This document shows, one piece after another, positions 1 to 37,220 of a DNA stretch of 37,220 nt. The translations under genes were made by a program, and so were the position numbers. The number at the start of each line of letters is the position of its first letter. The first letter of the stretch is position 1. The stretch is taken from positions 1 through 37,220 of IMG/VR virus record IMGVR_UViG_3300025697_000072. One strand, written 5' to 3'. The stretch comes from a virus. Under the pieces are notes generated by a model. That model saw nothing but the letters and a program-made list of their open reading frames with translations. It was not told the origin of the DNA and ran no database searches.

Positions 1-434
1 ATATTGGCAGAGCAATAGCAGAGACTGAATACACTGAATATTATAATATGGAAGCTGGATTGGATAGCCTTAATTTAAAGAACTATCCTGTAACAACGTT
101 TACCGGTATGTGGAAAGTAACGACAAGTGCCACAGCCGTATTTAATAGTACATATTATTATATTCAGAAAGAGAGAGGGATTATAGACTTGTTAGGTGGT
201 GTGGAGTTCATAGGTGGCAATAAGAGCATTAAGGTGCAATACAAGGCTGGATATGCCACAGCAGACATACCAAAGGACTTACAGGATGCTTGCATAGACT
301 TAGTTTGTGCGCAGTATATCTTTCACAAGGTGTTAGTTAATGAGGTTGAATCAGACAAGGCAGGAGATAGAAAGACAGCACTTGAGGATTCAGCATATAA
401 AACACTAGACATATACAAAGGCGTAGCAGCATGA
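1..434 (+). CDS. Head-tail connector protein, gp6/phiE125 gp8-like (5' partial)
   Basis: The reading frame is open from base 3 and has no start in the window, so the gene begins upstream. The first visible ATG is at 48. The C-terminal half, with 'YKAGYATADIPKDLQDACI' followed by a long helix, matches the pattern of gp6/phiE125 gp8 connector proteins: a tyrosine- and glycine-containing strand, then 'P..L..A' and helices. Such proteins form the ring below the portal. The stop overlaps the next start (ATGA at 431-434), and neck and tail genes follow. The family call is by pattern only. Confidence 0.6.
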   Translation, partial: IGRAIAETEYTEYYNMEAGLDSLNLKNYPVTTFTGMWKVTTSATAVFNSTYYYIQKERGIIDLLGGVEFIGGNKSIKVQYKAGYATADIPKDLQDACIDLVCAQYIFHKVLVNEVESDKAGDRKTALEDSAYKTLDIYKGVAA

Positions 435-2173
435 GATATAAAGCAATGAGTAATTATTGGAGTGGTGGAAAGCTGTTGATTAAAAAGGGCGATATAGTTA
501 CTGATGAGGCTATGTTAAAGAAACTGGGCATAAATGTTTCCGAAAGCAAAAGCGAGCCTGTAATTACCCCAGAGGTTGTTGATGGTGGGTATATGAAGAA
601 AGGCAGTCAGATGGTCAAGAGTGATGAGAGAGAAGAGACGGGCGTTAAGGTTTGTTTAAATGTGGGTTGTGGTTCGAAGATTAAAAAGTCTGATGAAAAT
701 GAGAGATGGTTTAATTTAGACATAAGAAAATTGACTGGTGTGGATTTTACTGTTGATATAAGGACTATTGCGTTTGGAGGATTAGATGTAATTGAGGCTA
801 GAGATATATTAGAGCATTTTGGGCGCAGAGAGAGCAGAGAGATATTAGGCAAGTTAGTTAGTTGGTTAGATGGTGGCGGAAAGATAATTATACAATGCCC
901 AGACATAAAAGAAATATGGAGTGATCTAAGTGAGAGTGAAGAATGGTCAGAACGTAGGACTTTTGGCGGGCAGGATTATACAGGCAATTATCATGGTTGT
1001 GGTTGGACAATAGGCATGATGGAAAGAGAATTAAACAAACTGGGTGTAGACGTAGTCAAGAAAAGCAATCTAGCAAAGAATGGAAAAAGGCAGGGTAATT
1101 TCTACATGGAGGGAATTAAGAGAGGCAAAGATATAGATGTTGGCTTAATAACAATAGCTGGTAAGAGATGGGCTAATATGGGCATGGCATATTTAAGCGA
1201 TTGCGTGTATTGGCTAGGTGGATTATGTGAGGTGTTAGGCAAGAGAGTATCAACGGTTAAATGCGGAATAGAAGAAGGAGGCTACACCAAAAAAGGCAAC
1301 TTAGCAAGTGATGGTATATATGTTGCGGATTGGGAAGTAATGGGCAGTGTAGACGGCTTCCTTAGATTAATATTAGATAGAAAAATTAAAGTTTGTTTTA
1401 TTTGGGAATGTAGATTTAATATTGAGATACTGAAAAGAATTAGAGATAAATGCGAGTGTATGGTTATAGTTACAAATGACTATCAGGCAATAAGAGACAG
1501 AGATAAACATTTTGGAGAGGTGGCAAAGCTAGTTGATTATGTGATTACTACTCAATCTAATGCAGAATATGGCGGAAAGGAAAAGAATATATGTATTAGG
1601 CAGGGTGTGAATTGGGAAAATTACCGAGAGGATCACAAGAAAATAAACAAAGTGGCTTTTATAGGTAACTTGAGAAGCGAAGAGAGAAGAGATTATTTAG
1701 AAACACTGGCAAAAAGAGTAGACGGAATAGATATTTATAGTCAGGATTATGCAAAGATGGGTAACTGGAGTAAGCATATTAAAATGCACCCAGCAATAGA
1801 CAGGGTAAAAATGCGTCAGGTTTGTGGAGAAACAAAAATAATAATAGGCGATAAGTTTGAGATGCGCGCAGATTTCAAGTCAGGTGCAGAACATTATTGG
1901 AGCAATAGAATATATCAGATATTGGGTAGTGGGGGTTTTTATTTAACACCATATATTGAGGGATTAGAAGAGGAATTTGAGAATGGAAAGCATATTGTAT
2001 GGGTAAAGAGTATGGATGAGATGGTTGATAAGGTTAAATACTATTCAAGATACAATGCAAAGAGAGAGAAGATCGCAAAAGCTGGATATGATTTGGCGCA
2101 CAAGAAATATAAATATGTAGATAGAGTTAGATGTTTGGTTAATGAACTAAGACAAAGAGGAGTAAACATATGA
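431..2173 (+). CDS. Fusion protein: phage N-terminal segment, SAM methyltransferase, CgeB-like glycosyltransferase
   Basis: The 580-residue protein has three parts. Residues 1-35 resemble a short phage module with 'GDIV' followed by 'KKLGI'. Residues about 72-210 look like a class I SAM methyltransferase, with 'LNVGCG' at 76-81 as the SAM loop, 'FNLDIR' as the next strand, 'DILEHF', and 'LVSWLDGGGKIIIQCPDI'. Residues about 235-575 look like a CgeB-type group 1 glycosyltransferase, with a C-terminal 'GGFYLTPYIEGLEEEF' and a 'DEMVDKVKYY' helix. ATGA overlaps join it to both neighbours. It probably transfers a sugar and methylates it or the acceptor. The acceptor is unknown; a virion protein or a host glycan are both possible. 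Confidence 0.75.
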   Translation: MRYKAMSNYWSGGKLLIKKGDIVTDEAMLKKLGINVSESKSEPVITPEVVDGGYMKKGSQMVKSDEREETGVKVCLNVGCGSKIKKSDENERWFNLDIRKLTGVDFTVDIRTIAFGGLDVIEARDILEHFGRRESREILGKLVSWLDGGGKIIIQCPDIKEIWSDLSESEEWSERRTFGGQDYTGNYHGCGWTIGMMERELNKLGVDVVKKSNLAKNGKRQGNFYMEGIKRGKDIDVGLITIAGKRWANMGMAYLSDCVYWLGGLCEVLGKRVSTVKCGIEEGGYTKKGNLASDGIYVADWEVMGSVDGFLRLILDRKIKVCFIWECRFNIEILKRIRDKCECMVIVTNDYQAIRDRDKHFGEVAKLVDYVITTQSNAEYGGKEKNICIRQGVNWENYREDHKKINKVAFIGNLRSEERRDYLETLAKRVDGIDIYSQDYAKMGNWSKHIKMHPAIDRVKMRQVCGETKIIIGDKFEMRADFKSGAEHYWSNRIYQILGSGGFYLTPYIEGLEEEFENGKHIVWVKSMDEMVDKVKYYSRYNAKREKIAKAGYDLAHKKYKYVDRVRCLVNELRQRGVNI

Positions 2174-3276
2174 AGCTGGGATTTTGGGGTTGTTTAAATC
2201 AGAGTGGGGTTGGTTATGTGGGAAAGAATATAATTGATGGGTTAGGCATACAGCATATAGCTTTAATCCCGAACAGAGATAAAGGCTTTAGATTAGATTG
2301 GGTAAAGGGCAGAGATTTGACTTTATTAAGTGTTCCCGTATTCCCTAGAGCGGTTATAACTGATTGGCTTAATAAGACACGCCCAGAGTTAGTTTTAGTA
2401 GTAGAGACACCTTACACACCATACTTAGGAGAAGAATGCAAGAAACGAGGCATTAAGACGGTTAATGTGGCTATGTGGGAGGGCGCAGATGACAGACTGC
2501 TAAAAGAATTTGATTATCATGTAGCTAAGTTTGATTGGGAGAAAGAACATTTAGAAAAAGTCATGGGATATAAGACGTTAGATTTAACGCTCCCAACAGA
2601 GATTCACAAGTTTAAGTTTAAGAAAAGAACAGGCAAGCCTAAAGTTTGGTTACATGTAGCTGGATATGGTGGATTCTGGGGCAGGAAGAATACAGAGTTA
2701 ACAATGAGGGCTTTTAGTGAGAGTAAAGCATTCGGAACATTGATTGTAAGGGCGCAGTTAGATAATTGTGCTTATTCAAAGATGTTTCATTCTAAGAGCA
2801 GGAATTTAACAGATATAGCAGAAGAGCTAGGAGACGATAGAATTATACTAGAGATAGGTAATAAGACAGGTGAGAATTATGAACTTTACGACGATAGTAT
2901 AGACGTATCAATACAGCCCAGTAGGATTGAGGGTTATGGACTTAATATTATAGAGCCTATGATGTGTGGGATTCCAGCAATTACGACAGATGCGGAGCCT
3001 ATGAGTTGCTGGGGATTTAAGCCTTATCTTGTCAAGACGGAATTTGTAACGATTGGTAAGAAACGATTTGACAAAGATAGAGGAGAGTTTACACATCAAG
3101 GAGTTAGGTTTGCTGATATAAAAGAAAAGGATTTGACCGATACAATAAACCTAATAGCCGATAGAGACATAGGAGATGACAGCGAAAAGGCAAGAGAAAG
3201 AATGGAAGCTATGGGCTGGGATAAACAAAGAGATAGTTGGATTGATGCGCTTGAAGGAGTGATACATGGTGGTTAA
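2170..3276 (+). CDS. Glycosyltransferase, GT4-like (GT-B fold)
   Basis: A 368-residue protein. The C-terminal half carries the sugar-nucleotide site expected of GT4 enzymes: 'VSIQPSRIEGYGLNIIEPM' followed by 'CGIPAITTDAEPM', where the E-G-x-G-x-x-x-x-E-x-M pattern is the usual nucleotide-sugar contact. 'KPKVWLHVAGYGGFWGRKNTE' opens the second Rossmann half. A GAGGAG ribosome binding site precedes the ATG, which overlaps the previous stop. It lies between the fusion enzyme and an FkbM methyltransferase, so the three probably build one modified sugar. The family call is firm; donor and acceptor are unknown. Confidence 0.85.
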   Translation: MKLGFWGCLNQSGVGYVGKNIIDGLGIQHIALIPNRDKGFRLDWVKGRDLTLLSVPVFPRAVITDWLNKTRPELVLVVETPYTPYLGEECKKRGIKTVNVAMWEGADDRLLKEFDYHVAKFDWEKEHLEKVMGYKTLDLTLPTEIHKFKFKKRTGKPKVWLHVAGYGGFWGRKNTELTMRAFSESKAFGTLIVRAQLDNCAYSKMFHSKSRNLTDIAEELGDDRIILEIGNKTGENYELYDDSIDVSIQPSRIEGYGLNIIEPMMCGIPAITTDAEPMSCWGFKPYLVKTEFVTIGKKRFDKDRGEFTHQGVRFADIKEKDLTDTINLIADRDIGDDSEKARERMEAMGWDKQRDSWIDALEGVIHGG

Positions 3277-4093
3277 AAATATGTTCGGTGATCCAATGTT
3301 TTTAGATGAGTTAAATACGCTAAGTTTGAGAGATGGCAAGGTATATGAGCCGTTTGAGATAGAGATAGTAAGGCAAGTTGTAAAAAAGGGCGATACAGCA
3401 ATAGATATAGGCGCAATGATAGGCTGTTATACTTTAGTGTTTGCAAAGCTAGTTGGAGATAAAGGCAGGGTGTTTGCTTTTGAGCCGGAGATAGAGAATT
3501 ACAAGGTATTAAAAAAGAATATCAATATAAACGGATACAAGAATACAAAATTAGCATATATGGCAGTATCAGACACAGACGGAGAAATGAAATTATATAT
3601 ACATGATGGTAATTTAGGAATGCACACTTTAGGCAAGCCTACATATTGGAAACCGAAAGGGGTTGTTAATGTTAAAACTGTTCGGCTAGATACTTGTTTT
3701 AGTAAATCTTGTAGAGTTGATTTTTTAAAGATGGATATTCAGGGCGCGGAGGGATTGGCTTTAAAAGGGATGGAGAGAACATTGCGAGACAACAAAGACA
3801 TTAAAATGATTATAGAGTATTCACAGCCGGAGTTAGAAGTATTGGGAGATCCTAAAGAATGTTTAAAATTACTTACTAAGTATGGCTTTAATATATTTGA
3901 GATAGACAGATGGCAGAGGAACGTGCACAGCCGGATGTTGAGGAAAATTACAGATATAGATAGGTTTTCAAAGCGGTGTTATGAGGGATATTATGGTAAT
4001 TGTAAATGGATGAATTTGTTTTGTGTTAGGGATATAAAGGGCTTGCCAAAAAGAATATTAGATAGAATAGGCAGTGAGGATATTAATGATTGA
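3266..4093 (+). CDS. FkbM-family SAM-dependent methyltransferase
   Basis: A 275-residue protein with the FkbM pattern: 'GDTAIDIGAMIGCYTLVFAK' (SAM loop), 'VFAFEPEIENY' (acidic end of strand 2), 'VRLDT', and 'VDFLKMDIQGAE', the hallmark K-x-D-I-x-G-x-E. FkbM enzymes usually O-methylate sugars or polyketides. AAGGAG lies about 7 bases before the ATG, and the start overlaps the glycosyltransferase stop. The gene probably methylates the sugar added by the upstream enzymes. The last 20 codons overlap an alternative GTG start of the next gene. Confidence 0.88.
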   Translation: MVVKNMFGDPMFLDELNTLSLRDGKVYEPFEIEIVRQVVKKGDTAIDIGAMIGCYTLVFAKLVGDKGRVFAFEPEIENYKVLKKNININGYKNTKLAYMAVSDTDGEMKLYIHDGNLGMHTLGKPTYWKPKGVVNVKTVRLDTCFSKSCRVDFLKMDIQGAEGLALKGMERTLRDNKDIKMIIEYSQPELEVLGDPKECLKLLTKYGFNIFEIDRWQRNVHSRMLRKITDIDRFSKRCYEGYYGNCKWMNLFCVRDIKGLPKRILDRIGSEDIND

Positions 4094-4571
4094 GATTAAT
4101 GTATTTATAAAGAACCCAGAGAAGATAACTAAGATGCTTGGTGTAGATGCGAACAAAGCGGTAAATCAGGGCATGAAGTTTGCAATGAGAAGAAGCATGA
4201 TTAGATTAACTAATCATATTGCAGAACATAAATTACATGGACAGGTATTGAATGTAAGAACGAATAGATTGAGGGGTAGTATTCAAAAGAGCGCAGGCAA
4301 TAGAATAAATGTAACAAGTGATGGAATATCAGGAACGGTAGGTACTAACGTGATTTACGCCAAAATACATGAATATGGAGGTGTTATAAAGCCAAAGACT
4401 AAGAAAGCACTTAAATTTAAAATAGGAAATACATGGGTAACTACCAAACAAGTTAAAATGCCGAAAAGACCATATATGAAACCAAGTTTACAAGAAAAAT
4501 CAAGTGATATTATAAGATTCTTTTCAGAAGATGTGCAGAAATATGTTGAGAAGATTTGGAGGGTAGCATAA
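4086..4571 (+). CDS. HK97 gp10-like neck protein
   Basis: I start this gene at ATG 4086, 6 bases after GAGG. An upstream GTG at 4074 is in frame but would have a poorer site. The 161-residue product is basic and contains 'VGTNVIYAKIHEYGGVIKPK' and 'MPKRPYMKPSLQEK'. The A-x-x-x-E-Y-G-G and R-P-[FY]-[ML]-x-P-[AS] motifs are the signature of HK97 gp10/virion morphogenesis proteins at the head-tail joint. It overlaps the FkbM stop by 8 bases, so neck genes resume directly after the sugar genes. Confidence 0.82.
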   Translation: MIEINVFIKNPEKITKMLGVDANKAVNQGMKFAMRRSMIRLTNHIAEHKLHGQVLNVRTNRLRGSIQKSAGNRINVTSDGISGTVGTNVIYAKIHEYGGVIKPKTKKALKFKIGNTWVTTKQVKMPKRPYMKPSLQEKSSDIIRFFSEDVQKYVEKIWRVA

Positions 4572-5030
4572 ATGTCGAGACCAGAAACAGTATTTACTAA
4601 TGCAGTTAATGTGTTAAAAGCCGCGCAGAAATCAGGCAGTAACTTATCTTATGTTAGAAAAGTATTTGAGGGATGGCGCGACAATATACCTGATAGTCAG
4701 ATTCCTTGTATTATCTTAGAGCCTGCTGATATAAAAGAGACTATCCCGTTTTTTGAAGAAGAATCGGAATTGTATTTTGGAATAACAGTAACAGGGATAA
4801 TAAAGATGTTTGATAAGGATAAACAGATAGTTGGAGATACAAGACATAAGGGGGTTTTAGATATATGCGAAGATATTAAAAAGACTTTTGGAGGTGATAT
4901 ATATTTAAGCGGTGAAGTGATGACAATTCAATTCCCAGATACAAATTTCGATTATACATCATACCCAATCCGAACAGTGGATATAACAATGTTGTGCAGA
5001 CTAAGAACCAAATATAAAACGCGGACATAG
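4572..5030 (+). CDS. Putative tail completion/terminator-type protein
   Basis: A 152-residue protein between a gp10-like neck gene and the tail tube gene, the usual place of the tail terminator (HK97 gp11-like). The middle, 'IPCIILEPADIKETIPFFEE', and the later 'LDICEDIKKTF' and 'YPIRTVDITMLCRL' fit the alternating strands and helix of that small fold. No diagnostic residues are visible, so the call rests mainly on position and size. GGAGGG precedes the ATG. Confidence 0.5.
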   Translation: MSRPETVFTNAVNVLKAAQKSGSNLSYVRKVFEGWRDNIPDSQIPCIILEPADIKETIPFFEEESELYFGITVTGIIKMFDKDKQIVGDTRHKGVLDICEDIKKTFGGDIYLSGEVMTIQFPDTNFDYTSYPIRTVDITMLCRLRTKYKTRT

Positions 5031-5039
5031 GAGAATAAC

Positions 5040-5084
5040 ATGGATAATAAAAGAAATATAAATCTAAAACATGGAGGTGAATAA
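5040..5084 (+). CDS. Possible 14-codon micro-ORF before the tail tube gene
   Basis: ATG 5040 is preceded by AGGAGA and runs 14 codons to a TAA at 5082-5084, one base before the tail tube ATG at 5086. Its last codons contain the GGAGGTGA ribosome binding site of that gene. It may be translated and couple to the tail tube start, or it may be chance. The peptide shows no recognisable feature. Confidence 0.25.
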   Translation: MDNKRNINLKHGGE

Positions 5085-5085
5085 A

Positions 5086-5979
5086 ATGTATAGAAGTAAA
5101 TTAGCGACAATAGGAGTTACGACAGAAACTGCTTATGGCACAGAGAATGCGGTAACAGCTAGTGATTTATTCTTAGCAAAGGATATTGTGGTTGCGCCAG
5201 AAGGTGACAAGATAGATAGGAACTTACAAAGGTCTTTCTTAGGAACAATGCCTCATTTAATCACAAGAGAAAGAGTGCATATAACGTTTACCACAGAGAT
5301 TAGGGGTGATGGTAGTAAACTAAAACCTTTATTTCTGGCTTGTGGTATGTCTGAAACAGGAGACGTTTACACTCCAGTTAGTGGCAGCTTTAGTAGCGCA
5401 ACTTTATATGCTTATTTTGGTGGTAAGTTATATAAATCTCTTGGAGTAGTTGGGACGTTTGAGGTTGTATTAGAGGCAGGAGAACCCGGACTGATTAATT
5501 GGGATTTGTATGGGCTTTATAGTGTGCCAACAGATGCAACTATCGTAGCAGGTGATGATTATGAAAGCTTAGTGCCTCCAACAGTAGAATCAAGCAAGTT
5601 TACTATTGGAAGTTATGCTGGAATAGTTCAGGCAATAAATGTAGCCATGAATAACGAAGTAGTGCAAAGGCTTAATGTTAATGCGAGTTGGGGTCTTGAG
5701 GGTTATATAGTAGCAGATAGAGCAGTTGCAGGTAGTTTGAACCCAGAGGAGGTTACAGAGGCTACAAATAGCTTTTGGGCTGATTGGCAGGCAGGAACAA
5801 GCAAGGCTCTTTCAGTTACAGTTGGCAGAACAACGGGGAATAAGTATAGCATAGCTTGTCCGGTTGCAATGTATGACAGCATAGGTGCAGCAGATAGAGA
5901 AGGTGTGAGGGTGTACGAGATGCCTGTCTCATATCATATTAGTAGCGGGAACGATGAGATAACTATTTCGTTTATCTAA
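5086..5979 (+). CDS. Major tail tube protein
   Basis: I choose ATG 5086 because GGAGGTGA lies 5 bases before it; an in-frame ATG at 5071 has no such site. The 297-residue product begins 'MYRSKLATIGVTTETAYGTE', a common opening of siphophage tail tube proteins. It then has 'DKIDRNLQRSFLG', 'RVHITFTTEIRGDG' and 'LKPLFLACGM', typical of this fold, where the two-domain protein stacks as hexamers to build the tube. It sits directly before the G/GT chaperones, as expected, and is probably among the most abundant virion proteins. Confidence 0.8.
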   Translation: MYRSKLATIGVTTETAYGTENAVTASDLFLAKDIVVAPEGDKIDRNLQRSFLGTMPHLITRERVHITFTTEIRGDGSKLKPLFLACGMSETGDVYTPVSGSFSSATLYAYFGGKLYKSLGVVGTFEVVLEAGEPGLINWDLYGLYSVPTDATIVAGDDYESLVPPTVESSKFTIGSYAGIVQAINVAMNNEVVQRLNVNASWGLEGYIVADRAVAGSLNPEEVTEATNSFWADWQAGTSKALSVTVGRTTGNKYSIACPVAMYDSIGAADREGVRVYEMPVSYHISSGNDEITISFI

Positions 5980-6006
5980 TAACAAAACAATAGGAGGCAA
6001 TAAGTA

Positions 6007-6345
6007 ATGGGACTATTTACAACTAAGGAAGTCAAAGAAGTTGAAGTTGACGGAGTAAAGGTCAGGATAGGCAAGTTGACAGGCGATGATGAGGATAGAT
6101 TGCAAGACTTAGCTGGTGAGTTTAAGGTTGTCAATGGTGAGGAGAAGTTTGTATTGAGTTCGGCAAAGATGAGAGCTGAGAAATTACTACTTGCATTGAC
6201 TAAAGAGGGTTGTGGATGGGGCGAGAAAGAGCCTATAACAGCAGGTAGTATAAGAAAGCTAACGAAGTCAGCAAGGAACAAACTTTGTGAGGAAATAGAC
6301 AAGCTGGAGGCGATTGAAAGCAAAAAAAAAGACTTGCCAGCATAA
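6007..6345 (+). CDS. Tail assembly chaperone, G-type short product
   Basis: The 112-residue zero-frame product lies between tail tube and tape measure genes, the fixed place of the lambda G-like chaperone. It begins with 'VEVDGVKVRIGKLTGDDEDR', a small strand-rich domain, followed by charged helices. Near its end the message has a run of nine A residues (6322-6330). The frame ends 15 bases after that run. AGGAGG lies about 10 bases before the ATG. By analogy with lambda it should coat the tape measure during tail assembly. Confidence 0.8.
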   Translation: MGLFTTKEVKEVEVDGVKVRIGKLTGDDEDRLQDLAGEFKVVNGEEKFVLSSAKMRAEKLLLALTKEGCGWGEKEPITAGSIRKLTKSARNKLCEEIDKLEAIESKKKDLPA

Positions 6346-6515
6346 GAAAGATACATCAGGGAGCGAGAGGACTGACAAAGTTTGATGAGGAGATTGTATC
6401 AGATATGAATGTTTGGAGAATATGCAAAGAACTACACAAGTTGCCAAGTGAGGTATTAAGCGAGCCGAATAGAAATATAGAGTTAATGCAGATGATTATT
6501 GGAGAAGAGAGATGA
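6007..6515 (+). CDS. Tail assembly chaperone, GT frameshift fusion
   Basis: The coding frame changes at 6330: read 6007-6330 in the first frame, then slip back one base and continue 6330-6515. This gives about 169 residues, 108 from G and 61 from T. The -1 frame is open to TGA 6513-6515, which overlaps the tape measure ATG at 6512. The T part contains 'LTKFDEEIVSDMNVWRICKE' and 'LPSEVLSEPNRNIELMQMII', a helical pattern with the conserved L-P-S typical of T domains, which bind the tape measure. Neither the T segment nor its start site would be found by a standard gene caller. Confidence 0.85.
6322..6331 (+). promoter_or_regulatory. Programmed -1 ribosomal frameshift site
   Basis: Nine A residues at 6322-6330 are followed by G. 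In the zero frame this gives A_AAA_AAA, a slippery heptamer that allows both tRNA-Lys molecules to re-pair one base back. Zero frame then stops at 6343-6345, while the -1 frame stays open for 61 codons. I see no obvious downstream pseudoknot; A-rich sites often work without one. Confidence 0.85.
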
Positions 6516-8875
6516 CTGCCGCTGAATTACAATTGGTTATTAAGGCAAAGGATCAAAGCGCAAAGACTTTTGCTGCAATCAAGGGGCGTTTAAATAAGTT
6601 TAAATCACAGGTTGGTAGGGTTGCAGGTGGGTTTAAGCAGTTATCAAAGAAATTTGGTACAGCTATGTCATCTATTGCCCGCAAGGCAAAATGGGCAGCA
6701 TTGGTAAGTGTGGCAGCATTAACAGCAATGGTAGTGGGTTCTATTCGGCAATTTGCTAAGTTGGAAAGCGGATTGCTTGATGTGCAAAAAACAACAGGAA
6801 TGTCTAATGAGGAAATACAAAAGTTGCGAAAGAGTTTAGAAGACCTTGTATTAACTACTCGAGGAATGACAATGGAAGGGCTTTTAAATGCTTCTGCAAT
6901 TGCAGGGCAGTTGGGTATTACTGGAGCAAAGAATATAGGGATTTTTTCAAAGGCGGTAGAAATGATGGCTATTGCTACAAAATATACAGCAGAAGAAGCG
7001 GCATTGGATTTGGCTAAAATTGCAAAAGTAATGGATTTGCCTATTTCTAAATCAGAAATGTTAGGTGATGTAATGAATGAATTATCTAATAGAACAACTG
7101 CTTTTGCTACACAAATTGGAGAGATAACGAAAAGAGCAGGTTCAATGGGTAAGTCATTTGGATTGACTATCCCTGAAATGATGGGATTTGCAGCAACAAT
7201 GATTGATGTGGGTGTAGAAACACAAGTAGGAGCTTCTGCAATCACAAGAATGCTTAATCAGGCATTATTAGATACGAAAGGATTTGCTCATGTAAGTGGA
7301 ATAGAATTTACTAGATATGCAAAGTTGGTTAAAGAAAAGCCGATGGAAGCAATAAAGAAATTTATTGAAGGACTTGGTAAGTTGGATAAATTTAAGAGAA
7401 TGGCAGCGTTAAAGGAATTACAGCTTAGTGGAGTAAGGGTAGCTCCTGCACTTGTAGCCATGAGTGAAAACACTAAATTACTATCAGATAATATAAAAAT
7501 CGCCAATGATCAATGGAAAGAAGGCGGTAGTTTGATGGATGAATACAAAAACAGAGCTAAGGGATTAACCTCTGCTTTTGCGAGTATTTGGGAAGCTGTA
7601 AAGATTATGGCGAGTAGATTGGGTGATGTTTTTGCGCCAGCATTAAAGGCGTTTGCTACTAAATTCCAGAAGCAGATAAAAGCTGTTAAGGATTATGTAG
7701 ATAAGTCGGGAATTGTAAAGGCATTTCAAGATATGTTTGGGGATATAATGGGAAGCATGACTAAACATCTTAATATATTGGGATGGATTAAAAAGGTTTT
7801 TGGTGAAACACCAAAAGAAGTTCAGGCTAATTTAGAGAAATGGAAAATAAAGTTTATTGGTTTTAGGAAATGGCTTGAGACGAATTCTCCATTTGAAGGA
7901 ATAAAAATAGCATTTCAAGATATATTAAAATATGTTAAATGGGTTGGATTAGGTATTGGGCTTTTAACATTAGCAACTAATAAATGGTTATCGGCATTAG
8001 CTGCTGTGCTTATCGCTTTTGAGGCTATTCAGAAGATAAAGGACTGGGGAAAAATCGGCATAATGAAGCAGAAATATGAAATGGCTGAGGATTATAGAAA
8101 AGCAATTAAAAGATGGGAAGAGGAATTGAAAAAGCATCAAGGTACATCGAGAGAAAAATATTATAAAGAAGGATTGGAAGCAGCGAAGGCATATTTTAAG
8201 GGATATACAGAAGAAGGCGACAAATTAGCTGAAAGTATTTATGGTGGCAAAGCACAAACTCCTGTATCTGATTTTTTAAGAAAAACATATTTAGGGGTTG
8301 ATGAAGGTACTAAGGGTGGCGGAATTAGTGAATGGATTAAAAAATTCAAAGCAGATATAAATAGACTTGGTAAAGAAGGATTGGGAACAGTTGACAAGCA
8401 AGTCAGTAAAGAAAAAGATATAAACGTAATACTAGAAGAAAGAAAGAAAATATATGATGTTTTACAAAAAGCAAGGACAAAGATACCAGTAGAAACGGGT
8501 AGAGTAAGAATGTTGGGAAAAGAAACAGTATTTACAAAAGAACAGCCAGCAGGAATGTCGGCAGAAAAGTTTGATAAAACAGTAGAAGAGGCTAAAGCAC
8601 AAAATCAAGCATTAGATAGTTTAAAAACAGCAACAGAGGGTATGCTGGGTGATTTAATACAAAACTATAAAGACGGCAAGATTGGCATAGATGAGTTGGC
8701 AAAGGGTATAGCCAGTTATGCGGCTAAGGCAAATAGTTTAAGTAGCGCGCAAACAAGTGTGCTCAGTCAAGTTATTAGCGTAGTTAAAAACCTTACAAGC
8801 AAAACAAACGCACTTGCAAAAACAGTTACTAGACAGGCATTAAGTATAAAACAATTAGCAGGACAAGGAGCATAA
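6512..8875 (+). CDS. Tail tape measure protein, TP901 family
   Basis: A 787-residue protein. The N-terminus, 'ELQLVIKAKDQSAKTFAAIK', is the usual opening of TP901-type tape measures. 'FAKLESGLLDVQKTTGMS' and 'AAEEAALDLAKI'-like helices with 'MGFAATMIDVGVETQVGASA' belong to the TP901 core. Hydrophobic segments lie near residues 58-77 and about 470-505, suited to crossing the host membrane during DNA entry. The length would set a tail of roughly 120 nm if each residue spans about 1.5 angstrom. GGAGAAGAGAG precedes the ATG, which overlaps the GT stop. Confidence 0.92.
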   Translation: MTAAELQLVIKAKDQSAKTFAAIKGRLNKFKSQVGRVAGGFKQLSKKFGTAMSSIARKAKWAALVSVAALTAMVVGSIRQFAKLESGLLDVQKTTGMSNEEIQKLRKSLEDLVLTTRGMTMEGLLNASAIAGQLGITGAKNIGIFSKAVEMMAIATKYTAEEAALDLAKIAKVMDLPISKSEMLGDVMNELSNRTTAFATQIGEITKRAGSMGKSFGLTIPEMMGFAATMIDVGVETQVGASAITRMLNQALLDTKGFAHVSGIEFTRYAKLVKEKPMEAIKKFIEGLGKLDKFKRMAALKELQLSGVRVAPALVAMSENTKLLSDNIKIANDQWKEGGSLMDEYKNRAKGLTSAFASIWEAVKIMASRLGDVFAPALKAFATKFQKQIKAVKDYVDKSGIVKAFQDMFGDIMGSMTKHLNILGWIKKVFGETPKEVQANLEKWKIKFIGFRKWLETNSPFEGIKIAFQDILKYVKWVGLGIGLLTLATNKWLSALAAVLIAFEAIQKIKDWGKIGIMKQKYEMAEDYRKAIKRWEEELKKHQGTSREKYYKEGLEAAKAYFKGYTEEGDKLAESIYGGKAQTPVSDFLRKTYLGVDEGTKGGGISEWIKKFKADINRLGKEGLGTVDKQVSKEKDINVILEERKKIYDVLQKARTKIPVETGRVRMLGKETVFTKEQPAGMSAEKFDKTVEEAKAQNQALDSLKTATEGMLGDLIQNYKDGKIGIDELAKGIASYAAKANSLSSAQTSVLSQVISVVKNLTSKTNALAKTVTRQALSIKQLAGQGA

Positions 8876-8876
8876 A

Positions 8877-9239
8877 ATGGCAACATCAACAGTGTATTTT
8901 GGGACTAAAAAACTTTCAGACGTGGGTATGAGTACAGGATATAGTGCGGATGGTGGTGGTGCTACATTAAGAGTTAAATGTGAAATTAGCAAAACAACAA
9001 ATAAACTATTCAGGGCAGAGGTAGAGGATCTTATTAAAAATTATCTCAAGCCAAGTGGAATACAAGAAGCAAGAGTACCAAGAACGGTTGGGGTTAGATT
9101 ATATGTTAATAGTGTAGAGGCAGAAGTGAAGATTGCAGGGCGTAGTTATGGCGATATGGCTTGTTCTTCTGTAAGTGTTGATGAGGAAACAGCAAGCGGA
9201 TGGGGGACAATAAATATCGAATTTAGGGGGTCAATATGA
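8877..9239 (+). CDS. Small tail protein of unknown function
   Basis: A 120-residue protein starting one base after the tape measure stop, with AAGGAG before the ATG. It is rich in beta-prone stretches: 'ATLRVKCEI', 'VGVRLYVNSVEAEVKIAG' and 'GWGTINIEFRG'. I do not recognise a family. Position directly after the tape measure suggests a tail-tip or distal tail part. Its stop overlaps the next start. Confidence 0.55.
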   Translation: MATSTVYFGTKKLSDVGMSTGYSADGGGATLRVKCEISKTTNKLFRAEVEDLIKNYLKPSGIQEARVPRTVGVRLYVNSVEAEVKIAGRSYGDMACSSVSVDEETASGWGTINIEFRGSI

Positions 9240-9691
9240 AATTAAATATGAATTTTGGAGCAAAGTATAATGTAGAGGCTATTTTAACAAGACATGACAA
9301 AGTTATTTTATATAAAGCAAAGCATAATGTATCTACCACTGTTGGGAAATATCATATAGCTGACCAGTTAGCAAGCGTACACAACGAGGCTGAAATGGGC
9401 TGGATGGAAACAGGTTCAGGAGCGGATGCAGGAGCAGATCCAACAGCTTTAACAACAGCATTGAGCAGATTAGCATTGACATCAAGAGATCAACAGGCAG
9501 GGGCTTCTGCGGATGAGGTATTATATCAATGTGTTTGGGCTGCTGGGGTTGGCACAGGAACAGTAACAGAGGCGGGGATATTCAATGCGAGTTCAGCCGG
9601 GATTATGCTTTGTTATGTTCATTTTGATTCAGCAATACCAAAAGTTGCGGATGTTGAATTGACATTGAAGTGGACAGCAACGATTTCATAA
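9236..9691 (+). CDS. Tail-tip or fibre-associated structural protein
   Basis: A 151-residue protein. 'VGKYHIADQLAS' near residue 38, then a 'GSGADAGADPTALTTALSR' loop, 'VGTGTVTEAGIFNASSAG' and a final 'DVELTLKWTATIS' strand match a recurrent phage structural protein pattern in which T-E-A-G-I-F-N-A is the best conserved stretch. I know the pattern only as an uncharacterised virion protein. It overlaps its upstream neighbour by four bases, and the fibre genes follow. Confidence 0.6.
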   Translation: MKLNMNFGAKYNVEAILTRHDKVILYKAKHNVSTTVGKYHIADQLASVHNEAEMGWMETGSGADAGADPTALTTALSRLALTSRDQQAGASADEVLYQCVWAAGVGTGTVTEAGIFNASSAGIMLCYVHFDSAIPKVADVELTLKWTATIS

Positions 9692-9700
9692 GGGGCTATT

Positions 9701-10264
9701 ATGGAGCATTTACATATAACAATATTAAAAGATGTGGGCGGAGTTGGTGCTGCTGCTACTGTTACGGTTTATGATGCAGGTACAGTGGACGTGTCAACAA
9801 TATATTCAGATGATGGCTCTACTGCTGCAGGAAACCCACTTACAGCAGATGCGTATGGTAGGACTAATTTTTATGCAGCGAATGGTAGTTATGATATTAA
9901 AGTCACTGGCACAGGAATAACGGAATATACAATGTCAGCAGTTAAATTATTTGACGTGAAAACAGTTGATGAGGCTGATACAAATGCAGACTTAGACAAA
10001 GCAGTATCTAATAATCTCGCCAAAGGTTGGGAAGATGCTAAGGACGTAGTTGGCTATTATTTAAAACACACAGTAACAGCCGGAGAAGAGACATCAGGCA
10101 TCATAACTGTAACAGCCTATACAACAGGCAATGATTCGCTAAAAGTGTTCTTAAATGGCATGTTACAGTGCGTTACAGACGATTATGCAGAGACAGACAC
10201 AACTACAATAACTTTCGTAGCTGACAAATTAACAGAAGATGACACATTAATATTGAGAGGGTGA
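9701..10264 (+). CDS. Putative tail fibre or fibre-attachment protein
   Basis: A 187-residue protein. Residues 1-90 form a beta-rich domain with 'TVTVYDAGTVDVSTIYSDDG' and 'GNPLTADAYGRTNFYAANGS', a pattern seen in phage fibre and virion proteins, where Y-D-A-G-T marks a small repeat and A-D-x-x-G-x-x-x-F-Y-A marks the next strand. The C-terminal half has 'FLNGMLQ', 'DDYAETDTTTITF' and 'LTEDDTLILRG', as found in fibre knobs. There is no signal peptide. The stop overlaps the alternative GTG start of the fibre that follows. Confidence 0.6.
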   Translation: MEHLHITILKDVGGVGAAATVTVYDAGTVDVSTIYSDDGSTAAGNPLTADAYGRTNFYAANGSYDIKVTGTGITEYTMSAVKLFDVKTVDEADTNADLDKAVSNNLAKGWEDAKDVVGYYLKHTVTAGEETSGIITVTAYTTGNDSLKVFLNGMLQCVTDDYAETDTTTITFVADKLTEDDTLILRG

Positions 10265-10266
10265 TT

Positions 10267-12618
10267 ATGAAAAAGTATATATTTTTATTTATGATACTTG
10301 CATTAAGCATAAATGTGGGCGCAACACAGATAGGCACAAAGCAGATAAAGGATCAAGCTATAACTACTGCCAAACTAGATGATGAGGCGGTGAATGATAC
10401 TAAGTTAGAAGCTGTACTCAAAGCTAAAATACCAACTGCTGATGAGAAGGCTGCTATGACAGGGGCAAATAGTCCTTCTGCCGCAAATGTATTGGCTACT
10501 ATGGATGATATAACCGGACTGGATTCAGGAGTGCAGACTGTCACAGATGGCGACTTTATCACAAATTCAGGCACAGCCAAGAATCCAATTCTTGATGTAG
10601 ATGTGGATGATAGTTCAGAGGCTAATACACAGTTATGGACAGCTGAGAAGATAACATCCGAGCTTGCAGGTAAAGTAGACCAAGCTGATAGTGCGCTTAT
10701 TCAGCATAATGATTTACTTGGTAAACAAGGTGGAACTGTTGATGAGTATTATCATATGACTAATGCACAGCATACAAGAATAGACGAGTTAGAATCTACT
10801 GACACACCAGTATTCGCTTCTGTAAATATTGGGGGCAATTATCAATTTCCACCAGATATTGGCACTTCGGCTCAAATATTAAAAGTACCTGCTGCTGGAA
10901 CTGTATTGGAATGGGGTTCTGGTGGTGCTGGATATACTAATTTAACAGAATTCGTAGACCAAACAGCTTGGAGATTCTTCTATTCTAATGCTGACGGAGA
11001 TGTTATAGAAAGTGTTCTTGGTGCGGCTGGAACTTTTTGGGAATCAAATGGTGCGGATACTGACCCTGTTTGGAGTGTTCCTGCCGGAGGTGGTGATGTA
11101 GTAGGTCCGGCAGGTGCAACAGATAATAACATCGCTGTATTTGATACAGCAACAGGCAAGCTAATACAAGATAGTGGTACTCTTATTTCTGATTTATTAG
11201 ACAAAGCTGATTCGGTAGTTATTAGTGATGTAGCTTATGATGATACAACTTGGGATTCAAACACAGATGGAGCATCAAAGAACACTATTAGAGATAAAGT
11301 TAATACTATGGACACCGCTATTGGACTAAACACAGCAAAGGTTACGAATGCAACTCATACAGGCGAAGTAACAGGTTCAGTTGGTCTCGTATTAGACCCT
11401 ACTTGTATATCTGGAAAATCTGATACCACCATAGCAGATTCTGATTACGTATTATTTTGGGATGATTCAGATAGCACTTTAAAGAAAGTAGATGCAGCAG
11501 AACTAACAGCAGGCGGAGGTGGTGGATATACTAATTTAACTCAATTTGTAGACCAAACAGCATGGAGATTCTTCTATTCAAATACAGATGGAGATGTTAT
11601 AGAGTTTCCCCTTGGTATTGCTGGAACTTTCATGGAATCAAATGGTGCGGACACTACACCTGTTTGGAGCGTTCCTGCTGGTGGTGGGGATGTAGTCGGA
11701 CCCGCAGGCGCAACAGATAATAATATTGCCACGTTTGATACAGCAACAGGCAAGCTAATACAAGATAGTGGTACTCTTATTTCTGATTTATTAGCTGTAG
11801 CGGATTCGCCAGTTATTAGTGATATAGCCTATGACGATACAACTTGGGATTCAAACACAGATGGAGCGTCTAAGAACGCTATTAGAGATAAAATCAATCC
11901 TATGGATACTGCTATTGGGTTGAATACAGCAAAGACAACTAACCAAACCCATACAGGCGAGGTAACTGGTTCAGTAGGACTTGTATTAGACCCTACTTGT
12001 ATATCGGGAAAAGCCGATACAACAGTAGTAGATGCTGATTATTTCCTATTTTGGGATGCCACAGATAGTACTTTGAAGAAAGTAGATGCGGCAGAGTTAA
12101 CCGCTGCGGTTGGTGGTGGAGCTAAATGGAGATTTGTAAACTTACCTGCTGGTTCATGGGATTATCCAACTGCTAACCCTGCGCCTTTGGACACAGACAC
12201 AGGAACGAATGGCACAATAAAAAGGCAGTTGTTTGATGATACTACGGAGGAATTTGTTATTGTTGTAGTGCAAATGCCTTCTGATTTAGATGTTGCTGAT
12301 ACAGTTTTCTTTGAGGCTTATGGATATGCAGAAACAGCGGTAGCTGACAGTTATATAGAACTTACAGTTTATCATTCAGCAAAAACGGATGGCGAAAGTT
12401 GGGACGCTGCTTATTCTTCTAAGATTAGCGGAGATTTAACAACGGATGGCTCACAAGATTATTTAGATTATTTCTCATGGAGTGAAACAGTAAGCACGTT
12501 AGGTTGGGCGGTAAATGACCAAATCCGAATTAAGTTAAGCAGAAGCGCACCCAGTGCAAATAATCTAAGCGGGGACTGGGGTTTAACTCATTTCAGAATC
12601 AAACTACCGAGGGAATAA
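10267..12618 (+). CDS. Large fibre-like protein with an N-terminal signal peptide
   Basis: I start at ATG 10267, 7-8 bases after GAGAGG; a GTG at 10261 is also in frame. The first 20 residues, 'MKKYIFLFMILALSINVGAT', are a textbook Sec signal peptide with likely cleavage after V-G-A. Next comes 'QIKDQAITTAKLDDEAVND', the coil-forming repeat of phage fibres. Residues about 220-615 contain two copies of a 198-codon unit. The C-terminal 150 residues are beta-rich and end with 'WGLTHFRIKLP'. Fibres are assembled in the cytoplasm, so an export signal is unexpected; the protein may be displayed on the host surface instead. Confidence 0.75.
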   Translation: MKKYIFLFMILALSINVGATQIGTKQIKDQAITTAKLDDEAVNDTKLEAVLKAKIPTADEKAAMTGANSPSAANVLATMDDITGLDSGVQTVTDGDFITNSGTAKNPILDVDVDDSSEANTQLWTAEKITSELAGKVDQADSALIQHNDLLGKQGGTVDEYYHMTNAQHTRIDELESTDTPVFASVNIGGNYQFPPDIGTSAQILKVPAAGTVLEWGSGGAGYTNLTEFVDQTAWRFFYSNADGDVIESVLGAAGTFWESNGADTDPVWSVPAGGGDVVGPAGATDNNIAVFDTATGKLIQDSGTLISDLLDKADSVVISDVAYDDTTWDSNTDGASKNTIRDKVNTMDTAIGLNTAKVTNATHTGEVTGSVGLVLDPTCISGKSDTTIADSDYVLFWDDSDSTLKKVDAAELTAGGGGGYTNLTQFVDQTAWRFFYSNTDGDVIEFPLGIAGTFMESNGADTTPVWSVPAGGGDVVGPAGATDNNIATFDTATGKLIQDSGTLISDLLAVADSPVISDIAYDDTTWDSNTDGASKNAIRDKINPMDTAIGLNTAKTTNQTHTGEVTGSVGLVLDPTCISGKADTTVVDADYFLFWDATDSTLKKVDAAELTAAVGGGAKWRFVNLPAGSWDYPTANPAPLDTDTGTNGTIKRQLFDDTTEEFVIVVVQMPSDLDVADTVFFEAYGYAETAVADSYIELTVYHSAKTDGESWDAAYSSKISGDLTTDGSQDYLDYFSWSETVSTLGWAVNDQIRIKLSRSAPSANNLSGDWGLTHFRIKLPRE
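10931..12112 (+). repeat. Two tandem 594-bp units inside the fibre gene
   Basis: The units begin at 10931 and 11525, exactly 594 bases (198 codons) apart. Both start by encoding 'GYTNL' and 'FVDQTAWRFFYSN' and end with 'TLKKVDAAELTA'. Copies differ at scattered bases and by a few residues, for example SVLGAAGTFWE versus FPLGIAGTFME. This looks like a tandem duplication that lengthened the fibre, with divergence afterwards. Confidence 0.9.
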
Positions 12619-12619
12619 C

Positions 12620-13372
12620 ATGAAAATATTACTAATTGTTTTATGTATTTTAATTGCTAGTCCTGCTATGTGTGGATTGCAATTTAATGGAAGTAATCAA
12701 GAAGTTAATTGTGGGAATATCACAACATTAAATTCGTTATCTGCAATAACGATTATGGCGTGGGTATGGACGGAAGATTCTGGTGCTGGCGGATCTCCAT
12801 ACGGTGGTATAGTAGCAAAAGGTGCTGGTTCTTCAAGTGGCGAAACATGGAGAATGAGTTGGACAGGGAGTACTTGGACATTTGTTGTAAGGAGCGGAGG
12901 AAGTTCGGCTAACGTAAACTCAGTGACAAATATAGAAGATGGTAATTGGCATTTGTTAGTTGGAACATGGGACAAGAGTGTGAATAGTGGAAAATGTACT
13001 GTATATACAGATTTAAATAAAGTAATTTCAACTACAGGTATCACAACAGATTTATCAAATGTTACTACTCCAGTTCAGATAGCAAGATACAATTATGCTA
13101 ATAGGCATTTTGCTGGGAAAATATTTGATGTACGTGCTTACAACCGAGCCTTATCATTAGCAGAAATACAAACACTCTATCACTCAAGAGGTTCTGATAA
13201 TATAGTTAATGGATTAGTTGGTAGATGGTTAATGAATGAGAAATCTGATGGTTCTACTGCAACGGTTGCAAGTTCTGTAATAGACATATCAGGGAACGGT
13301 AATGACGGGACACCAGCAAATAGTCCTATATATGTACCAGCACCAACAAAATTAATAAAGAGACCAAGATGA
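12620..13372 (+). CDS. Secreted LamG/concanavalin A-like lectin domain protein
   Basis: A 250-residue protein. Residues 1-18, 'MKILLIVLCILIASPAMC', look like a signal peptide, with cleavage near A-M-C/G. The rest fits a LamG-3 fold: 'LQFNGSNQEVNCGN', 'ITIMAWVWTEDSGAGGSP', 'NWHLLVGTWDKS', 'FAGKIFDVRAYNRALSLAEI' and 'GLVGRWLMNE'. The 'G-x-[IL]-x-[DE]-V-R-x-Y-N-R-A-L' stretch is the hallmark of the family. Such domains bind sugars. GAGGGA precedes the ATG one base after the fibre stop. Residue C18 is not in a good lipobox, so I do not call it a lipoprotein. Confidence 0.82.
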   Translation: MKILLIVLCILIASPAMCGLQFNGSNQEVNCGNITTLNSLSAITIMAWVWTEDSGAGGSPYGGIVAKGAGSSSGETWRMSWTGSTWTFVVRSGGSSANVNSVTNIEDGNWHLLVGTWDKSVNSGKCTVYTDLNKVISTTGITTDLSNVTTPVQIARYNYANRHFAGKIFDVRAYNRALSLAEIQTLYHSRGSDNIVNGLVGRWLMNEKSDGSTATVASSVIDISGNGNDGTPANSPIYVPAPTKLIKRPR

Positions 13373-14175
13373 AGAAACAATTATGTATAGGGTTAATGGT
13401 GTTTTTAGTATGTAGTTTTATTTGGGAAATGAGTGGAATTGCAACGCAGTTTGATAAACCATTATTCACTTTTGTTCAAGTTACCGATACCCATATCATA
13501 CATGGTAAATCAGTAAAAAACATTATCAAGGGAATAGAAAGCATTAATTCTCTAAGACCACAACCAAAATTTGTTGTAGTTACTGGAGACCTTATTCATG
13601 GGGAAAAACCAAAAGAGTCATTTCGCCTTTATAAGAATGTTTTTTTTAGACTTAGGGCTAATCATTATTCAGTATATGGTAACCATGATAGCACAAAAAA
13701 ACTATACCAAGATATGATAGGGGAACTTAATTATTCTTTTAATATTTATCCTTATCATTTTATTGTGTTGGATAATATAGATAAAAGTCTAAAATATAAA
13801 GATACTTGGTGGTGTGGATTTTCAAAAGAAACAACTAACTGGCTTAAAAACCATCTTCAATCCGTAAATAAAGAAACACCTATTATTTTATTTTGTCATG
13901 CTTCTATTTTTCGAGAACCTAGTTTCTGGAAAGACTTTCCGGGAGATTGTTGCAACTATAAACCAGTAATAAAAATGCTTGAACCTTATAATGTGGTAGC
14001 TTGGTTTCAAGGACATGCTCATTGCAATGATATAGAAAGAGTTGAAGGTATTGACTATATCACTACAATTTGTTTGAATAATCTCGAATATGACAGAAAT
14101 CGTAAAATTGGTTATAGGGTAGTATCTGTATATAAAGATAGAGTCGAAAGTATTTTTAAACCAATAAGAAGATAG
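13369..14175 (+). CDS. Exported calcineurin-like metallophosphoesterase
   Basis: A 268-residue protein with all metal-binding motifs of the calcineurin-like fold: D40-T-H42, G73-D74, G104-N-H-D107, H177 in 'LFCHAS' and G215-H-A-H218. Residues 1-25 (KK, then a hydrophobic 'LCIGLMVFLVCSFIW') act as a signal peptide or membrane anchor. Such enzymes hydrolyse phosphomonoesters or phosphodiesters. An exported form could act on envelope phosphates such as teichoic acid, LPS or phospholipid. The ATG overlaps the LamG stop (ATGA). Its location among fibre and lysis genes is unusual. Confidence 0.88.
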   Translation: MKKQLCIGLMVFLVCSFIWEMSGIATQFDKPLFTFVQVTDTHIIHGKSVKNIIKGIESINSLRPQPKFVVVTGDLIHGEKPKESFRLYKNVFFRLRANHYSVYGNHDSTKKLYQDMIGELNYSFNIYPYHFIVLDNIDKSLKYKDTWWCGFSKETTNWLKNHLQSVNKETPIILFCHASIFREPSFWKDFPGDCCNYKPVIKMLEPYNVVAWFQGHAHCNDIERVEGIDYITTICLNNLEYDRNRKIGYRVVSVYKDRVESIFKPIRR

Positions 14176-14177
14176 AG

Positions 14178-14411
14178 ATGAGAAGAATACTACTAATAGG
14201 ACTTATAGGATTGATGCTGGGTGGGTGTGGATATAGGGGTTCGTTACTTATAAAAGACAATGAAATAATCGCTAAGTCAAACAAGCCTATGTGTATAGAA
14301 AAGAAAATTAACAAAGATGGAGTAACTACTTATACATATTCCAGCAAGAAATCCGCAAGTTGGATGGAGAACTTAATGACAATAATTGGACTAAGGGCTA
14401 CAAATAAATGA
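14178..14411 (+). CDS. Small lipoprotein
   Basis: A 77-residue protein beginning 'MRRILLIGLIGLMLGGCGY'. The lipobox L-G-G-C has its lipidated cysteine at residue 17. The mature part is about 60 residues, hydrophilic, without a second membrane segment. Two roles are plausible: outer spanin-like lysis lipoprotein, given the holin-like gene that follows, or a superinfection-exclusion lipoprotein. Proline-rich Rz1 features are absent, so the spanin idea is weak. Confidence 0.75.
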   Translation: MRRILLIGLIGLMLGGCGYRGSLLIKDNEIIAKSNKPMCIEKKINKDGVTTYTYSSKKSASWMENLMTIIGLRATNK

Positions 14412-14421
14412 AGGGAGAATC

Positions 14422-14649
14422 ATGGCAAATGGAAATTGTGTTGTTGGTGCAAATTTAAAAGGAAGGGTGGAGAATATGGAAAAGAGATTTGATAAACTAG
14501 ATGGAACTCTGGAGAGAGTATTTAATAAACTTGACGAGTTAAAAGAAGGCTGGCAGAAAAGACCGAGCTGGACTGCATCTGCTTTACTCGCTTTCTTAAC
14601 GTCAACAACAGTAGGGTTGCTGGTAACATTATTTAGAGTAATAAAATAA
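14422..14649 (+). CDS. XhlA/holin-like membrane protein
   Basis: A 75-residue protein with a predicted coiled coil (residues 12-45, 'VENMEKRFDKLDGTLERVF'), then 'KRPSW' and one C-terminal membrane helix, about residues 52-72 ('ALLAFLTSTTVGLLVTLF'). Coiled coil plus C-terminal helix is the layout of XhlA-type haemolysin/holin accessory proteins. AGGGAGA precedes the ATG. It is the best holin-related candidate in the window. Confidence 0.65.
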   Translation: MANGNCVVGANLKGRVENMEKRFDKLDGTLERVFNKLDELKEGWQKRPSWTASALLAFLTSTTVGLLVTLFRVIK

Positions 14650-14650
14650 C

Positions 14651-14679
14651 TTGTAAAATTATGTTAAAAGTGGTATCAT
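14651..14679 (+). promoter_or_regulatory. Sigma70-like promoter of the homing endonuclease
   Basis: TTGTAA (14651-14656), 17-base spacer, TATCAT (14674-14679). The expected start of transcription is at about 14686, the A of the endonuclease ATG, so the message would be leaderless. No purine-rich ribosome binding site lies before that ATG. Confidence 0.55.
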
Positions 14680-14685
14680 AAGACT

Positions 14686-15339
14686 ATGATTAAACTATGT
14701 GAATGTGGTTGTGGACAGCCAACTAAGATAATTACAATGACAAATAATAAAGATGGAAGAATAAAGGGTGAATATAGTAAATTTATTAGTGGGCATAATC
14801 TAAAAGAAACATCTATATCTGAAAATGGTAGAATTAAATTAAGCAAAAAACAAATAGGAAAAAATAATTCTTTTTACGGTAAAAAACATACTCTTAAAAC
14901 AAAAAGAAAGATAAGTGAAGCAGAAATCGGTAAAAATAATTCTAATTGGAAAGGTGGAAAACCTCATTGCAAAGAGTGTGGTAAATTATTAAGTAACTAC
15001 AATGCTATTCATTGTCAAAAATGCTATGATAGAAAAGGAGAAAAATCTGGAATGTGGATAGATGGTAGAAGTTTTAACCCATATCCAATAACTTTCAATA
15101 AACAACTTAAAGACAGAATAAGGGTCAGAGATAACTTTATATGTCAGAAATGCGGTGTCCCTGAATTAGAGTGTAATGAACGATTAGATATACACCATAT
15201 TGATTATAACAAAAAGAATTGTGAATTAGATAATCTTATTTCTTTGTGCCGTAGTTGTAATGTCAAAGTAAATAAAAATAGAGAATATTGGACTGATTGT
15301 TTTAAAAATTCGTTAGTAACACTCTTGAGAAAAATATAA
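14686..15339 (+). CDS. HNH homing endonuclease with NUMOD3-type motif
   Basis: A 217-residue basic protein. The N-terminus is cysteine-rich ('CECGCGQPT'). Residues about 60-90 ('SFYGKKHTLKTKRKIS') match NUMOD3, a DNA-binding motif of homing endonucleases. The C-terminus has a treble-clef HNH domain: 'CQKCG', 'LDIHHIDYNKKNCELDNLI' and 'CRSCN'. A free-standing homing endonuclease cuts related phage genomes lacking it. Unlike its neighbours it has no ribosome binding site but a private promoter, and its base composition is even more A-rich, all signs of insertion. Confidence 0.9.
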   Translation: MIKLCECGCGQPTKIITMTNNKDGRIKGEYSKFISGHNLKETSISENGRIKLSKKQIGKNNSFYGKKHTLKTKRKISEAEIGKNNSNWKGGKPHCKECGKLLSNYNAIHCQKCYDRKGEKSGMWIDGRSFNPYPITFNKQLKDRIRVRDNFICQKCGVPELECNERLDIHHIDYNKKNCELDNLISLCRSCNVKVNKNREYWTDCFKNSLVTLLRKI

Positions 15340-15518
15340 TGATGTTTAAAGTAGTCTTGCATAGAACCGTAAAATATATATTTAATCACAAGCGAACCCG
15401 TGAAGTCATGGAGAGAGAGATAATTAGAATACTCGAAGATCCAAAGACTAGAAAATTATTTGAAGATATTGCGGAGAAGGCTATTTTAGAATATACTAAA
15501 AAAACTTATGGGGTGTGA
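15339..15518 (+). CDS. Small charged protein of unknown function
   Basis: A 59-residue protein that begins 'MMFKVVLHRTVKYIFNHK' and continues as an acidic/basic helix ('REVMEREIIRILEDPKTRK', 'LFEDIAEKAILEY'). The ATG overlaps the endonuclease stop (TAATG) and its stop overlaps an alternative start of the peptidase gene. The helical character could suit a lysis accessory or structural role. I recognise no family. Confidence 0.6.
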   Translation: MMFKVVLHRTVKYIFNHKRTREVMEREIIRILEDPKTRKLFEDIAEKAILEYTKKTYGV

Positions 15519-15520
15519 AT

Positions 15521-16021
15521 ATGGTTAATATGTATGATGTAAAAGAATTTCCAATATTCGTATTAGTAGATGATCGTAGGTCGTTTATTGGATTCGCTAT
15601 AAAAAATCACAGTCATGGATGTTATAATCATATTGCAGAATTATTTATGCCGGATATGCTTGCATCTCAAGATATTGTTGGATATAGGATGGTTGGGGTT
15701 AGTAAGTATCTTAAAAGGCGTTATATGCTAAAGCTATGGGCATACAGAGGCAAAAGACAGGCAGAGCTGATAGATAGTATCAAATCAGACCTAAAGTCCT
15801 CTGTACGCCAACGTCGATATGATTTTTTAGGTATCATTGGAAAACTCTTGCATATTAGCTGGATAAACAATCCAAATACATATTTTTGCAGTGAAAGAGC
15901 AAGCAAACACCTGCGAAGTATTGGAATGAAATTGCCAAAACATCCTTCGCCATCAGAATTAAACCAGCTATTTAAAACTAAAACAAGTATGAAATGTTTA
16001 GGATATTGGGTAAAAGATTAA
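15521..16021 (+). CDS. YiiX/YebB-like permuted papain-fold cysteine peptidase
   Basis: A 166-residue protein. H37 in 'CYNHIAELF' and C123 in 'YFCSERASKHLR' match the permuted NlpC/P60 pattern, in which the catalytic histidine comes before the cysteine and the cysteine is followed by S-E. 'RRYDFLGIIG' is the conserved helix before it. Such enzymes cut peptide or amide bonds in the cell wall or lipids. It follows the holin-like gene and no other endolysin is present, so it may be the lytic enzyme, or a tail-tip peptidase for cell entry because the tail hub follows. I use ATG 15521 after GGGGTG; GTG 15515 is an alternative. Confidence 0.75.
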   Translation: MVNMYDVKEFPIFVLVDDRRSFIGFAIKNHSHGCYNHIAELFMPDMLASQDIVGYRMVGVSKYLKRRYMLKLWAYRGKRQAELIDSIKSDLKSSVRQRRYDFLGIIGKLLHISWINNPNTYFCSERASKHLRSIGMKLPKHPSPSELNQLFKTKTSMKCLGYWVKD

Positions 16022-16204
16022 ATGAATATGATTCCGTTAATAATTACAGTACATGCAACACAAGTAGTTCAAGAGATAAGCGATACGTTTACTTTAAGCG
16101 AGGACATATTGAAATGTATTACTAAGACTATTGATGATGAGTTTACTGTAAGCGATTATGTAGTAGCTGACGGCGACATAATTGAAATAAAATACCCTAT
16201 TTAA
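16022..16204 (+). CDS. Small protein with internal repeat, tail region
   Basis: A 60-residue protein starting directly after the peptidase stop. It contains two similar stretches, 'ISDTFTLSEDI' and 'IDDEFTVSDYV', like the short beta repeats of tail proteins. There is no signal peptide. Its role is unknown; it precedes the tail hub gene by nine bases. Confidence 0.55.
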   Translation: MNMIPLIITVHATQVVQEISDTFTLSEDILKCITKTIDDEFTVSDYVVADGDIIEIKYPI

Positions 16205-16213
16205 GGAGTTAAT

Positions 16214-18355
16214 ATGGGCGTAATAGATGCATCAAAACAGAAGGGAATGACCGTTAGGCTTGCTCTGGGTCAGCCTGCGTGCCTCCATTGGACAGAGGAG
16301 GGCAGACCGGAGAACTTGCAGAGGTTATCATATAGTCAAGTCAGCTTTACGTGGAATGATAACAGACTATTTGACGGCAATTTACTTATGCAAGAGCCGA
16401 GTGTAGAAGAAGATTCAGAGGGTGTTACGTTTGATGCCTATGATAAATGGGAATGGCTGAATAATCATGTATTTACAAAAAGCGATACCTCCAAGATACA
16501 CTATAATGACAAGGATCAGGGCGATACCATGAAAACTTGTGAAGAGATAATGACGGAGATATTAGACCAAGCCGTTGCAGATGGTTGGGGCTGTACTTAT
16601 GGCGATTTATCTAGCATGACATTAACCCCTCCAAGACTTAATTTCTTTGGCACTAATTATGGCGAGGCTATATATCAAGTGCTTTATATGCAGGCGGATC
16701 ATAATGCATATATAGAGAACTCAACAAAAGTATTTACGCTGGTTAATTTTAATACTTTGGATGAGAAGTCAGTTTATTTAGGTAAACTTAATACTGCAGT
16801 TGGTACGCTTGATGGTTCTAATTTTAACGTAAAGAGTGCGAATTTAAGCCTTAACTTGTCCGGTTGTAAAACTAAGGCTATTCTTGAGGGTGGCAATACA
16901 TTTAATCAAGTAACAGAGACATTGACGTTTGACAAAGAGGAATCTGATAATAGATATTTTAATGCGGCACATGCGAATTGGCTAAGTACGCTCCTAAATA
17001 GTAGTGGGGTGTTTACTCAAGACCCACCAACAGTAACAATACAGGTTGAAACACAATACGACGGTGGAGCATGGTCAGAGGTTGAATGGAGATTAAATAG
17101 CACGATAAATCCAAAGACAGGAGTTATTAAAGTTCAGAATTTAGTTCACCAGCAATTAGTATGGGTAAATGGTGGAGGAACATCAACGGTATTAGTGAAT
17201 TATAGAGCAAAGTCAGTTGTAGTGACCTATGCCTATGAGGGTGATCCTATTTTTAAGACATATACAGCAGATGATTCAACAGCACATCAATTTGGATATG
17301 ATGCTGATTTATATGTCAATGAACAGGGAATGAGGCAAGTTGACATAGACGGTGTAACTGTTCGGGATGATTTAGATCAAATGGATGATATGGTCAACTT
17401 ACTATTGACTACTATGAAAGACGAAAAGCTTGAGGGAACAGTTGTATTAGATATGGGCGAGAAAGTCACTGCTGATGTTCTTTGGAAACAGGGTCAGAAA
17501 GTCAAAATTGAGTACAGTATTAATGATGTATGGACAGATAGGTTTGCTCGAATTAATAACATAGAATATAGATTTGATACAAGAGAGGTTACACTTGGAT
17601 TGACAAGTGATAAATTGCCATTCGGAGGCAGTGCTTATGAACAAAGAGTAAGGCAGGCTATATCGGAGAAAGCGAATCAAGAAAGTACCGAAAGCTGGGT
17701 GCAGGGTAGCGTAGCAACACAATTCCCTGATTGGGGCATGGGTGGCAATGAGGAAGAAATAGGGCTAGCAGACCATGTACATAGTACAGATGATAATATG
17801 GGCGGCCCGTTAGATGAGGTAGAGACAAAGGTTTATCTTGAGGGGGCATTAGAAACATCAGCACTTGGAATGATTAAGTGGGGCACATATAAAACTTGTA
17901 TAGTTACAGCAGACAATGGAGATGGTACTTATAGTTTTAAAGAATATCTAAACGAAACACAGACTTATAGTAACGTAGCAAATCCGGGCGGAAGTGCAAC
18001 TGGTGGAGATTTTAATGTTGATGATATCGCCCTATTAATTGAAGACCATAGTAGAAATGTAATTATAGCGAGTGGTTCTGGTGGTGGAATATCGTTCAGA
18101 ATAGTAAAAATCACAGCAGATAATTCAAACGGTACATATAACATCGAAGAATATCAGAATGCTAGTTTTGCATGGAATAACATCCCAGCGTTAAATGATA
18201 GTGGTTCGGGTGGATATTACGCAGTAGATGATTATGTGATAATGTCTAATAGCTTTGATGGGGATAAAAAGCTAGTGGATTTGACGGGTGGTACTGGGGT
18301 TCATTTAGAATCTATCCCAGCAAGCCCCGAAAATGGAGATATGTGGTTAGTATGA
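16214..18355 (+). CDS. Putative tail hub/baseplate protein
   Basis: A 713-residue protein. The N-terminal 100 residues ('LSYSQVSFTWNDNRLFDGNL', 'EDSEGVTFDAYDKWEWLNN') and the following 'IYQVLYMQADHNAYIE' and 'LGSGC'-like strands resemble gp27/gp44-type hub proteins at the tail tip. 'ANLSLNLSGCKTKAILEGG' fits the second hub barrel. Residues about 570-700 hold two related beta domains ('CIVTADNGDGTYSFKEYLN' and 'IVKITADNSNGTYNIEEYQ', each ending near 'VDDIALLI' or 'VDDYVIMS'). AAGGAG precedes the ATG. The lysis and surface genes separate it from the tape measure, which is unusual. Confidence 0.6.
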   Translation: MGVIDASKQKGMTVRLALGQPACLHWTEEGRPENLQRLSYSQVSFTWNDNRLFDGNLLMQEPSVEEDSEGVTFDAYDKWEWLNNHVFTKSDTSKIHYNDKDQGDTMKTCEEIMTEILDQAVADGWGCTYGDLSSMTLTPPRLNFFGTNYGEAIYQVLYMQADHNAYIENSTKVFTLVNFNTLDEKSVYLGKLNTAVGTLDGSNFNVKSANLSLNLSGCKTKAILEGGNTFNQVTETLTFDKEESDNRYFNAAHANWLSTLLNSSGVFTQDPPTVTIQVETQYDGGAWSEVEWRLNSTINPKTGVIKVQNLVHQQLVWVNGGGTSTVLVNYRAKSVVVTYAYEGDPIFKTYTADDSTAHQFGYDADLYVNEQGMRQVDIDGVTVRDDLDQMDDMVNLLLTTMKDEKLEGTVVLDMGEKVTADVLWKQGQKVKIEYSINDVWTDRFARINNIEYRFDTREVTLGLTSDKLPFGGSAYEQRVRQAISEKANQESTESWVQGSVATQFPDWGMGGNEEEIGLADHVHSTDDNMGGPLDEVETKVYLEGALETSALGMIKWGTYKTCIVTADNGDGTYSFKEYLNETQTYSNVANPGGSATGGDFNVDDIALLIEDHSRNVIIASGSGGGISFRIVKITADNSNGTYNIEEYQNASFAWNNIPALNDSGSGGYYAVDDYVIMSNSFDGDKKLVDLTGGTGVHLESIPASPENGDMWLV

Positions 18356-19092
18356 GTGAAATAGATAGCGGTATAAGATTTAGGCAATCAGGTTATATAG
18401 TAAAAATAGCTGGCGATAATGTACCAGCCTCTTGTGATATAAATGCTAAGGTTGGCGGTAGTATTATTGGGGTCAAAACGGTTGCGACAGATAATGAACT
18501 TGCTAGTGATGCTCGTGTTAGGATAGGTGGAGAGACTAAAGCATTAAAATTAATAGCTACAACTTTTATTCCCGTTGATATATATGATGACGGAATAACA
18601 AGTAGTTTAATTAGATATGGTGGTGAAATACGGGCATCAGAAAATGATGCGTGGAACGATGCTTTATCTACATGGAATTCTTCTGGGTGGAGTTATGATG
18701 GCACTTGGAGAGCACAATTAGCTTTTAAAAATACTTTATATTCATCTTATGGAAATTATATTGGCGAGATTTTTGCGAAGAAGGGAAAATTGACAGTTGA
18801 TTTAACTGCGTATGATTCTGCTGATTATGAATCGGCAAAGTTAGTTGTAAAGCCAATTAAATTGCCAGACTTAGCTGAAATAGGTATTTATTATAATGAA
18901 CAAGACTGGATAGAAAATGATTATAATTTCTTAAAAGATATGATGGGTGAATTGGGAACAAATTGGGTAAGTGCTGATTATTATGCAGATGCTTTTACGC
19001 CATCAAGACCAGCATTAGGTTATAAAAAAGGATATATAACACAATACGAAAGTCATCAAGGCTTTTATATTGCCTTAATCCCCAAGACATAA
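18352..19092 (+). CDS. Tail-region protein of unknown function
   Basis: A 246-residue protein. ATG 18352 overlaps the hub stop (ATGA). GTG 18343 is in frame and lies four bases after GGAG, so the start is uncertain. Beta-rich stretches ('ARVRIGGETKALKLIATTFI', 'KLTVDLTAYDSADYESAKL') suggest a structural protein. The end contains 'YESHQGFYIALIP'. It is the last rightward gene of the tail block. I recognise no family. Confidence 0.6.
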   Translation: MSEIDSGIRFRQSGYIVKIAGDNVPASCDINAKVGGSIIGVKTVATDNELASDARVRIGGETKALKLIATTFIPVDIYDDGITSSLIRYGGEIRASENDAWNDALSTWNSSGWSYDGTWRAQLAFKNTLYSSYGNYIGEIFAKKGKLTVDLTAYDSADYESAKLVVKPIKLPDLAEIGIYYNEQDWIENDYNFLKDMMGELGTNWVSADYYADAFTPSRPALGYKKGYITQYESHQGFYIALIPKT

Positions 19093-19205
19093 CCCACCAA
19101 TATAGCAAATCGTTTTTCTGATGTTTTTGTGTTGCAGAGAATTTCTTGACATGCCCTAAATTATAAACAAGCCTTAAATTAATGTCAATCCCTTATCCTG
19201 TATTT
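19093..19205. other. Convergent intergenic region
   Basis: This 113-base stretch separates the rightward tail operon from the leftward replication operon. I see no clear hairpin-plus-U-run terminator for either operon. It contains the consensus minus-strand promoter described separately and a 7-base inverted repeat (TTGACAT at 19146-19152 and ATGTCAA at 19182-19188). Confidence 0.5.
19160..19188 (-). promoter_or_regulatory. Consensus sigma70 promoter reading towards the tail genes (antisense)
   Basis: On the minus strand TTGACA (19188-19183), a 17-base spacer and TATAAT (19165-19160) match the full consensus. The predicted start is near 19153. The transcript would run antisense through the 3' end of the tail gene at 18352-19092. 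The only open frame it could carry at once is a 25-codon ATG frame from 19152, without a ribosome binding site. Confidence 0.6.
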
Positions 19206-19580
19206 TTAAAACGGTATATCTTCTTCTTGTTCTTTGTCTTTGTGTTTATTAAACAACTCAATTCCTTCTTCATAGTTATTTTCGGGTTTTAAGAAGAACT
19301 TTTTTGCTCTTCCTAGCCACCAAGCATTACTCTTATTCTCCATTTCTCTGCTGTTACACCCTAACGTCCACGCTTTCATAACTTCTTTAAAATCCGCGTC
19401 TTTCGTATTGTGGTATCGTACTGGCTCTGTTGGCATAGGCTTTTCTAAATATAAATCCTCATGCTTTATTACCCATGAGAAACACACTTCTTCTAGCTGG
19501 TGGAGTGTGATTTTATCATCATTAAACAAGTCCCAGTGTGTTCTAAACTGATTTCTCTGTGAGTTTAATTCTTTGAACAT
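19206..19580 (-). CDS. Replication-operon protein with SSB-like C-terminal tip
   Basis: A 124-residue protein, last gene of the leftward operon. It ends 'DKEQEEDIPF'. Acidic residues followed by I-P-F at the extreme C-terminus are the protein-binding tip of bacterial SSB, which recruits replication and repair proteins. The rest ('NQFRTHWDLFNDDKITLHQL', 'AWWLGRAKKFFLKPENN') is helical, with no OB fold. AGGAGGG lies about 8 bases before the ATG, within the loader gene that it overlaps by 38 bases. It may borrow host SSB partners for phage replication. I do not recognise the main domain. Confidence 0.65.
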   Translation of the reverse strand: MFKELNSQRNQFRTHWDLFNDDKITLHQLEEVCFSWVIKHEDLYLEKPMPTEPVRYHNTKDADFKEVMKAWTLGCNSREMENKSNAWWLGRAKKFFLKPENNYEEGIELFNKHKDKEQEEDIPF

Positions 19581-19854
19581 TTTTTCTACCCTCCTCTATT
19601 TTTTCCAGTCGTTTATATGCCGCTGCTAATACAGGATCATTTGGATGTTTTATTGCTTCTCTGATATCGCAAATTGAAGGAAACCATGATTCTTTTTTTA
19701 TTATTTCTTTGCAAGTCTCTAAAAATAATCTATCGTTTAAATCCTTTAGAGATTGCCACCAAACCTCTACTTGCTCTTTTTCAAACTCCGGTGTGTTCTT
19801 CATTCCGGCTGACCTTAAATACATAATTCCTACTTTAAATACTTTCTTAATCAT
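19543..19854 (-). CDS. G39P-like replicative helicase loader/inhibitor
   Basis: A 103-residue protein. I start at ATG 19854, five bases after GGAGG; a TTG at 19866 and an ATG at 19857 are in frame. 'EVWWQSLKDLNDRLFLETCK' followed by 'SWFPSICDIREAI' fits the G39P N-terminal pattern (W-x-x-x-L, then a helix and F-P-[PS]-x-x-[ED]-[IL]). G39P of phage SPP1 delivers the DnaB-type helicase to the origin complex. Here no phage helicase gene is visible, so the host helicase is the likely partner. It overlaps the initiator-like gene by eight bases. Confidence 0.65.
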   Translation of the reverse strand: MIKKVFKVGIMYLRSAGMKNTPEFEKEQVEVWWQSLKDLNDRLFLETCKEIIKKESWFPSICDIREAIKHPNDPVLAAAYKRLEKIEEGRKNVQRIKLTEKSV

Positions 19855-20587
19855 CATTCCCTCCAAATTCTGATATTGTTTTTAATGACTGTTGTAGTTT
19901 TGATAGTTTATTATTACTTTTTTCTTCATAAACATCTGTCCAATTATTAACAATAGATCTCTCTAGCATAGTAACAGCTGTTCTTATATCGTATTTATGT
20001 AGCTTTATGATCACAAGTTCTTTTGCTCTATCTGTGGGTATAAACTTCTTCCCTTTGTTTTTACGCATATCAAGATAATCATTAAATAGTTGTATAAATC
20101 CTGTATCTTTAAAAAATGGAAAATCTTCTTTGTTTATTTCTTTAGTACTTACATTATTCTCTTTATTCTCTTTATTACCTTTCTTTAGTATAGTGTCGCT
20201 TCTGTGTCGCTTCTGTGTCGCTTTTAAATCGCTTTTGCTGTCGCTTTTTGTGTCGCTTTTGTAATTTTCTAAGTTTTGATAAGTGTTATAATTACAAATA
20301 GTTAGAATAAATCCTCTTGTCGCTTTTACTGTCGCTATCTGTGTCGCCGATTTTAGCCATCTTATACAATGGTCTATTTGATTTCTATTCGCTCCTGTTG
20401 CTTCTGTGATCCATTCATACTTCATAAAACACTGTCCTCTTTTAAATTGCTTACCGTCCTTCCACTTAGCCTTACTTACTAAGTAAAACCAAATTTTAAA
20501 CCACTTATCAGGCTTCTTATAAAATATCTCACTTTCTATGGTCTGTCTTGCCCAAGAAAATGCTCCGCCATTAATTTTATCACTCAT
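19847..20587 (-). CDS. Replication initiator/organiser-like protein (winged-helix N-terminus)
   Basis: A 246-residue protein. The N-terminal 95 residues ('WFKIWFYLVSKAKW', 'KRGQCFMKYEWITEATGANR', 'IDHCIRWLKSATQI') form the winged-helix pattern of phage replisome organisers: length-matched helices, then G-Q and a recognition helix. A basic, repetitive linker (about residues 80-131) follows, then a helical C-terminus ('FIQLFNDYLDMRKNKGKKF') as in DnaD-like or organiser proteins. The linker's DNA carries the iteron array, as in lambda O-type genes. The ATG lies two bases after the upstream stop without a good ribosome binding site, so coupling is likely. Confidence 0.7.
   Translation of the reverse strand: MSDKINGGAFSWARQTIESEIFYKKPDKWFKIWFYLVSKAKWKDGKQFKRGQCFMKYEWITEATGANRNQIDHCIRWLKSATQIATVKATRGFILTICNYNTYQNLENYKSDTKSDSKSDLKATQKRHRSDTILKKGNKENKENNVSTKEINKEDFPFFKDTGFIQLFNDYLDMRKNKGKKFIPTDRAKELVIIKLHKYDIRTAVTMLERSIVNNWTDVYEEKSNNKLSKLQQSLKTISEFGGNDD
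20101..20194. other. AT-rich segment beside the iterons, candidate unwinding element
   Basis: An AT-rich tract within the initiator-like gene adjoins the iterons. It includes a 9-base unit repeated about three times (TTATTCTC at 20154 and 20163, TTATTACC at 20172). In lambda-type origins an AT-rich stretch next to the iterons is the unwinding element. The 9-base period also suits coding, so the repeats alone are weak evidence. Confidence 0.45.
20195..20348 (-). repeat. Iteron array, candidate origin of replication
   Basis: On the minus strand AAGCGAC recurs in cluster A at 20195-20201, 20206-20212, 20217-20223, 20228-20234 (one changed base), 20240-20246 and 20252-20258, and in cluster B at 20319-20325, 20331-20337 and 20343-20348 (last two variant). 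Spacing is 11 or 12 bases, about one helical turn. The 11-base steps shift the reading frame: the same DNA is read as S-D-T, A-T-Q and K-R-H-R. This shows that the DNA repeat, not the peptide, is conserved. Iterons inside the initiator gene are typical of lambda-like origins. Confidence 0.75.
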
Positions 20588-20589
20588 AA

Positions 20590-20976
20590 TTAAAATGGAA
20601 CTTCAGTTGTTTGTTTAGAGGTTTTTCTATTTTCTTTTTCTATTTTCTCTAAGTAATCATAATGCCCATCTTCAATCTCATAATGTTTACATTCTAGTGG
20701 CATTCTTATATGGCCTGAAAAATCCGAACCACCATTACAAAACCAGTCTTTGTTTTCCACTTTGTAAGAATACATGTGTTTTTTTATTATCTCACAATAA
20801 AAATCAGTTCTTTCCATATCTCTTTCTTTAATCAAGTGTTTGCAGTATTGAAAGCACTTATGTTGATTTTTAGGATCTTTCCTACAATGCAGTTCGTGTA
20901 TTGTCATAAATCCAGCAGACAACATATGCTTATTACAAAACTTACAATAATATACTTTCTTTGTTTTAATTATCAT
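20590..20976 (-). CDS. Cys/His-rich zinc-binding protein, first gene of the replication operon
   Basis: A 128-residue protein. 'YYCKFCNKHMLSAGFMTIHE' followed by 'LHC' is a C2H2 or C2HC finger. Further cysteines and histidines ('HKCFQYCKHL', 'DWFCNGG', 'LECKHYEI') suggest a second metal site. It ends 'QTTEVPF', a loose echo of the SSB-type tip of the last gene in the operon. GGGGGTGG lies before the ATG, and a structured leader precedes it. A DNA-binding role in replication control is an inference from position. Confidence 0.6.
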   Translation of the reverse strand: MIIKTKKVYYCKFCNKHMLSAGFMTIHELHCRKDPKNQHKCFQYCKHLIKERDMERTDFYCEIIKKHMYSYKVENKDWFCNGGSDFSGHIRMPLECKHYEIEDGHYDYLEKIEKENRKTSKQTTEVPF

Positions 20977-20987
20977 AATCCACCCCC

Positions 20988-21068
20988 ATAAAATAAAGCT
21001 CCCCCAGCCGGCAAAGATGCCCTAATGATAGGGAATGACAGATAAAGTTATCCGTCGCTGGGGGAACT
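20988..21068 (-). ncRNA. Structured 5' leader of the replication operon, possible riboswitch
   Basis: TCCCCCAGC at 21000-21008 and GCTGGGGGA at 21057-21065 form a 9-bp closing stem, extendable by AAG/CTT. Inside lie hairpins at 21010-21021 (GGC/GCC), 21020-21033 (CCCTA/TAGGG, sharing two bases with the first) and 21037-21056 (GAC and GATA arms with one mismatch). The first two hairpins exclude each other. The C-run of the closing stem could instead pair with the GGGGG of the ribosome binding site (20983-20987) of the gene that follows. It matches no RNA class I recognise. A 40-codon minus-strand ORF (21088-20966) also spans it, with a badly placed binding site. Confidence 0.5.
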
Positions 21069-21098
21069 TGCTTATTGAATTTTGTCATCCTTGCCATA

Positions 21099-21123
21099 CC
21101 CACATTATACGCCCACATTATAC
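21099..21123 (-). repeat. Direct repeat of a -10-like motif
   Basis: CCCACATTATAC occurs at 21099-21110 and 21112-21123 (minus strand GTATAATGTGGG), a 13-base period. Only the leftmost copy is correctly placed as a -10 box. The second overlaps the spacer and could be an operator or a duplicated promoter element. Confidence 0.6.
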
Positions 21124-21131
21124 AGTGTCAA
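21104..21131 (-). promoter_or_regulatory. Promoter of the leftward replication operon
   Basis: On the minus strand TTGACA (21131-21126), 16-base spacer, TATAAT (21109-21104). The transcript should begin near 21097 and carry a leader of about 120 bases, including the structured element, before the zinc-finger gene at 20976. It lies just downstream of the tRNA pair, so tRNA read-through may add to it. Confidence 0.75.
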
Positions 21132-21166
21132 CAATTATTCCTGCATTTTATCCGGTGTGATTATAT

Positions 21167-21240
21167 TGGAGCGGAAGAAGGGAATCGAACCCTCATTCTC
21201 AGTTTGGAAGACTGTAATTCTACCATTAAACTACTCCCGC
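21167..21240 (-). tRNA. tRNA-Gly (anticodon UCC)
   Basis: On the minus strand a full cloverleaf runs from GCGGGAG to CTTCCGC-T-CCA with 7-bp acceptor pairing. The T arm is GAGGGTTCGATTCCCTT. The anticodon loop is CTTCCAA, reading GGA. CCA is encoded. The top pair of the anticodon stem (A27-A43) is a mismatch. GGA suits an AT-rich phage genome. Confidence 0.93.
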
Positions 21241-21242
21241 AT

Positions 21243-21318
21243 TGGAGCCGGAAAGAGGAATCGAACCCCTAACATCCTCATTACAGGTGAGGCGCTCTGC
21301 CTATTGAGCTACACCGGC
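21243..21318 (-). tRNA. tRNA-Thr (anticodon UGU) with C33
   Basis: On the minus strand it runs from GCCGGTG to TTCCGGC-T-CCA. The D arm (GCTCAATAGGCAGAGC) and T arm (AGGGGTTCGATTCCTCT) are normal, and CCA is encoded. The anticodon stem CCTCA/TGAGG encloses the loop CCTGTAA, so position 33 is C, where U is nearly universal. The acceptor stem has a U6-U67 mismatch and a G-U at 7-66. It reads ACA. It may be functional, modified or decaying. Confidence 0.88.
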
Positions 21319-21327
21319 ATATTTATA

Positions 21328-21356
21328 ATTATACCATATCTTTGTTACTATTTCAA
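21328..21356 (-). promoter_or_regulatory. Promoter of the tRNA pair
   Basis: On the minus strand TTGAAA (21356-21351), 17-base spacer, TATAAT (21333-21328). The predicted start is near 21321, just before the first base of tRNA-Thr (21318). Both tRNAs would be made from one short transcript. Confidence 0.75.
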
Positions 21357-21361
21357 CACTT

Positions 21362-21460
21362 GCGATTATAGGCGATTATAAAACCCTTTTTTGACAAACA
21401 CTATTTAAATCGACAAATCTATTTTTCTTTTTTTCCAGCCTCTACGCATAGCGATTTATA
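21362..21460. repeat. GCGATT(T)ATA repeats in the control region
   Basis: GCGATTATA occurs at 21362-21370 and 21372-21380, ten bases apart, and GCGATTTATA at 21451-21460. The second and third copies both continue into AAAAC or AAAC. They lie between the tRNA promoter and the early promoter, a usual place for operators. The rest of 21381-21480 is AT-rich and shows TTGACA at 21391 without a matching -10. I see no gene in 21319-21551. Confidence 0.5.
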
Positions 21461-21480
21461 AAACTATTTTCGTTTCGCAT

Positions 21481-21509
21481 TTGACAGATAACATTGCATT
21501 TGTTATATT
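21481..21509 (+). promoter_or_regulatory. Promoter of the rightward early operon
   Basis: TTGACA (21481-21486), 17-base spacer, TATATT (21504-21509). Transcription should begin near 21516, giving a leader of about 36 bases with AGGAGG before the ATG at 21552. It faces away from the replication and tRNA promoters, forming a divergent control region. Confidence 0.75.
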
Positions 21510-21551
21510 TTGCACATGATTAAAATAAATAAAAAAACAGGAGGAAACAAG

Positions 21552-21860
21552 ATGAGTAAAGAAAGCGTATTGAATGAGTTACTAGCTAAAGACCATAATT
21601 TTAATTCATATAAGGATTTTAAATCTGCTGTTGAGAATTATGCACCAGAGAAATCAGTTGAAAAGATAGGCACGTATTGGACGTTTAAGACTATATCATC
21701 CACAAACTATCATTATCCCGTAGCAATAGAAATAAAGAAAGAAGCTTTAAAAAAAGCGATACAACATCATCGGTTATATTTAGATAAGTTATCAGAACCA
21801 ATATTTTACTTGTCAACTAAAAGCGCATTAAAATATGATAATTATTTAGCAAAGGTTTAG
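21552..21860 (+). CDS. Early protein of unknown function
   Basis: I start at ATG 21552 because AGGAGG lies 6 bases before it. The upstream in-frame TTG at 21510 and ATG at 21516 would fall in the promoter or at the transcription start. The 102-residue product is mixed charged ('NFNSYKDFKSAVENYAPEKS', 'YHYPVAIEIKKEALKKAIQH'). As the first gene after the early promoter it may be a host take-over factor. No family is recognised. Confidence 0.6.
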   Translation: MSKESVLNELLAKDHNFNSYKDFKSAVENYAPEKSVEKIGTYWTFKTISSTNYHYPVAIEIKKEALKKAIQHHRLYLDKLSEPIFYLSTKSALKYDNYLAKV

Positions 21861-21895
21861 CATATGTTTAGTAAAGACAAAGTAAAGGAGATAAT

Positions 21896-22285
21896 ATGAA
21901 AAAAGTATCAGAAAGTATCTTTAGTGGAAAAAGTGGAATAGATACATTTGTAATACCTCTAGCTAGAGTTCATTATGTTAAAAAAGTAAAGTGGGGTCAT
22001 AATATTGATAAGGAAATAGAAAAAATTAGAACAAGATATGATGTTTATCTTGATAAATTAGTAGTCAAACTTCCACAAAGTGTTGGTAAAGAATTTATGA
22101 AGGCTTGGTGTTATTATCGCTATGAAATTGAGGGGGGGGCGAAAGTTGTCAGCGTAGATAAGATTTATGACATATTAGACAGTGTTATATATAGACAATT
22201 TCAGTTTAAAAACAAACTTATGAATGATGATGATATTCGTAATTTAGCCAAAGAAATTGCCAATCTAACAAAACAGGAGGGGTGA
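21896..22285 (+). CDS. Hypothetical early protein
   Basis: A 129-residue basic protein with helices around 'HNIDKEIEKIRTRYDVYLDK' and 'GKEFMKAWCYYRYEIEGG'. AAGGAG precedes the ATG. Its last eight codons and stop lie in a 30-base sequence repeated at 22854. A 12-codon ATG frame (21864-21899) ends within this start (ATGA), but I do not call it. No family is recognised. Confidence 0.6.
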   Translation: MKKVSESIFSGKSGIDTFVIPLARVHYVKKVKWGHNIDKEIEKIRTRYDVYLDKLVVKLPQSVGKEFMKAWCYYRYEIEGGAKVVSVDKIYDILDSVIYRQFQFKNKLMNDDDIRNLAKEIANLTKQEG

Positions 22286-22291
22286 AGATGA
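22262..22291 (+). repeat. 30-bp translation-start cassette, copy 1
   Basis: These 30 bases are identical to 22854-22883. They contain AACAAAACAGGAGGGG and the ATGA start of the following gene. Here the first part is also coding for the end of the upstream gene, whereas in copy 2 it is intergenic. See copy 2. Confidence 0.9.
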
Positions 22292-22413
22292 CGATAAAAG
22301 AAGTCAATGCCATGCTTGATAAGTGCGGAATAGACAAGACAAAGGTTTATATAAAAGGATTACAAGAAAAGATTAATGAAAAAGAACGTGAAGATAAAAT
22401 AAATAAGGAATAA
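22288..22413 (+). CDS. Small early protein
   Basis: A 41-residue protein ('MTIKEVNAMLDKCGIDKTKV' and a charged helix ending 'KINKE') read from a strong AGGAGGGG site within the repeated cassette. It has a single cysteine and no membrane segment. Function unknown. Confidence 0.55.
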   Translation: MTIKEVNAMLDKCGIDKTKVYIKGLQEKINEKEREDKINKE

Positions 22414-22417
22414 TAAT

Positions 22418-22855
22418 ATGAAAATAACAAAAGAAATGCTAAGGTCAAAAAGTCCTTGCAAAAAAGGATATATTTGGTTTTTAGAAAAGTATGGCAATAA
22501 AGCCAGTGTAAGCTATGAAAGACTTTTAAAAGATGCTCCAATTGAAGATAGGGATTGGATAAGAGAAAATCTTTATGTTGAACCAAATTTATCACCTAAA
22601 TATAAAGGCAATTTTAAAATTGGACAAAAGGTTTATGTAGAGAGTTATGGCATGGGAAGTTGGCGCAAAACAAAGATATATCAGATACTTGAGAATAGAG
22701 ACCATTCTGGATTCAGTGTCAAAATAAATTCTCCTGATTCAACCTCAAATACATTTAACTTCTATCAAATAGAGGATTTATTTATAACGCTTGATGATTT
22801 AAAAAATCACTGGATTAGAAAAATTAGAAGCATAAACGATTTCGAAATAGAATAA
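22418..22855 (+). CDS. Hypothetical phage protein with conserved N-terminal helix pattern
   Basis: A 145-residue protein. The start, 'MKITKEMLRSKSPCKKGYIW' followed by 'FLEKYGNKASVSYERLLKD', resembles a short domain found in many phage proteins in which 'C..G..WF' recurs. The second half ('FKIGQKVYVESYGMGSWRKT') is strand-rich, like an SH3 barrel. Function unknown. Confidence 0.6.
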   Translation: MKITKEMLRSKSPCKKGYIWFLEKYGNKASVSYERLLKDAPIEDRDWIRENLYVEPNLSPKYKGNFKIGQKVYVESYGMGSWRKTKIYQILENRDHSGFSVKINSPDSTSNTFNFYQIEDLFITLDDLKNHWIRKIRSINDFEIE

Positions 22856-22883
22856 TCTAACAAAACAGGAGGGGTGAAGATGA
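22854..22883 (+). repeat. 30-bp translation-start cassette, copy 2
   Basis: Identical to 22262-22291 (copy 1), including AGGAGGGGTGAAG and ATGA. It begins inside the stop codon of the upstream gene. The two copies are 592 bases apart and could support recombination that deletes or swaps the two genes between them. Confidence 0.9.
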
Positions 22884-23089
22884 AAGACGAAAAATATATT
22901 GATAGAAGTTGCGATGATGATATTATTGATATCGTGAGAAAGATTCTTTCAAATAGTGTATGGGAAATTGAGACTATTAATGAGGCTGTATTGTCTAAGT
23001 TAATGAGTTTACGAGGAACTCCGATAAAACACGATAAAACATTAAGAAATATAGATAAAGATTATAAAGAGTGGAAGAAATACAACTAA
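22880..23089 (+). CDS. Small early protein, acidic N-terminus
   Basis: A 69-residue protein from ATG 22880 (GTG 22874 is also in frame but overlaps the ribosome binding site). It starts 'MKDEKYIDRSCDDDIIDIVR' and is helical. It is read from copy 2 of the repeated start cassette. Function unknown. Confidence 0.55.
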   Translation: MKDEKYIDRSCDDDIIDIVRKILSNSVWEIETINEAVLSKLMSLRGTPIKHDKTLRNIDKDYKEWKKYN

Positions 23090-23099
23090 AGGAGGCATA

Positions 23100-23279
23100 A
23101 TGGAATCAACAAAGCAACAGATCGCAGACATAATCAAGGCGTTATACAAAAGATATACAGGGGTTGATATAGCCCGAAAGATAGACGTTAGCGTAGTTAC
23201 CCTGTACAGATACCAGCTAATGAAGATAAACAAGCCACATAGACGTATTCTTAAAGCATTGAAAAGGATTAAGATATGA
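23100..23279 (+). CDS. Small helix-turn-helix protein
   Basis: A 59-residue basic protein. 'GVDIARKIDVSVVTLYRYQL' fits a helix-turn-helix: an A-R-K first helix, a D-V turn and S-x-x-T-[LI]-x-R-[YW] in the recognition helix. AGGAGG precedes the ATG. Its size and place in the early operon suggest a transcription regulator. It overlaps the next start by four bases. Confidence 0.65.
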   Translation: MESTKQQIADIIKALYKRYTGVDIARKIDVSVVTLYRYQLMKINKPHRRILKALKRIKI

Positions 23280-23497
23280 AAACAAAATATATAGATATAA
23301 ACACAAGAGAAGTAAAAGAATTTAGAGATATAGTTTATGTTCATAGAAATATAAAAAGGCTACTTTGGCAATCTAGTAGAGCCGAAAGTAAATTATGGGA
23401 TAAACTAATAAAGAAGTATAAGTTAGATACAAACTATCTATATGGCTATAATACGGTCGTAAGAAAGTTAAAAAAACTGCATAAAAGGATTAAGTAA
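23276..23497 (+). CDS. Small basic early protein
   Basis: A 73-residue, very basic protein ('VYVHRNIKRLLWQSSRAESK', ending 'VVRKLKKLHKRIK'). Nucleic acid binding is possible by charge alone. The start overlaps the helix-turn-helix gene (ATGA) and the stop overlaps the next ATG. Confidence 0.5.
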   Translation: MKTKYIDINTREVKEFRDIVYVHRNIKRLLWQSSRAESKLWDKLIKKYKLDTNYLYGYNTVVRKLKKLHKRIK

Positions 23498-23589
23498 TGA
23501 GTATAATATTGCTCAGGGTAATAGTCGGAATATTTGCATTAAATTTCTTAATAGTGGTGTTTATGTATTTTAAATATGGAGGGAGATAA
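23497..23589 (+). CDS. 30-residue single-span membrane peptide
   Basis: ATG 23497 overlaps the previous stop. Residues 3-24 ('IILLRVIVGIFALNFLIVVF') form one membrane helix, followed by 'MYFKYGGR'. Its stop contains the next start (TAATG). It is one of three tiny membrane proteins within 900 bases. Confidence 0.55.
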   Translation: MSIILLRVIVGIFALNFLIVVFMYFKYGGR

Positions 23590-23825
23590 TGATTGATATT
23601 ATGGAGTTAAAAGTAGGCGACAAGGTTCATTATCAGCCAGAATATTACGGTAAAGATAAATGGGAAAATGGAATGATAAAAGAAATCCCTGATTTTAAAC
23701 AGATACCTGATTTCGAAGATGCTAAGGTAAGAGTAGTTTATCATTGCGCAGGTAACTGGGGATGCTTTGATAGTTACACAGGCGCATTAACTAGAGTAGA
23801 AGATTTAAACATAGGGTGGAAATAA
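23589..23825 (+). CDS. Small SH3-like phage protein
   Basis: A 78-residue protein with 'ELKVGDKVHYQPEYYGKDKW', 'ENGMIKEI' and 'VRVVYHCAGNWGCFDSYTGA', ending 'TRVEDLNIGWK'. I know this pattern from many phages as a short beta-barrel of unknown function. AGGGAG precedes the ATG. Confidence 0.65.
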   Translation: MIDIMELKVGDKVHYQPEYYGKDKWENGMIKEIPDFKQIPDFEDAKVRVVYHCAGNWGCFDSYTGALTRVEDLNIGWK

Positions 23826-23827
23826 TC

Positions 23828-23938
23828 ATGGATGGAATAGGATATCTATTGTTATGGCTTATATTCTTTGGATTGCCAGCGTGTTTAATTGTAAAGGCTA
23901 TAGGTAGGAAACCAATAATTAATAAGGGAGGGAAGTAA
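23828..23938 (+). CDS. 36-residue single-span membrane peptide
   Basis: 'MDGIGYLLLWLIFFGLPACL' continues through IVKA as one membrane helix, followed by a basic tail. It starts three bases after the preceding stop and carries the GGAGGGAAG site of the next gene in its last codons. Confidence 0.5.
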   Translation: MDGIGYLLLWLIFFGLPACLIVKAIGRKPIINKGGK

Positions 23939-23939
23939 A

Positions 23940-24260
23940 ATGGAAAGAGTAACTGAACTAAAGATTGAAGATTTGAAAAAAGGAGATATTGTTACTGTTT
24001 TAAATGGTTTAATTCTTTTAAATGGCATGGAAGATAATAGCTGTAAGGGTGATGTGCTAAAAATAAAGTCTATTTGTTATCCTTATGTAGTATTTGTAGA
24101 GCGTGGCGATGATTATAGATTTTCTTTAGATTTAAGGAAATATACACTAGGTAAATTATCAAAAGAATATATTAGAGCAATAAAAAGTAGAAGAAGAAAA
24201 AGAACAAAAAATACAAACAGAATAACAAAGTGGTTTAAAAAGCTAATAAGGAGCAAATAA
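23940..24260 (+). CDS. Early protein with SH3-like domain and basic tail
   Basis: A 106-residue protein. 'IEDLKKGDIVTVLNGLILLN' and 'YPYVVFVERGDDYRFSLDLR' suggest a small beta barrel; the last 35 residues are strongly basic ('RAIKSRRRKRTKNTNRITKW'). A nucleic acid role is possible. Function unknown. Confidence 0.55.
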   Translation: MERVTELKIEDLKKGDIVTVLNGLILLNGMEDNSCKGDVLKIKSICYPYVVFVERGDDYRFSLDLRKYTLGKLSKEYIRAIKSRRRKRTKNTNRITKWFKKLIRSK

Positions 24261-24391
24261 TGTTTATGACATGGGCTGAATTTGCAGTAGGCTTAACGTT
24301 TTTACTAATAGCAGGCAGGCTTGTAACAAAGAAGCATTTTGGGCTTGCTGTTGTGGCTGCAGGACTGTTTCTAATGGTTATTAATTACTAG
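24260..24391 (+). CDS. 43-residue two-span membrane protein
   Basis: 'FAVGLTFLLIAGRLV', then a short KKH loop, then 'FGLAVVAAGLFLMVI' give two membrane helices in 43 residues. The ATG overlaps the previous stop. It has the form of a small holin-like or membrane-stress protein, but lies in the early operon. Confidence 0.55.
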   Translation: MFMTWAEFAVGLTFLLIAGRLVTKKHFGLAVVAAGLFLMVINY

Positions 24392-24400
24392 GAGGATGAG

Positions 24401-24778
24401 ATGAAAAGAGAGATAAAGTTTCGGGCTTGGGATAAAGAGAAAGAAAAAATGTATGATTGGGAGCATATTTATAATATATATCGTAGGCTTGATAAAGAAC
24501 ATCCAATCGGAGTTACCGGAAGAGAGGATGACGATAGTAATATTAGGCTTATAGACGTAATTCTTATGCAATACACAGGTTTAAAGGATAGGAATGGTAA
24601 GGAGATTTATGAGGGAGATGAAGTTGAAGTTGGAAAACAATTTCCGAGCCGAGACTATGTGTTTTTTGAAAAAGGCATGTTTAGAACTAAAGCAAATGCG
24701 GTTGGAGTATTTAATGAGCATTGTAGGATTGTGGGTAATAAAACTGATAACTCTAAAATACTAAAGGAGACCAAATAA
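24401..24778 (+). CDS. YopX-family protein
   Basis: A 125-residue protein. 'IKFRAWDKEKEKMYDW' at the start, 'LMQYTGLKDRNGKEIYEGD' in the middle and 'VGVFNEHCRIVGN' later are the signature of the YopX family, common in phages of many hosts. The function of the family is unknown. GGAGGATGAG precedes the ATG, and the stop overlaps the next start. Confidence 0.9.
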   Translation: MKREIKFRAWDKEKEKMYDWEHIYNIYRRLDKEHPIGVTGREDDDSNIRLIDVILMQYTGLKDRNGKEIYEGDEVEVGKQFPSRDYVFFEKGMFRTKANAVGVFNEHCRIVGNKTDNSKILKETK

Positions 24779-25188
24779 TGCTAAACAAATACGAAAAGCT
24801 AACCGAACCCCACAAGATAATAAGCAATATATTTGATAATATAAACGCAGGAATGGAAGCAGGTAAAAAGCCAGCAGATAAAGCGATTGAGGAGTATGAG
24901 AGAAAATTTGATAAAACAAGAGTAGTAAAGAAAACATCGAATAAGCTACTGAAAGCAATGCTCAGGGATTTAAAAAAAGAGAAAGTTATTCTAAAGAAGT
25001 CATTATCTAAGGCCGGAGAATTTATTGAGGAACTAAAGCAATCCGAGGTAATAGCAAACGTGATAATTAAATCCACAAATGGAGTTATAAAAAAGTTGAA
25101 AGCAGAGAATAAGGAATTAAAAGCTAAACTCCGCAGGTTTGACGAGATATTTAACAATTTTGAATCTAAAAGAAAAGGTATAAAATGA
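24778..25188 (+). CDS. Coiled-coil early protein
   Basis: A 136-residue charged protein dominated by long helices ('VVKKTSNKLLKAMLRDLKKE', 'NGVIKKLKAENKELKAKLRR'), probably a coiled coil. There is no membrane segment or cysteine cluster. It overlaps the C5 methyltransferase start (ATGA). Function unknown. Confidence 0.55.
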   Translation: MLNKYEKLTEPHKIISNIFDNINAGMEAGKKPADKAIEEYERKFDKTRVVKKTSNKLLKAMLRDLKKEKVILKKSLSKAGEFIEELKQSEVIANVIIKSTNGVIKKLKAENKELKAKLRRFDEIFNNFESKRKGIK

Positions 25189-25823
25189 AAGTATTAAATC
25201 TTTACGCAGGAATTGGTGGAAATAGGAAGTTGTGGAAAGATGTTGATGTTACTGCTGTTGAGCTTAATCCAAAGATAGCAGCTATATATCAAGACTTCTT
25301 TCCACAAGATAAGGTTGTTGTGGGAGATGCACATGAGTATTTGCTAGAGCATTATAAAGAGTTTGATTTTATATGGAGTAGTCCACCTTGTCCGAGCCAC
25401 AGCGATATTAGGAGAATGGGTGTTTCCGCTGGAATGTATGAGGCGAAATATCCCGATATGAAGTTATGGCAGGAGATTATATTATTGAAATATTTTTGTA
25501 AAAATAAATATGTTGTGGAAAATGTTAAAAGTTATTATAAGCCGTTAATAAATCCACAAGAAAGTGGAAGGCATTATTTTTGGGCTAATTTTGCAATTAG
25601 AAACATAAACCTACCACCACTAAAAATTAGAGATATACATAAAAAAGAGATAAGAAACATGGTTAATTCTGAACTAGGCTTACACATCCTAAACGAAAGC
25701 AAAATAAATAGATACCCGGAATTATTTAATAACCAAAAGGAGAACAATCGTGATCATAATACCAATAACCAAGAAGAAAGCAGAAGAACAGGGATTCACG
25801 CCAATAACAGACTTCTATTGTAA
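25185..25823 (+). CDS. DNA (cytosine-5) methyltransferase with altered C-terminus
   Basis: A 212-residue protein with 'LNLYAGIGG' (motif I, residues 4-12), the catalytic C69 in 'WSSPPCPSHS' (motif IV) and 'VVENV' (motif VI, E112). It is short but has the core motifs, as in many phage enzymes. After 'RYPELF' the last about 31 residues read an alternative frame of the next gene and look unlike protein. One extra T in the T-run near 25727 would give a stop directly after that point, so a 1-base loss has probably extended the gene. It would methylate phage DNA against host restriction. Confidence 0.85.
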   Translation: MKVLNLYAGIGGNRKLWKDVDVTAVELNPKIAAIYQDFFPQDKVVVGDAHEYLLEHYKEFDFIWSSPPCPSHSDIRRMGVSAGMYEAKYPDMKLWQEIILLKYFCKNKYVVENVKSYYKPLINPQESGRHYFWANFAIRNINLPPLKIRDIHKKEIRNMVNSELGLHILNESKINRYPELFNNQKENNRDHNTNNQEESRRTGIHANNRLLL

Positions 25824-25956
25824 GAAAGAATGGCACATGCTCGAGGATTCAATCGAACAATTAGGGGACCTGGCGCATAGAGTAGTAAAAGATGGCAGAG
25901 GATTGGTGCTGTATCGGTTAGAGAGTGAAGTTGAAAAATTATATGAGGGGGAGTGA
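25750..25956 (+). CDS. Small conserved-looking phage protein (GTG start)
   Basis: A 68-residue protein beginning 'MIIIPITKKKAEEQGFTPIT' then 'DFYCKKEWHMLEDSIEQL'. AAGGAG at 25738 lies before GTG 25750. It overlaps the extended end of the methyltransferase by 74 bases; by its codon quality it is the real frame there. Function unknown. Confidence 0.65.
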   Translation: MIIIPITKKKAEEQGFTPITDFYCKKEWHMLEDSIEQLGDLAHRVVKDGRGLVLYRLESEVEKLYEGE

Positions 25957-26186
25957 TGAAAATTGCGCAAAAAATTACTTATTTACAAAAACATCATTTT
26001 GGGGAATGGTTAAAAGTAAGACAAGAGGTTGAAAATGAAATCTCTGATAAACAGTCATTATTTTGTATTTGTGGTCGTCTTGCAACAGGATTTCACGAAA
26101 TGAATTGTAGTAGATTTAAGAATAAAGTTACTAGCGAAACTGTAAAAAGACTAAAACACCTATTAACAATAACAAAAGGAGAATGA
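25956..26186 (+). CDS. Small Cys/His protein
   Basis: A 76-residue protein with 'LFCICGRLATGFHEMNCSRF', a possible C-x-C/H/C metal site. ATG 25956 overlaps the previous stop and GAGGGGGAG precedes it. Function unknown. Confidence 0.55.
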   Translation: MKIAQKITYLQKHHFGEWLKVRQEVENEISDKQSLFCICGRLATGFHEMNCSRFKNKVTSETVKRLKHLLTITKGE

Positions 26187-26187
26187 G

Positions 26188-26433
26188 ATGGGAAAACCAC
26201 TAGACGCACTATTCAAAGACATGGACAATGCAAAGGATAAGTTCTTTGCCGCAATAGACAGTGTAAGTAAAAAGAAACTTGACCCATACATAAAGACGCT
26301 TATAGATAAGATTGAGGAATTGGAGAGTGAATTGGGGGAGTTAAAGGTTATGTGTTCAAAGGATCAGTTGTATAGGTTAGCTTATATAATGAAACGTATA
26401 AAAGAAGATAATAACAAAAAGGAGAGCAAATAA
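26188..26433 (+). CDS. Small helical protein
   Basis: An 81-residue protein of charged helices ('IKTLIDKIEELESELGELKV'), likely a coiled coil. GGAGAATGAG precedes the ATG, and the stop overlaps the next start. Function unknown. Confidence 0.5.
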   Translation: MGKPLDALFKDMDNAKDKFFAAIDSVSKKKLDPYIKTLIDKIEELESELGELKVMCSKDQLYRLAYIMKRIKEDNNKKESK

Positions 26434-26660
26434 TGAAGAATATGAAGTCTAAGGGTGTGGGATTTTGCAAATCTCGTAGTATTAGACAATATAAAGATTG
26501 GTGCAATGACCCCGTAGTTAAAGGAGGAGAACATTGTCGTAAACATACCTGTATAAGACGTGGTTGTAAGAAAGAAGCGGTAACATATTATCCTCTACTA
26601 CTAAATAAACCTAGATTTTGCAGTAAACATGATAATGAATTTTTAAAGGAGGGCAAGTAA
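26433..26660 (+). CDS. Small Cys-rich zinc-binding protein
   Basis: A 75-residue protein with C12, 'DWCNDP', 'GEHCRKHTCIRRGCKK' and 'RFCSKH', enough for two metal sites. GGAGAG precedes the ATG. It is linked by overlapping stop/start codons to the exonuclease gene. Function unknown. Confidence 0.55.
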   Translation: MKNMKSKGVGFCKSRSIRQYKDWCNDPVVKGGEHCRKHTCIRRGCKKEAVTYYPLLLNKPRFCSKHDNEFLKEGK

Positions 26661-27268
26661 TGTTGGTATTGGATATCGAGACAAGTCCCATAGCACTAAA
26701 AGATTTACCGCCAGAAAACAAAGAATATTTGCAAGAGAAGTCTAAAAATAAACGGTCAGGCAAGATTATAGACGGCGAGGGTTATGGTCAAGGTGCAATA
26801 GGGAAATTTGAGCTATCAAAGATTCTCTGTTGTTGTGTAAAAGAAGATAAGGCTCCTATTGAGGCTTATTATGGAGACGAAGATGTAATTATACGTAGAG
26901 TGTTTAGTATGTTAGTCGGGCAAGACCACATCATAACATTCAACGGCAACAGCTTTGACCTGCCTATGCTTAAAATGCGCGGTCTTATTCACGGCTTATA
27001 TACCTATGCAATAGACTTTAACATTAAGGCATGGTCAGAGCAATGTATCGATGTTCGTTATCAACTAACAGATAAGTATGGAATCGGTGATCTAAAATAC
27101 TGGGCTCGTGTTTTCGGCATTGCCCCACCAAAATGGGATGAGGGTATGGATAAAAGCGATTTATCACAGTATCCCATAGAGCAAGTAGTTAAAGCGTGCA
27201 AATCCGATGTTCAATGTACTTATGAATTATATCAAAAACTTAATAATGCAATGAAAAAGGAGGCATAA
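26660..27268 (+). CDS. DnaQ/PolB-like 3'-5' exonuclease
   Basis: A 202-residue protein with the DEDD exonuclease layout: D5-I-E7 in 'MLVLDIETS' (Exo I), 'HIITFNGNSFDLPMLKMR' (Exo II, N-x-x-x-F-D) and 'ACKSDVQCTYELYQ' (Exo III, Y-x-x-D or D-V type). It most resembles the free-standing PolB-like exonuclease of phages. It precedes an annealing-type protein, so the pair probably handles DNA ends in recombination. Confidence 0.85.
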   Translation: MLVLDIETSPIALKDLPPENKEYLQEKSKNKRSGKIIDGEGYGQGAIGKFELSKILCCCVKEDKAPIEAYYGDEDVIIRRVFSMLVGQDHIITFNGNSFDLPMLKMRGLIHGLYTYAIDFNIKAWSEQCIDVRYQLTDKYGIGDLKYWARVFGIAPPKWDEGMDKSDLSQYPIEQVVKACKSDVQCTYELYQKLNNAMKKEA

Positions 27269-28182
27269 TGGCTAAAGAAAAAAGGACAGTAGACATACAT
27301 GGTAAGCAGTATGAGACAGTTGCAAGCAGAGTGGAACGCTTTAGAAAAGAGAAGGATTATGGCATAAATACGGTTTTGCTCCAAAATGATGAAACGCTAG
27401 TTGTTATGAAAGCGACAATCAAAGACGGAGATAGAATCGTTGCTTGTGGACACGCAGAAGAAAAGAGAGCAAGCTCGCAGATAAACAAAACTTCTGCACT
27501 TGAGAACTGCGAAACATCAGCCATAGGCAGAGCCTTAGCTTGTTTAGGTTATATTGGCACGGAGTTCGCTAGTGCTGACGAAGTGGCTCAAGCTATCCAT
27601 CAACAGACACGCACAGAAACAAAGCCAGCATATAAGAAACCCGAAATCGTACAAGAGCCAGCAAACAACCCACCACAGCAGACAACACAGCAAGAACCTG
27701 ATAAAACCCTAATATCAGATAAGCAGGTTGGAAGGTTCTTTGGCAAAGGTAAAGAATTTGGCTGGTCTACTGACGAACTTAAAGAACTTATCAAGACATT
27801 TCATTACGAACACACAAAAGATATAAAAAGAGATGATTACGCTAGAATTATAGAAACCATAGAGAAAGGCATTGCACCAAAAGACAAAAGAGAAGAGCTA
27901 TTAGATAAAATCAAAAAGGATTCAGACGAGAATATAGCCAGCTTACCTATAAATAATGGTGGTAAACAACCTGCTAAGAAATTCAAACTTGAACGAACAC
28001 CTATGGAAACCAAAATCCTAAATCTTAAAACCGAATTGAATGACGATATTTGGTACATGAACACACTGGTTGATAACTTTAACACGGAGGAGTTTGACGA
28101 AATGCCAGAGGAGAAACAGGAGGAATTTGCTACTCTTATTAAGTTTGAAATAGATAAAAGAAAGAAAGGTTTTAAATCATGA
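27268..28182 (+). CDS. Erf/Rad52-like single-strand annealing candidate
   Basis: A 304-residue protein. Residues about 20-115 contain 'RVERFRKEKDYGINTVLLQ', 'DRIVACGHAEEKRAS', and 'INKTSALENCETSAIGRALA' then 'CLGYIGTEFASADEVAQA'. The E-N-x-E-T-S-A-x-G-R-A-L block is the hallmark of a phage protein group close in pattern to Erf-type annealing proteins. A Gln/Pro linker and a C-terminal helical domain ('ISDKQVGRFFGKGKEFGWST') follow. The block is real; the annealing role is inferred from position after an exonuclease. Confidence 0.6.
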   Translation: MAKEKRTVDIHGKQYETVASRVERFRKEKDYGINTVLLQNDETLVVMKATIKDGDRIVACGHAEEKRASSQINKTSALENCETSAIGRALACLGYIGTEFASADEVAQAIHQQTRTETKPAYKKPEIVQEPANNPPQQTTQQEPDKTLISDKQVGRFFGKGKEFGWSTDELKELIKTFHYEHTKDIKRDDYARIIETIEKGIAPKDKREELLDKIKKDSDENIASLPINNGGKQPAKKFKLERTPMETKILNLKTELNDDIWYMNTLVDNFNTEEFDEMPEEKQEEFATLIKFEIDKRKKGFKS

Positions 28183-28523
28183 AGAAAAGATACATTGCAA
28201 AACCATTTCCAGAGAATATTAAAATGGCTGTATATGAGGCGCAAAATGGCTACTGCAAGAATTGTCTCAATCCAATACATAGCACACACCACAAACTACC
28301 AAATTCAGCACCAAACAGGGCTAAATATCCATTTTTCCTTAACAGCCCTATGAATGGGGTGGGCTTATGTCTAAACTGCCATAAAAACAAGGCTCACTTG
28401 TTTAAAATCACAACACAAGAGGCAGATGTATATGAACGCTGGCTTGTGAAACTAATGATAAACATGCCGTTTGCTTCTGATGAGGCAAATGGTATAACAT
28501 ATCAAAAAATAGGGAGGGGGTAA
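28179..28523 (+). CDS. HNH-type zinc-finger nuclease-like protein
   Basis: A 114-residue protein with C26-x-x-C29, H37-H38 in 'HSTHHKLPNSAPN', 'YPFFLNSPMNGVGLCLNCH' (C64, C67) and H73. This is a treble-clef HNH layout with all metal ligands. Phage proteins of this kind are often annotated as recombination nucleases. The ATG overlaps the annealing-protein stop. Confidence 0.7.
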   Translation: MKKRYIAKPFPENIKMAVYEAQNGYCKNCLNPIHSTHHKLPNSAPNRAKYPFFLNSPMNGVGLCLNCHKNKAHLFKITTQEADVYERWLVKLMINMPFASDEANGITYQKIGRG

Positions 28524-28524
28524 T

Positions 28525-28845
28525 ATGATAGATACAAACTATATCAAGATGTCTCATAATTGCAAAAGGGTACTTTTTATTCTAAAAGACGGAAAGCTAC
28601 ATCTTAACAGTGATATGTGGAATGTACTTAGTGGAGGATTTGCTCTGGCTGCGAGAATACATGACTTGAGAAATTACACCGATGAAGATGGCAAGCGTAT
28701 ATATAAGATTGAAAGCGGTAATCCTGAACACTTCAACAAGGTTAGGCAAAGTCGGGGTGATTGGTATTATCAATTACAGCCTATAATGAGACTGGGACAG
28801 AGACAGCAAAGCTTATACCCAACTGGGCTTATAGCTAAAACATGA
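28525..28845 (+). CDS. Early protein of unknown function
   Basis: A 106-residue protein with 'CKRVLFILKDGKLHLNSDMW' and 'GGFALAARIHDLRNY', a possible winged helix. GAGGGGG precedes the ATG. The stop overlaps the micro-ORF that leads into the methyltransferase cassette. Confidence 0.55.
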   Translation: MIDTNYIKMSHNCKRVLFILKDGKLHLNSDMWNVLSGGFALAARIHDLRNYTDEDGKRIYKIESGNPEHFNKVRQSRGDWYYQLQPIMRLGQRQQSLYPTGLIAKT

Positions 28846-28895
28846 TAACAAAAATATTCCCATATACGCTTATAACTATTTGTGTGGTGTGGTGA
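28842..28895 (+). CDS. 17-codon leader ORF of the methyltransferase cassette
   Basis: ATG 28842 overlaps the previous stop (ATGA), and its own stop overlaps the methyltransferase ATG (TGATG). The peptide ends 'ITICVVW'. An independent short ORF before the second cassette gene ends with the same residues (29878-29913). This could couple translation. The shared end may also be just the copied DNA. Confidence 0.4.
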   Translation: MITKIFPYTLITICVVW

Positions 28896-28906
28896 TGAAA
28901 CTTAAT
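28870..28906 (+). repeat. 5' cassette border, copy 1 (37 bp)
   Basis: Identical to 29888-29924. It covers the end of the leader ORF, TGATG and the first four codons (M-K-L-N) of the methyltransferase. See copy 2. Confidence 0.92.
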
Positions 28907-29827
28907 ACTATAATATGTGGGAAAGCGGAGGATGTATTAAAAACCTTTCCTGATGGGTGTGTGAATATGTGTGTTACAAGTCCTCCATATTGGGCTTTGA
29001 GAAATTACGGGGTAGATGGTCAGCTTGGATTAGAGCCGACATTTCAGGAATATATAACTAGATTGTGTGATATTTTTGACGAGGTTAAACGAGTATTAAA
29101 AAAAGAGGGAACTTGCTGGGTGAATATGGGTGATACTTATAGTAATTCTGGCGGCGCCGGCAGTCAATATAAGGCAAATAAATTTGAACGAGACAAGGGG
29201 ATAAGTAGTGATAGTAGGCATTATGGTGGTCATACTTGTGATGATTTACAAGAAAAATGCCTTTGCCAAATCCCCTCACGCTTTGCAATAGAAATGTGTA
29301 ATCGTGGCTGGATATTACGCAATGAAATAATCTGGCACAAGCCGAATTGTATGCCGTCAAGTGCTAAAGATAGATTTACTGTGGATTTTGAAAAGATATT
29401 CTTCTTCACGAAAAGCAAGAAGTATTATTTTGAAACACAGTATGAAAATAACAAATTAAGCGTAAAGTGGAAAGAACCGAACAAAAAATACTTACACAAA
29501 ACAAGTGGAGATAGCGAAACATCACAAATAAAAAAATTTAATAGAGTTGGAAGCATAAATAACAACAGAAACAAACGCTGTGTATGGAAAATAAACACAA
29601 AACCATACAAAGAAGCTCATTTTGCTACATATCCGCCAGCTTTAATAGAAACGCCTATAAAAGCAGGTTGTCCGAAAGGTGGTATAGTTTTAGACCCATT
29701 TTTCGGTTCAGGAACATCAGGACTTGTGGCTAAAAATCTTAATAGAAATTATATAGGTATTGAACTTAACAAAGAATACATTAAAATAGCAGAACGCAGA
29801 CTAGCACAAGGGGTATTAGGGATATGA
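28895..29827 (+). CDS. Beta-class DNA methyltransferase (N4-cytosine or N6-adenine)
   Basis: A 310-residue protein. 'CVTSPPYWALRN' holds the catalytic S29-P-P-Y-W motif IV near the start, and 'GIVLDPFFGSGTSGLVA' with 'NYIGIELNKEY' (motif I and the SAM strand) near the end. This order, catalytic then SAM-binding, marks the beta class. S-P-P-Y is typical of N4-cytosine enzymes, but N6-adenine is possible. No restriction gene is attached. Both gene borders are copied around the next gene. It ends 'QGVLGI'. Start ATG 28895 follows GGTGTGGTG. Confidence 0.85.
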   Translation: MKLNTIICGKAEDVLKTFPDGCVNMCVTSPPYWALRNYGVDGQLGLEPTFQEYITRLCDIFDEVKRVLKKEGTCWVNMGDTYSNSGGAGSQYKANKFERDKGISSDSRHYGGHTCDDLQEKCLCQIPSRFAIEMCNRGWILRNEIIWHKPNCMPSSAKDRFTVDFEKIFFFTKSKKYYFETQYENNKLSVKWKEPNKKYLHKTSGDSETSQIKKFNRVGSINNNRNKRCVWKINTKPYKEAHFATYPPALIETPIKAGCPKGGIVLDPFFGSGTSGLVAKNLNRNYIGIELNKEYIKIAERRLAQGVLGI

Positions 29828-29871
29828 ACAAACTACTTGACAAACCAAAATTAAAAGAAGATTAATAGAGG
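29813..29871 (+). repeat. 3' cassette border, copy 1 (59 bp)
   Basis: Identical to 30492-30550. It covers the last codons of the methyltransferase, a 13-codon ORF and the next AGAGG. Confidence 0.92.
29824..29865 (+). CDS. 13-codon micro-ORF in the 3' border, copy 1
   Basis: ATG 29824 overlaps the methyltransferase stop (ATGA). The peptide is MNKLLDKPKLKED. The same ORF recurs at 30503-30544. It may couple translation across the border or simply be part of the copied DNA. Confidence 0.3.
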   Translation: MNKLLDKPKLKED

Positions 29872-29877
29872 AGAGTT

Positions 29878-29913
29878 ATGGATCTAATTATAACTATTTG
29901 TGTGGTGTGGTGA
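29878..29913 (+). CDS. 11-codon leader ORF of the second cassette
   Basis: ATG 29878 follows GAGGAGAG and ends 'ITICVVW', with its stop overlapping ATG 29913 (TGATG). Its last seven codons match those of the first leader; its start differs. The independent good ribosome binding site supports its translation. Confidence 0.4.
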   Translation: MDLIITICVVW

Positions 29914-29924
29914 TGAAACTTAAT
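29888..29924 (+). repeat. 5' cassette border, copy 2 (37 bp)
   Basis: Identical to 28870-28906; the copies lie 1018 bases apart. Different genes follow the two copies. Confidence 0.92.
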
Positions 29925-30506
29925 CGAAAAGAGATAGTGAGATTTTTACAATTATGTATAACAAACTCCTTTTCTTCTAATTATAAGATATTCTTTGAAG
30001 TGTCTGCGTCTAAAAATTCGTCAATTACTCCAGATGGATTTGCTGGAAAATATCACTTAGATTGTGTTTTATTAGAGAGTTGGAGGAAGTCATCAAAGAA
30101 TCCATTTAGAACACATTGCATAGAAATAAAGTCATGTAAGGCAGATTTTAAAAGTGATAAGAAATGGCAAAATTATATCGGTAGAACAGATGAATTGAGT
30201 TTTTTAGCATTGCCCGGCGTAATCAACCCTGAAGACTTACCCAAAGGAATAGGGCTATTTGTTCCTAGTTGTAGTTCTAGTTGTGGGGATACCGCTACTT
30301 GTCTTAATAGGATAAAGAACACGAAGTCGCAAAAAGTAAGCACAGAAGCACGATATGATACAATGTATGGTCTTGCGATAAATACTCGTAGATACAATAG
30401 GAAAGATTGGACCGAAAAGGATGATGAAGAACGTGAGAAATTATCAGAAAAGTATCTAGAGAAAGCGTGGAAGAAAAAACTAAAACAAGGAGTATTAGGG
30501 ATATGA
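29913..30506 (+). CDS. MmcB-like PD-(D/E)XK nuclease-fold protein
   Basis: A 197-residue protein. 'HLDCVLLESWRKS', then 'HCIEIKSCKADFKSDKKWQN' and 'TDELSFLALPGVI' follow the MmcB-type pattern: D, then E-x-K with K-x-D-F-x-x-D-x-K-W, then a strand with F-x-A-x-P. MmcB-like proteins are linked to DNA repair. It starts with M-K-L-N and ends K-Q-G-V-L-G-I, the same ends as the unrelated methyltransferase, because both lie between copied borders. Confidence 0.7.
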   Translation: MKLNRKEIVRFLQLCITNSFSSNYKIFFEVSASKNSSITPDGFAGKYHLDCVLLESWRKSSKNPFRTHCIEIKSCKADFKSDKKWQNYIGRTDELSFLALPGVINPEDLPKGIGLFVPSCSSSCGDTATCLNRIKNTKSQKVSTEARYDTMYGLAINTRRYNRKDWTEKDDEEREKLSEKYLEKAWKKKLKQGVLGI

Positions 30507-30550
30507 ACAAACTACTTGACAAACCAAAATTAAAAGAAGATTAATAGAGG
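30492..30550 (+). repeat. 3' cassette border, copy 2 (59 bp)
   Basis: Identical to 29813-29871, with the copies 679 bases apart. It again carries the 13-codon ORF (30503-30544) with ATGA overlap, now after the MmcB-like gene. Confidence 0.92.
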
Positions 30551-30560
30551 GGGGTAAGAA

Positions 30561-31004
30561 ATGAATTTAAAGAAAGTAAGAGAGGGAGAATGTCCAACCC
30601 AAGAATATGTTACTATGAAACGGATTGAAATGGAAGTTGAGTTATTTAGTGAAAGAAAGCGTATGACAAAGGAATTGTTAAATGTGGATTTTGGAGTAAG
30701 TGTTGACCATATATGTAATGATTTGGTATTTAGAATGAATAAGAGGATTTTAGCGCAGGAAGTTGATAGAGTTGTAAAGTATGTTGAATACCCAGAAGAT
30801 TGGAAGCAAGCGGTTAAGGAAAGGTTTTTTCCAAAATGGTTACTTAGAAAATACCCAGTTAGATATCATAGAGAAAGAATTGAATTAAAAAGACAGATTA
30901 CATTCCCTGAATATAATGAACAATTCCCTGAATATAATGAACAATTCCCTGATGATTTTGGAAGAATGGTGTTTCATGTTTTAGATAGTAGCGGTGTAGT
31001 TTAA
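30561..31004 (+). CDS. Phage protein with 7-residue tandem repeat
   Basis: A 147-residue protein. Near its end it holds 'FPEYNEQ' twice and a third start 'FPDD', from exact 21-base repeats at 30903-30923 and 30924-30944. Earlier parts ('EVDRVVKYVEYPEDWKQAVK') are helical, and 'FPKWLLRKYPVRY' recurs in phage proteins of unknown role. AGGGGGG precedes the ATG. Repeat-number change by slippage is likely. Confidence 0.6.
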   Translation: MNLKKVREGECPTQEYVTMKRIEMEVELFSERKRMTKELLNVDFGVSVDHICNDLVFRMNKRILAQEVDRVVKYVEYPEDWKQAVKERFFPKWLLRKYPVRYHRERIELKRQITFPEYNEQFPEYNEQFPDDFGRMVFHVLDSSGVV

Positions 31005-31035
31005 TAAAAACTATAATAAAAGATAAGGGGAAATA

Positions 31036-31500
31036 ATGGTTAAATTTAAAATACATCTGCCTCCGGTTACAAAGAAGAATAGTCAGAGAATCTTCACAAA
31101 GAAAACATTAACAGGCAAGCTAGTGCCATTTATTGTGCCGAGCAAGAGGTTCAAAGATTATCAAGCAGAATGTACATTTTATATGCCAAGAACACAAACA
31201 ATCTCAAGACCAATAAACATTAAAGCAACTTATTATATGCCTACAAAAAGACGTGTGGATATTACAAACCTACATTCAGCCCTGCATGATGTTTTGGTAC
31301 ATTATAAAGTAATAGAAGATGATAATTGTAAAATAGTTGTTAGTACAGACGGGAGTAGAGTTTTGCATGATAAGACAAACCCTAGAACTGAAATATGTAT
31401 CACAGAATCATCCCATAAATGCTGGGAATATAAAAAGACCGATAGCTTTTTCAAGCATAAAACAGTAAATCCAAAAATACATAGGAAGGTAATAGGATGA
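31036..31500 (+). CDS. RusA-like Holliday junction resolvase
   Basis: A 154-residue protein. 'VTKKNSQRIF' near the start, 'KRRVDITNLHSALHDVLV' (D75, D85) and 'VIEDDNCKI' (D95, D96) carry the acidic residues of the RusA family. RusA dimers cut four-way DNA junctions formed in recombination and replication. AAGGGG precedes the ATG. It supports the exonuclease/annealing genes upstream and would also clear branched DNA before packaging. Confidence 0.85.
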   Translation: MVKFKIHLPPVTKKNSQRIFTKKTLTGKLVPFIVPSKRFKDYQAECTFYMPRTQTISRPINIKATYYMPTKRRVDITNLHSALHDVLVHYKVIEDDNCKIVVSTDGSRVLHDKTNPRTEICITESSHKCWEYKKTDSFFKHKTVNPKIHRKVIG

Positions 31501-31769
31501 AACAACCTAAATGGTGGTATGGTTTTAAGGTGAGTTGTGATTTATATGAAATTGGTATAAGTAATATGTCATCACCAAGCAAACAACAATATTGTCGTAG
31601 GTCAAATAGACCTAAATACGATTTAACGGGATGTAGTTTTCAGCAATGTCCTAAATTTAAAGATTATAGAAAGAAAATAAAGAATGGAGATATTGAAAGC
31701 ATAAGAGCGTTGAAATTATGTTCTTTTATGGATGATGATAAAATTGAACGACTTACCAATAACACATAA
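31497..31769 (+). CDS. Small Cys-containing protein
   Basis: A 90-residue protein with five cysteines ('SCDLYEIG', 'QYCRRS', 'GCSFQQCPKF', 'LCSFMDD'), which may bind metal. AAGG precedes the ATG, which overlaps the RusA stop. Function unknown. Confidence 0.5.
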   Translation: MKQPKWWYGFKVSCDLYEIGISNMSSPSKQQYCRRSNRPKYDLTGCSFQQCPKFKDYRKKIKNGDIESIRALKLCSFMDDDKIERLTNNT

Positions 31770-31841
31770 GAAACAACTATGAGCGACATAATTTTTACAG
31801 ATACAAATAGAGCAATTAACCAAACAAAAGGGAGGGAGATA

Positions 31842-32150
31842 ATGGGGAGAGTGAGTAAAATTAAGAAGCCAAAAAAGAAAGATATATGGATAGATACTCA
31901 GATAGAAGGTTATCCCACAAAAGATTATAAGAATATAATATATAATCAGGGATTGAGAAAAATGGATAAATTCCGCAAGCAAGAACTGAATGAGCTTGCT
32001 GATGAGTTAAATATAGAAGCATTATTAATGAACATAGAGGTTTCAATATTACGAAACCCTCTTACAGCTAGTGATAGCGGGATATTATTAGCCCTATCAA
32101 GAAAAGCAGTAGCCAAATTAATCTCGGCAATGATAAAGGAGAAGCTATGA
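31842..32150 (+). CDS. Small basic phage protein
   Basis: I start at ATG 31842 because GGGAGGGAGATA precedes it; the in-frame ATG at 31779 has no site. The 102-residue product opens with 'MGRVSKIKKPKKKDIWID' and is helical after that, with 'LTASDSGILLALSRKAVAKL'. Function unknown. Confidence 0.55.
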   Translation: MGRVSKIKKPKKKDIWIDTQIEGYPTKDYKNIIYNQGLRKMDKFRKQELNELADELNIEALLMNIEVSILRNPLTASDSGILLALSRKAVAKLISAMIKEKL

Positions 32151-32455
32151 GTACAACATCACAAAGGCTTACTAATGCAATTAAAACAGATTTACACTTT
32201 AAAGATGATGAGATCTGCTTTGAGAGAAATCGTTATTGGAGCATTAAGAAACTAGCGGACTATATAATTTTACATCGTAAAGAGATTGGGCTGTATGAGA
32301 AAAGCGACTTTGAGATTGATTTAGCGGACGTAGAGGAAGCCATAGGAAGAACACATATTAAACTATGCAATGTTCCTTATGTGAACTGGACAGATGCATT
32401 AGCAAAAGCCATAGTGAATAAAAATCCAATAAAAATTAAAGGAGATAAGGTATGA
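32147..32455 (+). CDS. Hypothetical protein
   Basis: A 102-residue mixed-charge protein ('YWSIKKLADYIILHRKEIGL', 'FEIDLADVEEAIGRTHIKLC'). The start overlaps the previous stop, and AAGGAG precedes it. Function unknown. Confidence 0.5.
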   Translation: MSTTSQRLTNAIKTDLHFKDDEICFERNRYWSIKKLADYIILHRKEIGLYEKSDFEIDLADVEEAIGRTHIKLCNVPYVNWTDALAKAIVNKNPIKIKGDKV

Positions 32456-32634
32456 AGTGTCCATATTGTGGTTATGAGGATTTTGGGACGGTTGAGGATA
32501 AAGCTACTTGTAGTGATATAGGGAAGTTTGGAGAGTTTTACGATATTAGTAATGATATTGTAATGACAAGTAATTCCGAAGAAGATATGTATTTATACGG
32601 ATGTCCAAGATGTAAAAAACTATTCATGAATTAA
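32452..32634 (+). CDS. Zinc-ribbon protein
   Basis: A 60-residue protein with 'CPYCGYEDFG' at the start and 'YGCPRCKKLF' at the end: two C-x-x-C knuckles as in rubredoxin-type ribbons. AAGGAG precedes the ATG. Probably nucleic-acid or protein binding. Confidence 0.65.
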   Translation: MKCPYCGYEDFGTVEDKATCSDIGKFGEFYDISNDIVMTSNSEEDMYLYGCPRCKKLFMN

Positions 32635-32647
32635 GGGGGTATAGGAT

Positions 32648-32881
32648 ATGAAAGAAAAAAAGATTTATAATTGCTGTGAATACTGCAATAAAGAACACAA
32701 AGATGTTTCGCCACCAACAAAAGACCAATATAAACAGGGTCTAATTTGTATTGGGGAATTCTCATCTATTTTGCTAGATAATTTTAAAAGTGGAAAATCT
32801 CACTCTAAGAGTTTGCAAGGCATATTTTGTAATGCGGATTGTTTAACTAAGTTTATTATAAAATCAAGATGTGGAAAATGA
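32648..32881 (+). CDS. Cys-rich small protein
   Basis: A 77-residue protein with 'NCCEYCNKEH' and 'IFCNADCLTKF', a possible MYM/FCS-type metal site. It is the last gene before the packaging promoter. Function unknown. Confidence 0.55.
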   Translation: MKEKKIYNCCEYCNKEHKDVSPPTKDQYKQGLICIGEFSSILLDNFKSGKSHSKSLQGIFCNADCLTKFIIKSRCGK

Positions 32882-32955
32882 ACACAAAACTAACCCTCTT
32901 AATGTAGAGCTAAAAACCACACCGGAGAAAACAAGGCTAGTAAAAAGAAGATAAT

Positions 32956-32984
32956 TTGACATTAATAAATCAATATGCTATAAG
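32956..32984 (+). promoter_or_regulatory. Promoter of the methyltransferase-packaging operon
   Basis: TTGACA (32956-32961), 17-base spacer, TATAAG (32979-32984). The start is predicted near 32991, ten bases before ATG 33001, and the leader is little more than AAGGAGATAAT. The rest of 32882-32955 holds no gene that I can support. It probably drives the adenine methyltransferase, terminase and, by read-through, the head genes. Confidence 0.75.
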
Positions 32985-33000
32985 GGAGTAAGGAGATAAT

Positions 33001-33711
33001 ATGGAAATAGAGAATGAAGTAGCAAACACATTGGGAAACTCAACGATAGACGAAAACAGGCTTTACTTGCCGGAAGGACAGCTTGATAGGAAACTATACT
33101 TAGCGGTGAATAAAGTTCTTGAGGCAATACATGGAAAATGGAACAGAAAAGAAAAAGCGCATGTTTTCAATGAATCTCCGTTAGAAATCCTTGATGAGAT
33201 TTTACTTACAGGAGAATACACTGACCAGAAGAAAGAATATCAATTTTTTGAAACTCCAGAGAATATTGCCTTACAACTCATTGAGATGGCTAACATACAG
33301 GATGGAGAAACAGTCCTGGAGCCAAGCGCAGGTAAGGGAGCAATAGCAAAACATATAAAATGTGATTGCGTAGAGTTAAACGAAGAAAACAGAAGCTATC
33401 TAATAGCGAATAAGTTTAATTTAGTCGGTAAGGATTTCTTAGAGTTCAATCAAAAGTACGATGTAATAATAGGAAATCCTCCATTCTCAAAACAGCAGGA
33501 TATTTTACATGTAGAGCATATGCTTGAACTAGCAGATAGGGTTGTTTCGGTGATGTCAAGTTCTGTATGTTTTAGAACCAATAAAAAGACAGTAAATTTT
33601 AGAGCAATGATAAAAGGATTAGGTGGACAATTTATAGAGCTACCTGAAAAGTCATTCAAAGAAAGCGGAACGAATGTCAACGCTTGCATAGTTGACGTGG
33701 ATAATACATAA
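33001..33711 (+). CDS. N6-adenine-type DNA methyltransferase
   Basis: A 236-residue protein. 'EPSAGKGAIAKHI' (motif I, residues 107-113), 'CVELNEEN' and 'YDVIIGNPPFSKQ' (motif IV N-P-P-F, 159-162) are the gamma-type order and motif of N6-adenine enzymes. 'QFFETPENIA', just before motif I, is typical of phage members. The C-terminus has 'KESGTNVNACIVDV'. It may protect phage DNA or regulate packaging. It is the third DNA methyltransferase in the window. Confidence 0.82.
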   Translation: MEIENEVANTLGNSTIDENRLYLPEGQLDRKLYLAVNKVLEAIHGKWNRKEKAHVFNESPLEILDEILLTGEYTDQKKEYQFFETPENIALQLIEMANIQDGETVLEPSAGKGAIAKHIKCDCVELNEENRSYLIANKFNLVGKDFLEFNQKYDVIIGNPPFSKQQDILHVEHMLELADRVVSVMSSSVCFRTNKKTVNFRAMIKGLGGQFIELPEKSFKESGTNVNACIVDVDNT

Positions 33712-33725
33712 GGGAGTAAGGAAAT

Positions 33726-34232
33726 ATGAAATTGGAATCTCTTAAATGGCACACAGAGCAAAAACAAATCAAGGAATTAAAAGCCACCGAGGGGAATCCT
33801 CGTCAATTAACAAAGAAGCAGGCAACAGACTTAGAGAAATCACTTAAGAAGTTCAATCTTGTAGATATACCGGCAATAAATACAGATCTTAGAATTATAT
33901 CCGGTCACCAACGCATTACTATATTAAAAACACTAGGCAGAGGAGAAGAAAAGATTGATGTCCGTGTCCCAAATAGAAAGCTGACAGAGGAAGAACATAG
34001 AGAATATATGCTCCGGGCTAATTTTAATCAGGGAGAGTGGGATTTAGATTTATTAGCGAATATAGATGATAAGGTATTAGAGGATATAGGATTTGACTTA
34101 AATGAAACGTTTGGATTAAATGACGAGGTTGAAGATATTCCACTTGGCGAGGATATAGAAAAAGAAAATGTATGCCCGAAGTGTGGATTTAAATGGAAAG
34201 CTAGCGACAAGAAAGCAGAGAAAATAACATGA
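33726..34232 (+). CDS. ParB-like nuclease-domain protein with zinc knuckle
   Basis: A 168-residue protein. 'IKELKATEGNPRQLTKKQAT', then 'IPAINTDLRIISGHQRITIL' form a ParB/Srx-type domain (G-H-x-R is the phosphate-binding motif). The C-terminus carries 'CPKCGFKW', a single C-x-x-C knuckle that could pair with another protein. Phage ParB-like proteins often sit beside terminase genes and methyltransferases. The role is unknown. Confidence 0.85.
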   Translation: MKLESLKWHTEQKQIKELKATEGNPRQLTKKQATDLEKSLKKFNLVDIPAINTDLRIISGHQRITILKTLGRGEEKIDVRVPNRKLTEEEHREYMLRANFNQGEWDLDLLANIDDKVLEDIGFDLNETFGLNDEVEDIPLGEDIEKENVCPKCGFKWKASDKKAEKIT

Positions 34233-34645
34233 GTGACAGTAGTTCTAAAACTCCCAAAAATAAGTTATTAAGCAAGCCAAGAGAATTTAATGAGTTTGCA
34301 AAATGGATGGCTATACCAGAACCATTTAGAGGCATAAAGAAACAGCAGGATTTCTCAAAAGCGTTTAACGTATCAGAAAAGACGCTATCAAATTGGAAAA
34401 CTAAGGATTCGTTTTGGAAAATTGTAGAGACTGAATGGAGACACTGGGGACGGCAGAAAACAACCAACGTAATAGCCAAATTCTACAACATGACCATGAA
34501 AGAGGGCAAGACATCAGACATCAAACTATGGCTACAATACTTCCTTGATTGGAGCGAGAAGATAGACAGCAAGGTAAACCATTCAGGAGCATTAGAGATA
34601 ATACATACATATAGAAATAGTAAAGATGACGAGGTGAAGAAATGA
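34229..34645 (+). CDS. Terminase small subunit (helix-turn-helix)
   Basis: A 138-residue protein. 'KQQDFSKAFNVSEKTLSNWK' is a helix-turn-helix of the kind in phBC6A51-type small terminases, followed by a helical oligomerisation part. It precedes the large terminase, with two small genes between. It would select phage DNA for packaging. Confidence 0.72.
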   Translation: MSDSSSKTPKNKLLSKPREFNEFAKWMAIPEPFRGIKKQQDFSKAFNVSEKTLSNWKTKDSFWKIVETEWRHWGRQKTTNVIAKFYNMTMKEGKTSDIKLWLQYFLDWSEKIDSKVNHSGALEIIHTYRNSKDDEVKK

Positions 34646-34784
34646 ATCTTTGGTGTTTAATATTTGGGATGAATGGATATAGCATATAACTGATTATACT
34701 AATACTATTAGTTGGGTAGGTTATAAATGTAATAGATGTGGTAAAATTAAATATGGAGATGACAAGGATAAAAAGGGAGAATAA
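34642..34784 (+). pseudogene. Broken DUF1660-like zinc-ribbon gene
   Basis: ATG 34642 reads 'MNLWCLIFG' and stops after 15 codons. One base over, the frame continues 'DEWI', an amber stop, then 'ITDYTNTISWVGYKCNRCGK' and 'IKYGDDKDKKGE' to TAA 34782-34784. Joined, the parts resemble the DUF1660 layout (C-x-x-x-G-H near the start, C-x-x-C at the end). A 1-base loss near 34669 and one stop would explain it. Sequencing error is possible for the indel. Confidence 0.6.
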
Positions 34785-34787
34785 AAA

Positions 34788-34964
34788 GTGAGTAATATAA
34801 TATACGAGTTGTCAGGACAGTTTGATGCTAAGATTTGGGCTAAAGAGTTTGTTAAAACAGTAAAGAATAAACCAGAGATAGCGACAGATGAAGATACTAT
34901 GATAGGTTGGTTTGCTAATGCTATTATGGCTGGATATGATGAGGCAAAGAAAGAAATTATATGA
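34788..34964 (+). CDS. Small conserved phage protein next to terminase (GTG start)
   Basis: A 58-residue protein from GTG 34788 with AGGGAGA eight bases before it. 'FDAKIWAKEFVKTV' then 'IATDEDTMIGWFANAIMAGY' followed by D-E is a pattern I know from many phages, in which W-F-A-N-A-I-M-x-G is constant. Function unknown. Its stop overlaps the terminase ATG. Confidence 0.7.
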   Translation: MSNIIYELSGQFDAKIWAKEFVKTVKNKPEIATDEDTMIGWFANAIMAGYDEAKKEII

Positions 34965-36148
34965 CAAGACAGATTGAGGTAGAACACGCAGAGAAGTGTT
35001 ATAGATTCCTAGTAGAGACAAAGAAGCGTGTCAACCTTTTGTATGGTGGGGCAGGATCGGGCAAGAGTTGGAGCATAGCACAATATCTATTATTAGAGAA
35101 ATTATACAAAGAACGCAATATCCGTATTTTAGTAACTCGTAAGACAAGACCTGCGCTAAAGAAATCAGCTTGGCTATTAGTTAATGACTTAATAGCTAAG
35201 TATAGCTTGCCGGGATGTGTCGTTAATAAATCAGACTTAACATTGACAGTTGGCAGCAATCAAATGTTCTTTACTTCGCTTGATGACCCGGAGAAATTAA
35301 AGTCTTTTGAGAGGATAAACGATATATGGGGGGAGGAGTTTACAGAGAACACAAGGGATGATTATTTACAGTTAGGATTGAGATGTAGGGGAGAAAACGA
35401 GAACGGTATCAATCAACTATTCTTTAGCTTTAATCCTATTGATGAGCTTGGATTCCTTAAGACTATTACAGATAACCCACCTGATAACACAGCAGTACAG
35501 CACAGCACATACAAAGATAACCCTTTCCTTGATGATGACTATGTAAAAGAGATAGAGAGCCTTAAAACGCAGGATTTAACATACTGGAAGATATATGGAC
35601 AGGGTATCTGGGCATCACCGGAGAACATTATATATAAGAATTGGGATATAGTTGATGAGTTCCCTGAATGTGATAAGGTTGGTTATGGGCTGGATTTTGG
35701 GTTCAACAACCCCTCAAGCTTAAGTATGGTTGGAGAGAAGGATCAAGAGGTATATATTGACGAGACTTTATATGAGAGCGGGTTGACAAATACAGATTTA
35801 ATAACAAGATTAAAAGATTTAATAAAGAATAAGAATGACGAAATAATAGCTGATTGTGCAGAGCCACAGCGTATAGAAGAGATAGACAACGCAGGCTTTA
35901 ATGTTTTTGCTTGCATTAAGGGTAAGGGTAGTGTTAAGATAGGTATTGATAGAGTAAAAAGAAAGAAGCTCCATATAACCAAAAGGAGTACGAACATTAT
36001 CAAAGAGATACGAGGTTACAAATGGCGGGAGGATAGGCATGGGAATGTACTTGATGAGCCTGTACCGTTCAGGGATCACAGCATGGACGCTATAAGATAT
36101 TACTTAGGGCATGGCGAAGATAATGAACCTAGCATACGGCTTATATAA
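34961..36148 (+). CDS. Terminase large subunit, PBSX-type
   Basis: A 395-residue protein. Walker A is 'GGAGSGKS' (29-36), 'VTRKTRPALKKSAW' is the adenine-side motif, and 'INDIWGEEFTE' is Walker B with the catalytic E. The nuclease half has 'GLDFGFNNPSS', 'EIIADCAEPQRIEE' and 'PFRDHSMDAIRYYL' with the three acidic groups of an RNase H fold. It pumps DNA into the head and cuts it. The type suggests headful packaging, which would give circularly permuted genomes. Confidence 0.93.
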   Translation: MTRQIEVEHAEKCYRFLVETKKRVNLLYGGAGSGKSWSIAQYLLLEKLYKERNIRILVTRKTRPALKKSAWLLVNDLIAKYSLPGCVVNKSDLTLTVGSNQMFFTSLDDPEKLKSFERINDIWGEEFTENTRDDYLQLGLRCRGENENGINQLFFSFNPIDELGFLKTITDNPPDNTAVQHSTYKDNPFLDDDYVKEIESLKTQDLTYWKIYGQGIWASPENIIYKNWDIVDEFPECDKVGYGLDFGFNNPSSLSMVGEKDQEVYIDETLYESGLTNTDLITRLKDLIKNKNDEIIADCAEPQRIEEIDNAGFNVFACIKGKGSVKIGIDRVKRKKLHITKRSTNIIKEIRGYKWREDRHGNVLDEPVPFRDHSMDAIRYYLGHGEDNEPSIRLI

Positions 36149-36279
36149 TGACAAGATATTACAAAAGCAGTCAAAAGTGTCAAGAATATCGAGGTTTATA
36201 CATATCAGCTATTTCATGTAAAGCAATGATAATTATAATACTAACAACAATAATAACAAGATGTTTATATAATGGATAA
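36148..36279 (+). CDS. 43-residue protein with membrane segment
   Basis: ATG 36148 overlaps the terminase stop (TAATG). Residues about 27-39 ('AMIIIILTTIITRCL') form one short hydrophobic helix after a basic start. It overlaps the next gene by eight bases. Function unknown, and it may not be expressed, as there is no clear ribosome binding site. Confidence 0.4.
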   Translation: MTRYYKSSQKCQEYRGLYISAISCKAMIIIILTTIITRCLYNG

Positions 36280-36628
36280 AGAATATATTAAATACTTAGA
36301 GCAAGAAATTAAACACTTTGACAAAGAGCTTATATCTATTCTTGAACTACCTGATGTTGATAAGTTCCGACAGCGTATTAAAAAAGACAAGAAGGATATT
36401 AAAACAATGCTCAACCTATATGCTAAGATAACTAAGACAAATGAGGCCATCAGACAGGTTAAAGCTGATATTAGAGATTGTATTAAAGAAGCAAAGAGAC
36501 AACGTAGTATTAATAATAACGAGAAGCAAGTTGTGTGCATAGTTTGCCGAAAGAATAAGCCAAAGAGCGAAATGGATAATGTAAATATATGCGAGTCTTG
36601 CAGAACTATGGGGAGTGAGAGATATTAG
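36272..36628 (+). CDS. Coiled-coil protein with C-terminal zinc finger
   Basis: A 118-residue protein. Residues 1-85 are charged helices ('YLEQEIKHFDKELISILEL', 'NEAIRQVKADIRDCIKEAK'). The end has 'VCIVCRKNKPKSEM' and 'ICESCRTMG', two C-x-x-C knuckles. It lies between terminase and portal and may be an accessory packaging protein. Confidence 0.55.
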   Translation: MDKEYIKYLEQEIKHFDKELISILELPDVDKFRQRIKKDKKDIKTMLNLYAKITKTNEAIRQVKADIRDCIKEAKRQRSINNNEKQVVCIVCRKNKPKSEMDNVNICESCRTMGSERY

Positions 36629-36748
36629 ATGAGTTGCCCAAAATGCAATACTATGTTACAATTCAAGATTGAGAATGGGCAGGGTAAGTTTATATGTCCC
36701 AAGTGTGGGCATAAACAGGACGTTGAAAAGCATGAGGTAACTATATGA
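36629..36748 (+). CDS. 39-residue zinc-ribbon protein
   Basis: Directly follows the previous stop. 'MSCPKCNTMLQFKIENGQGK' and 'FICPKCGHKQD' give two C-P-x-C knuckles, a minimal zinc ribbon. The stop overlaps the portal ATG. Confidence 0.65.
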   Translation: MSCPKCNTMLQFKIENGQGKFICPKCGHKQDVEKHEVTI

Positions 36749-37220
36749 ACATTAAAGATAGATTTAAAACGGCAGTAGGTATAATGAATGGCACGATTGA
36801 CCCAGTAAGCGCAATTAAGGAGGTTAACCCAGTAGTAGCAAGCTCGATAGGTGTAGGTGATAACAGCAGGGGTAGATTACAATCAGGCGATTATCAGGCT
36901 ATGATTGAGAATTATAGAAGCTGGCAATATGCAGCAGCAGGAGTAATAGCAAGAAGTGTAGCAAGAGTACCATTGAGATTATATAAGAAGAAAGCAGTAA
37001 AAGGATCGCCGAAGTTAAGCAAGCAAATCAAAGAGCTAGTTAAAGACAAAACATATGAGGGCAATCTAGTTAAATTATGGGTATCAAAGGGGTATGAGGT
37101 AGAAGAGATAAACGAACATCCATATTTGGAACTAATTAAGGCGGTTAATCCTATGATGAATGGCTTTGAATTGTGGGAGTTGACAAGTCTATATCTTGAT
37201 ATTATAGGTAATTGCTATTG
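36745..37220 (+). CDS. Portal protein, HK97-type (3' partial)
   Basis: The 158 visible residues include 'IENYRSWQYAAAGVIARSVA' followed by 'RVPLRLYKK', and 'EEINEHPYLELIKAVNPMMN' with 'GFELWELTSLYLDIIGNCY'. The S-W-x-Y-A-A-x-x-x-I-A-x-x-V-A-x-V-P-L-x-[LI]-Y and N-P-x-M-x-[GS]-F-E-L-W patterns are standard for HK97-type portals. The gene runs off the window. The portal ring is the DNA channel and the base of head assembly. Confidence 0.92.
   Translation, partial: MNIKDRFKTAVGIMNGTIDPVSAIKEVNPVVASSIGVGDNSRGRLQSGDYQAMIENYRSWQYAAAGVIARSVARVPLRLYKKKAVKGSPKLSKQIKELVKDKTYEGNLVKLWVSKGYEVEEINEHPYLELIKAVNPMMNGFELWELTSLYLDIIGNCY

Follow-up and report, generated by a model that had tools for sequence, protein, structure and literature searches.

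Glycosyltransferase and methyltransferase genes between the head and neck genes of an uncultured phage: a possible system for virion glycosylation

Introduction

Mycobacteriophages are a documented case of phages that glycosylate virions with their own enzymes; the proteins concerned are gp108 to gp110 of Che8 and gp38 of Corndog, with capsid and tail-tube proteins as the reported targets (PMC12363180, PMC12619734). The glycosyltransferase operon of Che8 is tied to virion glycosylation in PMC12363180. In our searches, Che8 gp108 is a fusion of a GT2 enzyme and a methyltransferase (MT24; PF13578, 3.1e-13), and its nearest PDB structures are sugar O-methyltransferases. Glycosyltransferases are also encoded in the gtr serotype-conversion modules of temperate phages, which comprise a membrane glycosyltransferase and a flippase, and among bacterial enzymes CgeB has a role in spore-coat glycosylation. 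For the pelagimyophages, the glycosyltransferases near the tail fibres are read by the authors as enzymes modifying the O-chain or LPS of the host (PMC7029224).

Here we analyse a module of such genes in the window, the whole stretch of 37,220 nucleotides, which comes from an environmental DNA sample and belongs to a bacterial virus of low GC. The window and a close relative resemble Che8 and Corndog in that several soluble glycosyltransferases are encoded by the phage, and gp108 offers a further likeness, its GT2-type region being joined to a methyltransferase of the sugar type. However, Che8 is an unrelated phage whose glycosyltransferase genes lie at the far genome end, outside the structural genes, whereas those of the window lie among head and neck genes and belong, with its methyltransferases, to other families (CgeB, GT4, FkbM). 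No significant similarity was found between the Che8 glycosyltransferases and the enzymes of the module or the relative (best blastp E-value of 0.10; no match with our own HMMs). The host-recognition clusters of pelagimyophages share with the present phages GT8 and other glycosyltransferases in a region shared with structural genes, but these are T4-like myophages with the enzymes encoded next to tail-fibre genes, and not between portal and gp10 (PMC7029224). Bacterial CgeB and FkbM enzymes of polysaccharides and spore coats have the same domains (PF13524, PF05050 and TIGR01444, all over their cut-offs), while the window's are phage-borne, with a fused methyltransferase domain and overlaps with head genes. 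As to the gtr modules, the GT2 of the close relative matches GtrB-like PHROGs, but neither a membrane glycosyltransferase nor a flippase-like gene was found in the window module by hydropathy and the list of plus-strand genes.

Results

Gene content and layout of the module

The module consists of three genes, with a head-tail adaptor gene upstream and an HK97-gp10-type neck gene downstream (Table 1). Adaptor stop and fusion start share an ATGA at 431-434, fusion stop and GT4 start share another at 2170-2173, and the GT4 and FkbM genes overlap by 11 nt (3266-3276). The gp10-type gene probably starts at ATG 4086, which is preceded by GAGG at 4076; with this start, its overlap with the FkbM gene is 8 nt. 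No further plus-strand gene was found within 431-4093, and a scan of the window and of the 32-kb contig of the close relative gave no extra copies of PF00534, PF13524, PF00535 or PF05050. The three open reading frames are real and their arrangement is confirmed; they cannot be attributed to chance, since the frames are open and conserved in a 93%-identical relative with dN/dS ratios of 0.06-0.19. The sequence-only reading, which had described these gene identities, their order, their overlapping stops and starts and their insertion between neck genes, is thus borne out by the open reading frames and by the Pfam, NCBIfam and PHROG matches.

Table 1. Module and structural genes in the window.
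Feature	Position	Strand	Evidence or remark
Head-tail adaptor, 5' part lost at contig end	3..434	+	phrog_442 6.6e-11
Methyltransferase + CgeB-type glycosyltransferase fusion	431..2173	+	580 aa; PF13524 2.8e-19 at residues 420-569
GT4-type glycosyltransferase	2170..3276	+	368 aa; PF00534 8.1e-9; phrog_2170 glycosyltransferase 5.2e-12
FkbM-family O-methyltransferase	3266..4093	+	275 aa; PF05050 2e-22; TIGR01444 2.4e-29; phrog_8156 1.3e-34
HK97-gp10 / Phage_tail_S type neck gene	4074..4571	+	PF05069 4.1e-8; PF04883 1.1e-6
Tail terminator, probable	4572..5030	+	follows gp10; homologues at same place in relatives
Major tail protein, probable	5071..5979	+	phrog_290 tail protein 8.3e-17
Portal gene start, cut by contig end	36745..37218	+	last 126 bases overlap L007

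All three families were assigned above their cut-offs: 69.9 bits against 25 for PF13524 in the fusion, 35.7 against 26.4 for PF00534 in the GT4 gene, and, for the FkbM gene, 80.6 against 22.7 (PF05050) and 102.6 against 37.7 (TIGR01444). The GT4 enzyme contains the stretch EGYGLNIIE, which fits the E-x7-E pattern of GT4 enzymes, and is 28% identical across 367 residues to the GT4 of L171; the fusion shares 33% identity across 260 residues with a CgeB gene product from the neck-tail block of a distant relative. For the presumed methyltransferase half of the fusion, no family was matched directly with a meaningful score (the Pfam result was CheR at 0.07), and its tentative assignment comes from residues 68-212, which match a bacterial Methyltransf_11 protein (1.1e-9). 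Comparisons with PDB were weak, both for the sequence (3mcz_A, 0.07) and for a profile of the domain (0.042 to a methyltransferase), as was that with phage methyltransferases (hhalign, 5.5%), and the structure of the fusion predicted from a two-sequence alignment had a mean pLDDT of 31.8. Downstream, the product of the probable tail terminator gene had no family match in Pfam and PHROG profile searches.

Head region and affiliation

About 7.7 kb of head genes are absent from the window contig and are supplied by the close relative L007, a 93%-identical contig whose positions 1-126 match window positions 37095-37220 at 96.8% (blastn). There, a portal-MuF gene (L007:2-1702; Phage_portal 7.9e-48, Phage_Mu_F 6.7e-11) is accompanied by GT8-like, protease, capsid and GT2 genes, and the adaptor has its full length of 180 aa (L007:7723-8265; phrog_442 5.9e-17). 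Two further glycosyltransferase types are present in the head region of the close relative: the GT8-like one behind the portal gene, at 20.7 bits below the Pfam cut-off of 24.3, and the GT2 behind the major capsid gene, well above it (98.4 bits versus 23.3).

The sequence-only reading had placed the module in an actinobacteriophage setting, which our searches do not support: the GC content is low, no DNA match to the window was found among 50,697 phages, and for the capsid protein an Oceanotoga phage gave the best match (33%). A provirus scan of genomes gave 19 MAG loci from mixed phyla.

Selection, expression signals and solubility

Between close relatives, dN/dS was 0.085 for the fusion and 0.056 for the GT4 gene, compared to 0.09-0.14 for portal, protease and capsid (set without the MCP row of L002 versus L007). 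By these ratios, the compared genes are under purifying selection, the module as strongly as the structural genes. The scan found no terminator inside the module, and promoter-like sites were fewer than in shuffles. In the 16 enzymes tested, no 19-residue stretch reached a mean hydropathy of 1.8 (maxima of 0.72-1.77), and by this measure all of them look soluble.

Related phages

In distant relatives, the slot between adaptor and gp10 is empty at 31 of 37 loci, and the other six have a gap of 310-356 nt. Four other relatives have glycosyltransferase genes elsewhere in their head-neck-tail block. L122 has GT2, methyltransferase, CgeB and GT4 genes between tail terminator and tail tube (CgeB and GT4 by homology), L081 a GT2 and a GT2-MT24 fusion immediately behind gp10, L125 a gene for an 884-aa GT2 protein immediately behind the capsid gene, and L135 a GT4 between capsid and head-tail adaptor. 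In five further records, genes of the sugar-type Methyltransf_24 family lie between capsid and adaptor. It had been suggested from the sequence that the missing capsid genes and related phages be searched for companions of the module, and both searches were productive: glycosyltransferase genes lie within the former, and the structural block of the latter repeatedly contains glycosyltransferase or methyltransferase genes.

On the other hand, in four of the nine virus records with glycosyltransferase matches (L071, L097, L098, L102), these are located outside the structural block, in glycan islands unlike the module. The comparison of four lineages inside the block with one kind of island outside it is not decisive and we claim no statistical excess; the base was 49 virus records of about 0.99 Mb, of which the block makes up an estimated share of up to about 40%, and the block is over-sampled since the contigs were selected through the portal gene.

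The possibility that FkbM serves as a marker of virion modules was rejected. The inspected phage matches adjoin DNA-metabolism or hypothetical genes (HTVC112P, Braelyn) or tail fibres (phi3LM21), and because of such mixed neighbourhoods FkbM alone predicts nothing.

Discussion

Proposed role and alternatives

We propose, with a probability of roughly one half, that the soluble enzymes modify virion proteins of the phage itself by glycosylation and O-methylation, as a late cytoplasmic system through which subunits of the head, neck or tail would receive short glycans that are in part O-methylated. The module would be translated together with head and neck genes by way of the overlapping stops and starts. 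The soluble GT8-like, GT2, CgeB-type and GT4 glycosyltransferases would then add host nucleotide sugars sequentially to a virion protein, and O-methylation by the FkbM enzyme and by the fusion's methyltransferase half may cap or tailor these sugars. The glycans would remain on the particle, where they could alter adsorption, stability, or recognition by the host, grazers or defences. That the position of the genes favours a virion target, as had been argued from the sequence, holds in part: the virion is the likeliest target, but position in the block is neither needed for it nor proof of it, because the Che8 glycosyltransferases sit at the genome end and the islands of four relatives lie outside the block. 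The expectation that methylated virion sugars would be new is weakened, since Che8 gp108, itself a GT2-methyltransferase fusion, already combines the two enzyme types.

If these uncultured phages also glycosylate their virions, glycans on particles would be a trait that recurs among phages. Glycosyltransferase and methyltransferase genes between portal and tail-tube genes provide a searchable rule of gene order, and the role of phage glycans where antibodies do not exist becomes a testable question.

A somewhat improbable alternative is that the enzymes, acting late, remodel the surface glycans of the host (O-antigen, capsule or wall polymer), which would block superinfection or reduce the sticking of virions to debris. 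It would agree with the GT2 of the close relative, whose best NCBIfam scores are with TuaG, WcaA and PglI type enzymes, and with a weak resemblance of FkbM to RfbT, all of them below cut-off; L102-type relatives carry entire glycan or phosphonate islands, and the pelagimyophage authors favour a host-surface reading for their enzymes (PMC7029224). Against it, the module lacks a flippase, a polymerase and a membrane glycosyltransferase, the 16 tested enzymes being apparently soluble throughout; the genes are interleaved singly among head genes, which they overlap in the module, and relatives make repeated use of sites in the head-to-tail block.

It is unlikely that the genes are cargo, that is, independent sugar-metabolism genes that landed in gaps where the late operon tolerates insertion, and that act on a small molecule or on another target unrelated to the virion. 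Such gaps do accept unrelated inserts, because HNH endonuclease genes fill comparable ones in relatives, and the sets of glycosyltransferases differ among the four other relatives. Yet purifying selection on the module equals that on structural genes, its genes are uninterrupted by a terminator, and the same glycosyltransferase and methyltransferase classes recur in relatives. Hypermodification of phage DNA, with the enzymes decorating modified bases, is very improbable: DNA-glycosylating phage enzymes are known (cited in PMC12619734) and a weak C5-methyltransferase-like gene lies at 25185-25823 of the window, but TET/JBP (PF12851) and thymidylate-synthase-type (PF00303) genes were found in none of eight records, all fragments and the window among them, and the glycosyltransferase genes lie in the head block, away from DNA metabolism.

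Small end domains

A broader version of the virion reading, which we regard as doubtful, is that a wide family of uncultured phages makes multi-sugar, O-methylated particle glycans with enzymes encoded in the assembly block, and that in some lineages a small domain fused to the enzyme anchors it to the head as this forms, the candidates being the N-terminal end of L125 and the C-terminal end of L135. If so, virion assembly would include glycosylation as one of its steps.

The N-terminal 40 residues of the window's fusion look by eye like a head domain of the phrog_2616 type, and this candidate was rejected as unproven after the profile tests failed (hhalign, 5.3%, where 3 of 250 controls scored as high, and 2.4%, where 10 of 300 did); phmmer found only the fusion's own clade, and tblastn found nothing in phages. 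The two L081 proteins have a common end of 49 residues (59%), with no match to a profile of standalone domains (0.3%). This profile was made from six domains picked by eye from search output, including one from a MAG (L178) and one without a phrog_2616 match of its own (L119). The C-terminal end of L135 did not match the profile built without it (1.8%; 17 of 300 controls reached the score), and its assignment as an end domain comes from phrog_2616 alone (3.8e-4 with a 43-aa piece and 0.011 with the entire protein; 1.6e-4 when genomes were scanned). The N-terminal end of L125 matched the profile at 84% in hhalign, a score reached by 1 of 300 controls, and several of the standalone domains are encoded between capsid and adaptor genes.

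The module and its neighbours

The 37,220 bases of the window form a linear IMG/VR contig, with a GC content of 30-41% per kilobase. The sequence-only reading had placed a sugar and methyl transfer module among the neck genes, and gene classes, order, overlaps and conservation confirm this position. Every module gene overlaps the next one, and the outer two overlap the head-tail adaptor (HTA) gene and the gp10-type gene, the latter provided that its start is the ATG at 4086, which is preceded by GAGG at 4076. The junctions are ATGA at 431-434 (HTA/fusion) and 2170-2173 (fusion/GT4), 11 nt at 3266-3276 (GT4/FkbM) and 8 nt (FkbM/gp10-type). The weakest assignment in the module is the methyltransferase (MT) half of the fusion, for which family profile searches found no direct family match; fusion residues 68-212 match, at 1.1e-9, a bacterial protein that is Methyltransf_11. 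A promoter and terminator scan of window 1-6500 gave 15 promoter-like sites, fewer than the 23.1 of shuffles, and one terminator-like site only, on the opposite strand and outside the module.

Module genes, their neighbours and glycosyltransferase (GT) genes in the structural blocks of related contigs
Feature	Position	Context	Basis
HTA		upstream neighbour of module	phrog_442
MT-CgeB fusion	431-2173	module	gene call, Pfam/family matches
GT4-type glycosyltransferase	2170-3276	module	gene call, family matches
FkbM methyltransferase	3266-4093	module	gene call, family matches
HK97-gp10/Phage_tail_S neck gene	probable start ATG 4086	downstream neighbour of module	
L122: GT2, MT, CgeB, gene weakly like UDP-glucose dehydrogenase, GT4		between terminator-like and tail-tube genes	
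L081: GT2 and GT2-MT24 fusion		directly after gp10	
L125: 884-aa GT2 protein, three GT2 stretches		directly after capsid gene	
L135 (MAG contig): GT4		between capsid and HTA	

Head region, selection and the empty site

The sequence-only reading had advised searching the missing capsid genes for co-occurrence with the module, and the head region could be recovered from the close relative L007, with more GT genes inside. L007 is 93% identical to the window across 1-5117 and overlaps its last 126 bases at 97%. Its order is portal-MuF, a GT8-like gene (which scores below the cut-off), a truncated second GT8-like gene, protease, major capsid, GT2, HTA and the same three-gene module, so that the close clade codes for sugar enzymes at three distinct sites within the portal-to-gp10 stretch. 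In a third contig, L013, both GT8-like genes are complete. The second copy has 60 aa in L007 (3491-3673) and is full length in L013 (6880-7581) and in the related contig L060, which points to GT8 copies being gained or lost. Pfam scans found no further PF00534, PF13524, PF00535 or PF05050 copies in the window or the 32-kb contig.

Between the window and L007, dN/dS was 0.085 for the fusion, 0.056 for GT4 and 0.185 for FkbM (the last from few changes), GT2 gave 0.086 and 0.119 in two pairs, and portal, protease and capsid gave 0.094, 0.108 and 0.137 in the available pairs; one capsid row, L002 against L007, was left out because its coordinates were out of frame. These ratios indicate that the module is kept by selection. 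Identity to L007 is about 89% in CgeB and GT4, then rises to 98% across FkbM and to 100% for gp10 and the gene after it, a jump that suggests recombination inside or close to FkbM. Hydropathy maxima over 19 residues were 0.72-1.77 in 16 enzymes; by this measure none resembles a membrane protein.

Scanning viral contigs for the portal yielded 416 relatives. The best 80 were retained, and ORFs in 121 loci were labelled by HMMs seeded from window and L007 genes. Both HTA and gp10 were present in 37 of the 77 loci treated as distant. Nothing lay between them in 31/37 (overlapping, abutting or 12 nt apart), while in 6/37 a gap of 310-356 nt held one ORF of 108-147 aa on either strand. Two contigs were counted twice (L005/L070 and L016/L079); the corrected figures are 35 contigs, 29 empty and six gapped. 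Since the neck genes are adjacent in most of these distant loci, the three-gene insert of the close clade is most simply read as derived, and it is precise.

Sugar and methyl transfer genes in relatives

A Pfam survey of 49 virus contigs plus one MAG gave matches to PF00534 in 8 of the 50, to PF13524 in 8 (6 over the cut-off), to PF00535 in 9 and to PF05050 in 3. The co-occurrence expected in related phages was borne out in part: of the nine virus records (9/49) with a GT match, five have it in the structural block (window, L007, L122, L081 and L125), as does the MAG contig L135, but four have it outside (L071, L097, L098 and L102). Because contigs were chosen by their portal gene, the survey favours this block and we claim no statistical excess. 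The L122 CgeB and GT4 are 33% and 28% identical to those of the window. Among the 50 records of a somewhat different set, Methyltransf_24 occurred in 7, lying between a post-capsid decoration-like gene and HTA in L076, L089, L096, L101 and L106, in the L081 fusion and inside a glycan island of L102. A solo Methyltransf_24 gene of ~160-170 aa follows the decoration-like gene in L076, L089, L096, L100, L101 and L106.

The L102 contig (L164, IMGVR_UViG_3300025889_013162) carries at 1807-14892, upstream of its terminase, a phosphonate-type cassette with PEP mutase (1.7e-43), part of a TPP decarboxylase, Fe-alcohol dehydrogenase, cytidylyltransferase, CDP-alcohol transferase, two B12-radical-SAM genes, RmlD and GTs; similar genes occur in L162, L163 and L165/L166. 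A literature search judged by title found no such phage cassette.

Two relatives have a GT with an additional terminal domain that is akin to small phage proteins: the L125 N-terminus (hhalign 72.7%, 0/250 controls; second profile 84%, 1/300 controls) and the L135 C-terminus, which matches phrog_2616 at 3.8e-4 and failed the profile that gave L125 84%. The domain also occurs as a separate protein, encoded between capsid and HTA, in L091, L099, L119 and, by coordinates, L051. This would be consistent with tethering to the head as it grows. The N-terminus of the window fusion resembles it by eye only and failed every profile test. In the L081 contig (L169 9490-11742), two neighbouring GT proteins have a terminal domain of 49 residues in common (59% identity), located C-terminally in one and N-terminally in the following one.

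Target of the module

Sequence comparison establishes the enzyme classes, order, overlaps, conservation, empty site and repeated GT and MT genes in the blocks of relatives. In the reading that we prefer, at a probability of roughly one half, the module decorates the virion: it would be co-expressed with the head genes, the GTs would add sugars in a certain order to a virion protein, the MTs would O-methylate them and the decoration would benefit the particle. Passages of PMC12363180 and PMC12619734, both of which cite the mycobacteriophage study of virion glycosylation by Freeman (2023), describe glycosylated proteins in Che8, Corndog and Myrna, with glycans on the C-terminal ends of capsid and tail-tube subunits and capsid glycosylation requiring gp110 in Che8 and gp38 in Corndog. 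In the Che8 record, gp108-gp110 are three adjacent GT genes near the genome end, away from the structural genes, whereas those of the window clade lie between portal and gp10, and Che8 GTs have no significant similarity to window-clade enzymes. Common to both are GTs paired with an MT, in Che8 the GT2-MT24-type gp108 (L201 8172-9347). Annotated as glycosyltransferase only, gp108 carries at its C-terminus a Methyltransf_24 domain that scores above the cut-off and whose best solved relatives are sugar O-methyltransferases (mycinamicin III 3''-O-MT, CalS11), and Che8 virion glycans may thus be methylated. A GT with a sugar-type MT therefore has precedent in a virion-glycosylation operon, which weakens the idea that methylated virion sugars would be a new variant. 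The argument that position favours a virion target gains from the recurrence of GTs in relatives' blocks and loses from the four relatives with GTs outside it and from Che8, where a structural-block position is evidently not needed. Literature searches on virion glycosylation, FkbM with capsid and viral structural-module GTs (titles and abstract openings) found no description of GT and MT genes arranged in a structural block.

A change to the host surface is the strongest competitor, though we think it unlikely; passages of PMC7029224 interpret pelagimyophage GTs as host O-chain enzymes, but those adjoin tail fibres, whereas the window-clade GTs sit between portal and gp10. That the module is unrelated cargo seems more doubtful still. 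DNA modification is very improbable, as none of the 8 records searched, all fragments, yielded a TET/JBP or thymidylate-synthase-type gene.

Affiliation and further observations

An actinobacteriophage setting found no support in any search made. Megablast of the window's first 12 kb against 50,697 phage records gave no match, the best phage match of the L007 capsid protein is an Oceanotoga phage (33%), and among phages no match was found for the module's GT4 and one weak match for its CgeB. A related portal was found in 19 genome contigs, all MAGs from various phyla and one of them named archaeal. The sample numbers suggest that the DNA may come from an Antarctic lake. Downstream of the tail genes in the L122 contig (L167 15179-17774), two adjacent genes have CxxxCxxC-type stretches and are radical-SAM-like by eye. 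The late region of the window (12620-14175) encodes a LamG/ConA-like lectin-domain protein (PF13385, 2e-18) and, after it, a metallophosphoesterase-like protein whose start resembles a signal sequence.

Follow-up and report, generated by a model that had tools for sequence, protein, structure and literature searches.

Genomic setting of the block

The window, by which we mean the whole stretch of DNA analysed here, is the 37,220-nt IMG/VR record IMGVR_UViG_3300025697_000072 of a tailed phage. A related record (L016) has approximately 7.7 kbp between the stretches that match the end and the start of the window, so we treat the window as a linear fragment. This analysis concerns a block of four genes and its neighbours:

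6512-8875: tape measure gene, upstream of the block in the late tail operon
9236..9691 (+): small fibre-type tail protein without a signal peptide (phrog_5417, E=2e-14), upstream neighbour
9701..10264 (+): 187-aa tail-operon gene without a signal peptide, overlapping the fibre start, 100% identical in L035
10267-14411 (+): block of four consecutive genes (fibre, LamG lectin, calcineurin-like phosphoesterase, lipoprotein)
10267..12618 (+): tail-fibre protein with a predicted N-terminal Sec signal (fibre-like PHROG matches)
10267-10323 (+): predicted Sec signal of the fibre, approximately residues 1-19 (Sec scorer)
10942..11526 (+): fibre repeat copy 1
11536..12120 (+): fibre repeat copy 2 (repeat comparison)
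12133..12615 (+): C-terminal domain of the fibre, a beta-sandwich resembling CBM35-type carbohydrate-binding modules
12620..13372 (+): LamG lectin with a predicted Sec signal
13369..14175 (+): predicted exported calcineurin-like phosphoesterase (GpdQ/CpdA-like)
14178..14411 (+): small lipoprotein with lipobox LGGC, kept in L035 and L097 despite swapped preceding genes
14422..14649 (+): 75-aa coiled-coil protein with a TM segment at its C-terminus, resembling a holin in appearance only
15515..16021 (+): 168-aa gene, conserved, at the distal boundary of the block (L097 homologue, 80% nt identity)

One correction is that the block does not stand apart from the virion genes: it lies in the late tail operon, downstream of the tape measure gene, and is packed into it, with a 4-nt overlap with the upstream gene, gaps of 0-10 nt and operon genes that overlap or abut up to 14649. 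A terminator scan found no forward terminator within the block, and a consensus scan put promoter-like sites at shuffle level, with no excess. The block does not fit a lysogenic-conversion moron, which would have its own promoter and terminator, as it has no forward terminator and its promoter-like sites are at chance in the consensus scan. Among the flanking genes, the 9236..9691 product also has a weak match to the Gp80 podophage fibre profile (PF23140, E=6.5e-5, below cut-off), and family searches with the 14422..14649 product gave no confident match.

Shine-Dalgarno (SD) motifs are used by 59% of genes in the window vs 6-14% in L093, L100, phi10:1 and phi46:3 (background 15-23%). As these four are Bacteroidota-type phages, the difference points to a host outside the Bacteroidota for the window. 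A prophage-host search with the fibre tip returned a single Pirellulales MAG contig only.

Several other features of the window deserve mention. An HNH endonuclease gene (14686-15339) sits just 3' of the block, and its homologues in L011 and L017 have other surroundings, beyond terminase, which would fit a homing gene that is mobile. Glycosyltransferase and methyltransferase genes (431-2173, 2170-3276 and 3266-4093) occupy 431-4093, between head-tail connector genes (48-434 and 4074-4571); this insert has 91-98% protein identity in L016/L084, and the record carrying L035 also has a similar cluster (L083). The 37-kb fragment further contains three distinct DNA methyltransferase-like genes (25185-25823, 28880-29827 and 33001-33711), which are of C5-type (apparently short), N6/N4-type and Eco57I-type. 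Adjacent tRNA-Gly(tcc) and tRNA-Thr(tgt) genes lie at 21167-21318 (-), and a stretch similar to this pair occurs near terminase, at a different place, in L012 and L013.

Export signals

The original prediction held that four consecutive genes each encode a Sec signal or lipobox, and asked for a signal-peptide predictor to be run on them. We used a rule-based Sec scorer (not SignalP) with a false rate of 1.8% on shuffled N-termini. Among the plausible genes of the window it flags exactly these four, bearing out the claim, and no other credible gene has a signal; the scorer additionally flags two spurious antisense ORFs. All four N-termini have a charged n-region, a hydrophobic core and a signal peptidase site, the phosphoesterase site being weaker.

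The predicted cleavages follow MKKYIFLFMILALSINVGA in the fibre (mature protein starting TQ), MKILLIVLCILIASPAMC in the LamG lectin (starting GL), MKKQLCIGLMVFLVCSFIWEMSGIA in the phosphoesterase (starting TQ) and MRRILLIGLIGLMLGG in the lipoprotein (starting with C). The phosphoesterase has the weakest site of the four, and its signal could be an uncleaved anchor. For the fibre, the best start is the ATG at 10267, which has an SD-like GAGAGG just upstream, not the GTG at 10261, and this N-terminus is the same in L035 and analogous in L097. Immediately 3' of the signals there is no start codon preceded by an SD motif. These predictions give good support for the export of all four products, and the fibre and lectin would be processed by removal of their signal peptides.

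The four proteins

The domain content described in the original prediction held up for all four proteins. The repeat in the fibre is confirmed: residues 228-422 and 426-620 are 87% identical over 195 aa, in a register of 198 residues. The last 161 residues of the fibre form a confidently modelled domain (AF2 pLDDT 93), which Foldseek places near CBM35-type modules and whose viral neighbours include fibre and minor tail proteins. Likenesses in the PDB to toxin receptor-binding domains and Eph receptors were rejected as signs of kinship, being generic beta-sandwich resemblance (TM about 0.5). The C-terminal domain occurs in more than 30 other phage loci, usually beside a LamG-type gene, so the fibre body is common to the tail modules of other phages. 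This signal-bearing fibre is the only candidate we found for a large fibre in the window phage.

The lectin matches the Laminin_G_3 profile (PF13385) with E=2e-18 and 67.4 bits, above the gathering score of 27.6. Its homologues align from the point where the window's mature protein begins and have no signal. In all 33 assessable loci (some of them near-duplicates, making the number of independent cases smaller) that pair the fibre tip with a neighbouring gene, mostly LamG, neither gene has a signal. Since this recurrent tail-module pair is unsignalled, the fibre and LamG bodies are probably virion adsorption parts to which a signal was added, i.e., the export signals in the window appear to be a derived addition to known adsorption parts. 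Named phages were also searched for the window LamG, the L093 fibre and the window lipoprotein, with no match.

The phosphoesterase reaches 51 bits against PF00149 (E=3e-13, cut-off 21.5), has all the metal-binding motifs (D-x-H, GD, GNHD, H and GHAH) and matches the PDB 2zo9/3d03 group at 5e-5. No direct relatives were found in IMG/VR or in 27 related records. The gene is absent from L035 and L097, both of which have a comparable block, and it appears to be an accessory.

The lipoprotein has a lipobox ([LVI][ASTVI][GAS]C) at its signal end, which is LGGC in the window, with lipobox-like MAGC in L035 and LTGC in L097, and weak matches to LptM signal models give further support. No members of the family were found beyond these three records, and the AF2 model is poor (pLDDT 61), with no PDB match found. 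In T5 and its relatives, lipoproteins encoded directly 3' of receptor-binding genes are superinfection-exclusion proteins (PMC9586334). We also considered a spanin, because the next gene in L097 encodes an N-terminal TM coiled coil; this reading is not supported, as the window's next gene has its TM segment at the C-terminus, unlike that of L097.

The block in related records

The record L035 matches the window at approximately 100% identity until about nt 10800, where, within the fibre, the two part (compared over 9001-11300). The order in L035 is a fibre with the same signal, a signal-bearing F5/8 discoidin protein and a homologous lipoprotein, with the phosphoesterase missing. In L097 the order is a 1327-aa signal-bearing fibre (containing LamG and a region of homology with the discoidin of L035), a lipoprotein and the homologue of 15515-16021. 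The layout of the block thus recurs in these two related phages: the signal-bearing fibre and lipoprotein recur in both, the lectin parts differ and the phosphoesterase is absent. From these comparisons, the signal-bearing fibre and lipoprotein appear to be the constant elements and the lectin and enzyme exchangeable, with signals apparently retained when modules are swapped.

The L035/window border is a sharp recombination border within the adsorption module, leading into different lectin genes, with an assembly chimera as a less likely alternative.

Another lineage (L093 and L100) has two and three consecutive signal-bearing genes, respectively, which encode fibres, a PKD/polysaccharide lyase and a pectate-lyase-like spike. 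Related lyase genes in L099 have no signals.

Signal-bearing proteins annotated as virion components in Cellulophaga phages

Isolated marine Cellulophaga phages with proteomic annotation allow the relationship between export signals and virions to be assessed. The fibre modules of phi10:1 (gp91-94), phi19:1 (gp101-104) and phi18:3 (gp85-87) comprise 11 proteins, all 11 of which are MS/MS-annotated as structural and have textbook Sec signals. Virion status here means the GenBank note 'annotation based on experimental MS/MS proteomics analysis', which may include co-purified envelope-bound proteins. In phi10:1 and phi19:1, signals are present in 8/8 fibre-module proteins vs 0/18 other virion-annotated proteins (portal, capsid, tape measure and others), giving a Fisher p-value of 6e-7, a value that treats neighbouring genes as independent, which they are not. 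Signal-bearing runs also occur in phi46:3, Ingeline and phi3ST:2, the last of which has a gene for a tail sheath. The signals in these isolates have canonical n/h/c regions and either AXA-type sites or Bacteroidota sites cleaved between A and Q, and they are restricted to one module. They are not remarked on in the records examined.

The gp93 protein of phi10:1 and gp81 of phi46:3 are 93% identical over 707 aa, with the signal segment exchanged for that of another gene. Conversely, a segment of 42 residues, spanning the signal and the start of the mature protein, shows 88-93% identity between proteins whose bodies differ. Signals therefore seem to be kept through recombination. Among these isolates phi18:3 and phi46:3 are podoviruses, and signal-bearing modules appear, by sequence comparison, to be shared between phage families. 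The trait is not universal, since no convincing signal-bearing fibre run was found in the Bacteroidota isolates P12002L, B124-14, P12024L and phi17:1.

In L110, positions 7439-7564 encode the 42-residue segment mentioned above; it is common to different tail proteins of several Cellulophaga phages, like a portable export-and-docking tag.

Interpretation

The explanation that we narrowly think probable is that the block is a host-adsorption module whose fibre and lectin are synthesised as Sec precursors and reach their final form beyond the cytoplasm, accompanied by a phosphoesterase and a lipoprotein that are also exported. Translation with the late tail genes would be followed by passage of the fibre and lectin through the inner membrane, removal of their signal peptides and extracytoplasmic folding. 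By analogy with the Cellulophaga phages, they would be virion components in the window phage, serving as its sugar-binding tips once attached to particles, either in the periplasm or when the cell lyses. The companions would act on the host envelope: the lipoprotein is most likely an Llp/Cor-like receptor-blocking (superinfection-exclusion) protein, and the phosphoesterase may trim phosphodiesters of surface polymers or scavenge phosphate. Several points count against this explanation: the Cellulophaga evidence comes from other phages with another host group, relies on GenBank annotation notes and concerns fibre proteins that show no sequence homology to those of the window, a periplasmic fibre must reach a particle assembled in the cytoplasm, and the phosphoesterase cleavage site is weak.

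The original prediction reasoned that virion fibres need no export signal and that at least part of the block may therefore act on the host surface. This reasoning fails because signals are present on every one of the MS/MS-annotated Cellulophaga fibre-module proteins, so an export signal is no argument against a virion role. A host-surface role is plausible for the lipoprotein, given its T5 Llp-like position (PMC9586334), and for the phosphoesterase; for the fibre and lectin it is possible and not favoured. In its full form, this alternative makes the exported fibre and lectin non-virion adhesins or decoys, sent to the surface or medium to mask receptors, block superinfection or change adhesion, with the other two proteins helping. 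Signals on all four genes agree with it, a lipoprotein and a phosphoesterase are by nature proteins of the envelope, phage lipoproteins beside receptor-binding genes block receptors (PMC9586334), and the unsignalled relatives imply that the same domains need no signal for virion use. However, we consider it rather unlikely: signal-bearing fibre-module proteins are annotated virion components in three isolates, and a non-virion role for the only large-fibre candidate would leave the particle without a large fibre.

Export and virion use could also coexist, with most copies exported as a soluble depolymerase or lectin at the host surface and a fraction joining particles, either in unprocessed form ahead of export or through binding after lysis. 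This would fit both the MS/MS detection and the signals, and the polysaccharide lyase and pectate lyase partners in other modules make sense as soluble depolymerases, but there is no SD-preceded internal start immediately after the signal that could yield an unsignalled form, and we regard such dual use as improbable. Alternatively, the hydrophobic N-termini could be membrane or tail-docking anchors instead of export signals, or the MS/MS calls carry-over, making the signals irrelevant to the virion. The cleavage sites of the phosphoesterase and LamG lectin are not ideal and the predictor is purely rule-based, yet canonical n/h/c regions with AXA-type or A-Q sites recur in many genes of one module only and are kept through recombination, making this very unlikely.

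Tailed-phage virion assembly is taught as a cytoplasmic process. Our tentative generalisation, which we rate as possible rather than probable, is that some tailed phages finish their host-recognition apparatus outside the cytoplasm, with fibre, lectin and depolymerase subunits Sec-secreted, processed and attached in the periplasm or during lysis, and that such a module arose more than once (the window type, L093/L100 and the Cellulophaga phages) and moves between families as a unit. Signal-bearing fibre modules are already in public records and have not been singled out in the literature searched: no description of them was found in its open-access subset, and the passages found in the TP-84 glycosylase and AH14a lipoprotein papers, which were possible precedents, report no signal-bearing fibres. 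Nor did our searches find a described phage system with this exact set of genes, in agreement with the original prediction. Lack of a signal peptide has been taken as support for the phage origin of a protein (PMC6199706), a rule of thumb that signal-bearing proteins annotated from virion MS/MS contradict. Extracytoplasmic fibre assembly is directly testable in culturable phage-host pairs, and it would alter how 'secreted' genes in metagenomic phages are annotated, i.e., as fibres or as auxiliary genes.

Comparison with known systems

The closest parallels are the modules of phi10:1, phi19:1, phi18:3, phi46:3, phi3ST:2 and Ingeline, in which 2-5 consecutive adsorption genes in the tail module each have a Sec signal, and lectin/lyase domains are frequent. 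They differ in having Bacteroidota hosts, in showing no detected sequence homology to the window's proteins, and in that neither a lipoprotein nor a phosphoesterase was seen in the runs examined, whereas the window block has both. The uncultured phages L046-L081 also have the fibre's C-terminal domain (at 25-63% identity), with another gene downstream that is in most cases LamG, but the pair is signal-free in the 33 assessable loci and signalled on both genes in the window. The phosphoesterase has the catalytic motifs and domain match of GpdQ/CpdA-type calcineurin-like phosphodiesterases, but it is phage-encoded, predicted to be Sec-exported and below every NCBIfam equivalog cut-off.

The lipoprotein resembles T5 Llp and Cor (PMC9586334) in being small and directly 3' of adsorption genes in the window, L035 and L097. 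It differs in lacking the conserved mature cysteines for a disulphide: the L035 and L097 proteins have only the lipid cysteine, and the window protein carries a single additional Cys. Neither its sequence nor its low-confidence model showed a match to them. Lambda too has genes for exported proteins close to its tail genes, such as the lysogenic-conversion genes lom and bor. Unlike these, the window block lies in a tight tail operon, has no terminator of its own and contains fibre and lectin bodies.
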